Source: a virus. Taken from it: a stretch of 44,784 nt of DNA. The notes under the pieces are model-generated. The model saw only the letters and a list, made by a program, of their open reading frames with translations. It did no database searches and had not been told where the DNA came from. The position numbers and the translations under genes were made by a program. How positions within the stretch are numbered: the stretch's first letter is position 1; each line of letters starts with the position of its first letter. Below, piece after piece: positions 1-44,784 of the stretch. The DNA is taken from positions 1 to 44,784 of IMG/VR virus record IMGVR_UViG_3300030616_000005; one strand, given 5' to 3'.

Positions 1-127
1 AAACGACTACATTCACATCATATTATGGGGCGTAGGATACTTCAAACAAGATGGTATTTGCCAAATGGCATGTGTCTATGCTCTAGTTGTCATAAGTTTA
101 GCGTTAAGTTTTCCGCTCACGAAACAC
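1..127. repeat. 127-bp terminal direct repeat, left copy
   Basis: These 127 bases are identical to the last 127 bases of the window. The HNH nuclease reading frame runs continuously across the join, so the window is a circular map linearised inside a gene. A length of exactly 127 equals a k-mer size commonly used by short-read assemblers, which makes an assembly overlap more likely than a physical terminal repeat. Confidence 0.97.
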
Positions 128-261
128 CATTGCTATATGTTTTTTGGGTGCTAGAGAAAAGGGGTACAATGTGGCTTACGAAACTGATGAATAAATTTAA
201 AAAGAAAAAGAAATATTCGTTAGAAGACTATATCAAAATGTATAAAGGGTTAAATCGATAA
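1..261 (+). CDS. HNH endonuclease, 3' part (begins at 44553)
   Basis: This is the remainder of the HNH protein split by linearisation. The frame is open from base 1. It contains the LHSHHI motif and the second cysteine pair (CLCSSCH), followed by a basic, lysine-rich C-terminal tail. The stop is TAA at 259-261. An annotation of 25-261 alone as a 78-residue protein would be an artefact of the cut. Confidence 0.9.
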   Translation, partial: KRLHSHHIMGRRILQTRWYLPNGMCLCSSCHKFSVKFSAHETPLLYVFWVLEKRGTMWLTKLMNKFKKKKKYSLEDYIKMYKGLNR

Positions 262-320
262 AAATATGTGATAAATGCGGACATGTTATCGAGGGTCAAT
301 ATATACCACCGGGAGTATAA
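258..320 (+). CDS. possible 20-residue CxxC mini-protein with ATA start
   Basis: Between the HNH stop and the next gene an open frame reads I-K-I-C-D-K-C-G-H-V and ends in PPGV before TAA. This resembles the start of a zinc-ribbon protein. No ATG, GTG or TTG is in frame; the only plausible start is ATA at 258, with AAAGGG upstream. It is either a rare ATA-initiated peptide or a decayed remnant. I cannot decide between these from the sequence. Confidence 0.25.
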   Translation: MKICDKCGHVIEGQYIPPGV

Positions 321-321
321 A

Positions 322-603
322 ATGTCTGAAAAACAAGAAAAGATTAAGGGAATTATTTGTTATTACAAAAAGCTTAGGGGGTACGATAAGCTATCTCATT
401 GGGACAAATATCATTTTACAAGAAATTTAAGACCCACGAAAGCCCTACTAGAAATATTTAATGACGATGTTGAAAAAATACTTAAGTGCATAGATTGGGT
501 CGCTGATAAAATGAACAAAAATAACTTGAATTGGACGCTTGAAACGGTAATAAAATTTGAACCAGATTACACATTACAACATCAAAAGAGGGAAATATTT
601 TGA
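322..603 (+). CDS. hypothetical protein upstream of helicase
   Basis: Encodes 93 residues. I chose the ATG at 322 because GGGAG lies 8 bases upstream; the longer frame from 268 has no ribosome site. The protein is basic and rich in aromatic residues (ICYYKKLRGYDKLSHWDKYH), predicted mostly helical, with no motif I recognise. Its stop overlaps the TTG start of the helicase gene, so the two are translationally coupled. A helicase-loader or single-strand-binding accessory role would fit the position but is a guess. Confidence 0.7.
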   Translation: MSEKQEKIKGIICYYKKLRGYDKLSHWDKYHFTRNLRPTKALLEIFNDDVEKILKCIDWVADKMNKNNLNWTLETVIKFEPDYTLQHQKREIF

Positions 604-1424
604 ACAGTTTCGATGAACTTAATAATATAGAAAATGATCTCGAGCGAAAAGAAATAATATTATGTCAAAATAATATAATAAATCAATCCCAATTATTGGA
701 TCATGTAAAGAATAACTCTCGGGGTGAAGTTATACATTTAAGTGCCTATCCCACTTTAGATGATACTCTTAACGGGATTGAGACAGGCGAGGTTATTGTT
801 TTGGCGGGAGCTACGGGTAATGGCAAGACTACATTTGCACGCTCTTTGACACATTATTTTAGCGACATAAATAATCCACCGTTATGGTTTAGCCTTGAGA
901 TGACTCCATATAGACTATTAAATAGTTTCGGCGGACAAATACCTAAATTTTATGTTCCAAAGATAATTCCCAGGAACATTAATATTAATTGGATCGAAGA
1001 TCATATAATTGAAGCAAAAGAAAAATATGGTGTGCATATTGCTATTATAGACCATTTACATTATATCGTAGATTTCGCTGTAATTCGAAATAGTATATCA
1101 TTGGCTATTGGTGATACTATGAGACAACTAAAACTTATGGCGGAAAGACATAATATTATTATTATACTTATTGCGCATACCACAAAAGTTAGATTCGATA
1201 ATAAGCCCGATATATCTGATATAAGGGATTCGTCTTTTATCCAACAGGAGGCCGACACTGTTTTGATGATATGGAGAAAGGCAATATTTAATGATAACGA
1301 GTTCAAGGAATATACCAGTGACTGCAAGATAGGGGTGTTTAAAAACAGGCGGATAGGAACGCTAAAAACAATCAAAATGTACTACAATTATAACCTAGAG
1401 AGAATAGTCGAGGAGTCATGTTAG
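600..1424 (+). CDS. DnaB-like replicative helicase (RecA-core only)
   Basis: Encodes 274 residues from a TTG start overlapping the previous stop, with AGAGGG in front. Walker A is GATGNGKT at residues 70-77. Walker B is IAIID ending at D151, and a DnaB-type motif DIRDSSFIQQEADT follows at about 207-220. The protein is a hexameric-helicase ATPase core lacking the N-terminal domain of bacterial DnaB (about 450 residues). A CHC2 zinc protein follows at once, so a split T7 gp4-like primase/helicase arrangement is possible. It probably unwinds the phage fork for the host polymerase, since no phage polymerase is present. Confidence 0.9.
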   Translation: MNSFDELNNIENDLERKEIILCQNNIINQSQLLDHVKNNSRGEVIHLSAYPTLDDTLNGIETGEVIVLAGATGNGKTTFARSLTHYFSDINNPPLWFSLEMTPYRLLNSFGGQIPKFYVPKIIPRNININWIEDHIIEAKEKYGVHIAIIDHLHYIVDFAVIRNSISLAIGDTMRQLKLMAERHNIIIILIAHTTKVRFDNKPDISDIRDSSFIQQEADTVLMIWRKAIFNDNEFKEYTSDCKIGVFKNRRIGTLKTIKMYYNYNLERIVEESC

Positions 1425-1433
1425 GGGATGGGT

Positions 1434-2111
1434 ATGAATAACCTGGAAACACTTTCGAGAATATATTCAATAATACATAACCAACCCGGATGGTATATTA
1501 AGTGTACTAACAGTAAATTATTTTCCCATAACGATGTAAAGATATTAGAAGACATGGATAATTTTATGAGTTTTTACATTCCTAAACTAAAAAAAGAAAA
1601 TGATTTTAAGTGCGGTAAAAATATCAAAGATTTCGTATGTGAGTATAATCAGGGTGATCCCGACTGGGTTAAACGTCAAAGAATTCTGTTTCTTGATCAA
1701 GAATTGGGCAGGTTGGCAAAAAAATCAATAGAAATAGCTAATATAGTAATGGGTATAGATTCCAGTGTCAAAAAGCGTATGTTTTTAGCCTCTAGTAACC
1801 ATAGGGAATTATACATCAAATACAAGAGTTATCTTAAAGAATTACAGTATTTACAGTACGATAACACCAAACAACGTGTTACGGAGTGGGAAATAGATAG
1901 AGCGATGACTTATCCTATAGACAAGTTGCTAAATGTAAAAAGAGGTAAGGCGTTATGTGTTTTTCATAGCGAAAATAATCCTAGTATGGATTGTAGGGGT
2001 AATTTTTATTATTGTTACACTTGCGGTGCAACAGGTAATGTAATACAGTTATTTATGCATATGCATGGATTACAATTTGTCGATGCAGTAAAAATGTTAA
2101 ATAGAATATAG
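1434..2111 (+). CDS. CHC2 zinc-finger protein, primase-like
   Basis: Encodes 225 residues. The ATG at 1434 is preferred over 1428 because AGGGG is correctly spaced only for it. The C-terminal 57 residues form a CHC2 DnaG-type zinc domain: C175-x2-H178, then C194-x2-C197 within YYCYTCGATG. In DnaG this domain is N-terminal. Here 168 residues of unrecognised, lysine- and tyrosine-rich sequence precede it and no TOPRIM catalytic domain follows. It may recognise priming sites for a separate or host primase. It lies directly after the helicase gene in one operon. Confidence 0.8.
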   Translation: MNNLETLSRIYSIIHNQPGWYIKCTNSKLFSHNDVKILEDMDNFMSFYIPKLKKENDFKCGKNIKDFVCEYNQGDPDWVKRQRILFLDQELGRLAKKSIEIANIVMGIDSSVKKRMFLASSNHRELYIKYKSYLKELQYLQYDNTKQRVTEWEIDRAMTYPIDKLLNVKRGKALCVFHSENNPSMDCRGNFYYCYTCGATGNVIQLFMHMHGLQFVDAVKMLNRI

Positions 2112-2121
2112 GGGAGGTAGA

Positions 2122-2367
2122 ATGAAGGTAAACGCAATTGAGTGTTTAAATTGTGGCGACACTATTTTTTCAAGGGTTAGGCATGATATGCGGTATTGTT
2201 CGTGTGGTGAGGTGGCCATTGACGGCGGTTTTAACTATGTAAAAATGTCAGCAAAAGACCCAGGAAATTGTATTGTAAAAAAAATTAGTATCGGTCAAAG
2301 CAGAAAGGAGTTGGCTCAAGATTATAATTCCGGGTTAAATAAGTACGGGCTAATTAAAAAAGTTTAG
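2122..2367 (+). CDS. small zinc-ribbon protein, DUF7695-like
   Basis: Encodes 81 residues after a GGGGAGGT ribosome site. CLNC near residue 9 and C-S-C-G near residue 27 surround an RxRHDMR stretch, followed by DGGFNYVK. This arrangement (two cysteine pairs, RHD, DGG) is the small zinc-ribbon family often found in phage accessory modules. The exact family name is from memory. Function is unknown. It is co-directional with and close to its neighbours. Confidence 0.7.
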   Translation: MKVNAIECLNCGDTIFSRVRHDMRYCSCGEVAIDGGFNYVKMSAKDPGNCIVKKISIGQSRKELAQDYNSGLNKYGLIKKV

Positions 2368-2388
2368 GGGAGGTGATGAGGGTTATTT

Positions 2389-2940
2389 ATGAATAAGAAA
2401 TATCAGATAATATACGCAGACCCGCCCTGGCCTATAAAAAAGATGCCAAGGCAAGTAAGACCCAAACAGCTTGATATGCCATATAAAACAATGACGTTTA
2501 AAGATATATGTTCTTTGCCCATACAAGACATATCAGACGAAAATGAGTGTAATTTGTTCTTGTGGACGACACATAAATGGCTTCCGAAAGCTTTTTCTGT
2601 AATGGAATCTTGGGGATTTGGGTATAATTGCACTATAACATGGGATAAGGGGTATGGTTTTACTCCCTACTCTTTTATGTGGTCAAGTGAGTTTTTGCTG
2701 TATGGGCAATTAAAGAATAAATGGGTAAGACAACCAGGAATCGGAAAACATAAAACTGTTATTAAGCACAAACCAATAGGGCATAGCATAAAACCGCAAA
2801 TTTTCAGAGACACTATTAAATTATTTTGTGGAGATAAACCGGCAATAGAACTTTTCGCCAGACCCATAAGTCCGTTATTCCCAAAAACCCCAGGTTGGGA
2901 CGTATGGGGCAATGAGGTCGAGAGCGATATTGAACTATAG
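2389..2940 (+). CDS. MT-A70-family adenine N6-methyltransferase
   Basis: Encodes 183 residues. DPPW at residues 11-14 is the catalytic motif of MT-A70-type N6-adenine methyltransferases. The sequence around it (IIYADPPWP) and the later LFLWTTHKW and ELFARP segments match the family, where the last supplies part of the S-adenosylmethionine pocket. Phage members modify phage DNA and can protect it from host restriction. No partner restriction enzyme is present, so self-protection is the likeliest role. Confidence 0.92.
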   Translation: MNKKYQIIYADPPWPIKKMPRQVRPKQLDMPYKTMTFKDICSLPIQDISDENECNLFLWTTHKWLPKAFSVMESWGFGYNCTITWDKGYGFTPYSFMWSSEFLLYGQLKNKWVRQPGIGKHKTVIKHKPIGHSIKPQIFRDTIKLFCGDKPAIELFARPISPLFPKTPGWDVWGNEVESDIEL

Positions 2941-2948
2941 GAGGCAGG

Positions 2949-3305
2949 GTGAAAGTAATAAAAAACGCAGTAATTGAAAGTACTATGTTGGGAGTGGAAG
3001 ACCACGGGATTATGACCTGTTTTTTGAATTTGAATTATGGTGGAAGTGGTCAAGGTTTTGGTGGTTATGGGCTTGATGAACCCATCAAAAAAAATGGTAA
3101 ATTTATACGCAGACAAGGCTCTGCTTATGGTATGGAATTTATAAAACGCATTTTAGAAACACTGGAAGTTGAAACGTGGGAAAAATTAAAGGGTGAGAAA
3201 ATAAGGGTTGAAGCTGAAGAATGGGGGGAAATATATAAAATAGGGCATTATATAAAAGATAAATGGTTTGAACCAAAAAAAGATTTAAGTTATTTTTTTT
3301 TATAA
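2949..3305 (+). CDS. conserved phage protein, function unknown
   Basis: Encodes 118 residues from a GTG start preceded by GGAGGCAGG. The segments STMLGVEDHGIMTCFL, YGGSGQGFGGYGLD and YGMEFIKRILETLEV form a pattern I recognise from uncharacterised proteins in many tailed phages, with a C-terminal IGHYIKDKWF. No catalytic motif is visible. It is compact and probably globular. It lies in the replication/regulation operon and may be part of DNA metabolism, but that is only from context. Confidence 0.75.
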   Translation: MKVIKNAVIESTMLGVEDHGIMTCFLNLNYGGSGQGFGGYGLDEPIKKNGKFIRRQGSAYGMEFIKRILETLEVETWEKLKGEKIRVEAEEWGEIYKIGHYIKDKWFEPKKDLSYFFL

Positions 3306-3318
3306 AGAGGAGGATTAA

Positions 3319-3873
3319 ATGAATAAATTTAGAGAGATATTATTAAGTTGTAAAGTTGACTTAATTAATCCTAATGAGTGCTGTAGTAAAGATATGCTTG
3401 AAATATGTTTAAACCAAGCAGAATCCGAAATCAAGCAAGAGCTGGCGAGGGTGATTGAATCTGTATGTGCCGACAATTGTCATATATCGGGAGATAATAG
3501 AGAGGGTTGCGAGGATTGCTTAGTATATTTTATCAAAGAAAAGTTAGGTATAGGGGGGGTAAAAATGAATAAAGAAGAAATATTGCAAGAGTTTAGCAGA
3601 AGATTCTTAAAGAAAACAGGCGATTTAAAAAGTGGTTTTTATAATGATGTTAATTCTTATTCTGTCGTAGAATGGCTTTCATCTATATTAGACCAATACG
3701 AGCCGAAGCTGAACGAGGAGAAGGTATATAATTTAATAATAGAAAACACTCACGATAAATATGAACCAATGGAAGGAATAACTTGTTTTACATCATCACA
3801 AGATGGTCAAATAGATTACAAAAAATTAGCCAAGGCAATCTGCGAGAACGAAAAAGAATTGAGGGAGGAGTAA
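3319..3873 (+). CDS. two-module protein: cysteine cluster plus EEILQEF module
   Basis: Encodes 184 residues after GAGGAGG. Residues 1-80 carry a possible zinc site (C50, C54, C64, C67). Residues 83-184 begin MNKEEILQEF and contain a DQYEPK motif, both shared with the neighbouring gene at 4152, so the C-terminal half is a paralogue of that small protein. M83 (base 3565) has its own strong ribosome site (GGGGGGGT at 3553-3560), so the second module may also be made alone. Function is unknown. Confidence 0.7.
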   Translation: MNKFREILLSCKVDLINPNECCSKDMLEICLNQAESEIKQELARVIESVCADNCHISGDNREGCEDCLVYFIKEKLGIGGVKMNKEEILQEFSRRFLKKTGDLKSGFYNDVNSYSVVEWLSSILDQYEPKLNEEKVYNLIIENTHDKYEPMEGITCFTSSQDGQIDYKKLAKAICENEKELREE

Positions 3874-4143
3874 ATGAAAGTATTAATTTTATGTATTACG
3901 TATGTTTGGAGTGTAGGGTTTTTCGCAATTGATGGTAATAATATGGAATCAAGGGTAAATAATGAATTTCAAGTTGTAGCTTCCAGGGAAGATGCAGGGC
4001 GGATTGTGTATGAGCAGAAAATAGAAAATGAACATACAATTAATAATTATAATAATGCTAAATATGCATTGTATGAAATTAATATTACAAGCAATACAAT
4101 TAAAGAAGTTTCGATTCCTAAAGCTAAAATTATATTTGAATGA
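3874..4143 (+). CDS. hypothetical protein
   Basis: Encodes 89 residues; its ATG abuts the stop of the previous gene (GGAGGAGTAAATG). The N-terminus MKVLILCITYVWSVGFFAID is hydrophobic, but the remainder is polar with an NNYNNAKYALYEINI segment. Proteins of this shape (short beta-rich domain with YALYEIN) recur in phage accessory regions without known function. It may be a cytosolic beta-strand rather than a true signal peptide. Confidence 0.65.
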   Translation: MKVLILCITYVWSVGFFAIDGNNMESRVNNEFQVVASREDAGRIVYEQKIENEHTINNYNNAKYALYEINITSNTIKEVSIPKAKIIFE

Positions 4144-4151
4144 GGTAAACA

Positions 4152-4352
4152 ATGAAAAAGGAAGAAATATTGCAAGAGTTTGCGGGGAAGTTTAGAATGA
4201 AGTTTAATATTGGGGTAGTTCCTGACGATATGACTTATGCAGATATTATTGATTTTATTAAGTGGGCTTTAGACCAATACGAGCCTAAGCCTTTGGATGA
4301 GAAAATTATTTTAAAATTAAAAGAAATTGTAAGAAGGGGGAATAATGAGTAA
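4152..4352 (+). CDS. small EEILQEF-module protein
   Basis: Encodes 66 residues starting MKKEEILQEFAGKF and containing WALDQYEPKP. Both motifs occur in the C-terminal half of the protein encoded at 3319-3873, so the pair arose by duplication. No enzymatic motif is visible. The last codons overlap the start of the winged-helix gene by 8 bases, so its translation is coupled to the transcription regulators that follow. Confidence 0.7.
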   Translation: MKKEEILQEFAGKFRMKFNIGVVPDDMTYADIIDFIKWALDQYEPKPLDEKIILKLKEIVRRGNNE

Positions 4353-4644
4353 AAAACTTGCCGGACTAATAAAGATAGACCCGGAAAGGGTTTTGGTTGA
4401 ATTAGGCGGTAGACCCATACAACTAACTCCTAGCGAGTTTAGAATATTGGATTTACTTGTTTCAAATAAAGAAAAAGTTTTTTCCAGGGAAAGGATATTA
4501 GATTATTTATGGAAACAAGATAAGGCGGTAGTTGATAGAACCATTGATGTTCATATATCAAATTTAAGAAAAAAAATAGGGCATATGTCAAAATATATTA
4601 AAAATGTTAGGGGGTTTGGCTATAAAGCAAGTGATAGAATATAA
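4345..4644 (+). CDS. stand-alone OmpR/PhoB-type winged-helix DNA-binding protein
   Basis: Encodes 99 residues with AAGGGGG upstream. Only the effector domain of a response regulator is present: LTPSEFRILDLL at 27-38, FSRERILDYLW at 46-56, the recognition helix RTIDVHISNLRKKI at 65-78 and the wing VRGFGY at 88-93. There is no receiver domain, so it cannot be controlled by phosphorylation in the usual way. Family members bind tandem direct repeats and contact sigma factor to activate transcription. Its 3' end overlaps the sigma-factor gene by 41 bases. Candidate binding sites are the box pairs at 8087, 35023 and 35114. Confidence 0.92.
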   Translation: MSKKLAGLIKIDPERVLVELGGRPIQLTPSEFRILDLLVSNKEKVFSRERILDYLWKQDKAVVDRTIDVHISNLRKKIGHMSKYIKNVRGFGYKASDRI

Positions 4645-5074
4645 ACCACTAGTTATATCTATAGCAAAAAAATACGCTAATTGTGGTGTTGATTTTAACG
4701 ATTTAATACAAGACGGGTTAATTGGTGTATTGGAGGCTCAAAAACGTTTTGATAAATCAAGGAGAATTGAGTTTACTACGTATGCCTCATATTGGATTAA
4801 GAAATATATTTTAAATGCCATAAAAAATAATGTTGAGCAAAGTTTATGCAGTGTTAATTTTAATGATAATATTCAAAGCATTCCACGGGATATTTCAAAC
4901 GCTGATGTTGTTATTCCTGAAAATATACCTCAAATAGAGAGGGAAGTTATACATCTTTTTATAAATAAACGAAAGACATTGAGAGATATAGCTAGTGTCC
5001 TCAATACTAGAACAGAAAGGGTAAGGCAAATTAAAAATAAAGCTCTTAGAAGGATAAGGGCATTAAATAGGTAG
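4604..5074 (+). CDS. phage sigma-70-family sigma factor
   Basis: Encodes 156 residues. Residues 14-76 match sigma region 2, including DLIQDGLIGVLEAQKRFD and FTTYASYWIKKYI, the -10-melting segment. Residues 107-154 match region 4, with the helix-turn-helix TLRDIASVLN-TRTERVRQIKNKALRRIR that reads the -35 element. Regions 1.1 and 3 are missing and the linker is only about 30 residues, far shorter than RpoD or RpoS. The start is uncertain: ATG 4604 overlaps the previous gene, and GTG at 4631 is an alternative. It is the last gene of the rightward arm, suiting a middle/late transcription switch. Confidence 0.9.
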   Translation: MLGGLAIKQVIEYKPLVISIAKKYANCGVDFNDLIQDGLIGVLEAQKRFDKSRRIEFTTYASYWIKKYILNAIKNNVEQSLCSVNFNDNIQSIPRDISNADVVIPENIPQIEREVIHLFINKRKTLRDIASVLNTRTERVRQIKNKALRRIRALNR

Positions 5075-5078
5075 GTCA

Positions 5079-5477
5079 TCATACACCGCCATGTCTTTTA
5101 TTCTCACATTTATCACATAGGGTGCGTAACCACCCCCCACCCCGCAATTTACCTTTATTTCCACAATTCTCACACACCGTAGCAGATTTATCCTCATACC
5201 ACCCAATTAAATCAAATATTAAATCGCTTGTCGTACTTGCATAGAAACGCAATGTTCCATACTTTTCTTTTACCTGCACGACCTTAAATTCTTGTCTTAG
5301 ATCTGGGTACATATCTAGAATACGTGATATGTCTTTACATAAATTTTTTATGAGCTCGTACCAACCATCACCAGTATCTATGCCCCAACACATACATGTT
5401 TGAGTCGTTGGTAAACTCTTATCTCTAAACATGTAGTCGTATTTCTTATAAATTTGCTCTTGTAGCCCTTGTTTCAT
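5079..5477 (-). CDS. conserved phage protein with zinc-binding C-terminus
   Basis: Encodes 132 residues. It carries CWGIDTGDGWYELIKNLC, then VVQVKEKYGTLRFYAS and a C-terminal CENCGNKGKLRGGGWLRTLC-DKC zinc-type cluster. This three-part arrangement is one I recognise from uncharacterised proteins of many tailed phages. It is the last gene of the leftward arm and ends only 4 bases from the end of the convergent sigma-factor gene. Function is unknown. Confidence 0.75.
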   Translation of the reverse strand: MKQGLQEQIYKKYDYMFRDKSLPTTQTCMCWGIDTGDGWYELIKNLCKDISRILDMYPDLRQEFKVVQVKEKYGTLRFYASTTSDLIFDLIGWYEDKSATVCENCGNKGKLRGGGWLRTLCDKCENKRHGGV

Positions 5478-5478
5478 A

Positions 5479-5775
5479 TCATCTCCTTTTAGATCTTCTT
5501 TTATTTCCTCTTTTTCTTCTTTTTGTACACAATCTCATACCTAGAAGTTTTTTATATTTTATCCATTTCTTATCTACTATAGTTCTATTGCCATAGTCGC
5601 CGTTATTACATATTTGTGATGCTAATTTAACAACTTTACCTGTATCTTCAATTAACCATCCTACTTCTCTTACAAGAGCCAGGTTTTCTTTTCTAACTTC
5701 CTCTGGTTTAGCCCACTCAGAATCCCCGACCGCATCCTCCCACTCTATGTAATACAATGGTATTTTCTTTTTCAT
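5479..5775 (-). CDS. conserved small phage protein, function unknown
   Basis: Encodes 98 residues. YYIEWEDA at the start, VREVGWLIEDTGKVVKLASQ in the middle and a WIKYKK segment match a family of small phage proteins that I know only as hypothetical. The last 20 residues are a strongly basic tail (RRKRGNKRRSKRR) that could bind nucleic acid. The start overlaps the stop of the upstream gene by 4 bases. Confidence 0.7.
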   Translation of the reverse strand: MKKKIPLYYIEWEDAVGDSEWAKPEEVRKENLALVREVGWLIEDTGKVVKLASQICNNGDYGNRTIVDKKWIKYKKLLGMRLCTKRRKRGNKRRSKRR

Positions 5776-6026
5776 TTTTTTATCTCCAATTCTTTTATTC
5801 GCCTTTCTATTACGTGTCTACTTAACTTTAGTACGTCGCCAATAGATCTCACACTTTTATTTGGAAAATATTTCCTCAAAACCTCGTCTTGCCAAGGCTG
5901 AAAACAATACTTTCTCCCAGTTATTGCATTCGGTAGCGATTCAAGTTTTTTTACAATGTCTTCTGGGATTATAATTTCAGGCTTTTTGATTTTTGCGCTC
6001 TTACATCTGCTATATGAGCTTGCCAT
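5772..6026 (-). CDS. small helix-turn-helix protein
   Basis: Encodes 84 residues. Residues 44-80 contain WQDEVLRKYFPNKSVRSIGD and LSRHVIERRIKEL, a helix-turn-helix of the type used to scan for 'next motif' DNA, preceded by a charged N-terminal segment. The gene overlaps the 3' end of the phosphoesterase gene by 58 bases, which is unusually long, and no later start codon removes the overlap. It may be a regulator of the late arm, but no operator is visible next to it. Confidence 0.65.
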   Translation of the reverse strand: MASSYSRCKSAKIKKPEIIIPEDIVKKLESLPNAITGRKYCFQPWQDEVLRKYFPNKSVRSIGDVLKLSRHVIERRIKELEIKK

Positions 6027-6766
6027 ACATACCCCCCCTTATTATTTATATTAAAAGATAGTAGACCGAAATCAACATGCCCGCTACACCTTCTTGCCCC
6101 GTACTTCGATCCCATGGCTTGTAATGCTGGTGTTGTTATACCTAAAAACCTATCATTACCACAATATGTATAATAATGCACATGACTTCTTATAATTATA
6201 CTAGCCGTAGGTTGTTCTTTATGCTCTGCCCAGATGGTGTTCCATAGCCTTTCCTTAGCTATAGATGTATGTCTTGTGTGAGGTAACGATGAAGATGATA
6301 AATGGTGCTTGATATCAAACACCACACCATTAACATCTACCCACTCGTGCGATCCTATTTTTTCTGCTTTTACACCATCGGCTATGCTATTTTCCCAGTC
6401 TTCTAATGATCCCACATGATAGGCTGTTCCATACAAAACCACAACCTTAGTATTTTTAGATTTAGCATAATTTATAACTTCCATAGCCATTGTGCATTGT
6501 TCTTGCCTATTGGGTGTTATAAGCTCGGTTGATCCGGACATTTCACCCCTACCATCAATAAGATCACCATTACATATTAATACATCTATAGGTTTAAGTT
6601 CGTCTATAGTCTTACAGTAAAAATCCCAACATTGTTTTTGTATTTTGCCAAATTTATTTTTTTTAGCGGGACTATTTTTGTTTGATTTATATTGATATAA
6701 TGGCGGGGTTAGCCCTACGATATGCCCGCAATGAAAATCACTGACAATAACTACTTTTTTACCCAT
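5969..6766 (-). CDS. calcineurin-like metallophosphoesterase
   Basis: Encodes 265 residues. Metal-ligand motifs appear in family order: DFHCGH (D10, H12), NGDLID near residue 84, and IRSHVHYY near the C-terminus in place of GHxH. The usual GNHD is replaced by YGTAYHVG, a variant seen in phage proteins. The enzyme should be a di-metal phosphodiesterase or phosphatase acting on nucleic acid or nucleotides. It follows the amidase gene with an 8-base overlap. The substrate is unknown. Confidence 0.85.
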   Translation of the reverse strand: MGKKVVIVSDFHCGHIVGLTPPLYQYKSNKNSPAKKNKFGKIQKQCWDFYCKTIDELKPIDVLICNGDLIDGRGEMSGSTELITPNRQEQCTMAMEVINYAKSKNTKVVVLYGTAYHVGSLEDWENSIADGVKAEKIGSHEWVDVNGVVFDIKHHLSSSSLPHTRHTSIAKERLWNTIWAEHKEQPTASIIIRSHVHYYTYCGNDRFLGITTPALQAMGSKYGARRCSGHVDFGLLSFNINNKGGYVWQAHIADVRAQKSKSLKL

Positions 6767-7232
6767 TATAAACTCCTCTTATGTAGTTTTTAAATTTAGG
6801 GAAGTTGTATTTATTTCCAGGACAAGTCTTATCGGCGTACGCCCAATGTGGAAGTATATTTTCTATCTGAATATTAAACTTCCGCATTAATTCACGACAT
6901 AACGAAGCGAGTATGAAATATTGTTGATGAGAGGGTTCGTATAGGTCGTAATTCCCCACCAAACATACGCCAATAAAACTTCTATTTACTTTTGGTTCAT
7001 GTGCTCCTACAACAGATAGCGGTCGTCCAATTTCAATACGATAAACACCATTTACAATCTCTAGCACAAAGTGATACCCAATGTCTTTCCATCCCCTGAT
7101 ATTAATATGAAATTTTTTTATAGCCACACAGTCTAATAGCGTTCTGTCTTTTGTTTGAGAGTGATGTATTACTATACCTTTCCATTTTTTTATACCATCG
7201 TATTTTCTGATATACTCAAATACATTATCCAT
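6759..7232 (-). CDS. endolysin, N-acetylmuramoyl-L-alanine amidase (T7 lysozyme type)
   Basis: Encodes 157 residues, close to T7 lysozyme in length. Zinc ligands are H23 (GIVIHHSQT), H129 (LPHW) and C137 (DKTCPG), with Y53 in DIGYHF at the catalytic tyrosine position. VGAHEPKVNRSFIGVCLVGN is the conserved amidase_2 core. It cleaves the amide bond between N-acetylmuramic acid and L-alanine in peptidoglycan and releases progeny. It has no signal peptide, so it depends on a holin; holin-like genes lie directly upstream. Confidence 0.95.
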   Translation of the reverse strand: MDNVFEYIRKYDGIKKWKGIVIHHSQTKDRTLLDCVAIKKFHINIRGWKDIGYHFVLEIVNGVYRIEIGRPLSVVGAHEPKVNRSFIGVCLVGNYDLYEPSHQQYFILASLCRELMRKFNIQIENILPHWAYADKTCPGNKYNFPKFKNYIRGVYNG

Positions 7233-7239
7233 GAAACCT

Positions 7240-7464
7240 CTAGTTTAACATCGTATTTTCTACCTCGGTTTTCTTCTTCCCGTCTTGATAGGCTTGACCT
7301 ATAATTTGCGATCCGAATAATCCAGCTATCGCTGTAATAGCGGGTGTTATAAGGCTTTCTGGTATACCGGCTTTGTATAGTAATATTGTTACCACGGTTA
7401 TAGCTGCTCCACCGATCCATGCCGATCTTGCTTTCTTTGACTTCACTAAACTATTTGCTTTCAT
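7240..7464 (-). CDS. holin-like membrane protein
   Basis: Encodes 74 residues. Two hydrophobic segments, IGGAAITVVTILLYKAGI and LITPAITAIAGLFGSQII, are separated by a short polar turn, with basic N-terminal and charged C-terminal ends. This is the size and topology of a class II holin. The position immediately before the amidase gene supports a role in membrane permeabilisation at lysis. Another small membrane protein at 8134 could share or antagonise that role. Confidence 0.75.
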   Translation of the reverse strand: MKANSLVKSKKARSAWIGGAAITVVTILLYKAGIPESLITPAITAIAGLFGSQIIGQAYQDGKKKTEVENTMLN

Positions 7465-7472
7465 TACTCCCC

Positions 7473-7796
7473 CTAGCTTAGATTATCGATTGTTTCTGTT
7501 GCTTTAGATTTTACTTCATTGAATTTATCTTCAGTAATAAACTTCTTTAAAATAATCTTTACAGCAAACTTGATGATTGGTCCATCTATTGGCTCAAATA
7601 TTCCAGTTTTTGTATTTTCCTCAATTATTTGGGCTATAATATCATCTAGCTTATCGTACTCAATAGACTTGATTAAATCACCACTTCTTACTAATAGTCC
7701 GTCTACGTAATTACTAAATGCTACCTTTACTTCCTCTAGTTTCTCTTTTTCGCTAGCAACACGTTCGCAGATCTGCTTCACCAATTCCTTAGACAT
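7473..7796 (-). CDS. hypothetical lysis-cassette protein
   Basis: Encodes 107 residues with AAAGGAGGCG upstream. It is largely helical and charged (ERVASEKEKLEEVKVAFSNY), with one amphipathic segment, PIIKFAVKIILKKFI, rather than a true membrane span. It lies between the boxed promoter at 8087 and the holin/amidase pair. It might be a lysis regulator or chaperone; no known family is recognised. Confidence 0.6.
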   Translation of the reverse strand: MSKELVKQICERVASEKEKLEEVKVAFSNYVDGLLVRSGDLIKSIEYDKLDDIIAQIIEENTKTGIFEPIDGPIIKFAVKIILKKFITEDKFNEVKSKATETIDNLS

Positions 7797-7836
7797 AACG
7801 CCTCCTTTATGGCGGGACGAGTCGTTGCCCCCCCCC

Positions 7837-8073
7837 CTAATTTATGTATCTACTATCATTATTAAAATTGATTTGATTTCTTAGCAACATGCTATCTATA
7901 GATTCTGACTGGTTATTATTTATAGTAAAAAGAACACGTCTTACATGTCCCCAAAAGTTAAAGCTTAATTCAACAGCATCGTAATCGTTATCAATACATA
8001 GAGCGAAACGCTTAATGAATCGAACCATGATAAAATAAAGGATGTCCGCTAACTTTTCTTTGATTTTTTTCAT
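7837..8073 (-). CDS. small protein, first gene behind promoter at 8087
   Basis: Encodes 78 residues. The N-terminal third (LADILYFIMVRFIKRFAL) is hydrophobic and basic, suggesting membrane association; the rest is polar and asparagine-rich. The ATG lies exactly 17 bases after the TATAAT of the upstream promoter, with GAAGGGG as ribosome site, so the leader is only about 10 bases. It is the first gene of the lysis unit. Its stop touches a run of ten C (7828-7837). Confidence 0.6.
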   Translation of the reverse strand: MKKIKEKLADILYFIMVRFIKRFALCIDNDYDAVELSFNFWGHVRRVLFTINNNQSESIDSMLLRNQINFNNDSRYIN

Positions 8074-8086
8074 GTCTTCCCCTTCA

Positions 8087-8125
8087 CTATATTATACGCC
8101 TGGAGTGTTAAGATTTAATTAAGAG
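8087..8125 (-). promoter_or_regulatory. PhoB-box-like activated promoter P1 (lysis unit)
   Basis: Read on the minus strand: box CTTAATT, 4-base spacer AAAT, box CTTAACA (ending at 8105/8106), 9 bases, then TATAAT at 8091-8096. There is no -35 hexamer at the usual distance; the second box lies where it would overlap. This copies the layout of PhoB-activated promoters (two 7-base repeats, 4-base spacing, about 10 bases from the -10). It lies in the gap between genes 8134 and 7837 and points at the lysis genes. Confidence 0.6.
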
Positions 8126-8133
8126 TTATTAAA

Positions 8134-8334
8134 TTATATACTTGTTTGAACGATAAAAAATACTAAGCCGATAAGCGATATTATTATTGCTCTAAATCCC
8201 CATGTAAGCCAGTTTATGGAAGATTTAAACCCAATAACACCATCTAATTTTTTTTCTATCCTGCTTAATGTGTCTTTTATATTTTTATGTCTTTCGTCGC
8301 ATAAATCTCTTGATACAGATCTTGGCCTACTCAT
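8134..8334 (-). CDS. small C-terminal-anchored membrane protein (holin/XhlA-like)
   Basis: Encodes 66 residues. The N-terminal two thirds are charged and helical (DERHKNIKDTLSRIEKKLDG), followed by one membrane segment, FRAIIISLIGLVFFIVQTSI, at the very C-terminus. This architecture is typical of haemolysin XhlA-like lysis accessory proteins. The start overlaps the stop of the ejection-protein gene by 4 bases. A holin, antiholin or spanin-like role is possible. Confidence 0.65.
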   Translation of the reverse strand: MSRPRSVSRDLCDERHKNIKDTLSRIEKKLDGVIGFKSSINWLTWGFRAIIISLIGLVFFIVQTSI

Positions 8335-10646
8335 CTCGACCTCCTGTTTTTTCTTTTTCTACCGTATGTCTGTAATCCAAACCCAAACACCCCAAGAGCT
8401 GACAGCGGTAATAATGTAGGATCATCTTGATATATTTCATACATATCCTGGGCCACCATGGGAATCATTCTTTTGGCGACATCTTTAGGTAAATTTAATT
8501 CGTTACCCATAATATCTTTTCCCCTTAAGTAATCCGTTACAAAGGAAACGACGGGGGCTTGTTTATATCCAAGAGATCTACTCAGTAACCCAAGTCTGGT
8601 AATGGGCTTATACCCCTCGCCTAATTTATACGTTTTTCCCGTTGTGGTGCTTTTCAATTGGCCGGTTAGTAATCTCGCTGCCAATACGGCGTACTGTCCA
8701 AATCCCGCCAATACGTCTATTCTAGTGTTGCCTATTCTAACTTTCCCAAAGTCTGAACTTGTAGGATTGATTTCAACCTTCCCACCCGCTAATGCGCTTA
8801 AACTTATAACTGTCCCAACTAATCCCACGTTAGCAAATAACGATTTTAGGGCTTCCCTTCTAACAAAGGGGTGCATTTTCATATAATACATAGGATTCAT
8901 TAAATTAAGCCTAGACATCATTAATTTTGGAGAAAACAATAGACCGTTAATTAAAGATGCTGATTGTTCAAATTGACCTAGTGATCCCTTACCCGTGCCA
9001 TTATTTACAAAATCAGCTATTCCTTTAGCTAGGTCCCTATCTTTAAAGGCATCGTACCCAGCTCGCTTTGCTTTATTGACCATATCTTCAAATACATCTG
9101 CCCGTAGTTTATTTAAAAAACCCGTATATGCCCTGCCGGATGCCCTCACGCCACCGCCTATAACTGGTATTTTTTCAGCCAATGCAGACTTGAAGGCTTC
9201 CTCTCTTAGCGATATAACGCTGTCCATATCGGATAACGCTAATTTACTATCCAACATTAATTGATACGACGGTTTTTTTGCAATAGATTCATGTAGTGCT
9301 TTAAAGTTTTTTTCCCGAGCAAACGACTTAACCATGTCTTTGAAAGCGGATACAAACTGTTTGGGCCTACTAATAAAAAACGCACCCTGCCTAAACGGTC
9401 CCGACAAATCATAGGAAGACATTAATGATCGTGGTATATTGGCAACATCTAGACCCAACGACTTTAGTTTTACCATCATTGGTCGAGCGTCCAATAATGC
9501 CTGCGTCATTTTTTTACCAAATACTTTATGTAACTTCGCTATTCCCGCTTCACCGGGAATTGACCCACCAAATTCACCGAGTATTTGCGCTAATGACCTA
9601 CCGGCTGATATTTTATCAAATTCACTTATTAATGGCGAATCATTAATCTGTGTAAACAAATCATATATATCTGCTTGGCTTAATTCTTTTCGTATTGACT
9701 CAAACTGCGCCCTAGGTAGTTCGCCTTTTAATTTACTTAATTTTTTTCTAAAGCCCACCTCACCTTTGGTTGTTTTACCAACTTTTACAGCTTCTGCAAT
9801 TCTTTTTGCTCTTTCTCTGGCGTACAATGTTTCTTGTTTCCCTATGATAGATTTTGCATTACGCAATGCTTTGACTACTTTTTCAGCCGATGTGAGCGCT
9901 TTCTTCTTTGGCTCATCTACTGCCTTACTCGTGGCTTTAAATAATTTACGCTTTTGATTAATAGCGTATTTTACTTTTGCAACATTATCAAGTTCTGATA
10001 CTGCTCTTGTAATTGTTGATTTAGTCATAGGTTCTTCAAACTCTGCGTATAGCTTTCCTGTACCATAATTAACTATTCTAGCATTTTCTCCGCCAGCTCT
10101 TTTAATTGTTTTTTTAATTATTTTTTGAGCAATTTTACTATTGGTAAATTTTAATATAGCTTTTTTCCCTAAATACGATGCTACCGGCATAACACCTAGG
10201 GACGTACCTATTTCCATTGGTGTTGGGATAATCAATTCTGCTGCGGACTTTGCTATTTGTTGGCCGGTCCTAGAAACTGCCTCGTGATGCCCCGCTACGG
10301 TCTCGCCTAACGCACGTAGTTGACCTGTAGCAGCCTCAATAGGTGTTTTAGCTGGTTTAGTATCCTTTGTAGGTAAAACTCTTTCTATAGCCCCAGCAGC
10401 GGTCTCCTTAACGCCTTCCCTGAACTTTTGAGCGGCCATCTCTGCCTTGAGGCCATATTTATATATAGGCTCTGCTAATGTTGCTTTTTTGAGAGCCTCA
10501 CTTGCTGCGCCTTTAATAGCTTGGGATAGCGTGGTTTTTTTTGGTACAATCCCCCTCTCTCTAGCTATTTTTAATATTTCCTTTTGATCATCAGGTAAAA
10601 AACCCCTTTTTTCGGCTATAAGCATTGCCTCTAGTTTTGTAACCAT
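8331..10646 (-). CDS. large internal virion/ejection protein, LPD38-like C-terminus
   Basis: Encodes 771 residues without a signal peptide. The N-terminal half is helical and rich in lysine and alanine. Around residues 570-770 there is a membrane-compatible stretch and a C-terminal pattern (DYLRGKDIMGNELNLPKD, PMVAQDMYEIYQDDP, LSALGVFGFGLQTYG) that I recognise as the large polyvalent protein-associated domain 38 type, common in the biggest internal protein of environmental podoviruses. Such proteins are injected with DNA and may form the trans-envelope channel. Its start overlaps the preceding stop by one base. No muramidase motif is seen. Confidence 0.75.
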   Translation of the reverse strand: MVTKLEAMLIAEKRGFLPDDQKEILKIARERGIVPKKTTLSQAIKGAASEALKKATLAEPIYKYGLKAEMAAQKFREGVKETAAGAIERVLPTKDTKPAKTPIEAATGQLRALGETVAGHHEAVSRTGQQIAKSAAELIIPTPMEIGTSLGVMPVASYLGKKAILKFTNSKIAQKIIKKTIKRAGGENARIVNYGTGKLYAEFEEPMTKSTITRAVSELDNVAKVKYAINQKRKLFKATSKAVDEPKKKALTSAEKVVKALRNAKSIIGKQETLYARERAKRIAEAVKVGKTTKGEVGFRKKLSKLKGELPRAQFESIRKELSQADIYDLFTQINDSPLISEFDKISAGRSLAQILGEFGGSIPGEAGIAKLHKVFGKKMTQALLDARPMMVKLKSLGLDVANIPRSLMSSYDLSGPFRQGAFFISRPKQFVSAFKDMVKSFAREKNFKALHESIAKKPSYQLMLDSKLALSDMDSVISLREEAFKSALAEKIPVIGGGVRASGRAYTGFLNKLRADVFEDMVNKAKRAGYDAFKDRDLAKGIADFVNNGTGKGSLGQFEQSASLINGLLFSPKLMMSRLNLMNPMYYMKMHPFVRREALKSLFANVGLVGTVISLSALAGGKVEINPTSSDFGKVRIGNTRIDVLAGFGQYAVLAARLLTGQLKSTTTGKTYKLGEGYKPITRLGLLSRSLGYKQAPVVSFVTDYLRGKDIMGNELNLPKDVAKRMIPMVAQDMYEIYQDDPTLLPLSALGVFGFGLQTYGRKRKNRRSR

Positions 10647-11518
10647 TATTTTATCCCCAATATTTGTTTTATTTCATCATCTGTGGGCTCTAGGTTTACG
10701 CCTTCTGGCACAGGTGACGCTATAGGCTGTTTTGTTGCCTCTGCCCCCCCTTTTATCTTGCTCCATAAGCTGGAAAACCAATTTTTATCATTCTTTAGGA
10801 TTTTTATAGTATCTGTATTCATTCCTAACCCCAGCCCAGCTTGATCTATCGCTTGTTCAAATGTTAAATCTGGGTTAGCTTTATATAATTTTACAGCAAG
10901 ATTCATTAGTCTTTCTTTTCTTTTACCTTCAATATCTTTTGCAGCGGAATTCTCCTTTAGGTAATCCAGCTTTTTCTGAAAATTAATCTCATCTCTCTCT
11001 ATTCTATTTTTATACTTCGTTTGCTCTATCTGCTTTTTATTTAACATTTTCTTTAAGGAGCTTTCTGTTTGCATACCTCTTTCGTATGTTTTTCTACTCA
11101 TTTCAACGGGAGTCCCTATGTTGAAATTCATTCCCTGGAAATTTCGCTTAAAATAATCTATATTATTTTCAGTAGGTGTTACTATTACCATATCTGATGC
11201 CGTCTCTCGTGGTTTCCACCTTATGTCTTTCGGAATAGGTTTCCCCGACGCTATATTACTCATTAATCGTACTTCTTCCTGAAAGCTTATCGGCTCATTG
11301 TTTCTAAGGGGTTGCGATGTTTTAAATTTTTCTTTTATCATGTCTAGGGCTAACTGATAGTTTGATTTTTGCTGTTCTTCTGCTTTCCGTATACCACCCA
11401 TAACACCGGCCCCTAAACCCTCGGCAAATCCCCTTCCTACTGGTTGCGATTGCTCCCTTTCTATTTCCCACTTCCTTTGAAACATTGGCGCAAATTGACT
11501 TCCTTGAAATTGCGGCAT
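10646..11518 (-). CDS. internal virion protein (ejection protein candidate)
   Basis: Encodes 290 residues. I set the start at the ATG at 11518 because AGGAGGT lies directly upstream; a longer frame to 11575 would overlap the neighbouring gene and has no ribosome site. The N-terminus holds GFAEGLGAGVMGGIRK, a glycine-rich segment, and residues about 170-220 are charged coiled coil (KKMLNKKQIEQTKYKNRIER). There is no signal peptide. The position between two other ejection-type genes suggests a virion component. Confidence 0.7.
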   Translation of the reverse strand: MPQFQGSQFAPMFQRKWEIEREQSQPVGRGFAEGLGAGVMGGIRKAEEQQKSNYQLALDMIKEKFKTSQPLRNNEPISFQEEVRLMSNIASGKPIPKDIRWKPRETASDMVIVTPTENNIDYFKRNFQGMNFNIGTPVEMSRKTYERGMQTESSLKKMLNKKQIEQTKYKNRIERDEINFQKKLDYLKENSAAKDIEGKRKERLMNLAVKLYKANPDLTFEQAIDQAGLGLGMNTDTIKILKNDKNWFSSLWSKIKGGAEATKQPIASPVPEGVNLEPTDDEIKQILGIK

Positions 11519-11540
11519 ATTACCTCCTGTTATCTTAATT

Positions 11541-13151
11541 CTACCCCATATACCCATATTGATAATTAGGTACATTTAATTTACTTCCAGTGTATGGATA
11601 CGACCCCAGTGGATTCTGAGATTGTATAGGGTAGTATCCGTATGATGGTTGGCTTTGTCGCCCTGATCCACCACCAGCTATTTGAGATCCTATATATCCG
11701 CCCACTGGTCCGCCCACCGCATACCCCACGCCCGTAGCAACAGCACCAACTGCCGGTTGCCACCACGGTTGTTCTTTAGGTTTTGATTTTTCTAACATTT
11801 CCATATAATCAGCTTTTTGACGTTCATAGTCCTCTAATGCCCATTTTCTTTGTCTAAGTTCATCCGATAACCCCCATTCTCTCTGCCTATATTCTCCAGT
11901 TATTCCTCGATTGTAGGCAACATCATCTCTTTCCCTGGTAAATCCCCTTGCACTTTCAATGTCAGCTAAACTATATCCTCTCGCCCTTAATTCGTCCTGT
12001 ATTCTCTCTACTCTCGACTTGTATTGATCGTCTGTTTCCCACTCTCTGCGCTGAAACATTTCTGAAGTTCTTAAACTAAAATCTCTCATTGTGTTATATT
12101 CACCTTCTATAAAAGCACGTCTTTCAGTTTCTTTTTGATTAAAATCTCTCATTCTGGTCTCTAAATCTTGCAGCTTAAGTTGGGCTTCCGTGCCCCGGCG
12201 TGTCCTCATGCCAGCCTCACGTGTTTCCTGTATCTTTCGCATAGCATATGGAGATAATCCGCCCCTGGCAGCAGATTCCTCTGTTTGCCTTATAGATTCC
12301 CGTGTATCAGAATCTATTTGTTCTAGGGTGCTTGTAATAAAGTCTCTGTACTCCGGGGCCATTTTTTGTAGTTCTGGCCTAGCCATAAGTGTTTCTCTGT
12401 ACGATCTTAACTGGCCTGGAGTAGCTCCTAGTTTTTCTATTTGTTGCCCCACAAGATCAGATGTAGGTGGTTTCTTTAACAATAACCCCTGTTCTTTAGA
12501 CAATATTTCTTCTTCGGTTGGCTGCGTCGTTTCGGGTTGAGTTACCACGGGTGTTTCAGGTGGTTTAATATCTTCCAGTTTTTTTGTATAATTAGACACA
12601 TCTATATTGGGATTTTCTTGCTTAAACTCATTTAACATCTCGTTAGCTTTATCATAGTTACCCAGAGTAATTTCTTTACCTACCTTAAGGTCTAAATCTG
12701 ATTTAACTTGTTCTGAATATTTTTCTTGCCATTTATTATATTCCGATCCTATACTACCAGTCAAATCTTCTCCACCAGTAGACTTATGTATTTCAGGGTA
12801 ATATTCAGTTTCCCTCCACAACCTATAGGCCTTGTTTAAATAATCGTCTGACCCGACACCTTCTTGTCTGGCGGCGAGGGTGTCGCCTTTATCGGCAATA
12901 CTTCTCAGTACGTCTTCCATGCCCTTGCCCTGTTCCGTCATTTTATCGTATATTTGCCTAAAAGCCCTAAGTCTGTTGGTGTCGCCCCAATTACCACTTT
13001 CAGCCATCTCTACACCTTTAAACATTTTACTTTTAATCTTAACACCTTCTGGCTGTTTCCCCGTTTCAACAATTTCTTTTGCCTGTTTACGTGTTGCGTT
13101 AGTGAATTTAAGAACTTCCTCAATTGCGATATTTTTCCAATTTTCTGCCAT
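11541..13151 (-). CDS. internal virion protein with coiled coil and glycine zipper
   Basis: Encodes 536 residues; the ATG at 13151 is better spaced from GGAGG than the adjacent ATG at 13154. Residues about 250-440 are charged, glutamine- and arginine-rich helix. They are followed near 455-490 by VGAVATGVGYAVGGPVGGYI, a glycine zipper able to insert in membranes, and a tyrosine/proline-rich tail. This is the profile of short-tailed-phage ejection proteins. It has no signal peptide, unlike the tail genes just upstream. Confidence 0.7.
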   Translation of the reverse strand: MAENWKNIAIEEVLKFTNATRKQAKEIVETGKQPEGVKIKSKMFKGVEMAESGNWGDTNRLRAFRQIYDKMTEQGKGMEDVLRSIADKGDTLAARQEGVGSDDYLNKAYRLWRETEYYPEIHKSTGGEDLTGSIGSEYNKWQEKYSEQVKSDLDLKVGKEITLGNYDKANEMLNEFKQENPNIDVSNYTKKLEDIKPPETPVVTQPETTQPTEEEILSKEQGLLLKKPPTSDLVGQQIEKLGATPGQLRSYRETLMARPELQKMAPEYRDFITSTLEQIDSDTRESIRQTEESAARGGLSPYAMRKIQETREAGMRTRRGTEAQLKLQDLETRMRDFNQKETERRAFIEGEYNTMRDFSLRTSEMFQRREWETDDQYKSRVERIQDELRARGYSLADIESARGFTRERDDVAYNRGITGEYRQREWGLSDELRQRKWALEDYERQKADYMEMLEKSKPKEQPWWQPAVGAVATGVGYAVGGPVGGYIGSQIAGGGSGRQSQPSYGYYPIQSQNPLGSYPYTGSKLNVPNYQYGYMG

Positions 13152-13160
13152 CATTCCTCC

Positions 13161-15683
13161 TTAATCTCTAATTCTTAATGGTACATATTTATAATATATT
13201 CTAATCTCTGATACTTCGAAATACTCATTTACCGCATTGTTATCTACCCTCATCCTTATATATTTAATGGGGCTGTCATTTGGAACAGCAATAACTTCAT
13301 TATTCCAAGATGAACTTAAGGTGATAGAGGCTGTAGTATACGAAGTATCATAGTTTGATTTCCATTTTAATCCTAATGTGCCCGACCCCTTAGCTGTAAT
13401 ACCTATCTTCTCTATTATTTTATCGTGATCAGGTGTATCGAAATCTATATCCTTGGATTCCCAATAATAATTAATTGCGCTCCCGTCGTCATTCCAGGTA
13501 TCATAGAGTTTATATAATGTATTGTTTAAACCAAATATAAGCTGGTTATTATACTCTGCTGCTGCCTCTGATTGTATATCCCATTTTGTAAAATTTTCAT
13601 TATAGTCATATATAATTACTAGGTTATTTGTATATCCATATGTTGAATAAAATAAATGATACCTATTGTTAAAAAATACCGAGTGGGCATCCTGGTAATT
13701 CGCATCGTTTATTTCGAACCACCTAAGCATAACAGAGTCTACTCGTTGATATTCGTCGTTTAATGTAGCCTTCCATTGTACCCAATGTTGGCTGGTCGTA
13801 GCACTAATTAAATCTCCATTGCTTATACTATTCCATGCAGCACTATCTAATGCTGTAGAGCCTGTCGCATATTTGATTTGATATGTTATATTATCACCGC
13901 TATCTCCGGTCAAAAAATGCTTCCATGTATTTATGCTTGTGCCGGCATTAAATTTTTCGGAAGTAAGAAACCCCCACGTGGATGGGTTTAGTGAATAATC
14001 ATATTTTAATGATAATTTTACCCTATCGCCTGCCCTTAATTTCCTTCTATATTCTAATCTATATCCCCAATTGTAATAATCTTTTCCTACTTCCTCCCAA
14101 CCCTGAACTTTCATATTAGCCTGGAATTCGGCAGTGTATGCACTAAAACTTTTGTTTAATGTTTTATATTCATATATAATACCGTCATCACTTGTTACAT
14201 CCGCATACTGCTCACCCGCTCGCTCGCCAGATGCATAATACTTATACGGTTTCCACACCTGATATTCCAACCCGCCAAACCCGATTCTTGTATCGTGTGT
14301 TCTAAATGCCTGAACTTCAAATGATTCAGAGACAATAACCGTGAAGGTAGAAAAGAAATTATACCAGTCGCCATTACCTAAATCGGTTATATATTTAGTG
14401 TCTTGAGCAAGAATTGTGCCCTCTAAATCTAGTATTTTAACTGTTACCGAAGATATGAATACGTCAGAGCTTGTTCTTTTTAGGTTTAAAGCTATGTTAC
14501 TGACTGAATGTCCGGCGTTTGATATAGCTGCGGGTAATTGAACATACGTTACAGCCTGTAACTGATAGTCAGTTCCATCTACACCGCCCTCATTGGGTAA
14601 ATACCCTATCTCGGTATTCCAATACTTATGCTCATCATTAATGTCGTTTACGGTTTCGGCGGACAATGTTCTAATGGTGCCATTATTAACAACTACGTTA
14701 GATGCTGTGCCTAACCTAAAATCATTCTCTGTTGTTTGTGTCCATTGTTTACCTATGATAGTACCAACTGTAACTAATGCATTTCTGGTTAAATCATCAA
14801 TACGCCTATCTATTTGTTGTATGCTTCCGTTGGCATACGAACATAACCCCTGTTTAGATAAAAATACTCTACTATTTTTACAGTTATTTATACTTTTTTG
14901 TGTAGAACAACCATACGTGTCTGTATATTTTACGGGGAAATTATAAGAACTTCCATCACCCGATATATACCAGATTGAATTTTGTAGATATACAACAAGT
15001 ACAGCTCCTTCTGATTTTATTCCCGTTATCGTATCACCCTTATTTTCGCTAACTATAAAACCATTATCATATCTCCATCCATCAACCGATTTAACACTAT
15101 AAACACCAGAACACCAAAATATAGCGGAATAGTTTTCTGGAACATTTGCTACAAATAGTTGATCATTGTGTACTTCGATATATTTACCCTGTGGTATGTA
15201 CCCATAAATAGACGTTGTAGATGTGTTCCAACTAAAAACGTCGTCTACGCCATTGGTAAAATACCATTCATCGTTGTATGTTACCGAATTGCCACCATAT
15301 ACCTCACTTAGCCCTTCGATTACCTTTGTCCATGACACGCAGTCATCATCGGACGCATATACTGATGTAGCAATATGTACCATAATCCACGTCTTACCGC
15401 TTTGTCTTTTAAATTCATCTATTAAATATATGGTACCGCTTACGGGTAACGTACCAAGTTGGCTGTACCCCTTCCTAGAATATATTGTTTTTCCCGTTTC
15501 ATCAAATAAGACATTTTGACAATCTGGGGTCTCTCTTTTTTCTAAATCAATAGAAGATTCCCTGATATTTAAACCTTTTTTAAAATCATCTATAACATAT
15601 ACCCTTGTTCCCTGGGCAAGCGAAGTACATGTTGGTACAATTAGTATAAGAACTAAATTTATTGATAGAACTAATTTTCTCAT
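13161..15683 (-). CDS. tail hub/nozzle-type protein with Sec signal peptide
   Basis: Encodes 840 residues. Residues 1-23 (MRK, then LVLSINLVLILIVP, then SLA) form a signal peptide with cleavage before Q24. The mature part begins VYVIDDFKKGLNIRES and continues with KRETPDCQNVLFDETG, the normal N-terminus of a beta-propeller-like tail protein found in many podoviruses. Repeated W and Y-rich strands fill the next 300 residues. It probably forms the distal tail tube or nozzle below the adaptor. The added signal peptide is unexpected for a virion protein. Confidence 0.8.
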   Translation of the reverse strand: MRKLVLSINLVLILIVPTCTSLAQGTRVYVIDDFKKGLNIRESSIDLEKRETPDCQNVLFDETGKTIYSRKGYSQLGTLPVSGTIYLIDEFKRQSGKTWIMVHIATSVYASDDDCVSWTKVIEGLSEVYGGNSVTYNDEWYFTNGVDDVFSWNTSTTSIYGYIPQGKYIEVHNDQLFVANVPENYSAIFWCSGVYSVKSVDGWRYDNGFIVSENKGDTITGIKSEGAVLVVYLQNSIWYISGDGSSYNFPVKYTDTYGCSTQKSINNCKNSRVFLSKQGLCSYANGSIQQIDRRIDDLTRNALVTVGTIIGKQWTQTTENDFRLGTASNVVVNNGTIRTLSAETVNDINDEHKYWNTEIGYLPNEGGVDGTDYQLQAVTYVQLPAAISNAGHSVSNIALNLKRTSSDVFISSVTVKILDLEGTILAQDTKYITDLGNGDWYNFFSTFTVIVSESFEVQAFRTHDTRIGFGGLEYQVWKPYKYYASGERAGEQYADVTSDDGIIYEYKTLNKSFSAYTAEFQANMKVQGWEEVGKDYYNWGYRLEYRRKLRAGDRVKLSLKYDYSLNPSTWGFLTSEKFNAGTSINTWKHFLTGDSGDNITYQIKYATGSTALDSAAWNSISNGDLISATTSQHWVQWKATLNDEYQRVDSVMLRWFEINDANYQDAHSVFFNNRYHLFYSTYGYTNNLVIIYDYNENFTKWDIQSEAAAEYNNQLIFGLNNTLYKLYDTWNDDGSAINYYWESKDIDFDTPDHDKIIEKIGITAKGSGTLGLKWKSNYDTSYTTASITLSSSWNNEVIAVPNDSPIKYIRMRVDNNAVNEYFEVSEIRIYYKYVPLRIRD

Positions 15684-15734
15684 TTTATCCCCTTTATTTC
15701 TTTAGATTTAATAGTATTTTATTTCTTACCTTTT

Positions 15735-18700
15735 TTATCTATCTATTACAGTGGGCTCTTTTTCTTTAATTTTCTCAACAGCAATATTTTTATCCACAAC
15801 CTGTTTCCAGCTTGTTACACCCCCTGTAGTTGTGCTTTTCTCTACTTCCCAAAATTCGCCTGTGTCTTCGTTTAAAACGTAACTGTCTTTAATTTGCCAA
15901 GTGTTATCTTGTTTCTCTAGCTCCATAGGCATAACTTTATTTACAAACTTATTATAATAATATTTAGTCTCATATTCGTATGTTGGCTCGACTGGAGTTA
16001 TCTTTTCAAGCAAGTTGCCAGCATAATCTTTAAATTCACCGGTAGAAGGCATATATAATTCCATCATACCTGTATTCCCGTTAAAAAATTGTACGCAGCC
16101 ATTTAACTTAGAAGGGGGCACTTCTATAGCAACCCTGTCTATAATAGATTGTCTTGTTTCCGATGTATGATGTGTATACATTGGATCACTACCTGAATCA
16201 AGAGTTAATTTACCTGTGATATGAGCTGTTCCAGTCACGTCTAGCGCATGAGAGGGATTAGTATCCCCTATTCCTACATTGCCCGAAGAATTTATAGTCA
16301 TTCTTTCTGTGCCTGTTCTTGTTGTTGTATTTGCCGCTGTATAAAATCCTATTTTTGTCACAGCATTTGCTTCACTAAAATATCCGCCTAGAAATAATTC
16401 ATTAGTGCTAGAGCCCCCATAAGCTCCCAACATACAAAATCCCTCAGACTCAGTCCCGCTGTCGTATTGTCTAGAAATTATTGCAGAATATTTTGCCGTA
16501 TCATCGGTTTCGTTGTTTGCAAGCATTATTTGAGGGTGCGCTCCTACAACATCAAATCTCCTCAAGGGATTCACTGTCCCTATGCCTACGTTACTATCAA
16601 ATATCGCATTGTCTACAACTCTCATATTTGTGCTAACATCTAAACCGTAAGAAGGATTTGTACCATATATATTAATCTGGTTTTTATGAGCATCCGTAAA
16701 TAATAAAGCTGTTTCAGTATCACCCGCAAACCTCATATTCATGTCATTTTGCGGATAATTAAATATTGTTTGAGTACCGCCAATTCTTATACCTTGTTTA
16801 GACCCGCCATACAACCCTAATGTATTACTAGAAACTTCATATAGACTAGAATTGCCTATACATAATTTAGCCCCCACCGTGCAGCCTTCTGTTAATGCCA
16901 GGGAATTAAAGGTTACATCGTCCGCAGTCTCAACGTCTTGATTCATGGCATAAAGCTCATTAAACCCATGGCCGGTATCCACTCCGCCATTTACTTGTAA
17001 TCCCCCCGTGGTAAAGTTACCCCTCTCTGTCCCCGCCACATATACTTTAACATTATTTAAACTTTCTTCTGTTATATATGAATCTTTTGTTGTTCCATCT
17101 AATATAATTTTATCTGTTTGTTGTACGGCAATTCCATCACCATCAATTCTACCGTTAATTTGCCCCCCGGTTTGAAATGTTATAACATCTGCTGCTTCTT
17201 CTATAAATGTGTTATCTCCGCCATCGAGATATATTTTTTTTCCTTCTTTCATTATAAGATTACCGCCACAAGTCGTGTCTCCTTCAAATCTAGCCGTGCC
17301 ATTTACATGTAGGTTGTATAATGGTGTTGTGTTTATTCCTAAATAACCGTTTGTTGTAAATTTGATAGTATAACCACCGGATGTTAAATCTAGGGATTTG
17401 TTTGTTGCTGCATGATTGTACCCTATTGAACCCTTATTTCCGCTTGCGTCTGTAAAATGTATTGTGCCTGTGTTACCTTCCGGTGTACCTATTGTAATGC
17501 CGCTATCGCCGTTATCTTCTATGTAAAGCTCTGAACCGTTTAATCCAGCATAATTTTCTCCGTTGTCTTCCCCTAAATCACCGTCGCTCACATGTAATTC
17601 TACTGCCGGCTGATTTGATCCAACGGTGTCAATACCAACCCTTGCAAATAAATCGCTACCCACACCGCTTCCATCTATTATAAAAGAGTATGGTGTTGTA
17701 TTTCCCGTTGCGTTAGCTGAACTTGTTACTGATAGGTAGGCAGAGTTTACAGCATAACAACTTGCACCATTACCCATGGCTAAAGTATAATTTTGTTTAG
17801 CTAGCGCTGCACGGCCTATGGCTGTTGCAGAGTATGAACTCGCAGTGGCTTCGTATCCTAATGCACACGACAAATTCCCGCTTGCCGTAGCGTTTTGACC
17901 TATAGCTACCGCACAAACATCGGAAGCTTCTGCACTATTCCCAATGGCAAATGAACCAGCCCCGGAAGCTGTATTATTGACACCAAAAGCATTAGAATAT
18001 ACTCCTGAAGCTGTATTATTGAGACCAAAAGTGTTTGCATATTCTCCGGATGCTACGTCGTTTCCACCAAAAGCATTAGAATAATTTCCGGACGCTGTAT
18101 TATTTCCACCAAAAGCATTAGAATAATCTCCGGACGCTGTGCAACCATTTCCGAATGCGGATGACTGCTCTCCCGTTGATGTGCAATACAACCCAATAGC
18201 CGTTGAGCAATATCCAGACGATGCGCTTCCATACCCTAAAGAACTTGCATATGTTCCGCTGGATGTACATAAAACCGTTTCCACGTGATCGCTTATATTC
18301 ATTAGGTCATACATATTAAATAATGCTAGTTTCTGTTTATTGGTTTCGGTTTCAACTTTGAATAACCTGGAGTTTAGACCGTCATTTATGTTTTTTTGAT
18401 CTGCTGAATATAAATCAAGAAAACCCTTTATATTTGATATATCGAGCACATTCATATATGTTGAGTGCTCATTTCTGCCTATTCTTCTATTAACTTCATC
18501 TATATTGTTTTCATTATTTTCTACTTTATTTTCCAAGCCACCTAAATCTCTAACTATATCCGATTCTAAATTTTCCAATTGAATACCCAGGGTTGACTCT
18601 ATCCCCGTAATGTCTTGACCCAGCTCCGTGCTTATATTTTCTATTTGTTTAGAATTATCGTCTACCCTAGTATTTAGGTTATTGATTTGAGTTCTGTTAT

Positions 18701-19052
18701 TAGTTATCTGTGTCTCATTATTAGATGATCTGGTTTCATTCTTTCTTACGTCTTCGTTATCGGTTCCAGCGGTCTTTAGGGATTCAATCTCTCTACGGAG
18801 ATTTGCTATACTATTAACTATATTCGCACTTAGACCCTCCCCGGATTCAGCTGTAACCTTAACAGCACCGGTTTCGCCCGTTGTACCGGCAATTCCGGCA
18901 TCTTCTATTTTTTGTCTTAATGTTTTTAATACCTCTTTTAAATCCTTGGCAAAATCATCTGCATAAACCTCGTTGGGTAGTTCTTCTATTTCCTTGGTTT
19001 CACCAAATGGTAAAAAGACACATAATAGTAAAAGTAATAGCGTTTTCTTCAT
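15735..19052 (-). CDS. giant tail fibre/adhesin with YadA-like head repeats and signal peptide
   Basis: Encodes 1105 residues. The ATG at 19052 has AAAGGG in front; a TTG 15 bases upstream is poorer. Residues 1-17 (MKKTLLLLLLCVFLPFG) are signal-like. Then come a coiled coil with asparagine-rich stutters (about 90-200), fourteen-residue YadA/Hep_Hag head repeats (about 260-430, e.g. TASGDYSNAFGGNN), several beta-rich fibre repeats (VGIGDTNPSHALDVTG), and an acidic/aromatic C-terminus. It is likely a trimeric receptor-binding fibre borrowing bacterial trimeric-autotransporter architecture. No membrane-anchor barrel is seen. Confidence 0.82.
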   Translation of the reverse strand: MKKTLLLLLLCVFLPFGETKEIEELPNEVYADDFAKDLKEVLKTLRQKIEDAGIAGTTGETGAVKVTAESGEGLSANIVNSIANLRREIESLKTAGTDNEDVRKNETRSSNNETQITNNRTQINNLNTRVDDNSKQIENISTELGQDITGIESTLGIQLENLESDIVRDLGGLENKVENNENNIDEVNRRIGRNEHSTYMNVLDISNIKGFLDLYSADQKNINDGLNSRLFKVETETNKQKLALFNMYDLMNISDHVETVLCTSSGTYASSLGYGSASSGYCSTAIGLYCTSTGEQSSAFGNGCTASGDYSNAFGGNNTASGNYSNAFGGNDVASGEYANTFGLNNTASGVYSNAFGVNNTASGAGSFAIGNSAEASDVCAVAIGQNATASGNLSCALGYEATASSYSATAIGRAALAKQNYTLAMGNGASCYAVNSAYLSVTSSANATGNTTPYSFIIDGSGVGSDLFARVGIDTVGSNQPAVELHVSDGDLGEDNGENYAGLNGSELYIEDNGDSGITIGTPEGNTGTIHFTDASGNKGSIGYNHAATNKSLDLTSGGYTIKFTTNGYLGINTTPLYNLHVNGTARFEGDTTCGGNLIMKEGKKIYLDGGDNTFIEEAADVITFQTGGQINGRIDGDGIAVQQTDKIILDGTTKDSYITEESLNNVKVYVAGTERGNFTTGGLQVNGGVDTGHGFNELYAMNQDVETADDVTFNSLALTEGCTVGAKLCIGNSSLYEVSSNTLGLYGGSKQGIRIGGTQTIFNYPQNDMNMRFAGDTETALLFTDAHKNQINIYGTNPSYGLDVSTNMRVVDNAIFDSNVGIGTVNPLRRFDVVGAHPQIMLANNETDDTAKYSAIISRQYDSGTESEGFCMLGAYGGSSTNELFLGGYFSEANAVTKIGFYTAANTTTRTGTERMTINSSGNVGIGDTNPSHALDVTGTAHITGKLTLDSGSDPMYTHHTSETRQSIIDRVAIEVPPSKLNGCVQFFNGNTGMMELYMPSTGEFKDYAGNLLEKITPVEPTYEYETKYYYNKFVNKVMPMELEKQDNTWQIKDSYVLNEDTGEFWEVEKSTTTGGVTSWKQVVDKNIAVEKIKEKEPTVIDR
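17760..18270 (-). repeat. YadA/Hep_Hag-type 14-residue head repeats
   Basis: About eleven 42-base units in the fibre gene encode variants of TASGDYSNAFGGNN, with S-A-I/F-G at the turn. Several adjacent units are nearly identical in DNA (for example around 18061-18130), implying recent tandem expansion. In trimeric autotransporter adhesins these repeats fold into a left-handed beta-roll. Confidence 0.8.
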
Positions 19053-19053
19053 A

Positions 19054-19755
19054 TTATTCCCTTTCAAATAAGAAATCCGGACTATAATCTAATTTAACCT
19101 TGATGTTATCTTCCATTCTTGCTACACCTAAATTATATAAATTAAACCATGTAGCAGCATTTGGGTTTCCTTCAGCAAACATAATATGAGCTAATGAGTA
19201 ATATACCAATAAATGATGGTATGAGTATAATTTATATATACCATTAAACGGTATATCCGAGTCGCTAGTTAGGTCAGCCGGCACGGGTAAATACCACATT
19301 ATAATAGTTGTAGCAGCCGTAGAGTCTGGCACTGGGTACATACCCACTTGTGTGCGCTCACTATTAATATAGTAATTTGCAGGTGTTCCGGTTGATGTGC
19401 TTAGCCAAGAATCAGAATCTCGATCAAGCTTCTCAATAACAGTTTCATTTAATAACGATGTACCATACTCCACTCTTTTAGATACATAAAAGTCGCTTGG
19501 TAAATTATAATACGTTGTATCTGTAGCCAGCGATATTGTTGTAGATTTAATAATACACCACGTTCTATCGCATGTAACACGTTGACCTTGATTAATTAGG
19601 AAATCCAATTCCGTGTCTTGCCATATTTCTTGGGCAGACGTAGAATTTAAATCGCCCATATGCCTTCTGATCTGCGACCTAATATCCTTGAGCGTTAATG
19701 CGTTTGCTGTGCAATAAACAAATAGTAAAAAACAAACAGCTATTATTTTCCTCAT
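19054..19755 (-). CDS. head-tail adaptor protein, copy 2, with signal peptide
   Basis: Encodes 233 residues. Residues 1-19 (MRKIIAVCFLLFVYCTANA) are a signal peptide ending in ANA. The mature protein starts LTLKDIRSQIRRHMGD, followed by WQDTELDFLINQGQR and TTYYNLPSDFYVSKRVEY, the normal pattern of podovirus adaptor (gp4/gp11-like) proteins that join portal to tail. It is a paralogue of the next gene upstream and overlaps it by 4 bases. Two copies may build two rings or a hetero-ring. Confidence 0.82.
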   Translation of the reverse strand: MRKIIAVCFLLFVYCTANALTLKDIRSQIRRHMGDLNSTSAQEIWQDTELDFLINQGQRVTCDRTWCIIKSTTISLATDTTYYNLPSDFYVSKRVEYGTSLLNETVIEKLDRDSDSWLSTSTGTPANYYINSERTQVGMYPVPDSTAATTIIMWYLPVPADLTSDSDIPFNGIYKLYSYHHLLVYYSLAHIMFAEGNPNAATWFNLYNLGVARMEDNIKVKLDYSPDFLFERE

Positions 19756-20462
19756 TTATCCCCCCTTAAATTTTTTAGTTTAAATAAGTTTATATTTTTT
19801 TCTACCAGTCCAATATGTCTCATCATCCTTGTAACCCCTTGTCTATATTGAGCGTAGGATGCATTGTATTGTTCCATCATACCGTCCCTTAAAAATAAAC
19901 ATGCGCCAGCATAATCAATTAAAAGATGATGGTATGGATATAATATTTCCGTACTGTTATACGGAATGTCATCGTCGGAAGATAAGTCCGACGGAACCTT
20001 GACGTAAAAAACCTCAATATTATTTGTGTTGTTTGGGCAGGGAGAAAAACCTATATCTCTTTTTGGATATTTTAAATGATAGCTTGTTGGTGTACCTATT
20101 GCTGTAGATAACCAATCGCTATCCTCTCTATCAAGTAGCGGGATCGGTTTGTAAGGTAAGACAGTAGAATTGTTATAAACTACCCGGTCAATAAAGTGGG
20201 TATCTGATGGAAGGCTATAGTATGTCGTCCCGCTAACTAAAGCTATATTGGTAGATGTGTATAAGCACCACGTTATATCACACACCTCCCTTTGTCCTTG
20301 ATTGACTAAGAAATCAATCTCGGCATTTGCCCACCTTTGTTTATTTGTATCCGTAGATGGATCGTTGACATTATTTCTTATATGAGTACGAATGTCCGAT
20401 AAAGATAATGCGTATCCGTTTACGGATATAAACAACAATAAAAGACATACTATTTTTTTCAT
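19752..20462 (-). CDS. head-tail adaptor protein, copy 1, with signal peptide
   Basis: Encodes 236 residues. Residues 1-18 end in GYA and are a signal peptide. The mature part starts LSLSDIRTHIRNNVND, then WANAEIDFLVNQGQR and TTYYSLPSDTHFIDRVVY, aligning with copy 2 throughout. The C-terminus RQGVTRMMRHIGL is helical, as in adaptors that contact the portal. Both copies keep the full adaptor fold, so neither looks like a decaying duplicate. Confidence 0.82.
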   Translation of the reverse strand: MKKIVCLLLLFISVNGYALSLSDIRTHIRNNVNDPSTDTNKQRWANAEIDFLVNQGQREVCDITWCLYTSTNIALVSGTTYYSLPSDTHFIDRVVYNNSTVLPYKPIPLLDREDSDWLSTAIGTPTSYHLKYPKRDIGFSPCPNNTNNIEVFYVKVPSDLSSDDDIPYNSTEILYPYHHLLIDYAGACLFLRDGMMEQYNASYAQYRQGVTRMMRHIGLVEKNINLFKLKNLRGDK

Positions 20463-20480
20463 ATTACCTCCATATACCGC

Positions 20481-20798
20481 CTATTTAATCACGTCTAACG
20501 TCCCTTCAAAATCTATATAAACTTTAGTCCCTAACCCGTTCTTATCTTTCATATTTTTATTGTTGTCTAAAATAGTTATACATTCATCTTGTGTTTCCCA
20601 CCTTGTATACCACGTTGTTGTTTCTCTTAACGGATCAATAAGCATAACAACCCTATGCGTTCCTGTAGACAACTGTATCTTGCTTGATTCCCATTTTATG
20701 CTTTTTAGTATTACATTATCAGGTTCATTAACCTTCTCTGTAACATCCGCAAAAGATAACATTGGTAATAACAACAATAGCAGCAATAATCTTTTCAT
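20481..20798 (-). CDS. small exported protein
   Basis: Encodes 105 residues. Residues 1-17 are MKR, eight leucines and PMLSFA, a canonical signal peptide cut before D18. The mature 88 residues are predicted beta-rich (STGTHRVVMLIDPLRETTTW). No family is recognised. It lies between the adaptor and fibre genes and its start overlaps the fibre stop by 4 bases, so it is probably a tail or fibre accessory protein. Confidence 0.7.
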   Translation of the reverse strand: MKRLLLLLLLLPMLSFADVTEKVNEPDNVILKSIKWESSKIQLSTGTHRVVMLIDPLRETTTWYTRWETQDECITILDNNKNMKDKNGLGTKVYIDFEGTLDVIK

Positions 20799-22393
20799 TC
20801 TTCCACTCCTGTTAAAAGCCCGTTTGTCCAGGTATACGTTACCGTACCTATAATATATGATCCCGATATACCCGTAACACCATTAGCCTGGTATCCTTGA
20901 GCGTTAATAGTTGAAGATGTAACAGTATAATCATTTTCAAAAGTCATTATCTCTGTACCGTCTTGCGCTTTAACAACTATCCCCGTACTATCGTCTGCAA
21001 TAATATCTTCACACGTTATATCACCCACAACATGAAATTCTGTTTCGGCATCTGTTGTGCCAATGCCAAATTGGCCGTCATCATCCTGCCTCATTGTTTC
21101 AACGCCTTCATTGTAAAATCTTATCGTTTTTCCGTCTAATCCCACCTCGCCGTAATTTAACCCGTTATTAGACATCAATTTTGTTTTCCCTAACTCTCCG
21201 CCATCTGAACCATCTTCGCTTGTTAATAATGTAGCTTCAATATCTTCTCCTGGTACATTTATAAAACCAGCCACATAATACGCATCTGTTTTAGTCCCCG
21301 TATTCTTATTAACAGAATAATCAAATCCATTATCATCAAAATGCCATCCGCCGACTAAATTATTTTCAGGCTCTATAGAATAAACCCCATCCCCTGAATT
21401 GTATTCAGCTGTAATAGACGCAACCGGCACAGCATAGTTAAAAAGTTTAACCTCATCAATAATACCCACAAACTCCGTCCCCATGTTTGATTGTACCCCT
21501 ATATATACATCACCATTTGGGCTAATATCATCAGCCTCTATTTTCGTGTCCGCCTGAGCTACCCCATTAACATAAAGCATCATTGTCCCAGATTCCCTAA
21601 CTCCGGCTAAATGCGTATATGCGCTTGTGTCAGGAAAAGAGTCGCTATAGCAGGAAATAGTAACGCCTTGATCAATTATCCTAAACGCCCATTTTCCTGA
21701 GCCGTCATTGGTTTGTACTAAGAAATAACCATCAGTTGTACCACCGTATATATAAAACACAGTGCCCTTTACATCTTGGCTGGCAGGTTTTGCCCAGCAC
21801 ATTACTGTAAAATCATTTGTGCCAGGCGCATAGTCAGATATAAAAGGGATCACAAATCTTTCGTCATCACCATTAAATTCAATAGCGCCGTCTATCTTTC
21901 CTTGTCTTAAAACTATATTTTTAAAAGCCAAAACCGCATTAGTGTCAGTTCTATCTATAGCCGCCGAATTATTGTCTCCTGTACTATAAAATGTCAATTT
22001 AGGAATGGATTTACTTATAGTTAAATCACCTGTCATTGTGTCGCCGGTTTTATGCACATAAGTATCCGCAACACTTGATCCTGATATAAAATACGTAATA
22101 TCCTGGCCGTCTAACAAATCTGAATCCTGACTGTATGTAACCGTTGTTTGAAACACGCTGTCTCCTGTTTTGGTTATAGTTGATATATATAGCTCGTTTA
22201 TGGTCGCAGAACTAAATATCTGTTCTCCTGTCCATGTATGCGAGGAACTAGTATCGTTATAATAATCCCAAGCTATGCCGTTGTGTTCCGCTTTTATAAA
22301 TGGATTATGTATTCTATCTAACGTTAATCTACTCTGCGCTATACACATCATTGGGGTAAATATAACGAATAGAAACAATATTTTTTTACGCAT
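20795..22393 (-). CDS. LamG/lectin-domain fibre protein with signal peptide
   Basis: Encodes 532 residues. Residues 1-19 (ending CIA) are a signal peptide. KTGDTMTGDLTI near 110-130 is a typical phage-fibre segment. Residues about 155-330 form a LamG/concanavalin-like jelly-roll: FTVMCWAKPAS, THLAGVRESGTMMLYVNG, VGIIDEVKLFNYA. A fibre-type C-terminus (FGIGTTDAETEFHVVGDI) follows. It likely binds surface glycans as a second receptor-binding protein. Confidence 0.8.
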   Translation of the reverse strand: MRKKILFLFVIFTPMMCIAQSRLTLDRIHNPFIKAEHNGIAWDYYNDTSSSHTWTGEQIFSSATINELYISTITKTGDSVFQTTVTYSQDSDLLDGQDITYFISGSSVADTYVHKTGDTMTGDLTISKSIPKLTFYSTGDNNSAAIDRTDTNAVLAFKNIVLRQGKIDGAIEFNGDDERFVIPFISDYAPGTNDFTVMCWAKPASQDVKGTVFYIYGGTTDGYFLVQTNDGSGKWAFRIIDQGVTISCYSDSFPDTSAYTHLAGVRESGTMMLYVNGVAQADTKIEADDISPNGDVYIGVQSNMGTEFVGIIDEVKLFNYAVPVASITAEYNSGDGVYSIEPENNLVGGWHFDDNGFDYSVNKNTGTKTDAYYVAGFINVPGEDIEATLLTSEDGSDGGELGKTKLMSNNGLNYGEVGLDGKTIRFYNEGVETMRQDDDGQFGIGTTDAETEFHVVGDITCEDIIADDSTGIVVKAQDGTEIMTFENDYTVTSSTINAQGYQANGVTGISGSYIIGTVTYTWTNGLLTGVEE

Positions 22394-22661
22394 TTATACC
22401 CTTGTATGAATAATCTGCCCTCGCAGTCCATTGTTTTACCATCTTAGATGTTCCGCCTGCCCACCTACGTATAGTTCCAGTAGATGTTACCTTAGTTCTT
22501 CTTATTTTCCATACGTAGTCATCTGTGTCACCATTAGGATCACACCAACCCTCGAAATAATCATTTGGGTCTGTTTCATCTGTAATACAATCAAATGGAC
22601 AATCTACAGAATATGATGTGTTATACCCACTAGCATCTGGTATCGATCTTGATTTAGCCAT
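22386..22661 (-). CDS. small tail-region protein
   Basis: Encodes 91 residues with no signal peptide. Four cysteines (DCPFDC, WCDPNG) and many aspartates precede VWKIRRTKVTSTGTIRRW. It could be a small beta-rich virion protein stabilised by metal or disulfides. It overlaps both neighbours by 8 bases. No family is recognised. Confidence 0.6.
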   Translation of the reverse strand: MAKSRSIPDASGYNTSYSVDCPFDCITDETDPNDYFEGWCDPNGDTDDYVWKIRRTKVTSTGTIRRWAGGTSKMVKQWTARADYSYKGINA

Positions 22662-22851
22662 TTATATTCCTCTTTACAGATAATTTATTTGCTATAACTA
22701 CCGAGCCAATAAACGAAATCAAAACCAGCGTGTCTAAAGATATAGCTTGTAAACTATATAAATATAGCGTATAGGCTATACCAAAAACAGAGCACAATAT
22801 AGTTTTTTTACCCCTAAAAAAAACTTTTATTTTCACTATAATCTTATTCAT
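22654..22851 (-). CDS. small two-span membrane protein
   Basis: Encodes 65 residues. A basic N-terminus (MNKIIVKIKVFFRGKK) precedes two hydrophobic segments, TILCSVFGIAYTLYLYSL and LDTLVLISFIGSVVIANKL. It sits among tail genes rather than in the lysis cassette. It may be a second holin or a membrane factor for exported tail proteins; the sequence does not decide. Confidence 0.65.
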   Translation of the reverse strand: MNKIIVKIKVFFRGKKTILCSVFGIAYTLYLYSLQAISLDTLVLISFIGSVVIANKLSVKRNING

Positions 22852-23383
22852 CTTCCTCTATCCAGATAATTTTTAACGACATATCATCTGTTCCCCCAGA
22901 TAAATTATTTAATATAAATAAATAACTTTTATCTCTATCCAATATCCTTTCAACACCACTAAGCCCATTTCCCTGTGTTGCATCCGCTAAAAACGCCTCA
23001 CATTTTTTTGTACCAGAACTTACTATTGTTACAGAGTAACTAGAAACGATAACACTTGAAAAACTAGAATTAAAATCTAGGTTTGCTGGTGTTATGGCTG
23101 TTCCACCGCTTATAGTTGGTGTTTCGTATATATAAAAAGCAGCATCTCCTCCGTGCCCGCAGTCCACAACTTTTAGTCGTATTGTACTATCGCCTGTTGG
23201 TGTGCTAACATATATTGTTACATTGGTTGTACTCTCTACAGATGCGCTATAACTACATATTTCAAAAGCTGTTCCACCCTTAACCGCACCTTCAATTTCA
23301 GTAGATTTAATATCTACATAATAAGCATGTGATATTCCAGTTACTGAAAACAAAAGAATTACTAGCATAAAAATTTTTTTCAT
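22844..23383 (-). CDS. exported beta-rich tail/virion protein
   Basis: Encodes 179 residues. Residues 1-20 (ending SHA) form a signal peptide. The mature protein is serine/threonine-rich with alternating beta strands (SVIVSSYSVTIVSSGTKKCE) and a C-terminal MSLKIIWIEEDE. This resembles small phage decoration or tail proteins but I recognise no named family. It overlaps the next gene by 8 bases. Confidence 0.7.
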   Translation of the reverse strand: MKKIFMLVILLFSVTGISHAYYVDIKSTEIEGAVKGGTAFEICSYSASVESTTNVTIYVSTPTGDSTIRLKVVDCGHGGDAAFYIYETPTISGGTAITPANLDFNSSFSSVIVSSYSVTIVSSGTKKCEAFLADATQGNGLSGVERILDRDKSYLFILNNLSGGTDDMSLKIIWIEEDE

Positions 23384-23392
23384 ATTTATCTC

Positions 23393-23599
23393 CTAATCAG
23401 AATCATCCCAACACCACCAACAAATCCATCGTCCGCTGCTGTTTTTTTTAATCCACCTATTGTTGGTTTCATATTTATAGTGATGAAAACCGCATCTGGC
23501 ACATGTTATCTTTTGACCTTTAAATGGCTTTCTCGATCTATTTATATTTCCCTCTTTACCTGTATACCATGTTTGATTTCCTGTTCCAAATCCACTCAT
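23393..23599 (-). CDS. small zinc-finger protein
   Basis: Encodes 68 residues. CARCGFHHY and, 25 residues later, CWWCW form a four-cysteine zinc site in a basic, tryptophan-rich protein. It has no signal peptide and sits between exported proteins. Similar small zinc proteins occur between head and tail genes in other phages, function unknown. Confidence 0.65.
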   Translation of the reverse strand: MSGFGTGNQTWYTGKEGNINRSRKPFKGQKITCARCGFHHYKYETNNRWIKKNSSGRWICWWCWDDSD

Positions 23600-23844
23600 T
23601 CCGATTCCTTTTTAACTTTATTACTTTTTTTTAGTTGTTTCTTAATAACCTTTTTATCTTCCTTTATCATAAGAATAACTCTTTTAACTTCTACTGGATT
23701 ACCGTTTTTATCTCGTACAATTTTATATCCCTTTTCTTTTGCTTTTTCAATTTTATAAGTGTCCACCCATCTTAATAAATCCTTTTTTTCGAAATCCTCC
23801 AATTTATTCTCTTTTACCAATCTCTTTAATAAAAAATTATCCAT
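23596..23844 (-). CDS. lysine-rich small protein
   Basis: Encodes 82 residues, very rich in lysine, with RDKNGNPVEVKR in the middle and a helical lysine-rich tail. The ribosome site GAGGGAGAG lies just after the hairpin at 23864. Nucleic-acid binding is plausible from charge only. Its stop overlaps the next start by 4 bases. Confidence 0.6.
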   Translation of the reverse strand: MDNFLLKRLVKENKLEDFEKKDLLRWVDTYKIEKAKEKGYKIVRDKNGNPVEVKRVILMIKEDKKVIKKQLKKSNKVKKESE

Positions 23845-23863
23845 GTTTTTCTCTCCCTCAAGA

Positions 23864-23894
23864 GGGGTGATACCTGGGGAAAGAGTATCACCCC
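23864..23894 (-). terminator. 10-bp stem-loop behind the capsid/fibre genes
   Basis: GGGGTGATAC (23864-23873) pairs perfectly with GTATCACCCC (23885-23894) around an 11-base loop. On the minus-strand transcript it follows the gene at 23916 and precedes CTCTTGAGGG. There is no long U run directly after it, so it is better read as an attenuator or RNA-stabilising hairpin that sets a step in expression after the capsid genes. Confidence 0.6.
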
Positions 23895-23915
23895 ATATAT
23901 ATTATTTTACAAAAA

Positions 23916-25187
23916 TTACTCCTGCCAAGCTGCGTAACCCCAAAGCGCACCCTCAGCACCCGTCTGGTTTTCGAACGTAATACAATCGCCGTTATCAATC
24001 ACGTTTAGTGTACCATCATTATTGTCTGATGTGGAAGCATCACCCGAAGGTGTTGCTGCTAAACTTGGCACACCGGCCGATGTAAACACGCCCTGAGCCG
24101 AATGTGTGCCTAGATACACACAGAAAAATCCTGCCTTTCCATCTGCATCAGAATACAACGCTTCAAGCGCAATTTCTCCTGTATCATCCAAAACATATGA
24201 TATTGGAACCATTGCTACGTTTGAGCTACCCATCAAGACATAAGTCGGTACATCTAAATCTCCACTGGTGTTAATAGTCGCTTTTTCGACCATAGCACCA
24301 GACGTATCGTTAGATATGATTAGCTTATTCGTTGATTGGTCAGACTCTATTTTCCAGTCGTCTCCATTATCATCACTCTCATCAGCTTGCAAAGTAATAG
24401 ATGCGTCATTACCCTCTAGTGCAGTAGTCGTAACTTCTCCAACTGCGCTAATGGTAAGCCTTGTAGCCATAGCTGACGTTGTATCGTTTTTTACATCAAA
24501 AGTACCATCGGTTGCATCTGATACAATGCGCCAGTCATCTCCATCATCATCACTCTGGTCCGCCGATAAAGATAGAATACCATCTTTGGCTTCAAAGCCT
24601 TGCGCTTGTAACATCCCATCACTGTCTGCCGTGGTAGCCGTAAGTGTACCTATGGTTGTTTTTACACCATCGAGTGTTCTTGCAAACCCGTCCTGGTACA
24701 AAGCATCACCAATAGAAATAAATCTACACCATTCGTATTTCGACAATGTTAAAGTATTACCTTCCACAAGCTCAATGCCTGACCCAGTCAAAGTGTCCGC
24801 ATCTTGTAAGGTTATATCATTTGAACTACAATAAATAATATATTCCTGATAATTTTCTAACGTCGCCGTTGCCAAAAGCGGGGTCGCCGAAAATGTTATA
24901 GCATTAACATTAGCATTAATCGCTATAAATTTATTCGTTGGTGTAATGGTAGTATCGCTTGATGCTGTAACAACTGTAGCTGATTGCGTTCCGTTTGTGA
25001 GTATACCATCAATTGTTACGTCGTCTAAGTTAGTTGCACCATCAACATCTAATGCACCATCGAGATTGGTATCCCCGTCAACTTCTAAACTTGATCCAGC
25101 ATCTATGCCGTTTGGAAAATTGGTGATTCCAGCCATAACAAGAGTGGATAATGCAAGCGACAAACATAAAAGTATAACTTTCTTCAT
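23916..25187 (-). CDS. exported fibre/decoration protein next to capsid gene
   Basis: Encodes 423 residues. Residues 1-19 (ending VMA) form a signal peptide. The body is beta-rich and fibre-like (LDGALDVDGATNLDDVTIDG) and contains a tandem duplication: ADQSDDDGDDWRIVSD and ADESDDNGDDWKIESD about 55 residues apart. It directly follows the major capsid gene and precedes a strong hairpin, a position usually held by abundant decoration or head-fibre proteins. Confidence 0.7.
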   Translation of the reverse strand: MKKVILLCLSLALSTLVMAGITNFPNGIDAGSSLEVDGDTNLDGALDVDGATNLDDVTIDGILTNGTQSATVVTASSDTTITPTNKFIAINANVNAITFSATPLLATATLENYQEYIIYCSSNDITLQDADTLTGSGIELVEGNTLTLSKYEWCRFISIGDALYQDGFARTLDGVKTTIGTLTATTADSDGMLQAQGFEAKDGILSLSADQSDDDGDDWRIVSDATDGTFDVKNDTTSAMATRLTISAVGEVTTTALEGNDASITLQADESDDNGDDWKIESDQSTNKLIISNDTSGAMVEKATINTSGDLDVPTYVLMGSSNVAMVPISYVLDDTGEIALEALYSDADGKAGFFCVYLGTHSAQGVFTSAGVPSLAATPSGDASTSDNNDGTLNVIDNGDCITFENQTGAEGALWGYAAWQE

Positions 25188-25212
25188 GTTATTTTCCTCC
25201 TTATCCGTTTTA

Positions 25213-26115
25213 TTATCCGCCTACTGTACCATAGATACCTCTGGCATCGACCCAACCTACTGACCAGCGTGCTCTTGCTTTAAATAAAGCATCATCGTTT
25301 CTCGTGTCCGTATCCTCACTGTAACTCGGACGTTTTCTCCAAATCCATATTAATTGATGGTCGTCCTTCATACCAACTAGATACCATGAATCAGTATCAC
25401 TTAAATAAGGATTAACAATCAGTCTTATTCCATAAGTGCTTATAACGTTTTTATCGTTATTTGCAGTATCTGGAACTTGTTTTGATTGAAGAATTTTTTC
25501 ACCATTGAGTTTGTTTGCTGGAGCTACGATTAATTGAGTAGGCATCCAACCGTCTGTAATATTCCTAGCATTAACTGTCTCTAGGGCAGCCGTTACACCG
25601 GCCTCTAAAGTAGAAATAGTTAAATCAGCATTAGTTGTAGGTCTATTAGCGTATGTTGCTGTAGTGTTAGGATTTACAGGATGATCTGTAGCGCAAAGAA
25701 CCTTACTATCAGCACCTGTGGTTGTTTGAGAATTATCAAGCATCGATGCCCAGCTATTCTCAATTGTTGATCTCATTGAATCTGCAAAACATTTTTGAAT
25801 TTTTTTGCTTATCACACCACTTCTATCATCTTCAACCGCTTCCAGGGAAGCCTCTACTAATCCACCATAGGTATCGTGTGTAAATGTCTTATCATACAGT
25901 TGAAGGATTTCATCCGCTGTATACTCATTAGATTCCGTCTTTATACTTAAAATCCCAAGACCTGAAACCCCAGTCATTTTTTCTTGCTTGTCTTTTGATG
26001 TTAAAACATTAAGTGTCTGGGAATACAGTTCGGGCTTGGAAGTCATTCCTTTCACAAAGTATTTATCTATACTTTTATCTACAAAATCCGCATTAGAATC
26101 TCTTAACATAACCAT
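25213..26115 (-). CDS. major capsid protein (HK97-fold type)
   Basis: Encodes 300 residues without a signal peptide, behind an exceptionally strong site (AAGGAGGT). Recognisable segments are FTHDTYGGLVEASLEAVEDD, NTSTLEAG-type helix TLEAGVTAALETVNA, MPTQLIVAPANKLNG and WYLVGMKDDHQLIWIW, the spine and peripheral-domain pattern of Mu gpT-like/HK97-fold capsid proteins. It follows the scaffold-like and cement genes in standard head order. Its first 18 residues recur in a small protein at 30424. Confidence 0.85.
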   Translation of the reverse strand: MVMLRDSNADFVDKSIDKYFVKGMTSKPELYSQTLNVLTSKDKQEKMTGVSGLGILSIKTESNEYTADEILQLYDKTFTHDTYGGLVEASLEAVEDDRSGVISKKIQKCFADSMRSTIENSWASMLDNSQTTTGADSKVLCATDHPVNPNTTATYANRPTTNADLTISTLEAGVTAALETVNARNITDGWMPTQLIVAPANKLNGEKILQSKQVPDTANNDKNVISTYGIRLIVNPYLSDTDSWYLVGMKDDHQLIWIWRKRPSYSEDTDTRNDDALFKARARWSVGWVDARGIYGTVGG

Positions 26116-26158
26116 AATCAGTTACCTCCTTACATTATTAAATAAGATATTGTTGTTA

Positions 26159-26641
26159 TTATGTAGCAGTAGCACCCATTTGCTGTGCTGCTGGTATAAC
26201 AACAAACCTTACTCGACCATAGGTGTCGCCTTCCGACTTTCCACCACCTGTAAGGATTTCGGTAATCAATAATGCGTCATTATCGGTATCTCCAATATCA
26301 ACATAACCAATATTACCTGTAGCGTAATACGCATATTTATTATCTACTTCACCCCACTCTGTTACTGCGCTAGCTGCTGTTGCATGGTAAACATTGGCCT
26401 CAAACTCCGTGCCGTCTTGTGCTATAAGCACCGGGATCTTGGTTCCAGCTGTACCAGTGGCATCTGTTAATGCCATACCTAGAATAGTAGTAGCGTCCGA
26501 GGAACAGACTACTAATTGACCATCGGAGTCCAAATATACTAATTCGCCTTTTTTAAAGGTTTCACTTGCGTCTTCTTCATAATACTTAACTTTTCTTGGA
26601 CCGCAAGAATATCTCATTTTTTCAATTGCTTGTGTAGCCAT
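26159..26641 (-). CDS. capsid decoration/cement protein candidate
   Basis: Encodes 160 residues, beta-rich, acidic and alanine/glycine/threonine-rich. FKKGELVYLDSDGQLVVCSS and ILGMALTDATGTAGTKIPVLIA resemble the fold of small phage capsid stabilising proteins that are encoded next to the major capsid protein. It has no signal peptide. Its location directly upstream of the capsid gene supports the call. Confidence 0.7.
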   Translation of the reverse strand: MATQAIEKMRYSCGPRKVKYYEEDASETFKKGELVYLDSDGQLVVCSSDATTILGMALTDATGTAGTKIPVLIAQDGTEFEANVYHATAASAVTEWGEVDNKYAYYATGNIGYVDIGDTDNDALLITEILTGGGKSEGDTYGRVRFVVIPAAQQMGATAT

Positions 26642-26660
26642 CTAAGCCTCCAAATATATC

Positions 26661-27215
26661 TTATTTAGGTGATGTTGATATATTTGCGCTTTTAACCCCT
26701 GTAACCGTTCGTTGCAACATTTTAGCCTTTAAAGCTAATTCTTTTTCCCGCTGTAATCGTTGGTTTCGTAGTGAAGCTTTTTTCTTTGCGTAGATTTCTC
26801 TGGGACACATTCCTAAAATATTTTCTCCTACAACCCAAACATCATCTCCGTATGACTTAACAATGTTTGGCTTTGGTTCAAGTTTTGCTTCATCTAATAA
26901 GTATTTACAAGATGGATCATCCGGTATATGAAATACCTTATACCGTTTCATTCGCATCTTACTCATACCCCTCTGACTACAATCGAAAAAATGAAAGTGC
27001 ATTTCTGGGTATACCTTTTTAAACTCCTCTGGTATCTTGTAGGGGTCAAAGGTTTCATCTATCACTTCACCTAAATTCATTTTCTCTTGGTTTAACGAAT
27101 TCTCAACCTTAACTTCCGGTTTAGCTTCGTTTTCGACCTCAACTTCTTTTTTAATTTCAACTTCTTGTTTTATTTCCTGCTTTGCATCTTGTTTGTTATC
27201 GGCTTGTTTGCTCAT
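26661..27215 (-). CDS. head-region protein with charged N-terminal coil
   Basis: Encodes 184 residues. Residues 1-45 are almost entirely K, E, Q, V and N in alternating charge (coil or disordered). The central part contains PEEFKKVYPEMHFHFF and KMRMKRYKVFHIPDD, and the C-terminus is a basic helix. It lies between scaffold-like and cement genes. It may be a minor head protein or assembly factor; no family is recognised. Confidence 0.6.
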   Translation of the reverse strand: MSKQADNKQDAKQEIKQEVEIKKEVEVENEAKPEVKVENSLNQEKMNLGEVIDETFDPYKIPEEFKKVYPEMHFHFFDCSQRGMSKMRMKRYKVFHIPDDPSCKYLLDEAKLEPKPNIVKSYGDDVWVVGENILGMCPREIYAKKKASLRNQRLQREKELALKAKMLQRTVTGVKSANISTSPK

Positions 27216-27229
27216 TTTTCCTCCCCTTT

Positions 27230-28099
27230 TTAATCACCATACATCTGAGTGATTTGATCATCAGATAATCCTGGTTTTAGATTTTTTATACGCTCCAGTG
27301 TTACTGGATCGATCTTTTTTTGTACTACAGGTTTATCGCTGCCAGCACCAGGTTTATTGGTTGCTGGTGGGGTAGCTGGATTTCCGGTTAATTTGGCCAC
27401 CTCTGCTTTCACTAAAGACTCTAGTCTAGAATTCATAATACCATCTATATTAGCTCCCTTAGCGTGTTTTAAAGCTTGTTTCTGAAATTGTGGAATCATT
27501 CTATCTCTAGGATGCGTCCTTGCCATTTCAGAATCAAATGTAGCCTCTACCTCCGGAGTAAAATTGGGATCGTACGTTGCGCTATTTGGGTTTTTCCACT
27601 GATTTTTCAGTGTTTCCAATTTGGTTTCGGCCATCATTTCCTGAAACGGTAAGTTCGATATCTCATTCATTTCCATCATGGAGTAATATACTTCGGGGTC
27701 CATTTTCTTTTCATTAATAAAACGCTCCCTGTCGTCTTCGCCCCACTGTGATGGATGTGAACTTGGATAGCCTTGACTTGCCTGCTTTCCAGGTTGATGT
27801 GCCTGACTTTGTCCCGACTTAATTTCTTCCAGCTCTTTTTCAAGCCGACTTTTGGTTTGAGCGACCTCATGCATTTTTTTCTCGGCATTAGTTAAACCCT
27901 CTATTGCCTTATTTAAGTCGCCACCATACTTCTGATTTGCTTTCTCTTGCAATAATGCTAGTGTCTCAGCACTAAAAGTTGGGGTAGCATTTTGCTGCTG
28001 CACTTCTTGTGTCTCGCCCGTTTGATCGGCAGCCTGACCACCTTCAGGTATCCCTTCCCCCTGGGGCTGCTGGTCAAGGGTATTGCCCTTGTCTTCCAT
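27230..28099 (-). CDS. scaffolding protein candidate
   Basis: Encodes 289 residues. It has a glutamine/glycine-rich acidic N-terminus, then a coiled coil (KANQKYGGDLNKAIEGLTNA onward to about residue 100), a central helix and a C-terminal LKPGLSDDQITQMYGD. Low complexity, high charge and the slot between portal and capsid genes are typical of scaffolding proteins. No protease is encoded nearby, so it would be released rather than digested. Confidence 0.75.
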   Translation of the reverse strand: MEDKGNTLDQQPQGEGIPEGGQAADQTGETQEVQQQNATPTFSAETLALLQEKANQKYGGDLNKAIEGLTNAEKKMHEVAQTKSRLEKELEEIKSGQSQAHQPGKQASQGYPSSHPSQWGEDDRERFINEKKMDPEVYYSMMEMNEISNLPFQEMMAETKLETLKNQWKNPNSATYDPNFTPEVEATFDSEMARTHPRDRMIPQFQKQALKHAKGANIDGIMNSRLESLVKAEVAKLTGNPATPPATNKPGAGSDKPVVQKKIDPVTLERIKNLKPGLSDDQITQMYGD

Positions 28100-28118
28100 G
28101 TTAAACCTCCCGTTAATT

Positions 28119-28388
28119 TTACTGCTTTTTTAAGTAGTCCAACCTACTTATTATTGTTTTGCCAAAGAACATTTGACCTTTATCAAAAAACGTTTGATCG
28201 GTCATATTACTAAAACCATCTCTAATTTCAACTGATTCTAGACTATCTCTTATTATGTCTATATAATCAAGAATCTCATCTTCTATTAAATACTTAAATC
28301 CATTAGATTGTATTGTCGCCTGTATTTCTTCTAACCTATCTTCCTGATACTCATCTTTCTGATTTTTTAACTTGTCTTCCTTTTCCAT
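28119..28388 (-). CDS. small acidic protein after portal
   Basis: Encodes 89 residues, acidic, predicted helical (LIEDEILDYIDIIRDSLESV). It overlaps the 3' end of the portal gene by 38 bases and so is translated from within it. It may be a small assembly or plug protein; no family is recognised. Confidence 0.6.
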   Translation of the reverse strand: MEKEDKLKNQKDEYQEDRLEEIQATIQSNGFKYLIEDEILDYIDIIRDSLESVEIRDGFSNMTDQTFFDKGQMFFGKTIISRLDYLKKQ

Positions 28389-30297
28389 CTATATCTCCCC
28401 TTAATATAGCTTTTTCTATTTCAACATTATTTTTTTCGGCCAACAATCCCCGCTCCCTCATGGCTAGTTCTTCTGATTTAGCCCCTAACTCTTGCTGCAT
28501 TTGTTCTATACGTCGTAATTGCTGTATTTCTTTTGGGTCTCTAATTATTTTTTCAACAACTCGTTTATCTATTGATTTTACAAAGTTTTCCGCTAATCCG
28601 TAACTACTAACTTCACCAGTTTGCATTGCCTGTGGATATAGTGTTTGATACATAACAGCTGCGTTTTGTTGTGCCAATCCTTTAATAGCGTTAATAGCAG
28701 ACATTGAAACCTGTATATCTATATCATCTATAATTTCATAATCTTCCCTAGTAACATGTTCCCTTATAATTTTATTGTCTTGACCCCGCATATACTGCCC
28801 ATTTTTATCTATTACTGGAAACTCTATGCCATCGGGTGGCATATATTGATATGTGTTTCTAAGCATTGCCCTTATACGCTTTTTTAAACCTGTTCTAGAA
28901 CTTCTAAGTAATATATCAAAATTAACAGCATACTCCTGGAGGCTCATGGCCTTTCCTTTGGCTGTAGGTCTTTCTATATTAGCCTCTCTACCTAATGAAT
29001 AATCTGTTACTATTGCCAATCTTTCAAGAATATCTTTTACAAATTGTTCTTGATAATTAAGATCAACTGCTTGTCTAGCTAATTCAATCGGTCTAATAGC
29101 GTCGTGCGATTTTACAGCTATCGCTCTACCTGGCCTAAGAGTAAGTTGTGACGGTGTCTTCCACATCAACTTGGGAATCCATGTAACTGATTGAGCATTA
29201 ATAATTGTAGAATTATCAATAACTTGATTATGTAGAGTATCTAGCTCATCATTAGATATAGATAGTCTTTGTGGTAACCCCTGCCCGCCCATTGGTAAAT
29301 TAGCCATTGAATATAGGGGTGTTGTATAAAACGGCCTATCACCCCAGAAATTTCCGTTTTCACAAGCATATAAAAGCACATTATTGTTTAAATCAACAAT
29401 AAACATGCAATTTTCAACGTTTCCATCGCCATCTATATCATAATATGTCCAAACTTCCCATAATGTATAATTATACTCCTGATTCGCAACCCTTTCTAGA
29501 CCAGCTGCTTCACGGGCATCTCCAATATCTTGTTCTCTATCGTTTGAAGTAAACTTATTCTTTAGTTTTTCAATGTTAATCCATCCATCGGTTTTAGTTT
29601 TATCTATAATCTGCCTGATATTCATATGCATTCTTTGGGCCACGCCATCGCATGTCTGAACATCGTCTCCGCCCCATTTTACAAAATCTGATAAAGGAAC
29701 AACATAGTCTTTGTTCCCCTCATACACTATTTTCTCATTATCCTGTATCTTGATTTTACCCGTAGGAAGTATCTTTTTAACTCCATTTATAACGTTTTCT
29801 ACAAAATCCGTTACATATGTTTTTAATTTCTTATTATAATCATATTTCTTTAAAATTCTCTTATCTTTTTCGTATACAATTTTATCTATTCTAACACCCT
29901 CAACCACTTGTCTTTGCGTGCCATAGCGTTCTACATCTTCAAAGTCCATCTTTTTAAACATCTCGTATTCCATGTGTTTTTGAATTCTTGCTACACGATC
30001 ATGGTGTTCTTCTTTTTCTGATACCAGTAGGGCAACCTCATCTGCGCCAAATTCAGCATTAAGCATCCTGCTTTCTGTTGCTACGCTTGCCCACGCAGTA
30101 AATGGAATATGGAAATCTGCTGCATTTTCAAATGGAAAGTTCTTATCCTTTTTAGATGAATAGTCGCCCCTGTATCTTGACCACCACTCAGGAATCTTAT
30201 CATCTACAAGTTTCCTTCTTTGTGAATACGCCCCAGACACACATCTTTGTAAATACTTTAAAATTTCCTTCTGTTTGTCTTCTGACAATTTAATCAT
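28351..30297 (-). CDS. portal protein
   Basis: Encodes 648 residues. EWWSRYRGDYSSKKDKNFPF near the start, LWEVWTYYDIDGDGNVENC in the clip/wing region, TSVTWIPKLM-like core sequence and the long C-terminal helix (EIQQLRRIEQMQQELGAKSE) are typical of podovirus portals of this size. It forms the 12-fold DNA channel. Order TerS-TerL-GroES-portal-scaffold-capsid is standard apart from the chaperone. The ATG overlaps the upstream small gene by 4 bases. Confidence 0.88.
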   Translation of the reverse strand: MIKLSEDKQKEILKYLQRCVSGAYSQRRKLVDDKIPEWWSRYRGDYSSKKDKNFPFENAADFHIPFTAWASVATESRMLNAEFGADEVALLVSEKEEHHDRVARIQKHMEYEMFKKMDFEDVERYGTQRQVVEGVRIDKIVYEKDKRILKKYDYNKKLKTYVTDFVENVINGVKKILPTGKIKIQDNEKIVYEGNKDYVVPLSDFVKWGGDDVQTCDGVAQRMHMNIRQIIDKTKTDGWINIEKLKNKFTSNDREQDIGDAREAAGLERVANQEYNYTLWEVWTYYDIDGDGNVENCMFIVDLNNNVLLYACENGNFWGDRPFYTTPLYSMANLPMGGQGLPQRLSISNDELDTLHNQVIDNSTIINAQSVTWIPKLMWKTPSQLTLRPGRAIAVKSHDAIRPIELARQAVDLNYQEQFVKDILERLAIVTDYSLGREANIERPTAKGKAMSLQEYAVNFDILLRSSRTGLKKRIRAMLRNTYQYMPPDGIEFPVIDKNGQYMRGQDNKIIREHVTREDYEIIDDIDIQVSMSAINAIKGLAQQNAAVMYQTLYPQAMQTGEVSSYGLAENFVKSIDKRVVEKIIRDPKEIQQLRRIEQMQQELGAKSEELAMRERGLLAEKNNVEIEKAILRGDIDGKGRQVKKSER

Positions 30298-30422
30298 TTG
30301 CTTTTTCCCCTCTTTCTTTTAGGCAATTTTTTGTTTTTTGGAGTATGTTTCGCAAATTCCCTTGCAACTTCAGGGTGTTTTAACCAAAGATACCTTCTTT
30401 GTGATTCACTAATAAATGGCAT
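30294..30422 (-). CDS. small basic head-region protein (MPFxSxxQRRY type)
   Basis: Encodes 42 residues: MPFISESQRRYLWLKHPEVA, then a lysine-rich tail ending RGKSK. Short proteins with this MPF-x-S-x-x-Q-R-R-Y pattern occur near head genes of many tailed phages and are usually missed because of their length. It is preceded by GGAGAGG and overlaps the portal start by 4 bases. Function is unknown; nucleic-acid binding fits the charge. Confidence 0.75.
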   Translation of the reverse strand: MPFISESQRRYLWLKHPEVAREFAKHTPKNKKLPKRKRGKSK

Positions 30423-30423
30423 A

Positions 30424-30573
30424 TTAACCTCTCCTGGCACCGGTTTTTAGGGGTCTCCATCTCTTTTTTAACTTTTTAATCACGTTTAAACTCAATGGTT
30501 TTTTACGTTCTTGTATTATTTTATCAATACTTTTGTCGTATAAGTCTTTATTTGTGTCTCTAAGCATTACCAT
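30424..30573 (-). CDS. small protein sharing the capsid N-terminal peptide
   Basis: Encodes 49 residues. Its first 18, MVMLRDTNKDLYDKSIDK, match the major capsid protein's MVMLRDSNADFVDKSIDK at 13 of 18 positions, then a basic tail (KKLKKRWRPLKTG) follows. The DNA of the two segments differs at many third positions, so the similarity is at protein level and not a recent copy. It may present or compete for the site recognised on the capsid N-arm. The gene overlaps the GroES stop by 14 bases. Confidence 0.75.
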   Translation of the reverse strand: MVMLRDTNKDLYDKSIDKIIQERKKPLSLNVIKKLKKRWRPLKTGARRG

Positions 30574-31132
30574 TTTCTACCCCCAATATATTTCCAGGGT
30601 ACATAGCCCTATGTTCTTTATTATTCAACACAATTTTAGTTCCTTGGTGTGCCATAATATGTACTATTGTCCCTGGTTTTATATCGCAAAATTTGAACAA
30701 CAATTTTGACCAATCTATTTGGCCTATTTGCTTAACTAAACCACGCTGCGTAGTTTTTCTTGATTTTTCCCACCCTACCGGTGCGTCTAATTCGAGCTTC
30801 CCATGTTTAATTTTATCTGATTCTTCATATATTTCCACTAAAACTCTTTCACCCATTACCTTAAAATTCTCGTCATTATAAGTTCCAATAACATCATTTT
30901 CTCTTAGAACAATGTAACCCTTTCTGTTTTCATCGTATGTCCAACCAGCGTACTTAGCAAAAACTACATTGTCCCCTTCTTTTATGTCGTCGCATCCGCC
31001 ATTAGATATAACTTTGCCATAATTTGGCGGCTCTTTTTTTACTTCTGTAGATAAAATAATACCACTTTCTGTCTTTTTTTCCTGGGCCTCTGCTCTTTCA
31101 ATTAATACTCGTTTTCCAAGCACTTTTAACAT
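30560..31132 (-). CDS. two-domain GroES-like co-chaperonin
   Basis: Encodes 190 residues, twice the normal GroES length. Residues 1-88 are one GroES fold (VLGKRVLIERAEAQEKKTES with the mobile-loop region, then EGDNVVFAKYAG). Residues 91-190 are a second (FKVMGERVLVEIYEES to GTKIVLNNKEHRAMYPGNIL). T4 gp31 shows that phages can replace host GroES so that GroEL folds the capsid protein. No GroEL is encoded, so it must use the host chaperonin. It lies between terminase and portal genes. Confidence 0.88.
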   Translation of the reverse strand: MLKVLGKRVLIERAEAQEKKTESGIILSTEVKKEPPNYGKVISNGGCDDIKEGDNVVFAKYAGWTYDENRKGYIVLRENDVIGTYNDENFKVMGERVLVEIYEESDKIKHGKLELDAPVGWEKSRKTTQRGLVKQIGQIDWSKLLFKFCDIKPGTIVHIMAHQGTKIVLNNKEHRAMYPGNILGVENGNA

Positions 31133-31193
31133 TTATTCCCCCTTTTTAAATGTTGTACTGCTACAAAAGTTCGCTAATTTCAGTAGCCCTATA

Positions 31194-32651
31194 TTAACCA
31201 TATCCTGTCCTAGATGGTTCTACCCTACGACTATCAGTGTCGGTTTCTATACCGTGCCCTATATATGTTGTTCTTATGTTGGGCTCTCTATCAATAATCT
31301 GTTTAAGACCCCATTCCGACATCATAAGAGCATCGGCAAAATCCGGGCTTTCAAACTTAGCGCTGCCAATTTTACGTTTATTTTCTATCTTTATACGGTC
31401 TTTATTTGAAAAACCTGTTTTAATTTCAGGCAATTCCGCACTAAGCCTTGTATCTTTTGGTATGTCAATGATCCCTTTTCTAAATTTCTCTTTTAAACAA
31501 TAATATTCTTCTGCTTTTAAGTTAATATACGTTGTTTTATCAAGCGCTTCAGACGCTCCGTTAAAAGCAAATACCAGGTCCTCATACATATCGCTAAGGT
31601 TGTCGCTTAAACCACCACCAACCCCAGTATCATCCACCACAACCACATCTGGCTTAAACGCTCTTATAATTTCTATAGCCCTACCAGTAGTATATGTTAA
31701 ATCTTTTCCTTGATGGCAAGGTATAATATTGTCTATCAATACTACTTTATCGCCAATTCTTGGTAAAAACACAGTGTCATTTGTACCGAACCTAGCCACA
31801 TCTATAGCCAAAATTCGTGGCTCAAAGCCATGTAAATCGATAAATGTGCGTTCAGCCCGTTCCACCCATCTTAAAGGAATAAGTGTGTCCTCGCCTTCCT
31901 CTGGAAATTCGCCCAAAATACGGCTCTTAAAGCGGCTGCTGTCTTCGCCCCACTGCCTTTTCTTCTCATCCACCCAGTCCTTACTCGTTAATCCCGGTAT
32001 AATATCTTTGCCCGCTCGCACATTGGGGCTGTCTAAACAACTAACATGAATTTTGTTATAGCTGGGATCTTTAAAACTCTTATAAAATTCACCATCAATA
32101 TTCAATGGGTTTCCTATAAGAAGCAGTCTACAATGAGATCTAGCCATTAAACCCTCTATAGACTCATATATCTCATCTGCCACACCGCTAGCCTCATCCA
32201 CCACAATAAGAACGTGCTCGGCGTTAAACCCCTGTATTCTGTCACCCTTATCAGTAGATAATCCTATAGCATAGTGCTTATCAGCAACCTTTATCTGGCT
32301 ATATAAACATTCACCAGACAGCGGGATTAAGGAATTCTTGAATTGGTTTCTTATTTCACCCCAAAGTATCTTTTCTACCTGGTTTTGTGTGGGTGCCGTT
32401 GTAACAACAATAGAATTCTTCCAGCATTGTAAAAACCAAAGAACAATACGTGCGGATATATATGATTTCCCTATACCATGCCCCGATCTTACAGTCGTTC
32501 TCCTGTTATCCCTTACGCTGCGCATGATCTCCAGCTGTTTTTCCCATGGCTGCCCACCACCTAACACATCTTTACTAAAAACCTCTGGGTTTTCACGCCA
32601 ATTTTTAAATAATTTTAAAGCATCTTCATTGCTTATCTTGTTTATATCCAT
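31194..32651 (-). CDS. terL: terminase large subunit
   Basis: Encodes 485 residues. Walker A is RSGHGIGKS at 55-63, Walker B is VLIVVDEA with D152-E153, and the motif III LLLIGNP follows at 177-182. The RNase H-like nuclease has D284 (LAIDVARFGTND), D340-D341 (VVVVDDTGVGG) and a C-terminal PDFADALMMSEW. It is the ATP-driven DNA packaging motor and nuclease. A 48-residue gene and an unusual intergenic region lie just upstream. Confidence 0.95.
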   Translation of the reverse strand: MDINKISNEDALKLFKNWRENPEVFSKDVLGGGQPWEKQLEIMRSVRDNRRTTVRSGHGIGKSYISARIVLWFLQCWKNSIVVTTAPTQNQVEKILWGEIRNQFKNSLIPLSGECLYSQIKVADKHYAIGLSTDKGDRIQGFNAEHVLIVVDEASGVADEIYESIEGLMARSHCRLLLIGNPLNIDGEFYKSFKDPSYNKIHVSCLDSPNVRAGKDIIPGLTSKDWVDEKKRQWGEDSSRFKSRILGEFPEEGEDTLIPLRWVERAERTFIDLHGFEPRILAIDVARFGTNDTVFLPRIGDKVVLIDNIIPCHQGKDLTYTTGRAIEIIRAFKPDVVVVDDTGVGGGLSDNLSDMYEDLVFAFNGASEALDKTTYINLKAEEYYCLKEKFRKGIIDIPKDTRLSAELPEIKTGFSNKDRIKIENKRKIGSAKFESPDFADALMMSEWGLKQIIDREPNIRTTYIGHGIETDTDSRRVEPSRTGYG

Positions 32652-32659
32652 ATCCCCTA

Positions 32660-32806
32660 TTATACCTGTCCATTCCAGTGTATTTCACATATTACAGCTT
32701 CAAGCATCCTGTATACATCTTCATCTACATCATTATCCCTTAATGTAGCAATGGCTATATATATACTTATACTCTCTAGCGCATCTCTGTATGTCACTAC
32801 CCCCAT
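32660..32806 (-). CDS. small protein upstream of terL
   Basis: Encodes 48 residues: MGVVTYRDALESISIYIAIA, then LRDNDVDEDVYRMLEAVI and CEIHWNGQV. It is helical and acidic. It ends 8 bases before the terL start, in the same transcription unit. The ribosome site (GGGGGT) is moderate, and an alternative GTG exists 9 bases inside. It was short enough to be missed but has coding-like composition. No family is recognised. Confidence 0.6.
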   Translation of the reverse strand: MGVVTYRDALESISIYIAIATLRDNDVDEDVYRMLEAVICEIHWNGQV

Positions 32807-33191
32807 ATTACCCCCATATTATTGCCATATATATATTTACACTAAAAACACTTTTTTTTACGTTATTTCCCCCGTTACGGCTGTATATACCACATATTAT
32901 ATATGCTTGTGTGCATAAAATAAGATATATATTGTTCCCCCTATATTATATGTGATAAGGGTATAAGGGTGGTGGCACACTGCATCCCCCCTTATACTAT
33001 ACGCACCCCCCTCAGTAACTACTCCCCCCATACGGGGTATACCTTTTTTGCCTACACGCATAATACAACAACCATACAGCATTGTTGTAGAACTACACAC
33101 ACACTCATTACAACTTAACATAATGTTTGTTATCGGAACATATATATATAAACACACTCATTTATCAATTAATTCTCTTAAAGACCTTTTA
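32807..33191. other. 385-bp intergenic region between terminase subunits
   Basis: No convincing gene. The sequence is made of alternating AT runs and G/C-strand-biased blocks (CCCCCCTTATAC, CACCCCCCTCAG, CTCCCCCCATACGGGG). A minus-strand -10-like ATATAATATAG lies near 32942-32953. A frame from 33157 to 32897 on the minus strand exists but has no ribosome site. Position between TerS and TerL makes this a candidate packaging (pac/cos) recognition region or a terL leader. Confidence 0.45.
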
Positions 33192-33722
33192 TTACTTTTC
33201 CTCATTTTCCCCTTTTTTGTCTGGTTTGGGTGTTATATCTACAACCCTGCTGTTTACTTCTTCTATTTTAGTGGCCTTATCTAACAGTGACCCTAAATTA
33301 AAGTTTAGGTTGATATTTGAATTGTTTTCGCCTTCTGCAATGGCAATTAAATCTCGTGCTGCAGATGTCATAGCCTTCAAATTGCTCTTATCTATCTTTT
33401 TACCAGTAATTCCCTCTATAATTTCAGACACTTTTTCAATAGCTCTTACTTTAAGTTCTCTTTTTACTATTTCAGCGTTAGCTTCTCTGATAGTGTTTAT
33501 CTTTTCAATATATTTTGATTTTATAACACTTATTGTCTTTTCGCTCACTTCGTACTCACTAGCCAGATCTCTTTGCTTTGCCTTATCAGCTATTTTGTTT
33601 ACAATTTCCTTAACTTGTTCGTCAGTAAGCTTGCGTTGAAATTGATGTCCTTTTACAGCCTTTCTCATACGCTCTACACGCCTTGTATCTGTTGCTGCTA
33701 ATTCTTTTGGTAATGCCTTCAC
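33192..33722 (-). CDS. terS: terminase small subunit candidate
   Basis: Encodes 176 residues from GTG 33722. A longer frame to ATG 33740 would bury the ribosome site GGAGGAG in coding sequence, so the GTG is preferred. Residues about 25-70 contain a helix-turn-helix (LTDEQVKEIVNKIA, then LASEYEVSEKTISVIKSKYI), followed by a helical oligomerisation part and an acidic tail. It probably selects phage DNA for packaging, with terL downstream. A generic HTH regulator is the alternative. Confidence 0.7.
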   Translation of the reverse strand: MKALPKELAATDTRRVERMRKAVKGHQFQRKLTDEQVKEIVNKIADKAKQRDLASEYEVSEKTISVIKSKYIEKINTIREANAEIVKRELKVRAIEKVSEIIEGITGKKIDKSNLKAMTSAARDLIAIAEGENNSNINLNFNLGSLLDKATKIEEVNSRVVDITPKPDKKGENEEK

Positions 33723-33769
33723 AATTACTCCTCCATACATAGTTTATACTGCTATATCAGTAAAAACGT

Positions 33770-33967
33770 CTATTTTTTAAGTCTTTTTACCTTTATAACA
33801 TCTTTTTTACTACCAGAGCAGTAAAAACATTTAGTACAACCATCAGGTAATACCTTGAGTTTAGAATAATTTTTACACAAACCACATATTAAATAAGTAG
33901 TATACTGTTTAATTAATTTCTTAGATTTATTCTTTTTTCTTTTATTTTTTTTAGGCTTTCGTTTCAT
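33770..33967 (-). CDS. lysine-rich zinc-ribbon protein
   Basis: Encodes 65 residues from ATG 33967; a TTG 54 bases upstream is possible but has no ribosome site. The first 20 residues are nearly all K, R and N. ICGLC and CTKCFYC then provide a four-cysteine zinc site. It is probably a nucleic-acid-binding protein. It is located directly upstream of the small terminase gene. Confidence 0.6.
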   Translation of the reverse strand: MKRKPKKNKRKKNKSKKLIKQYTTYLICGLCKNYSKLKVLPDGCTKCFYCSGSKKDVIKVKRLKK

Positions 33968-34455
33968 ATTCCTTAAATATAAGCACTTCAATTGAACACC
34001 ATAGTTTATATTTACTTTCAAAGGCAGTTTATATCCCTACACATTATTATCTTAGCCAGCTAATACTACAATGAAGCAGAATACTTAATGCTGTTAAAGA
34101 AAGCTAAGGATAAATACTAGCCGAAGGCTAACTAAAATAGCCAAAGGCAAACTAAATGTGTACTTGCGCTTCTGGATTTAATGATAGACGCAGACCATCA
34201 ATTGTGTAGGTCGAGTGTTGTTACTGCCCGAACATTGCACTCAATTTGCGCCGTTTGTGAGACCACTTCTTTTTTACAGAACCGTTTAACTGTTTTTCCA
34301 GAAGTACACGCTTATATGCTGTCCCTGGGGATATTATAACTAGCAAATGCTAGCTTATAGAATAATACCTTGTTTTCAGCTGTCGTCGTGTCTACCTTGT
34401 AATACTATTAATATATAGTAAATTGCAAACTACATGTGTGCTGCTTAATACGTTT
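33968..34455. other. structured-looking intergenic region (candidate RNA)
   Basis: No open frame of note in 488 bases. GTGTAC (34158-34163) plus TTCTGG (34170-34175) can pair without mismatch with CCAGAAGTACAC (34298-34309), closing a domain with a 6-base bulge. Inside are GAGTG (34213-34217) and CACTC (34238-34242). Further hairpins are TAGCC-GAA-GGCTA (34118-34130) and CTAGC-AAAT-GCTAG (34340-34353). AAACTAaATGTGT near 34150 recurs as AAACTAcATGTGT near 34428. It lies inside the leftward transcript just before the terminase genes. A structured RNA or DNA-binding region is possible. Confidence 0.4.
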
Positions 34456-34692
34456 TTATGTCTCAATAGTTCTTTCAACGATTAAATGATTTCCTCTACT
34501 CGTTCCGTCGTTAACGTTGCTATAACCCTTTTTTAGACTTCTCATTAAAAAATCAGAGAAATCTTCTAATTCAAAGCGATCAATTGGCACAAGCGCCCAT
34601 CCGTTGCTGATGTATGCGTCATATTCACTATCTTTAATAACCCGAAACTCCTTGTTGTTCACTTTATTTTCCTCCGTGTCTACTTTGCCCAA
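34456..34692 (-). CDS. hypothetical protein
   Basis: Encodes 78 residues with EFRVIKDSEYDAYISNGWAL, a segment like small phage proteins with a DUF1737-type strand pattern (an impression, not a firm match), then LEDFSDFLMRSLKKGY. It overlaps the upstream zinc-ribbon gene by 13 bases. Second or third gene of the leftward arm, so it is made early in that transcript. Function is unknown. Confidence 0.6.
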   Translation of the reverse strand: MGKVDTEENKVNNKEFRVIKDSEYDAYISNGWALVPIDRFELEDFSDFLMRSLKKGYSNVNDGTSRGNHLIVERTIET

Positions 34693-34874
34693 TCAAAATG
34701 TTTACTATGGCATTTTTCGCATTCCAGTACTCCCTCGACATCTGTCATAACCATATATCCTTTTTTACATACGATGCATTTCACATTGGTTTTTCTTATA
34801 TTTTTTGATAAATCTTTGCCAAATATCTGGTTAAACACATTTGAATCAATGTTGTTGTTACTAAATTTACTCAT
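34680..34874 (-). CDS. small zinc-ribbon protein
   Basis: Encodes 64 residues. CIVCKKGYMVMTDVEGVLEC-EKC is a classical two-CxxC zinc ribbon at residues 33-55, as in transcription or RNA-binding ribbons. Its start overlaps the stop of the first leftward gene by 4 bases. It may be a DNA- or RNAP-binding regulator, given the position directly behind promoter P3. Confidence 0.65.
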   Translation of the reverse strand: MSKFSNNNIDSNVFNQIFGKDLSKNIRKTNVKCIVCKKGYMVMTDVEGVLECEKCHSKHFDWAK

Positions 34875-35011
34875 AATAGTTTTATTATTTTAAATAAGCC
34901 ATATATAATTAAACATAATATACTGAATTTTAATATTAATGTAACTAATACAACTAAAAGACCTATTAAACCGACCCATAATTTGGAATTATCACTGTAT
35001 ACATTGTACAT
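34871..35011 (-). CDS. 46-residue membrane protein, first leftward gene
   Basis: Sequence starts MYNVYSDNSKLWVGLIGLLV and continues with a second hydrophobic run (ILCLIIYGLFKIIKLL), giving one long or two short membrane spans. AAAGGAG lies 5 bases before the ATG. The ATG is exactly 17 bases after the TATAAT of P3, the same distance as in the P1 unit. Function is unknown. Confidence 0.7.
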   Translation of the reverse strand: MYNVYSDNSKLWVGLIGLLVVLVTLILKFSILCLIIYGLFKIIKLL

Positions 35012-35022
35012 AAAAGCTCCTT

Positions 35023-35065
35023 TATTATATTATACGCTTTTAGTGTTAGGTTTTGATAAAGATAA
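35023..35065 (-). promoter_or_regulatory. PhoB-box-like activated promoter P3 (structural arm)
   Basis: On the minus strand: CTTTATC, spacer AAAA, CCTAACA, 9 bases ending AAGCG, then TATAAT at 35029-35034. The spacing is identical to P1 and P2, and the base run GCGTATAATATA is shared with P1. It drives the leftward arm starting at 35011. No consensus -35 hexamer is present at 17 bases. Confidence 0.6.
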
Positions 35066-35113
35066 AAAATATTTTTTAAATTTATCTAAAATATTTTATA
35101 TTTTTTACGAAAA

Positions 35114-35150
35114 ATTAATTAAATCTTAACAATAGGATCGTATAATATAG
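35114..35150 (+). promoter_or_regulatory. PhoB-box-like activated promoter P2 (rightward arm)
   Basis: ATTAATT, spacer AAAT, CTTAACA (35125-35131), 9 bases, then TATAAT at 35141-35146. The stretch from TTAATTAAATCTTAACA onward is nearly identical to P1. It fires towards 35198 and lies back to back with P3 in the single divergent region of the genome, so one regulator could set both arms. Confidence 0.6.
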
Positions 35151-35197
35151 TAAAGCAAATACTTTCAGGAATGTGAGTTTTTTACGGAGATGATCAC

Positions 35198-35341
35198 GTG
35201 AATAAAACAATGGTATTTCCAACGGTACTAATTATTCTAAATATACTAGCCAGTTTGGTATATTTAACAGCTGGAGCGTATTGGAAAACTTTTTACTTTC
35301 TTTGCGCAGGTTTAATTACTTTATGCGCATTAATGATGTAA
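35198..35341 (+). CDS. 47-residue two-span membrane protein
   Basis: A GTG start follows ACGGAGATGATCAC. The sequence MNKTMVFPTVLIILNILASL continues with a second span, YFLCAGLITLCALMM. Small proteins with this FPTVLIILNI pattern recur in tailed phages. It is the first gene of the rightward arm. A membrane-acting early role such as superinfection exclusion is possible but unproven. Confidence 0.7.
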   Translation: MNKTMVFPTVLIILNILASLVYLTAGAYWKTFYFLCAGLITLCALMM

Positions 35342-35358
35342 TGTTACAGGGAGGGTTC

Positions 35359-35790
35359 ATGCATGGATTTATAGGCGGATTTATGCTTGTGCTATCGTTT
35401 TTTGGATATGCACAAGGTGAAGGTTGCGATAGAAAAATAACTACACTGAAAAACGAGTGCGTCAACCTGCAACAACAAAGAGAACGTTACTATATGTTAA
35501 AAGAGGTCTCCTGGATATACTACGATTATTATCAATCAGACCTTTGGTATGATGTATATAAATATAACCGAAATATATATAATCATTTTAAATCAGAACA
35601 TGATGATCGTGTTAATAAAATAGCATATCTAAACAGGTGTTCGTCTACGTATAAAACAGCTTCAATATGTGTTGGCACATATGGGGCATATTTGGTTTTT
35701 AAACATATCATAAAAGGTGTACAATATAAAAACAACAAAATAGTTTACATAAAAAAGTTTGATTTTCCGCCTAAGAAAAAAAATAAATAA
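35359..35790 (+). CDS. exported hypothetical protein
   Basis: Encodes 143 residues from ATG 35359, which follows GGGAGGG; longer starts lack a ribosome site. Residues 1-18 (MHGFIGGFMLVLSFFGYA) are signal-like, cut before QGEG. The mature part is tyrosine-rich and charged, with TTLKNECVNLQQQRERYY coil and a hydrophobic segment (ASICVGTYGAYLVF) that may be a membrane anchor. It has a lysine-rich end. It is an early exported protein and may act in the envelope. Confidence 0.6.
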   Translation: MHGFIGGFMLVLSFFGYAQGEGCDRKITTLKNECVNLQQQRERYYMLKEVSWIYYDYYQSDLWYDVYKYNRNIYNHFKSEHDDRVNKIAYLNRCSSTYKTASICVGTYGAYLVFKHIIKGVQYKNNKIVYIKKFDFPPKKKNK

Positions 35791-35809
35791 AAATATTTTA
35801 AAAAAAACC

Positions 35810-35838
35810 TTGACAAAATTTAAACGATCTGCTATACT
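35810..35838 (+). promoter_or_regulatory. consensus sigma-70-type promoter
   Basis: TTGACA at 35810-35815, exactly 17 bases, then TATACT at 35833-35838, followed by CTAGTACC. The upstream tract is A-rich, an UP-element-like feature. It reads into the 56-residue gene at 35882 and the repeat-protein genes. Unlike P1-P3 it has a perfect -35 and no box pair, so host RNA polymerase should use it directly, which suggests early expression. Confidence 0.85.
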
Positions 35839-35881
35839 AGTACCAGAATGGCGGAGTTAAATATTTTTCAAAGAGGTGGCC

Positions 35882-36052
35882 ATGAGCAAAACATTTGTCG
35901 AGACAGAAAAACAAATACTCCTGGGTACACATAGCAAAGACCTGGGCGCACTTATTCATTGCAAGGGCTGGTATTTAAGGCAGTTGGCAAACAGTGTAAT
36001 TTGTGGCAATTTAAGTGTTAATGCAGCAAGTAGATTGTTGTTAAATTATTAA
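35882..36052 (+). CDS. 56-residue hypothetical protein, first gene behind sigma-70 promoter
   Basis: Starts MSKTFVETEKQILLGTHSKD after AGAGGTGG and ends SRLLLNY. It contains LGALIHCKGWYLRQLANSVI, a compact helical segment. No family is recognised. Its leader is about 40 bases from the strong promoter at 35810, so it should be an early, well-expressed product. Confidence 0.7.
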   Translation: MSKTFVETEKQILLGTHSKDLGALIHCKGWYLRQLANSVICGNLSVNAASRLLLNY

Positions 36053-36066
36053 GAGGGGAAACTAAA

Positions 36067-36207
36067 ATGAATAAAAAAATGAAAAAATTTAAACTAGTCG
36101 GTAATGTATCGCAAGTCTCGGGAGAAATTTATTGGGATATGATTGTTGGCTTGTTAATCTACTGGATAACTGTCTTGTTTTTATTATTTATATTTAATAA
36201 TTTATAA
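36067..36207 (+). CDS. 46-residue membrane protein with repeat-like N-terminus
   Basis: Starts MNKKMKKFKLVGNVSQVSGE, then a hydrophobic span (MIVGLLIYWITVLFLLFIF). The GNVSQVSGE stretch resembles one unit of the heptad-repeat proteins encoded immediately downstream. It has AAGAGGGGAAA before the ATG. It could be a membrane partner, or a fusion of a repeat remnant with a membrane segment. Confidence 0.6.
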   Translation: MNKKMKKFKLVGNVSQVSGEIYWDMIVGLLIYWITVLFLLFIFNNL

Positions 36208-36238
36208 CAGATAAAGCTAAAAAGGAGCGTAAACAAAA

Positions 36239-36973
36239 ATGAAAAGAAAATTAAAAAAACCTAAGTTAATCTGCTATTACTACAAAGATGGCGAAAAAAT
36301 TATCGGGGTGCATGATAGAATTTATGGTGATGCTTCAGGAATTTCAGGTGATGTTACAGAAATTTATGGCAATGTTACAGGAATTGAGGGCAATGTTTCA
36401 AGAATTTTAGGCGACGTTACAGGAATCTCGGACAATGTTTCAGGAATTTGGGGCAATGTTTCAAGAATTCGGGGCTGCGTTACGGGACTTTCTGGTAATG
36501 TTACGGGAATTCATGGTAATGTTTCAGGAATTTATGGTGATGCTTCAGGAATTTCAGGTGATGTTACAGAAATTTATGGCAATGTTACAGGAATCTCGGA
36601 CAATGTTTCAGGAATTCGGGGTGATGTTTCAAGAATCTCTGGCGACGTTTCGGGAATCTCGGACAATGTTTCAGGAATTCGGGGCTGCGTTACGGGACTT
36701 TGGGGCAGTGTTTCGGGAATTTCAGGTGATGTTACGGGACTTTATACCAATGTTTCGGGAATTTCAGGTGATGTTACGGGAATTCATGGCTATACATTAA
36801 GAATTTGCGGTAATGTATCAGGAATTAATGGCGACGTTTCAGGAATTTGCGGTAATGTATCAGGAGTCTTCGGCAACACATCAGGACTTTCTGGAAATCT
36901 AGACGACTGCCAGATCACAGAGGCAGATCGTAAAAAAGGTATACAAATTGAAGATTTGATTGAAAAAAAATAA
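36239..36973 (+). CDS. heptapeptide-repeat protein A
   Basis: Encodes 244 residues. A conserved head (MKRKLKKPKLICYYYKDGEK, IIGVHDRI) is followed by 27 tandem 7-residue units of consensus x-G-N/D-V-S/T-x-I from residue 29, and a conserved tail (SGNLDDCQITEADRKKGIQI). Hydrophobic V and I recur at fixed positions, as in beta-solenoids. It is the longest of four paralogues; the others have about 14 units. Expressed from the sigma-70 promoter region. Function is unknown; DNA mimicry or a structural scaffold are possibilities for long solenoids. Confidence 0.8.
   Translation: MKRKLKKPKLICYYYKDGEKIIGVHDRIYGDASGISGDVTEIYGNVTGIEGNVSRILGDVTGISDNVSGIWGNVSRIRGCVTGLSGNVTGIHGNVSGIYGDASGISGDVTEIYGNVTGISDNVSGIRGDVSRISGDVSGISDNVSGIRGCVTGLWGSVSGISGDVTGLYTNVSGISGDVTGIHGYTLRICGNVSGINGDVSGICGNVSGVFGNTSGLSGNLDDCQITEADRKKGIQIEDLIEKK
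36323..36889 (+). repeat. 27 tandem 21-bp (7-residue) repeats in gene A
   Basis: Units run in frame without interruption. A block of four units (YGDASGI, SGDVTEI, YGNVTGI and neighbours) occurs twice, at about 36323 and 36533, showing internal duplication by multi-unit blocks rather than single steps. Confidence 0.85.
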
Positions 36974-36999
36974 AGAGGAAACTAAAAGGAGCGCCTAAA

Positions 37000-37551
37000 A
37001 TGAAAATAACATTAAACAATTTAAATGATGTATTTAAGTCTAAACAAGAATCGGTTGAATCAATGGAGCTTAAAGGCTATAAACTTATTACTAAATTTTT
37101 TGTTGATAATAGTGGAATGGGTGCAAAAGACGAGCCCGCATTAACTATTAATCAATTTTTAAAGGAATTGGAAGCTTTTATTAAAAAAAGCGGAAGCCTT
37201 GAAGCTAGATTAATTAATGTTGGACAATTTCAAGTATATGTAGGATTATTTTATAAAAGCAATAAGGGTAAATCAAAAAAAATATTTGGAGTACATACAA
37301 CAGTTAGGCATGAAAATGATTATACTATAATTAGATACCATGATACAGATGTTGTTAAGTTTAATAGTAAAGAAATTATACTTGACAATGGCGGTTGGGT
37401 AACTAAAACTACTGTAGCCAGAATGGGTCAAGCTGCTAATGAGTTTAATTTGGGCTATAGAGTAAACATTAAAAATGGTTGTATGCAAGTATCATTGTAT
37501 GGCGAAAAACCACATAAATTTATAAAAAATATAATTAAATTAACTAGATAA
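37000..37551 (+). CDS. conserved phage protein between heptad-repeat genes
   Basis: Encodes 183 residues. KFFVDNSGMGAKDEPALTIN and INVGQFQVYVGLFYK form one module. IILDNGGWVTKTTVARMGQA and NEFNLGYRV form a second. Both modules occur in uncharacterised proteins of gut and aquatic phages, sometimes as separate proteins. No catalytic residues are evident. It interrupts the heptad-repeat gene row, which suggests it inserted there or that the row duplicated around it. Confidence 0.7.
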   Translation: MKITLNNLNDVFKSKQESVESMELKGYKLITKFFVDNSGMGAKDEPALTINQFLKELEAFIKKSGSLEARLINVGQFQVYVGLFYKSNKGKSKKIFGVHTTVRHENDYTIIRYHDTDVVKFNSKEIILDNGGWVTKTTVARMGQAANEFNLGYRVNIKNGCMQVSLYGEKPHKFIKNIIKLTR

Positions 37552-37616
37552 TATTTTATGTAGGTTTTAAAAAGAGATATGAATAGTCATTGCGGGATTT
37601 ATAAAGAGGATCTAAA

Positions 37617-38084
37617 ATGAAAAGAAATTTAAAAAGCTTAAAGTCCGTTTGTTATTACTACAAAGATGGCAAAAAAATTATCGGGTTGCATGATAGAATT
37701 TATGGTGATGCTTCAGGAATTTGGGGTGATGTTTCAAGAATTTGGGGCTGCGTTACAGAAATTTATGGCAATGTTACAGGAATTGAGGGCAATGTTTCAA
37801 GAATTTTAGGCGACGTTACAGGAATTCGGGGTGATGCATCAGGAATTTGGGGTGATGTTTCAAGAATTTGGGGCTGCGTTACGGGACTTTCTGGTAATGT
37901 TACAGGAATTTGGGGCAGTGTTTCGGGAATTTCAGGGATTTGGAGCCATACATCAGGAATTTGGGGCAATGTTTCAGGAATTTTAGGCGATGTTTCGGGG
38001 ATTTCTGGAAATTTAGACGGTTGTAAGATCACAAAAGCAGATCGTAAAAAAGGTGTAAAAATTGAAGATTTAATTAAAAAATAA
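37617..38084 (+). CDS. heptapeptide-repeat protein B
   Basis: Encodes 155 residues: head MKRNLKSLKSVCYYYKDGKK, 14 full seven-residue units plus one broken unit (only SGI, a 12-base deletion), and tail GNLDGCKITKADRKKGVKI. The head matches paralogue C, while the centre (units WGDVSRI to WGSVSGI) is identical in DNA to paralogue D over about 80 bases. It is thus a mosaic. The broken unit shows the reading frame is kept when repeats change length. Confidence 0.8.
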   Translation: MKRNLKSLKSVCYYYKDGKKIIGLHDRIYGDASGIWGDVSRIWGCVTEIYGNVTGIEGNVSRILGDVTGIRGDASGIWGDVSRIWGCVTGLSGNVTGIWGSVSGISGIWSHTSGIWGNVSGILGDVSGISGNLDGCKITKADRKKGVKIEDLIKK

Positions 38085-38121
38085 AATAAAATCAATTATA
38101 TTGTAAAAAAGGGAAACTAAA

Positions 38122-38586
38122 ATGAAAAGAAATTTAAAAAGCTTAAAGTCCGTTTGTTATTACTACAAAGATGGCGAAAAAATTATCGGTGTGCATGATA
38201 GAATTTATGGTGATGCTTCAGGAATCTCGGGCAATGTTTCAGAGATTCGGGGCAATGTTTCAAGAATTTTAGGCGACGTTTCAGGGATTTGGGACGACGT
38301 TTCAGAAATTTCTGGCAACGTTTCAGGGATTTCGGGCTGCGTTTCAGGACTTTATGGCGACGTTTCGGGAATTTCTGGCTACGTTTCAAGAATTTCAGGC
38401 TATACATCAAGAATTTACGGTAATGTATCAGGAATTAATGGCCACGTATCAGAAATTTTCGGTAATGTATCAGGAGTCTTCGGCAACACATCAGGACTTT
38501 CTGGAAATCTAGACGACTGCCAGATCACAGAAGAAGATCGTAAAAACGGTATAAAAATAGAAGACTTAGTTGAAAAATTAAATTAA
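38122..38586 (+). CDS. heptapeptide-repeat protein C
   Basis: Encodes 154 residues: the same head as B, 14 units, and a tail (FGNTSGLSGNLDDCQITEED) nearly identical in DNA to A. The units use V-S more than V-T, unlike B and D. It ends with a slightly different C-terminus (LVEKLN). Function is unknown, as for the other members. Confidence 0.8.
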   Translation: MKRNLKSLKSVCYYYKDGEKIIGVHDRIYGDASGISGNVSEIRGNVSRILGDVSGIWDDVSEISGNVSGISGCVSGLYGDVSGISGYVSRISGYTSRIYGNVSGINGHVSEIFGNVSGVFGNTSGLSGNLDDCQITEEDRKNGIKIEDLVEKLN

Positions 38587-38619
38587 ATTGTAAAAGAAAT
38601 TGTAAAAAGAGGATCTAAA

Positions 38620-39078
38620 ATGAAAAGAAAATTAAAAAAACCTAAGTTAATCTGCTATTACTACAAAGATGGCGAAAAAATTATCGGGGTACACGGTAGA
38701 ATCTCTGGCGACGTTTCGGAAATTTGGGGCGACGTTTCGGAAATTTGGGGCGACGTTTCAGGAATCTCTGGTGATGCTTCAGTAATTTCAGGTGATGTTA
38801 CAGAAATTTATGGCTGCGTTTCAGGAATTCGGGGTAATGCATCAGGAATTTGGGGTGATGTTTCAAGAATTTGGGGCTGCGTTACGGGACTTTCTGGTAA
38901 TGTTACAGGAATTTGGGGCAGTGTTTCGGGAATTTCAGGTGATGCTTCAGGAATTTCTTGCGATGTTACGGGAATTCATGGCGACGTTTCAGGAATTCGG
39001 GGAAATTTAGACGACTGTCAGATCACAGAGGCAGATCGTGAGAAAGGTATACAAATTGAAGATTTGATTGAAAAATAA
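38620..39078 (+). CDS. heptapeptide-repeat protein D
   Basis: Encodes 152 residues: head as in A (MKRKLKKPKLICYYYKDGEK), 14 units, tail RGNLDDCQITEADREKGIQI. It starts with a triplicated unit (GDVSEIW) and shares a long identical central block with B. Conserved head and tail around a variable solenoid suggest that the ends bind a common partner while the repeats vary. Confidence 0.8.
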   Translation: MKRKLKKPKLICYYYKDGEKIIGVHGRISGDVSEIWGDVSEIWGDVSGISGDASVISGDVTEIYGCVSGIRGNASGIWGDVSRIWGCVTGLSGNVTGIWGSVSGISGDASGISCDVTGIHGDVSGIRGNLDDCQITEADREKGIQIEDLIEK

Positions 39079-39089
39079 AACTAAGAAAC

Positions 39090-39284
39090 ATGCAAAAAGT
39101 TAAATTACATGAATTTATGCACGCTGAAAATATAGTTTGTGATCTAACTATCTGTAGATGTAACATTGATTGGCTATGCAAAGCAGAAGAACCCTGGCAG
39201 TGCCCGAAGAATAACAGTCAAAGCATTTATGAGAATGCGGAATTGTTAAAATTTAAACTTGACAAAGAATATAAAGATACTTAA
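39090..39284 (+). CDS. small cysteine-containing hypothetical protein
   Basis: Encodes 64 residues with four cysteines (VCDLTICRCNIDWLCKAEEP), possibly a metal site, and an acidic/lysine C-terminus. The ribosome site is weak (TAAGAAAC). It starts 12 bases after gene D. No family is recognised. Confidence 0.5.
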   Translation: MQKVKLHEFMHAENIVCDLTICRCNIDWLCKAEEPWQCPKNNSQSIYENAELLKFKLDKEYKDT

Positions 39285-39319
39285 TTTATACGCAGGAATT
39301 GGTGATGCTGGAGGATAAA

Positions 39320-39541
39320 ATGGAAATAACAAAAGAAAAAGAGGATAAGATGAGTTCTTACTTTAAAAATACTGAAAAAACTTTAAATTATGGCAGAAAA
39401 AATTATGTATTTTCACATATCATGAAAGCTATTGTTCGGCGTGCTAAAATGGCTGGTAAGGATTTTGAATCTTTGCTCGCTATATATTTAACTGTAAAAG
39501 GCGCAGAGTGGACAGAAAACATTAAAGGGGAGGGTAAATGA
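39320..39541 (+). CDS. small hypothetical protein
   Basis: Encodes 73 residues from ATG 39320 (GGAGGA 5 bases upstream); a second ATG at 39350 also has AGAGGA and may be the true start. The core YGRKNYVFSHIMKAIVRRAK followed by FESLLAIYLTVKGAEW is helical and basic. No family is recognised. It overlaps the next gene by 4 bases. Confidence 0.55.
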   Translation: MEITKEKEDKMSSYFKNTEKTLNYGRKNYVFSHIMKAIVRRAKMAGKDFESLLAIYLTVKGAEWTENIKGEGK

Positions 39542-39672
39542 AAAACATAGTTCGCTTTGTATTTTCAAGGAGTTTTTGGGATGAGGTTGAGAATATTGTT
39601 ATACATGTGTTAGCGTACTTATTCTTGACCACGTTTTTAATTTTAACATTTTTACAGATTGCGGGGAGGTAA
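39538..39672 (+). CDS. 44-residue membrane protein
   Basis: Starts MKNIVRFVFSRSFWDEVENI and has one membrane span (VLAYLFLTTFLILTFLQI). The GGGGAGGG ribosome site lies directly before the ATG, which overlaps the previous stop. One of several tiny single-span proteins in this arm; function is unknown. Confidence 0.6.
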   Translation: MKNIVRFVFSRSFWDEVENIVIHVLAYLFLTTFLILTFLQIAGR

Positions 39673-39673
39673 A

Positions 39674-39859
39674 ATGAAAGTGCACTGCTTGAAAAATATC
39701 AATAATGAGGTAGTTGAAACTTTATGTGGCAAAAAATGGAATAGATATGATGATAAGCAGTATATGCCAACATATAAAACGGATGTGTTTAAAAAAGGTA
39801 TGAATAATGAAGGTAGCTGCAAAATTTGTAGGAGAAAAATTGTGGGGGGAATAAAATGA
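39674..39859 (+). CDS. small cysteine-rich protein
   Basis: Encodes 61 residues from ATG 39674, preceded by GGGGAGGT. Cysteines at HCLKN, TLCGKKW and CKICRRK could bind zinc, and the pattern of a 'CGK..W' N-terminal half resembles small phage zinc proteins. It overlaps the DUF7666 gene by 4 bases. Confidence 0.6.
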   Translation: MKVHCLKNINNEVVETLCGKKWNRYDDKQYMPTYKTDVFKKGMNNEGSCKICRRKIVGGIK

Positions 39860-41100
39860 AAAGAGGGTATAAAGCTTTTGATAGGGGGTTAAGGTGTCGG
39901 GGTTTTCAATATGAAGTCGGTAAATCATATAAATGTGGTGGTGATATTAAATTGTGTGAAAATGGGTTTCATTTTTGTAAAAACCCATTAGATGTGCTTG
40001 ACTACTACGATCTATGTGAATCTGATTTTGCGAAGGTCGAAAGTTTCGGGGAGGTGAAACAGGATAATAAAAAAACAGTAACAGGCCATATCAGGATAGT
40101 AAAAAAAATGGATTTAAGAGATTTTATAAACTGTGCCGTAAATTATGTGAAAACATTATGCGGAATGCCCGATACTGGATACTTATCACGCAACGCTAGC
40201 TCCGGGGTTGACTCACACAACGCTAGCCCCGGGGATTACTCACAGAATGTTAGTTCCGGGTTTGAATCGAATAACGCTAGCTCTGGGAATGGCTCACAGA
40301 ATGCTAGCTCTGGGAATTGCTCACACAACGCTAGCTCTGGGGATCGCTCACACAACGCTAGCTCCGGGAATGGCTCACGCAACGCTAGCTCTGGGGATTA
40401 CTCACGGAATGTTAGCTCAGGGGATCGCTCACACAACGCTAGCTCAGGGGATCACTCACACAACGCTAGCCCCGGGGTTGACTCATGCAACGCTAGCTCT
40501 GGGGTTCACTCACACAACGCTAGCTCTGGGGGTCGCTCACAGAATGCTAGCTCTGGGGTTCACTCATGCAACGTTAGCTCTGGGGATTACTCACGGAATG
40601 TTAGTTCCGGGTTTGAATCGAATAACGCTAGCTCTGGGGATTACTCACAGAATGCTAGCTCTGGGGTTCACTCATGCAACGCTAGCTCTGGGGATTACTC
40701 ACAGAATGTTAGTTCCGGGTTTGAATCGAATAACGCTAGCTCTGGGGATTACTCACAGAATGCTAGCTCTGGGAATTACTCACGGAATGTTAGCTCTGGG
40801 AATTGCTCACACAACGCTAGCTCCGGGAATGGCTCACGCAACGCTAGCTCTGGGAATTACTCACGGAATGTTAGCTCGGGGGATTACTCGTGGATAGAAA
40901 TGACGGGTAATCATAACGTGGGCGCATCCATAGGTAATCATAGTACTATAAGGGGGGTGAAAGGGAGTTGGATTACTCTTGCGGAATATAATGCCCGGGG
41001 AATATGTATATGCGTAAAATCTGCTAAAATAGATGGAAAGAGGTTGAAAGAAAATGTTTGGTATAGTTTAAGGAATAAAAAATTTGTGGAGGCAACGTGA
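39856..41100 (+). CDS. DUF7666-type protein with 26 nonapeptide repeats
   Basis: Encodes 414 residues. Residues 1-105 (KAFDRGLRCRGFQYEVGKSY, ENGFHFCKNPLDVLDYYDLC) match the DUF7666-type N-terminal domain of phage proteins. Residues 111-344 are 26 nine-residue units, consensus S-x-N-A-S-S-G-x-x. The C-terminus (GSWITLAEYNARGICICVKS, KENVWYSL) is the usual cap of this family. The repeats probably form a beta-solenoid. The family is widespread but its function is unknown to me. Together with the heptad genes it gives this arm five solenoid-like proteins. Confidence 0.85.
   Translation: MKRGYKAFDRGLRCRGFQYEVGKSYKCGGDIKLCENGFHFCKNPLDVLDYYDLCESDFAKVESFGEVKQDNKKTVTGHIRIVKKMDLRDFINCAVNYVKTLCGMPDTGYLSRNASSGVDSHNASPGDYSQNVSSGFESNNASSGNGSQNASSGNCSHNASSGDRSHNASSGNGSRNASSGDYSRNVSSGDRSHNASSGDHSHNASPGVDSCNASSGVHSHNASSGGRSQNASSGVHSCNVSSGDYSRNVSSGFESNNASSGDYSQNASSGVHSCNASSGDYSQNVSSGFESNNASSGDYSQNASSGNYSRNVSSGNCSHNASSGNGSRNASSGNYSRNVSSGDYSWIEMTGNHNVGASIGNHSTIRGVKGSWITLAEYNARGICICVKSAKIDGKRLKENVWYSLRNKKFVEAT
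40186..40887 (+). repeat. 26 tandem 27-bp repeats
   Basis: Exact multiples of 27 bases coding for nine-residue units. Most units contain the palindrome GCTAGC. Multi-unit blocks recur, for example the run ending in GFESNNASSGDY appears near 40615 and 40720. Lack of stops in the other frames produces long spurious frames here. Confidence 0.95.
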
Positions 41101-41273
41101 ATAAAGAACAAAGATATGCGATTGTAGATAGGTGTATTAAAAAGAACAGACGTAAATGCAAGATGTATAAAAATAAATCTGATCGTGATAGCGTGGTATT
41201 ATGTATAATATTTGTAGTTTGTGCGATGATTTTTCATGTATGGGTTCTATTTTGGAAAGCGGGGGGGTATTAA
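41097..41273 (+). CDS. 58-residue single-span membrane protein
   Basis: A GTG start overlaps the DUF7666 stop (GTGA), with TGGAGG upstream. A basic N-terminus (CIKKNRRKCKMYKNKSDR) precedes one span (VVLCIIFVVCAMIFHVWVLF). It should sit in the inner membrane with a cytoplasmic basic domain. Function is unknown. Confidence 0.6.
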   Translation: MNKEQRYAIVDRCIKKNRRKCKMYKNKSDRDSVVLCIIFVVCAMIFHVWVLFWKAGGY

Positions 41274-41275
41274 TT

Positions 41276-41365
41276 ATGTTTTATTTAAGGGTGTTGCTGC
41301 TGGCGTTGCTTATATATATAATTATAATGTCGTGGGAAATATCGGTGTATTTAAAATGTATGTAA
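41276..41365 (+). CDS. 29-residue hydrophobic peptide
   Basis: MFYLRVLLLALLIYIIIMSW followed by EISVYLKCM. GGGGGGT lies 8 bases before the ATG, and the gene starts 2 bases after the previous stop. It is plausible as a membrane peptide, but at this length chance cannot be excluded. Confidence 0.4.
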   Translation: MFYLRVLLLALLIYIIIMSWEISVYLKCM

Positions 41366-41381
41366 TAACAGGGGAGGGTAT

Positions 41382-41801
41382 ATGGAATTAAAATTCGGGA
41401 AGTACAAGGGTCAAAAAATTGAAGATGTCGTAAAGACAGATCGCAATTATGTAGAGTGGTTAAAAAATGAAAGTAAGTATGAGTCAGTAAAGAGTGCTGC
41501 AAAGGCGGTGCTTCTTATGAGCAACGAGAATCCAGTTGATAATAAAACGGATGTGCAACCAAAAACCAATCAAAGTGCAGTGCCGTTTTTAAATACAAAG
41601 GTGTCTGATTATAAATCTAAGGTATACAACACCGTGTTTATGAGTGTGTTTCATAACTTATTTAAAGACGTGTCGGCGCAAGAACAGATAACCATTTTGC
41701 ATGATAAAAGCCACCAAATAAAAAGTTTAATTAGAAGTTATGCCAACGATGGGATAGACTTTATTGAGGGGAATGAAATGAATATAGATGTGCCATTTTA
41801 A
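41382..41801 (+). CDS. DUF3820-like N-terminus, accessory DNA-metabolism protein
   Basis: Encodes 139 residues. The first 28 (ELKFGKYKGQKIEDVVKTDR, then YVEWL) match the small FGKYKG domain (DUF3820/exonuclease X C-terminal type) found appended to nucleases. The remainder is helical without a recognised motif. It lies two genes before a PD-(D/E)XK nuclease, so a shared DNA-processing role is likely. Confidence 0.7.
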   Translation: MELKFGKYKGQKIEDVVKTDRNYVEWLKNESKYESVKSAAKAVLLMSNENPVDNKTDVQPKTNQSAVPFLNTKVSDYKSKVYNTVFMSVFHNLFKDVSAQEQITILHDKSHQIKSLIRSYANDGIDFIEGNEMNIDVPF

Positions 41802-41823
41802 AAAATAAGGGGGGTGAAAAACA

Positions 41824-42483
41824 GTGGGGCAAATAATAGGTAAACTACGATTAGCTAAACTAATAGGGTGCGAGAGAGCCTATACCAGACACCTTAAAGA
41901 TAGGATAAAGCAAGTAGATAATTCGGGATACAGACAAGACTTAATTTCTCTATTAGCTATACATAAAATAAATATTGACATGTATAGAAAAAGAAAATTA
42001 TATGAGCTGCCAGATGGGATAGATTTTAAGTCAATGCTTCGTGAATGGTACGACTGCATGAGATCGGATAATATACAACCATTTAGGGTTAAGTTTTCAG
42101 AAAGCGCATGTCAAAAAATATCTAAGGCAATGCGTGATCGGTGGGATAAAGTGGGGCGTATATCTAATAAAAAACATCGAATTATATGTCCCGTATGCAA
42201 GGAAGGACGTTTCATGTCCCATAAATCGTATACAAATAAACTTGCGCTCGGAAGGGGCGATATTTGTCGCAAATGCGCTGTTGAGCGAGCGATACAAAAA
42301 AAAGGCGGTTGGGCTGCGATAAATATAGGTAGGACATTAACCGAAGATCATAAAAGAAAAATAAGTCAAGGCCTAGTCGGCCATAAAGCGTGGAATAAGG
42401 GATTAAAATTCAGGTATGTTGCGGGGAGAAAAAAATGCAAACAGGATATCATTTTGACAAAGCAAACCATTTGCACATCTTAG
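41824..42483 (+). CDS. NUMOD3/zinc-finger DNA-binding protein (homing-endonuclease relative)
   Basis: Encodes 219 residues from GTG 41824 after GGGGGGTG. Two NUMOD3-like motifs are present: SESACQKISKAMRDRWDK (about 83-100) and GRTLTEDHKRKISQGLVGHK (about 173-192). Between them CPVC and CRKC form a zinc site. NUMOD3 is the modular DNA-recognition helix of HNH and GIY-YIG homing nucleases, but no nuclease domain is visible. It may be a degenerate homing element or a repurposed DNA-binding protein. It overlaps the nuclease gene by 49 bases. Confidence 0.75.
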   Translation: MGQIIGKLRLAKLIGCERAYTRHLKDRIKQVDNSGYRQDLISLLAIHKINIDMYRKRKLYELPDGIDFKSMLREWYDCMRSDNIQPFRVKFSESACQKISKAMRDRWDKVGRISNKKHRIICPVCKEGRFMSHKSYTNKLALGRGDICRKCAVERAIQKKGGWAAINIGRTLTEDHKRKISQGLVGHKAWNKGLKFRYVAGRKKCKQDIILTKQTICTS

Positions 42484-43205
42484 ACGGCAAGGCGTTGACG
42501 GGCACATCTAGTATTTCTAAGGTTTTGTATAAACCATTAGAATACTGGGCGAGTGGTAAGGCATTAGAATTATTGGGATGGACTCCGACTAAAACGAGCA
42601 GAAAAAAACGAGAGAATCAGGCTTTAATAATTCATGGTGATATATGCAAAATGGACAACTTACAATATCTCGATTTACTAGATAAAGCATATCACAACCA
42701 TAGAAATAGCCTGAAAAAAAGTGCAGAAAAAGGCATAGATTTACATGCTGAATTGGAAAAATATATTAATTTCCAAATGGGTGATTCCACGGATGATAAT
42801 TACAACGAGAGAATTACTTATTTTATAGAGTGGGCGGAAAAAAATGTTTCCGAATGGTTGTGGAGTGAGGCACATTGTTATTCGAAAAAATTATGGGTTG
42901 GGGGGATTTGCGACGCTGGGGCGAGGCTTAAAGACAATACTATAGCCCTTATTGATTTTAAGAGCTCTAAAACAGCGTATTTTAGTCATTATCTACAATG
43001 TGCGGGCTATTCTATACTAATAGATGAAAACGGCTTACTTAACGATTGTGGGGAAAAAATTGGCACATTAGATGGTAAGGTAGATCGTTTAATAGTATTT
43101 CCGTTTGGTGCAAAAAAACTCAAACCCCATTATAACAAATTTAGTATAGATGATCTTAAAGATGGGTTTAAAAGTGCGCTGCATTTATACAGGTTAATGA
43201 TGTAA
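42435..43205 (+). CDS. PD-(D/E)XK nuclease (RecB/Cas4-like)
   Basis: Encodes 256 residues with GGGGAGA upstream. H104 (GIDLHAELE), E145 (WSEAHCYS), D160 (GGICDAG), D174-x-K176 (ALIDFKSSK) and Q188 (HYLQCAGYSIL) give the complete RecB-type active site. Such phage proteins act as recombination exonucleases or DNA-processing nucleases. No single-strand annealing protein is obvious nearby. Recombination activity would be consistent with the mosaic repeat genes in this arm (inference). Confidence 0.85.
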   Translation: MQTGYHFDKANHLHILDGKALTGTSSISKVLYKPLEYWASGKALELLGWTPTKTSRKKRENQALIIHGDICKMDNLQYLDLLDKAYHNHRNSLKKSAEKGIDLHAELEKYINFQMGDSTDDNYNERITYFIEWAEKNVSEWLWSEAHCYSKKLWVGGICDAGARLKDNTIALIDFKSSKTAYFSHYLQCAGYSILIDENGLLNDCGEKIGTLDGKVDRLIVFPFGAKKLKPHYNKFSIDDLKDGFKSALHLYRLMM

Positions 43206-43297
43206 AAAGAGTGTAATATGGGCGTACTGCAATAAAATGATAATTTTTTGCTAAAAACAAACAAATATGCTGTATGGTAATAATGGGAGGCCTAAAA

Positions 43298-43669
43298 ATG
43301 AAAGATAATTACGGTTATAAATACGACGAACATAAATCAAGGTGGGATTTACTACCATGGAAACAGATAAAAAAGGTTGTTGATGTACTTACGTTTGGTG
43401 CGCAAAAATACGGATCGTATAACTGGCAAAAAGTGAATAACCATAGATCCAGATATTTTGCAGCAGCTATACGACATATGACAGTATGGTATAATGGCGA
43501 AAAACATGATCCCGAAACAAAAATTAGTCATTTAGCGCACGCCATGTGTTGTATGTTATTTCTTATGTGGTTTGACGATAAAGATCTTTCGCAATATTAC
43601 TCGGACACGTATGTTATAAATGAATGTATTGATGGAGAATATAATGAATTTAAACACCCTGTCACGTAA
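43298..43669 (+). CDS. dATP/dGTP pyrophosphohydrolase-domain protein (DUF5664-like)
   Basis: Encodes 123 residues from ATG 43298 (GGGAGG upstream; a longer frame has no site). The pattern SRWDLLPWKQIKKVVDVLTF, GAQKYGSYNW, AAIRHMTVWYNGEKHDPETK and HLAHAMCCMLFL matches an all-alpha NTP pyrophosphohydrolase-like family of phages. It probably trims dNTP or modified nucleotide pools. Its end overlaps the MazG-like gene by 26 bases. Confidence 0.8.
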   Translation: MKDNYGYKYDEHKSRWDLLPWKQIKKVVDVLTFGAQKYGSYNWQKVNNHRSRYFAAAIRHMTVWYNGEKHDPETKISHLAHAMCCMLFLMWFDDKDLSQYYSDTYVINECIDGEYNEFKHPVT

Positions 43670-44012
43670 AATATATGAAGACAATAAAAAGAAAGGTTTT
43701 TGGGATAAAAATAGATGTCTCCCAGAAATACTTATGCTCATGGTTAGCGAATGTGCGGAGGCTTTGGAGGCGGACAGACATAATCAATACGCAAAACTGG
43801 GGCTTTTTGAAATTTTACACCACAGTAACCCCGATCGGTTTAGGGAAATATTTGAAATGTGGATAAAGAATAGCGTTGAAGATGAAATAGCCGACCTTAT
43901 CATAAGGGCATTAGATTATTGCGGATCTAAAAAAGTAGATATACAAAAACATGTTGATTTAAAACTTAGATATAACAGACTTAGAAAGTATAAGCACGGA
44001 AAGAGATACTAA
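43644..44012 (+). CDS. MazG-like nucleotide pyrophosphohydrolase
   Basis: Encodes 122 residues from ATG 43644, which follows TGGAGA. SECAEALEAD (ExxE) and EDEIADLIIRALDYC (ExxD) give the metal-binding helices of the MazG superfamily. It hydrolyses NTPs to NMP and pyrophosphate; phage members are thought to alter nucleotide pools or alarmone levels. Two related enzymes in tandem is notable. Confidence 0.85.
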   Translation: MNLNTLSRKIYEDNKKKGFWDKNRCLPEILMLMVSECAEALEADRHNQYAKLGLFEILHHSNPDRFREIFEMWIKNSVEDEIADLIIRALDYCGSKKVDIQKHVDLKLRYNRLRKYKHGKRY

Positions 44013-44081
44013 AGCAAGGATTACGGTGCTAGGCGAATGGCTTTCCCGCTGGCGTTGAATCTTGTGTATAAAGGGGGGTAA

Positions 44082-44417
44082 ATGTTAGAAAAAGAAATAA
44101 CAAGGTTGTCAAGTATTTGGTATGACTATGTTAGTATGGATCACTATAAAGACAGAGACTGTCATTGGACTATTGAAAAAACGTGGAGTTATGGAAAAAA
44201 AGCGAAGTATCGTGTATACCATTTTGGATATATTTACAGCTGTAAAAATGTAATTGAATGTGATACATACGTTGCAGCTGAAGTGGCCTTATTACAACTC
44301 CTAAAACATGCTATAAAATTAGAACAAGAGTGGTGTTTGGATTGTATACACAGTAAAGACGGTTGCGATAATCATACAAAAAAACAAGCTCGGTTTCTAT
44401 CGGGGGTAAAAGTATGA
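44082..44417 (+). CDS. hypothetical protein
   Basis: Encodes 111 residues after AAGGGGGG. SMDHYKDRDCHWTIEKTWSY and FGYIYSCKNVIECDTYVAAE precede a helix and a cysteine group (WCLDCIHSKDGCDNH), which may bind zinc. The pattern is seen in small phage accessory proteins but I have no name for it. Overlaps the next gene by 4 bases. Confidence 0.6.
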   Translation: MLEKEITRLSSIWYDYVSMDHYKDRDCHWTIEKTWSYGKKAKYRVYHFGYIYSCKNVIECDTYVAAEVALLQLLKHAIKLEQEWCLDCIHSKDGCDNHTKKQARFLSGVKV

Positions 44418-44581
44418 GCAAGCCTAATCCATCAATATTACCGGGATACGATGAAACGCAGGCTGATTTTGAAAGGTGGTTAAAAGAGTTTGATATTGAT
44501 AAAATAACAGCAGATGACTTAGGTGACATGTATCAATATTTTAAGGAGAAAAATGAAGAAAACCAAAATGTCAATTCGTAA
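44414..44581 (+). CDS. 55-residue hypothetical protein
   Basis: Starts MSKPNPSILPGYDETQADFE, then FERWLKEFDIDKITADDLGD and a charged end. It is acidic and helical. It overlaps both the preceding gene and the HNH start, fitting a tightly packed operon. It is probably an HNH partner by position only. Confidence 0.55.
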   Translation: MSKPNPSILPGYDETQADFERWLKEFDIDKITADDLGDMYQYFKEKNEENQNVNS

Positions 44582-44784
44582 GAAAATGGATAAAAGATGG
44601 TCGGAGCTAGTAAAAGAAAGGGCTGGATATAAATGCGAGAAGTGTGGCACAAAAAAGAAACGACTACATTCACATCATATTATGGGGCGTAGGATACTTC
44701 AAACAAGATGGTATTTGCCAAATGGCATGTGTCTATGCTCTAGTTGTCATAAGTTTAGCGTTAAGTTTTCCGCTCACGAAACAC
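44553..44784 (+). CDS. HNH endonuclease, 5' part (continues at base 1)
   Basis: The complete gene is 44553-44657 joined to 1-261 and encodes 121 residues. The ATG follows a GGAG ribosome site and overlaps the preceding small gene by 29 bases. Residues 28-31 are CEKC and residues 38-43 are LHSHHI. With the downstream CxxCH at 62-66 this is the zinc-bound HNH (beta-beta-alpha metal) fold. Phage HNH proteins of this size next to packaging or replication genes can act as packaging-associated nickases or as free-standing homing nucleases. Here the neighbours are accessory and replication genes, so the role is open. Confidence 0.9.
   Translation, partial: MKKTKMSIRKKMDKRWSELVKERAGYKCEKCGTKKKRLHSHHIMGRRILQTRWYLPNGMCLCSSCHKFSVKFSAHET
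44658..44784. repeat. 127-bp terminal direct repeat, right copy
   Basis: Exact second copy of bases 1-127. The base before it differs from anything expected of a longer repeat because the window begins there. The unique genome is therefore 1-44657. Confidence 0.97.

Follow-up and report, generated by a model that had tools for sequence, protein, structure and literature searches.

The cytoplasm is regarded as the place where tailed phages assemble their virion proteins. Among the described systems that can be compared with the present locus, the filamentous Ff phages (M13/fd) have two virion proteins, pIII and pVIII, that carry type I signal sequences, are exported by the host Sec system and then enter the particle (PMC4823517). 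These phages are single-stranded, are extruded through the membrane without lysis and hold their coat proteins in the membrane before assembly. In the present study, the window, that is the whole stretch of 44,784 nt analysed here (IMGVR_UViG_3300030616_000005), comes from an uncultivated bacterial virus with a short-tail gene set. It is like Ff in having predicted signal sequences on putative virion proteins, but it has the genes of a tailed phage (terminase, portal, capsid and lysis) and its leaders are found only on neck-, tail- and fibre-type proteins. A filamentous phage (Inoviridae) was excluded by the presence of terminase, portal and capsid. Phage SU10 (NC_027395) has a similar gene order (terminase-portal-scaffold-capsid-adaptor/fibres-ejection) and the same PF24175 adaptor family, but none of its 17 virion proteins has a leader, whereas the window has two adaptor paralogues and both are leadered. 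In phage P22, the host protease OpdA removes a 20-residue leader from the virion protein gp7 (PMC8402733). The likeness lies in a short leader at the N-terminus of the protein, which in gp7 is cut by a host protease; however, gp7 is an ejection protein with a hydrophilic leader that is not cut by signal peptidase, and the ejection-position proteins of the window are leaderless. The literature gave no tailed phage whose tail proteins have Sec leaders, with subscription journals mostly outside the search. The leaders of the window suggest export of neck, tail and fibre parts over the host membrane before the particle is complete, and as far as this literature goes such a route is undescribed for tailed phages.

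The virus was assigned to short-tailed Caudoviricetes by its genes alone (terminase, portal, HK97-type capsid and adaptor), and no tape-measure or sheath family was matched in the structural genes scanned. The leadered, capsid, portal, terminase, ejection-position and lysis genes all lie on the minus strand. The large terminase (31194..32651; phrog_2, 1e-45), the portal protein (28351..30297; phrog_332, 2e-9) and the major capsid protein (25213..26115; PF25209, 3e-15), which stands at the edge of the leadered block, have no leader, nor do the scaffold and cement proteins. The three ejection-position proteins (8331..13154; 8331-10646, 10646-11575 and 11541-13154), whose role is positional only, are also leaderless. 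The scorer was negative on all these products, so that the initial annotation was right in describing the capsid, packaging and ejection proteins as leader-free. The lysis genes (6759..7464) consist of a leaderless amidase endolysin (6759-7232; PF01510, 9e-16) and a small membrane protein that is a holin candidate (7240-7464).

Eight genes in one late-gene block (13161-25187) open with a K/R-rich n-region followed by a hydrophobic core, and the MK/MR-K starts first reported for them were confirmed in all eight ORFs. The n-region is positive in each leader (net +3 to +4, N-terminus counted) and the core is uncharged, with a mean hydropathy of 2.7-3.6 over ten residues. The A-x-A-like site claimed for most of them was supported by acceptably scored small residues at -3/-1, of signal peptidase I type, in seven; the eighth, in the gene at 15735, has a core without a good site, and its start had to be moved. 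As read from their sequences, the leaders have the n/h/c layout and the -3/-1 sites of cleavable Sec signals. They occur on 8 of the 15 genes in the block and on none of the 44 elsewhere in the window (Fisher p = 2.9e-6). These calls were made by our own von Heijne-type scorer, which recognised eight of eight textbook E. coli leaders. In a 49-kb region of E. coli K-12 it called all six exported or lipoproteins and, among the 33 other genes, TolA alone, whose N-terminus is indeed an anchor. It called none of 43 virion genes of P22, T7 and SU10, none of 1,500 shuffled proteins and, as background, 28 of 1,503 genes in 111 related IMG/VR loci. Several of these 28 are fibre-like or virion-region proteins. 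Among the other genes of the window, the product of 22654-22851 passes the loose scorer, yet resembles an ordinary membrane protein, and that of 3874-4143 has a hydrophobic N-terminus slightly under the threshold. A lipoprotein signal was ruled out for the eight leaders, as no lipobox ([LVIAM][ASTVI][GAS]C) was found ahead of the mature part, and a Tat signal was ruled out because no twin-arginine motif was seen by eye.

The first leadered protein is an 840-aa product in the tail/stopper position (13161..15683), with a leader at residues 1-23 (15615-15683, MRKLVLSINLVLILIVPTCTSLA) and the predicted cut SLA-QG (cuts are marked by a hyphen). Its C-terminal part shows 25% identity to a 'virion structural protein' of the Bacillus phages Page and Pony, and its role is otherwise positional. 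Profile comparison with the leaderless stopper-type proteins of three other loci (L184, L185 and L194) was not significant, so its family was assigned by position only and we make no claim that its leader is a prefix. The 1,105-aa fibre at 15735..19052 has a coiled coil and YadA-head repeats (PF05658, 2e-10); its leader (19002-19052, MKKTLLLLLLCVFLPFG) has no acceptable -3/-1 site after the core (score -2) and may be an uncleaved anchor. Two head-tail adaptors (SU10_adaptor) follow, namely paralogue B (19054..19755; PF24175, 2.4e-24), with a leader at residues 1-19 (19699-19755, MRKIIAVCFLLFVYCTANA) and the cut ANA-LT, and paralogue A (19752..20462; PF24175, 3.6e-25), with a leader at residues 1-18 (20409-20462, MKKIVCLLLLFISVNGYA) and the cut GYA-LS, two residues after the scorer's top site. 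A 105-aa protein of unassigned role (20481..20798), for which family searches gave no match, has a leader at residues 1-17 (20748-20798, MKRLLLLLLLLPMLSFA; cut SFA-DV). The 532-aa LamG/concanavalin-like fibre or decoration protein (20795..22393; PF13385, 8e-23) has a leader at residues 1-19 (22337-22393, MRKKILFLFVIFTPMMCIA) with the cut CIA-QS, two residues before the scorer's top site. In the 179-aa phrog_5335 protein (22844..23383), the leader covers residues 1-20 (23324-23383, MKKIFMLVILLFSVTGISHA; cut SHA-YY), and its relatives in Pantoea phage LIMEzero and Vibrio phage V6Aob are without leader. The last is a 423-aa 'TNFPNG' fibre/decoration protein (23916..25187) that directly follows the capsid gene, with a leader at residues 1-19 (25131-25187, MKKVILLCLSLALSTLVMA, followed by GITNFPNG) and the cut VMA-GI. 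Of the tail, adaptor and fibre labels given at first, the two adaptors are firm by PF24175 and others are backed by the YadA-head, LamG and phage 'virion structural' matches, but the protein at 20481-20798 has no known relative.

Purine-rich Shine-Dalgarno sequences precede the leader start in all eight genes. Wrong start codons were ruled out on this ground for the seven cleavable leaders, and the 15735-19067 ORF (1,110 aa) was re-set from an upstream TTG to the ATG at 19052, which has its own Shine-Dalgarno sequence. The adaptors have no downstream Met that would give a leaderless form (in adaptor B the next Met is residue 33). Leader codons are as mixed as those in the rest of the genes, by which a common T-rich DNA/RNA element was ruled out. 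A Shine-Dalgarno sequence at every start together with mixed codons makes it most likely that the leaders are translated parts of the proteins, rather than a DNA/RNA element misread as protein.

Both adaptors exceed the curated cut-off of PF24175 (87 and 90 bits against 27), and the adaptor profile (A7) also matched chain T of PDB 26fb (2e-6). An AlphaFold model of the adaptors, made with two sequences as input, was poor (pLDDT 34) and was set aside. Overall identity between the paralogues is 43%, and their aligned leaders agree at only 7 of 19 positions; despite this divergence the n/h/c layout and the cut site are kept in both. None of the 39 adaptor homologues in 991 genomes has a leader. 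Searches of IMG/VR for closest relatives with the adaptor, the portal and the adaptor pair gave no match, and a sequence pattern written for SU10-type adaptors with leaders matched once, by chance (L170). The leadered adaptor may be rare, or the pattern too strict.

The leader stands as a prefix when these proteins are aligned with leaderless homologues. Position 2 of the PF24175 profile falls on residue 21 of adaptor B and position 3 on residue 21 of adaptor A, and in the MAFFT alignment the adaptors of VPMS1 and ZHX, which are leaderless, are gapped along the stretch of the leaders. In the 23916..25187 protein, A-GITNFPNG aligns to M-GVTKFPNG of a leaderless counterpart adjoining the capsid gene (L014), and in a second phage (G001/L171) A-KLTNFPNGVSSFGVP matches M-GFTNFTNGVSSFGVP of locus L183. 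The predicted cut restores the N-terminus of leaderless relatives in three families (fibre, beta-helix and adaptor), which, with seven good sites in eight leaders, favours removal of the leader over its retention. The initial annotation had named leaderless homologues, together with uncleaved N-termini, as counting against its reading. Homologues are indeed mostly without leaders, but leadered versions recur in at least one independent phage, and such recurrence is read here as a functional module that has been gained or lost rather than as an artefact.

The second phage (IMGVR_UViG_3300015370_000037) is clearly different, with a leadered block between the capsid and ejection genes: six leadered genes lie between capsid and adaptor and one more after the ejection genes, while terminase, portal, capsid, adaptor and ejection proteins are all leader-free. 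It is like the window in its capsid (31% identical), the layout of the block and the leadered fibre, LamG and small proteins, but unlike it in its adaptor, which is leaderless and without a PF24175 match. Two leadered proteins occur in an integrase-bearing record (L191), a stopper-type protein (MRKWITWFLAVWLSVLPAVA, followed by QQ; predicted cut AVA-QQ) and a 785-aa fibre (predicted cut SFA-QG), and the adaptor of this record is leaderless. A search with its stopper through 396 genomes from the phylum to which an Aminicenantes genome belongs gave nothing close. Leadered fibre-like proteins were also found in three further loci (L195, L079 and L086).

We give even chances to the reading that the leaders are functional Sec signals and that the tail-side parts are exported, trimmed and joined to heads at lysis. 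Late in infection, the host Sec system would move adaptor, tail and fibre subunits over the cytoplasmic membrane, and signal peptidase I would trim them, in the fibre, beta-helix and adaptor families at least, to the N-terminus of leaderless relatives. Heads (capsid, portal, scaffold, terminase and ejection proteins) would form and be filled inside the cytoplasm. Head parts and tail-side parts would thus mature in different compartments and most probably come together once the envelope is opened by the lysis proteins, and attachment of tail and fibres would thereby be coupled to lysis. Export has good support from the sequence, which shows the leaders, their translation starts and cut sites, their nature as prefixes, their restriction to the block and their recurrence in other phages. 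Translocation and cleavage are likely; adaptors and fibres are likely to be present in the virion in mature form, and it is plausible that assembly takes place at or after lysis. The wider proposal, a class of tailed phages with two-compartment assembly, in which neck, tail and fibres are built outside the cytoplasm from Sec-exported subunits and joined at or after lysis to heads filled in the cytoplasm, is put forward tentatively. In known phages the adaptors bind the portal of the filled head and are needed in the cytoplasm; exported adaptors would leave heads neckless until lysis, which speaks against the export reading. Also against it, the adaptor is leaderless in the second phage and in the integrase-bearing record while other parts are leadered, the fibre at 15735 has no cut site, and several leadered proteins have no proven virion role.

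Export of the adaptors and tail parts would place a membrane between the maturation of heads and that of tails, with completion only at lysis, which would change the thinking on the links between assembly order, DNA retention and lysis timing. The presence of a signal peptide would then be no ground to deny a virion role when genes of uncultivated phages are annotated. Even with partial export, the repeated gain of a cleavable leader before complete tail proteins needs explaining.

Retention of the leaders as membrane-docking anchors, which the initial annotation offered as its second possibility and which is the less well supported, would leave tail parts tethered to the inner membrane, where tail assembly would proceed on a head docked to the membrane. 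The long core without a usable cut site in the 15735..19052 fibre fits this, as does the degenerate leader of the 951-aa stopper-position protein of the second phage (its n-region is poor, and its core is followed by no clear site). Against it stand the seven good signal peptidase I sites and the cuts at leaderless N-termini in three families. Moreover, the N-terminal flank is at least as positive as the C-terminal flank in all eight leaders, which favours N-in/C-out insertion in most of them and predicts the mature part outside, away from the head. We regard tethering as unlikely, with the fibre at 15735 as the exception.

The exported proteins might instead act at the host surface, as adhesins, in receptor masking or in exclusion of other phages, and not be virion parts. 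The LamG and YadA-head domains fit such a role, and some leadered genes near phage capsids encode trypsin-like proteins that look plainly secreted enzymes (L199, L201 and L202). It is nevertheless improbable, as both adaptors are leadered with no leaderless copy found in the window, and the gene order (capsid-fibre-adaptor-tail-ejection) matches a virion operon. Alternatively, with inefficient signals only part of each protein would reach the periplasm, and the cytoplasm would keep a share sufficient for assembly of the usual kind. This fits the normal logic of adaptor assembly and the positive charge that follows the core of adaptor B (+3) and the LamG protein (+2), which can slow translocation; however, the long and strongly hydrophobic cores make it quite unlikely, and retained copies would still carry a hydrophobic N-terminus. 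The cytoplasmic need for adaptors in known phages would likewise suit a leader that does not act in export but brings in a chaperone or slows folding, and is cut off while still in the cytoplasm. The action of OpdA on P22 gp7 is the precedent for this (PMC8402733), but the gp7 N-terminus is hydrophilic (MLYAFTLGRKLRGEEPSYPEKGG) and the leaders here have the n/h/c build typical of signals and carry signal peptidase I sites, which renders it unlikely as well.

A need for disulphides as the driver of the leaders was dropped, as the beta-helix family looks cysteine-rich also where it is leaderless (L195, by eye) and the cysteine counts are not consistently even. Cysteine makes up 1.0% of the leadered mature parts of the window and 0.46% of the other proteins (p = 0.008), and the corresponding values in the second phage are 1.1% and 0.26%.

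The window is a single virus record of 44,784 bases (G+C 36.5%), in which the late genes run on the minus strand from 32651 downward in the order terminase, GroES, portal, scaffold, a 184-aa protein, cement and capsid. These are followed on the same strand by the block at 25187-13161, three ejection-position proteins and the lysis genes. Eight block genes open with an M[KR]K-type n-region and a hydrophobic core, as the initial annotation had claimed and as reading of all eight N-termini bore out. Leaders (N-terminal Sec-type signal peptides) were called by a scorer that weighs charge and hydropathy together with the von Heijne cleavage matrix. It was checked on 8 known leaders and on 39 E. coli genes, where it found 6/6 exported proteins with TolA as the sole other call; among 1,500 shuffled proteins and the 43 P22, T7 and SU10 virion genes examined it made no call. 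The cleavage sites, also claimed, were recovered in seven of the eight, with cuts at residues 17-23, and not in the 1,110-aa fibre (gene 15735), which has the core and lacks the site. Leadered genes are 8/15 inside the block and 0/44 in the rest of the window (p = 2.9e-6), in agreement with the proposed restriction to tail, adaptor and fibre genes. A Shine-Dalgarno sequence is present at every leader start, and the leader codons are ordinary and mixed.

The SU10 head-tail adaptor family (PF24175) is represented twice, by genes 19054 and 19752, which score far over its cut-off and share 43% identity; a profile of both with two leaderless relatives matches virion proteins whose structures have been solved (PDB 26fb and, at the margin, 8jov). 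Both copies (19054-20462) also carry a C-x4-C pair (copy A residues 61 and 66); no such pair was seen in the adaptors of VPMS1 and ZHX or in the surveyed homologues. Gene 15735 has a coiled coil with YadA-head repeats, 20795 a LamG domain, 22844 is phrog_5335 with Pantoea phage LIMEzero ORF57 as relative, the mature part of 23916 opens ITNFPNG, similarly to capsid-adjacent proteins of other phages, 13161 weakly matches virion proteins of Bacillus phages, and no relative of 20481 was found. On this basis the adaptors are firmly placed in the virion and the fibres probably belong there, with the other proteins assigned by position.

The adaptor family profile begins at residue 21 in both copies; in alignment with the leaderless adaptors of VPMS1 and vB_EpP_ZHX a gap lies opposite the leader, and residues downstream of the predicted cut line up with the starts of those proteins. 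Similarly, the 423-aa protein (23916) reads MKK...VMA|GITNFPNG, and its leaderless counterpart behind a related capsid in locus L014 M|GVTKFPNG; a leadered beta-helix protein of a second phage, G001, reads MKRF...ANA|KLTNFPNGVSSFGVP, and its leaderless relative in L183 M|GFTNFTNGVSSFGVP. Thus in three families the predicted mature N-terminus is that of leaderless relatives, and relatives of the 179-aa protein (22844) in LIMEzero and V6Aob are likewise leaderless. The two adaptor leaders are identical at just 7/19 aligned positions, yet n, h and c regions are preserved in each, as would be expected if selection acts on the property and not on the sequence.

The leaders are very probably functional Sec signals, and the first steps of that route are supported by a start site, a recognisable signal and a signal peptidase I site. 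Translocation and cleavage we infer. Retention of the leaders as membrane anchors, which may apply to the fibre with its core and no good site, is improbable beside the seven predicted cuts. Action of the leadered proteins at the host surface is equally doubtful, the adaptors being firm virion proteins, and a split localisation of each leadered protein has a similarly small chance. In P22 gp7, a virion protein, the first 20 residues are cut off by a host protease (PMC8402733); by analogy, trimming in the cytoplasm would be conceivable here, but it is unlikely, as the gp7 leader is hydrophilic, unlike the window leaders with their hydrophobic core. Returning to Sec export, the virion proteins known to bear Sec signals are pIII and pVIII of filamentous phages (PMC4823517), which demonstrate that such a route works; unlike those phages, the present one encodes terminase, portal and capsid.

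Our hypothesis for assembly is that tail parts, if exported and cut, would mature across the membrane from the heads, and that the two would most simply meet upon membrane breach. The lysis genes are ordinary-looking, with an amidase without leader and a small membrane protein as holin candidate. We give the whole chain, from Sec export through joining at breach, an even chance. The main difficulty for compartmented assembly is the adaptor: in known phages its place is on the portal of a filled head, and here it is leadered. We would class the phage as a new short-tailed variant with putatively exported tail-type proteins.

The literature search, with most subscription journals outside it, found no report of Sec leaders on neck, tail or fibre proteins of tailed phages. 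For Bacteroides phage DGR targets, missing signal peptides were read as backing phage origin (PMC6199706), and this argument shows the usual assumption. In the survey of homologues proposed initially, 0/39 adaptor homologues, sampled from 991 genomes of three phyla, were leadered. As background, 28/1,503 genes were called in 111 IMG/VR loci with related terminases or capsids, including fibre-like proteins in L195, L079, L086 and L191. The clearest parallel is G001 (IMGVR_UViG_3300015370_000037; capsid 31% identical to that of the window), with six leadered genes between capsid and adaptor, a beta-helix-like and a LamG protein among them, and one leadered depolymerase-C protein downstream of the ejection genes; its terminase, portal, capsid, adaptor and ejection proteins have no leaders. 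The leader feature is real and unusual, and G001 is a second, independent case of it. L191, an IMG/VR record of 16 kb that includes an integrase-like gene, has leaders on a stopper-type tail protein (8740-10446) and a 785-aa fibre (10805-13159), and none on the adaptor-position protein and first fibre. Judging from these cases, gain or loss of leaders proceeds family by family, on outer particle parts.

Small leadered proteins also lie just upstream of the terminase (L005 264-713, L025 3745-4107, L030 8256-8645, L063 8013-8375, L066 4430-5497), with DGTGASGNEV... and ...ATYTDNTPI... families among them, and leadered look-alikes of trypsin-type proteases lie a few genes past the capsid (L199 12421-13050, L201/L202 13562-14191, L197 7837-8457). 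Scaffold-like proteins of Bacillus prophages (L102 14493-15212, L112 7751-8482) have a signal-like hydrophobic N-terminus and then an LRFDLQFFA-type motif.

Elsewhere in the window, a 190-aa GroES-like protein (30560-31132; Cpn10 at residues 2-84, two stretches found) adjoins the terminase gene, and G001 too has a GroES-like gene, seen by eye (L178 1302-1577). At 4345-4644 lies an OmpR-type DNA-binding domain that lacks a receiver domain; it overlaps a small sigma-70-type factor with regions 2 and 4 (4604-5074), and the two may form a regulator pair. Four tandem paralogues (36239-36973, 37617-38084, 38122-38586, 38620-39078) share a 30-aa head and hexapeptide-like G[DN]VSGI repeats, and in a 414-aa protein (39856-41100) DUF7666 makes up the N-terminus, with numerous NASSGxxSx repeats after it.
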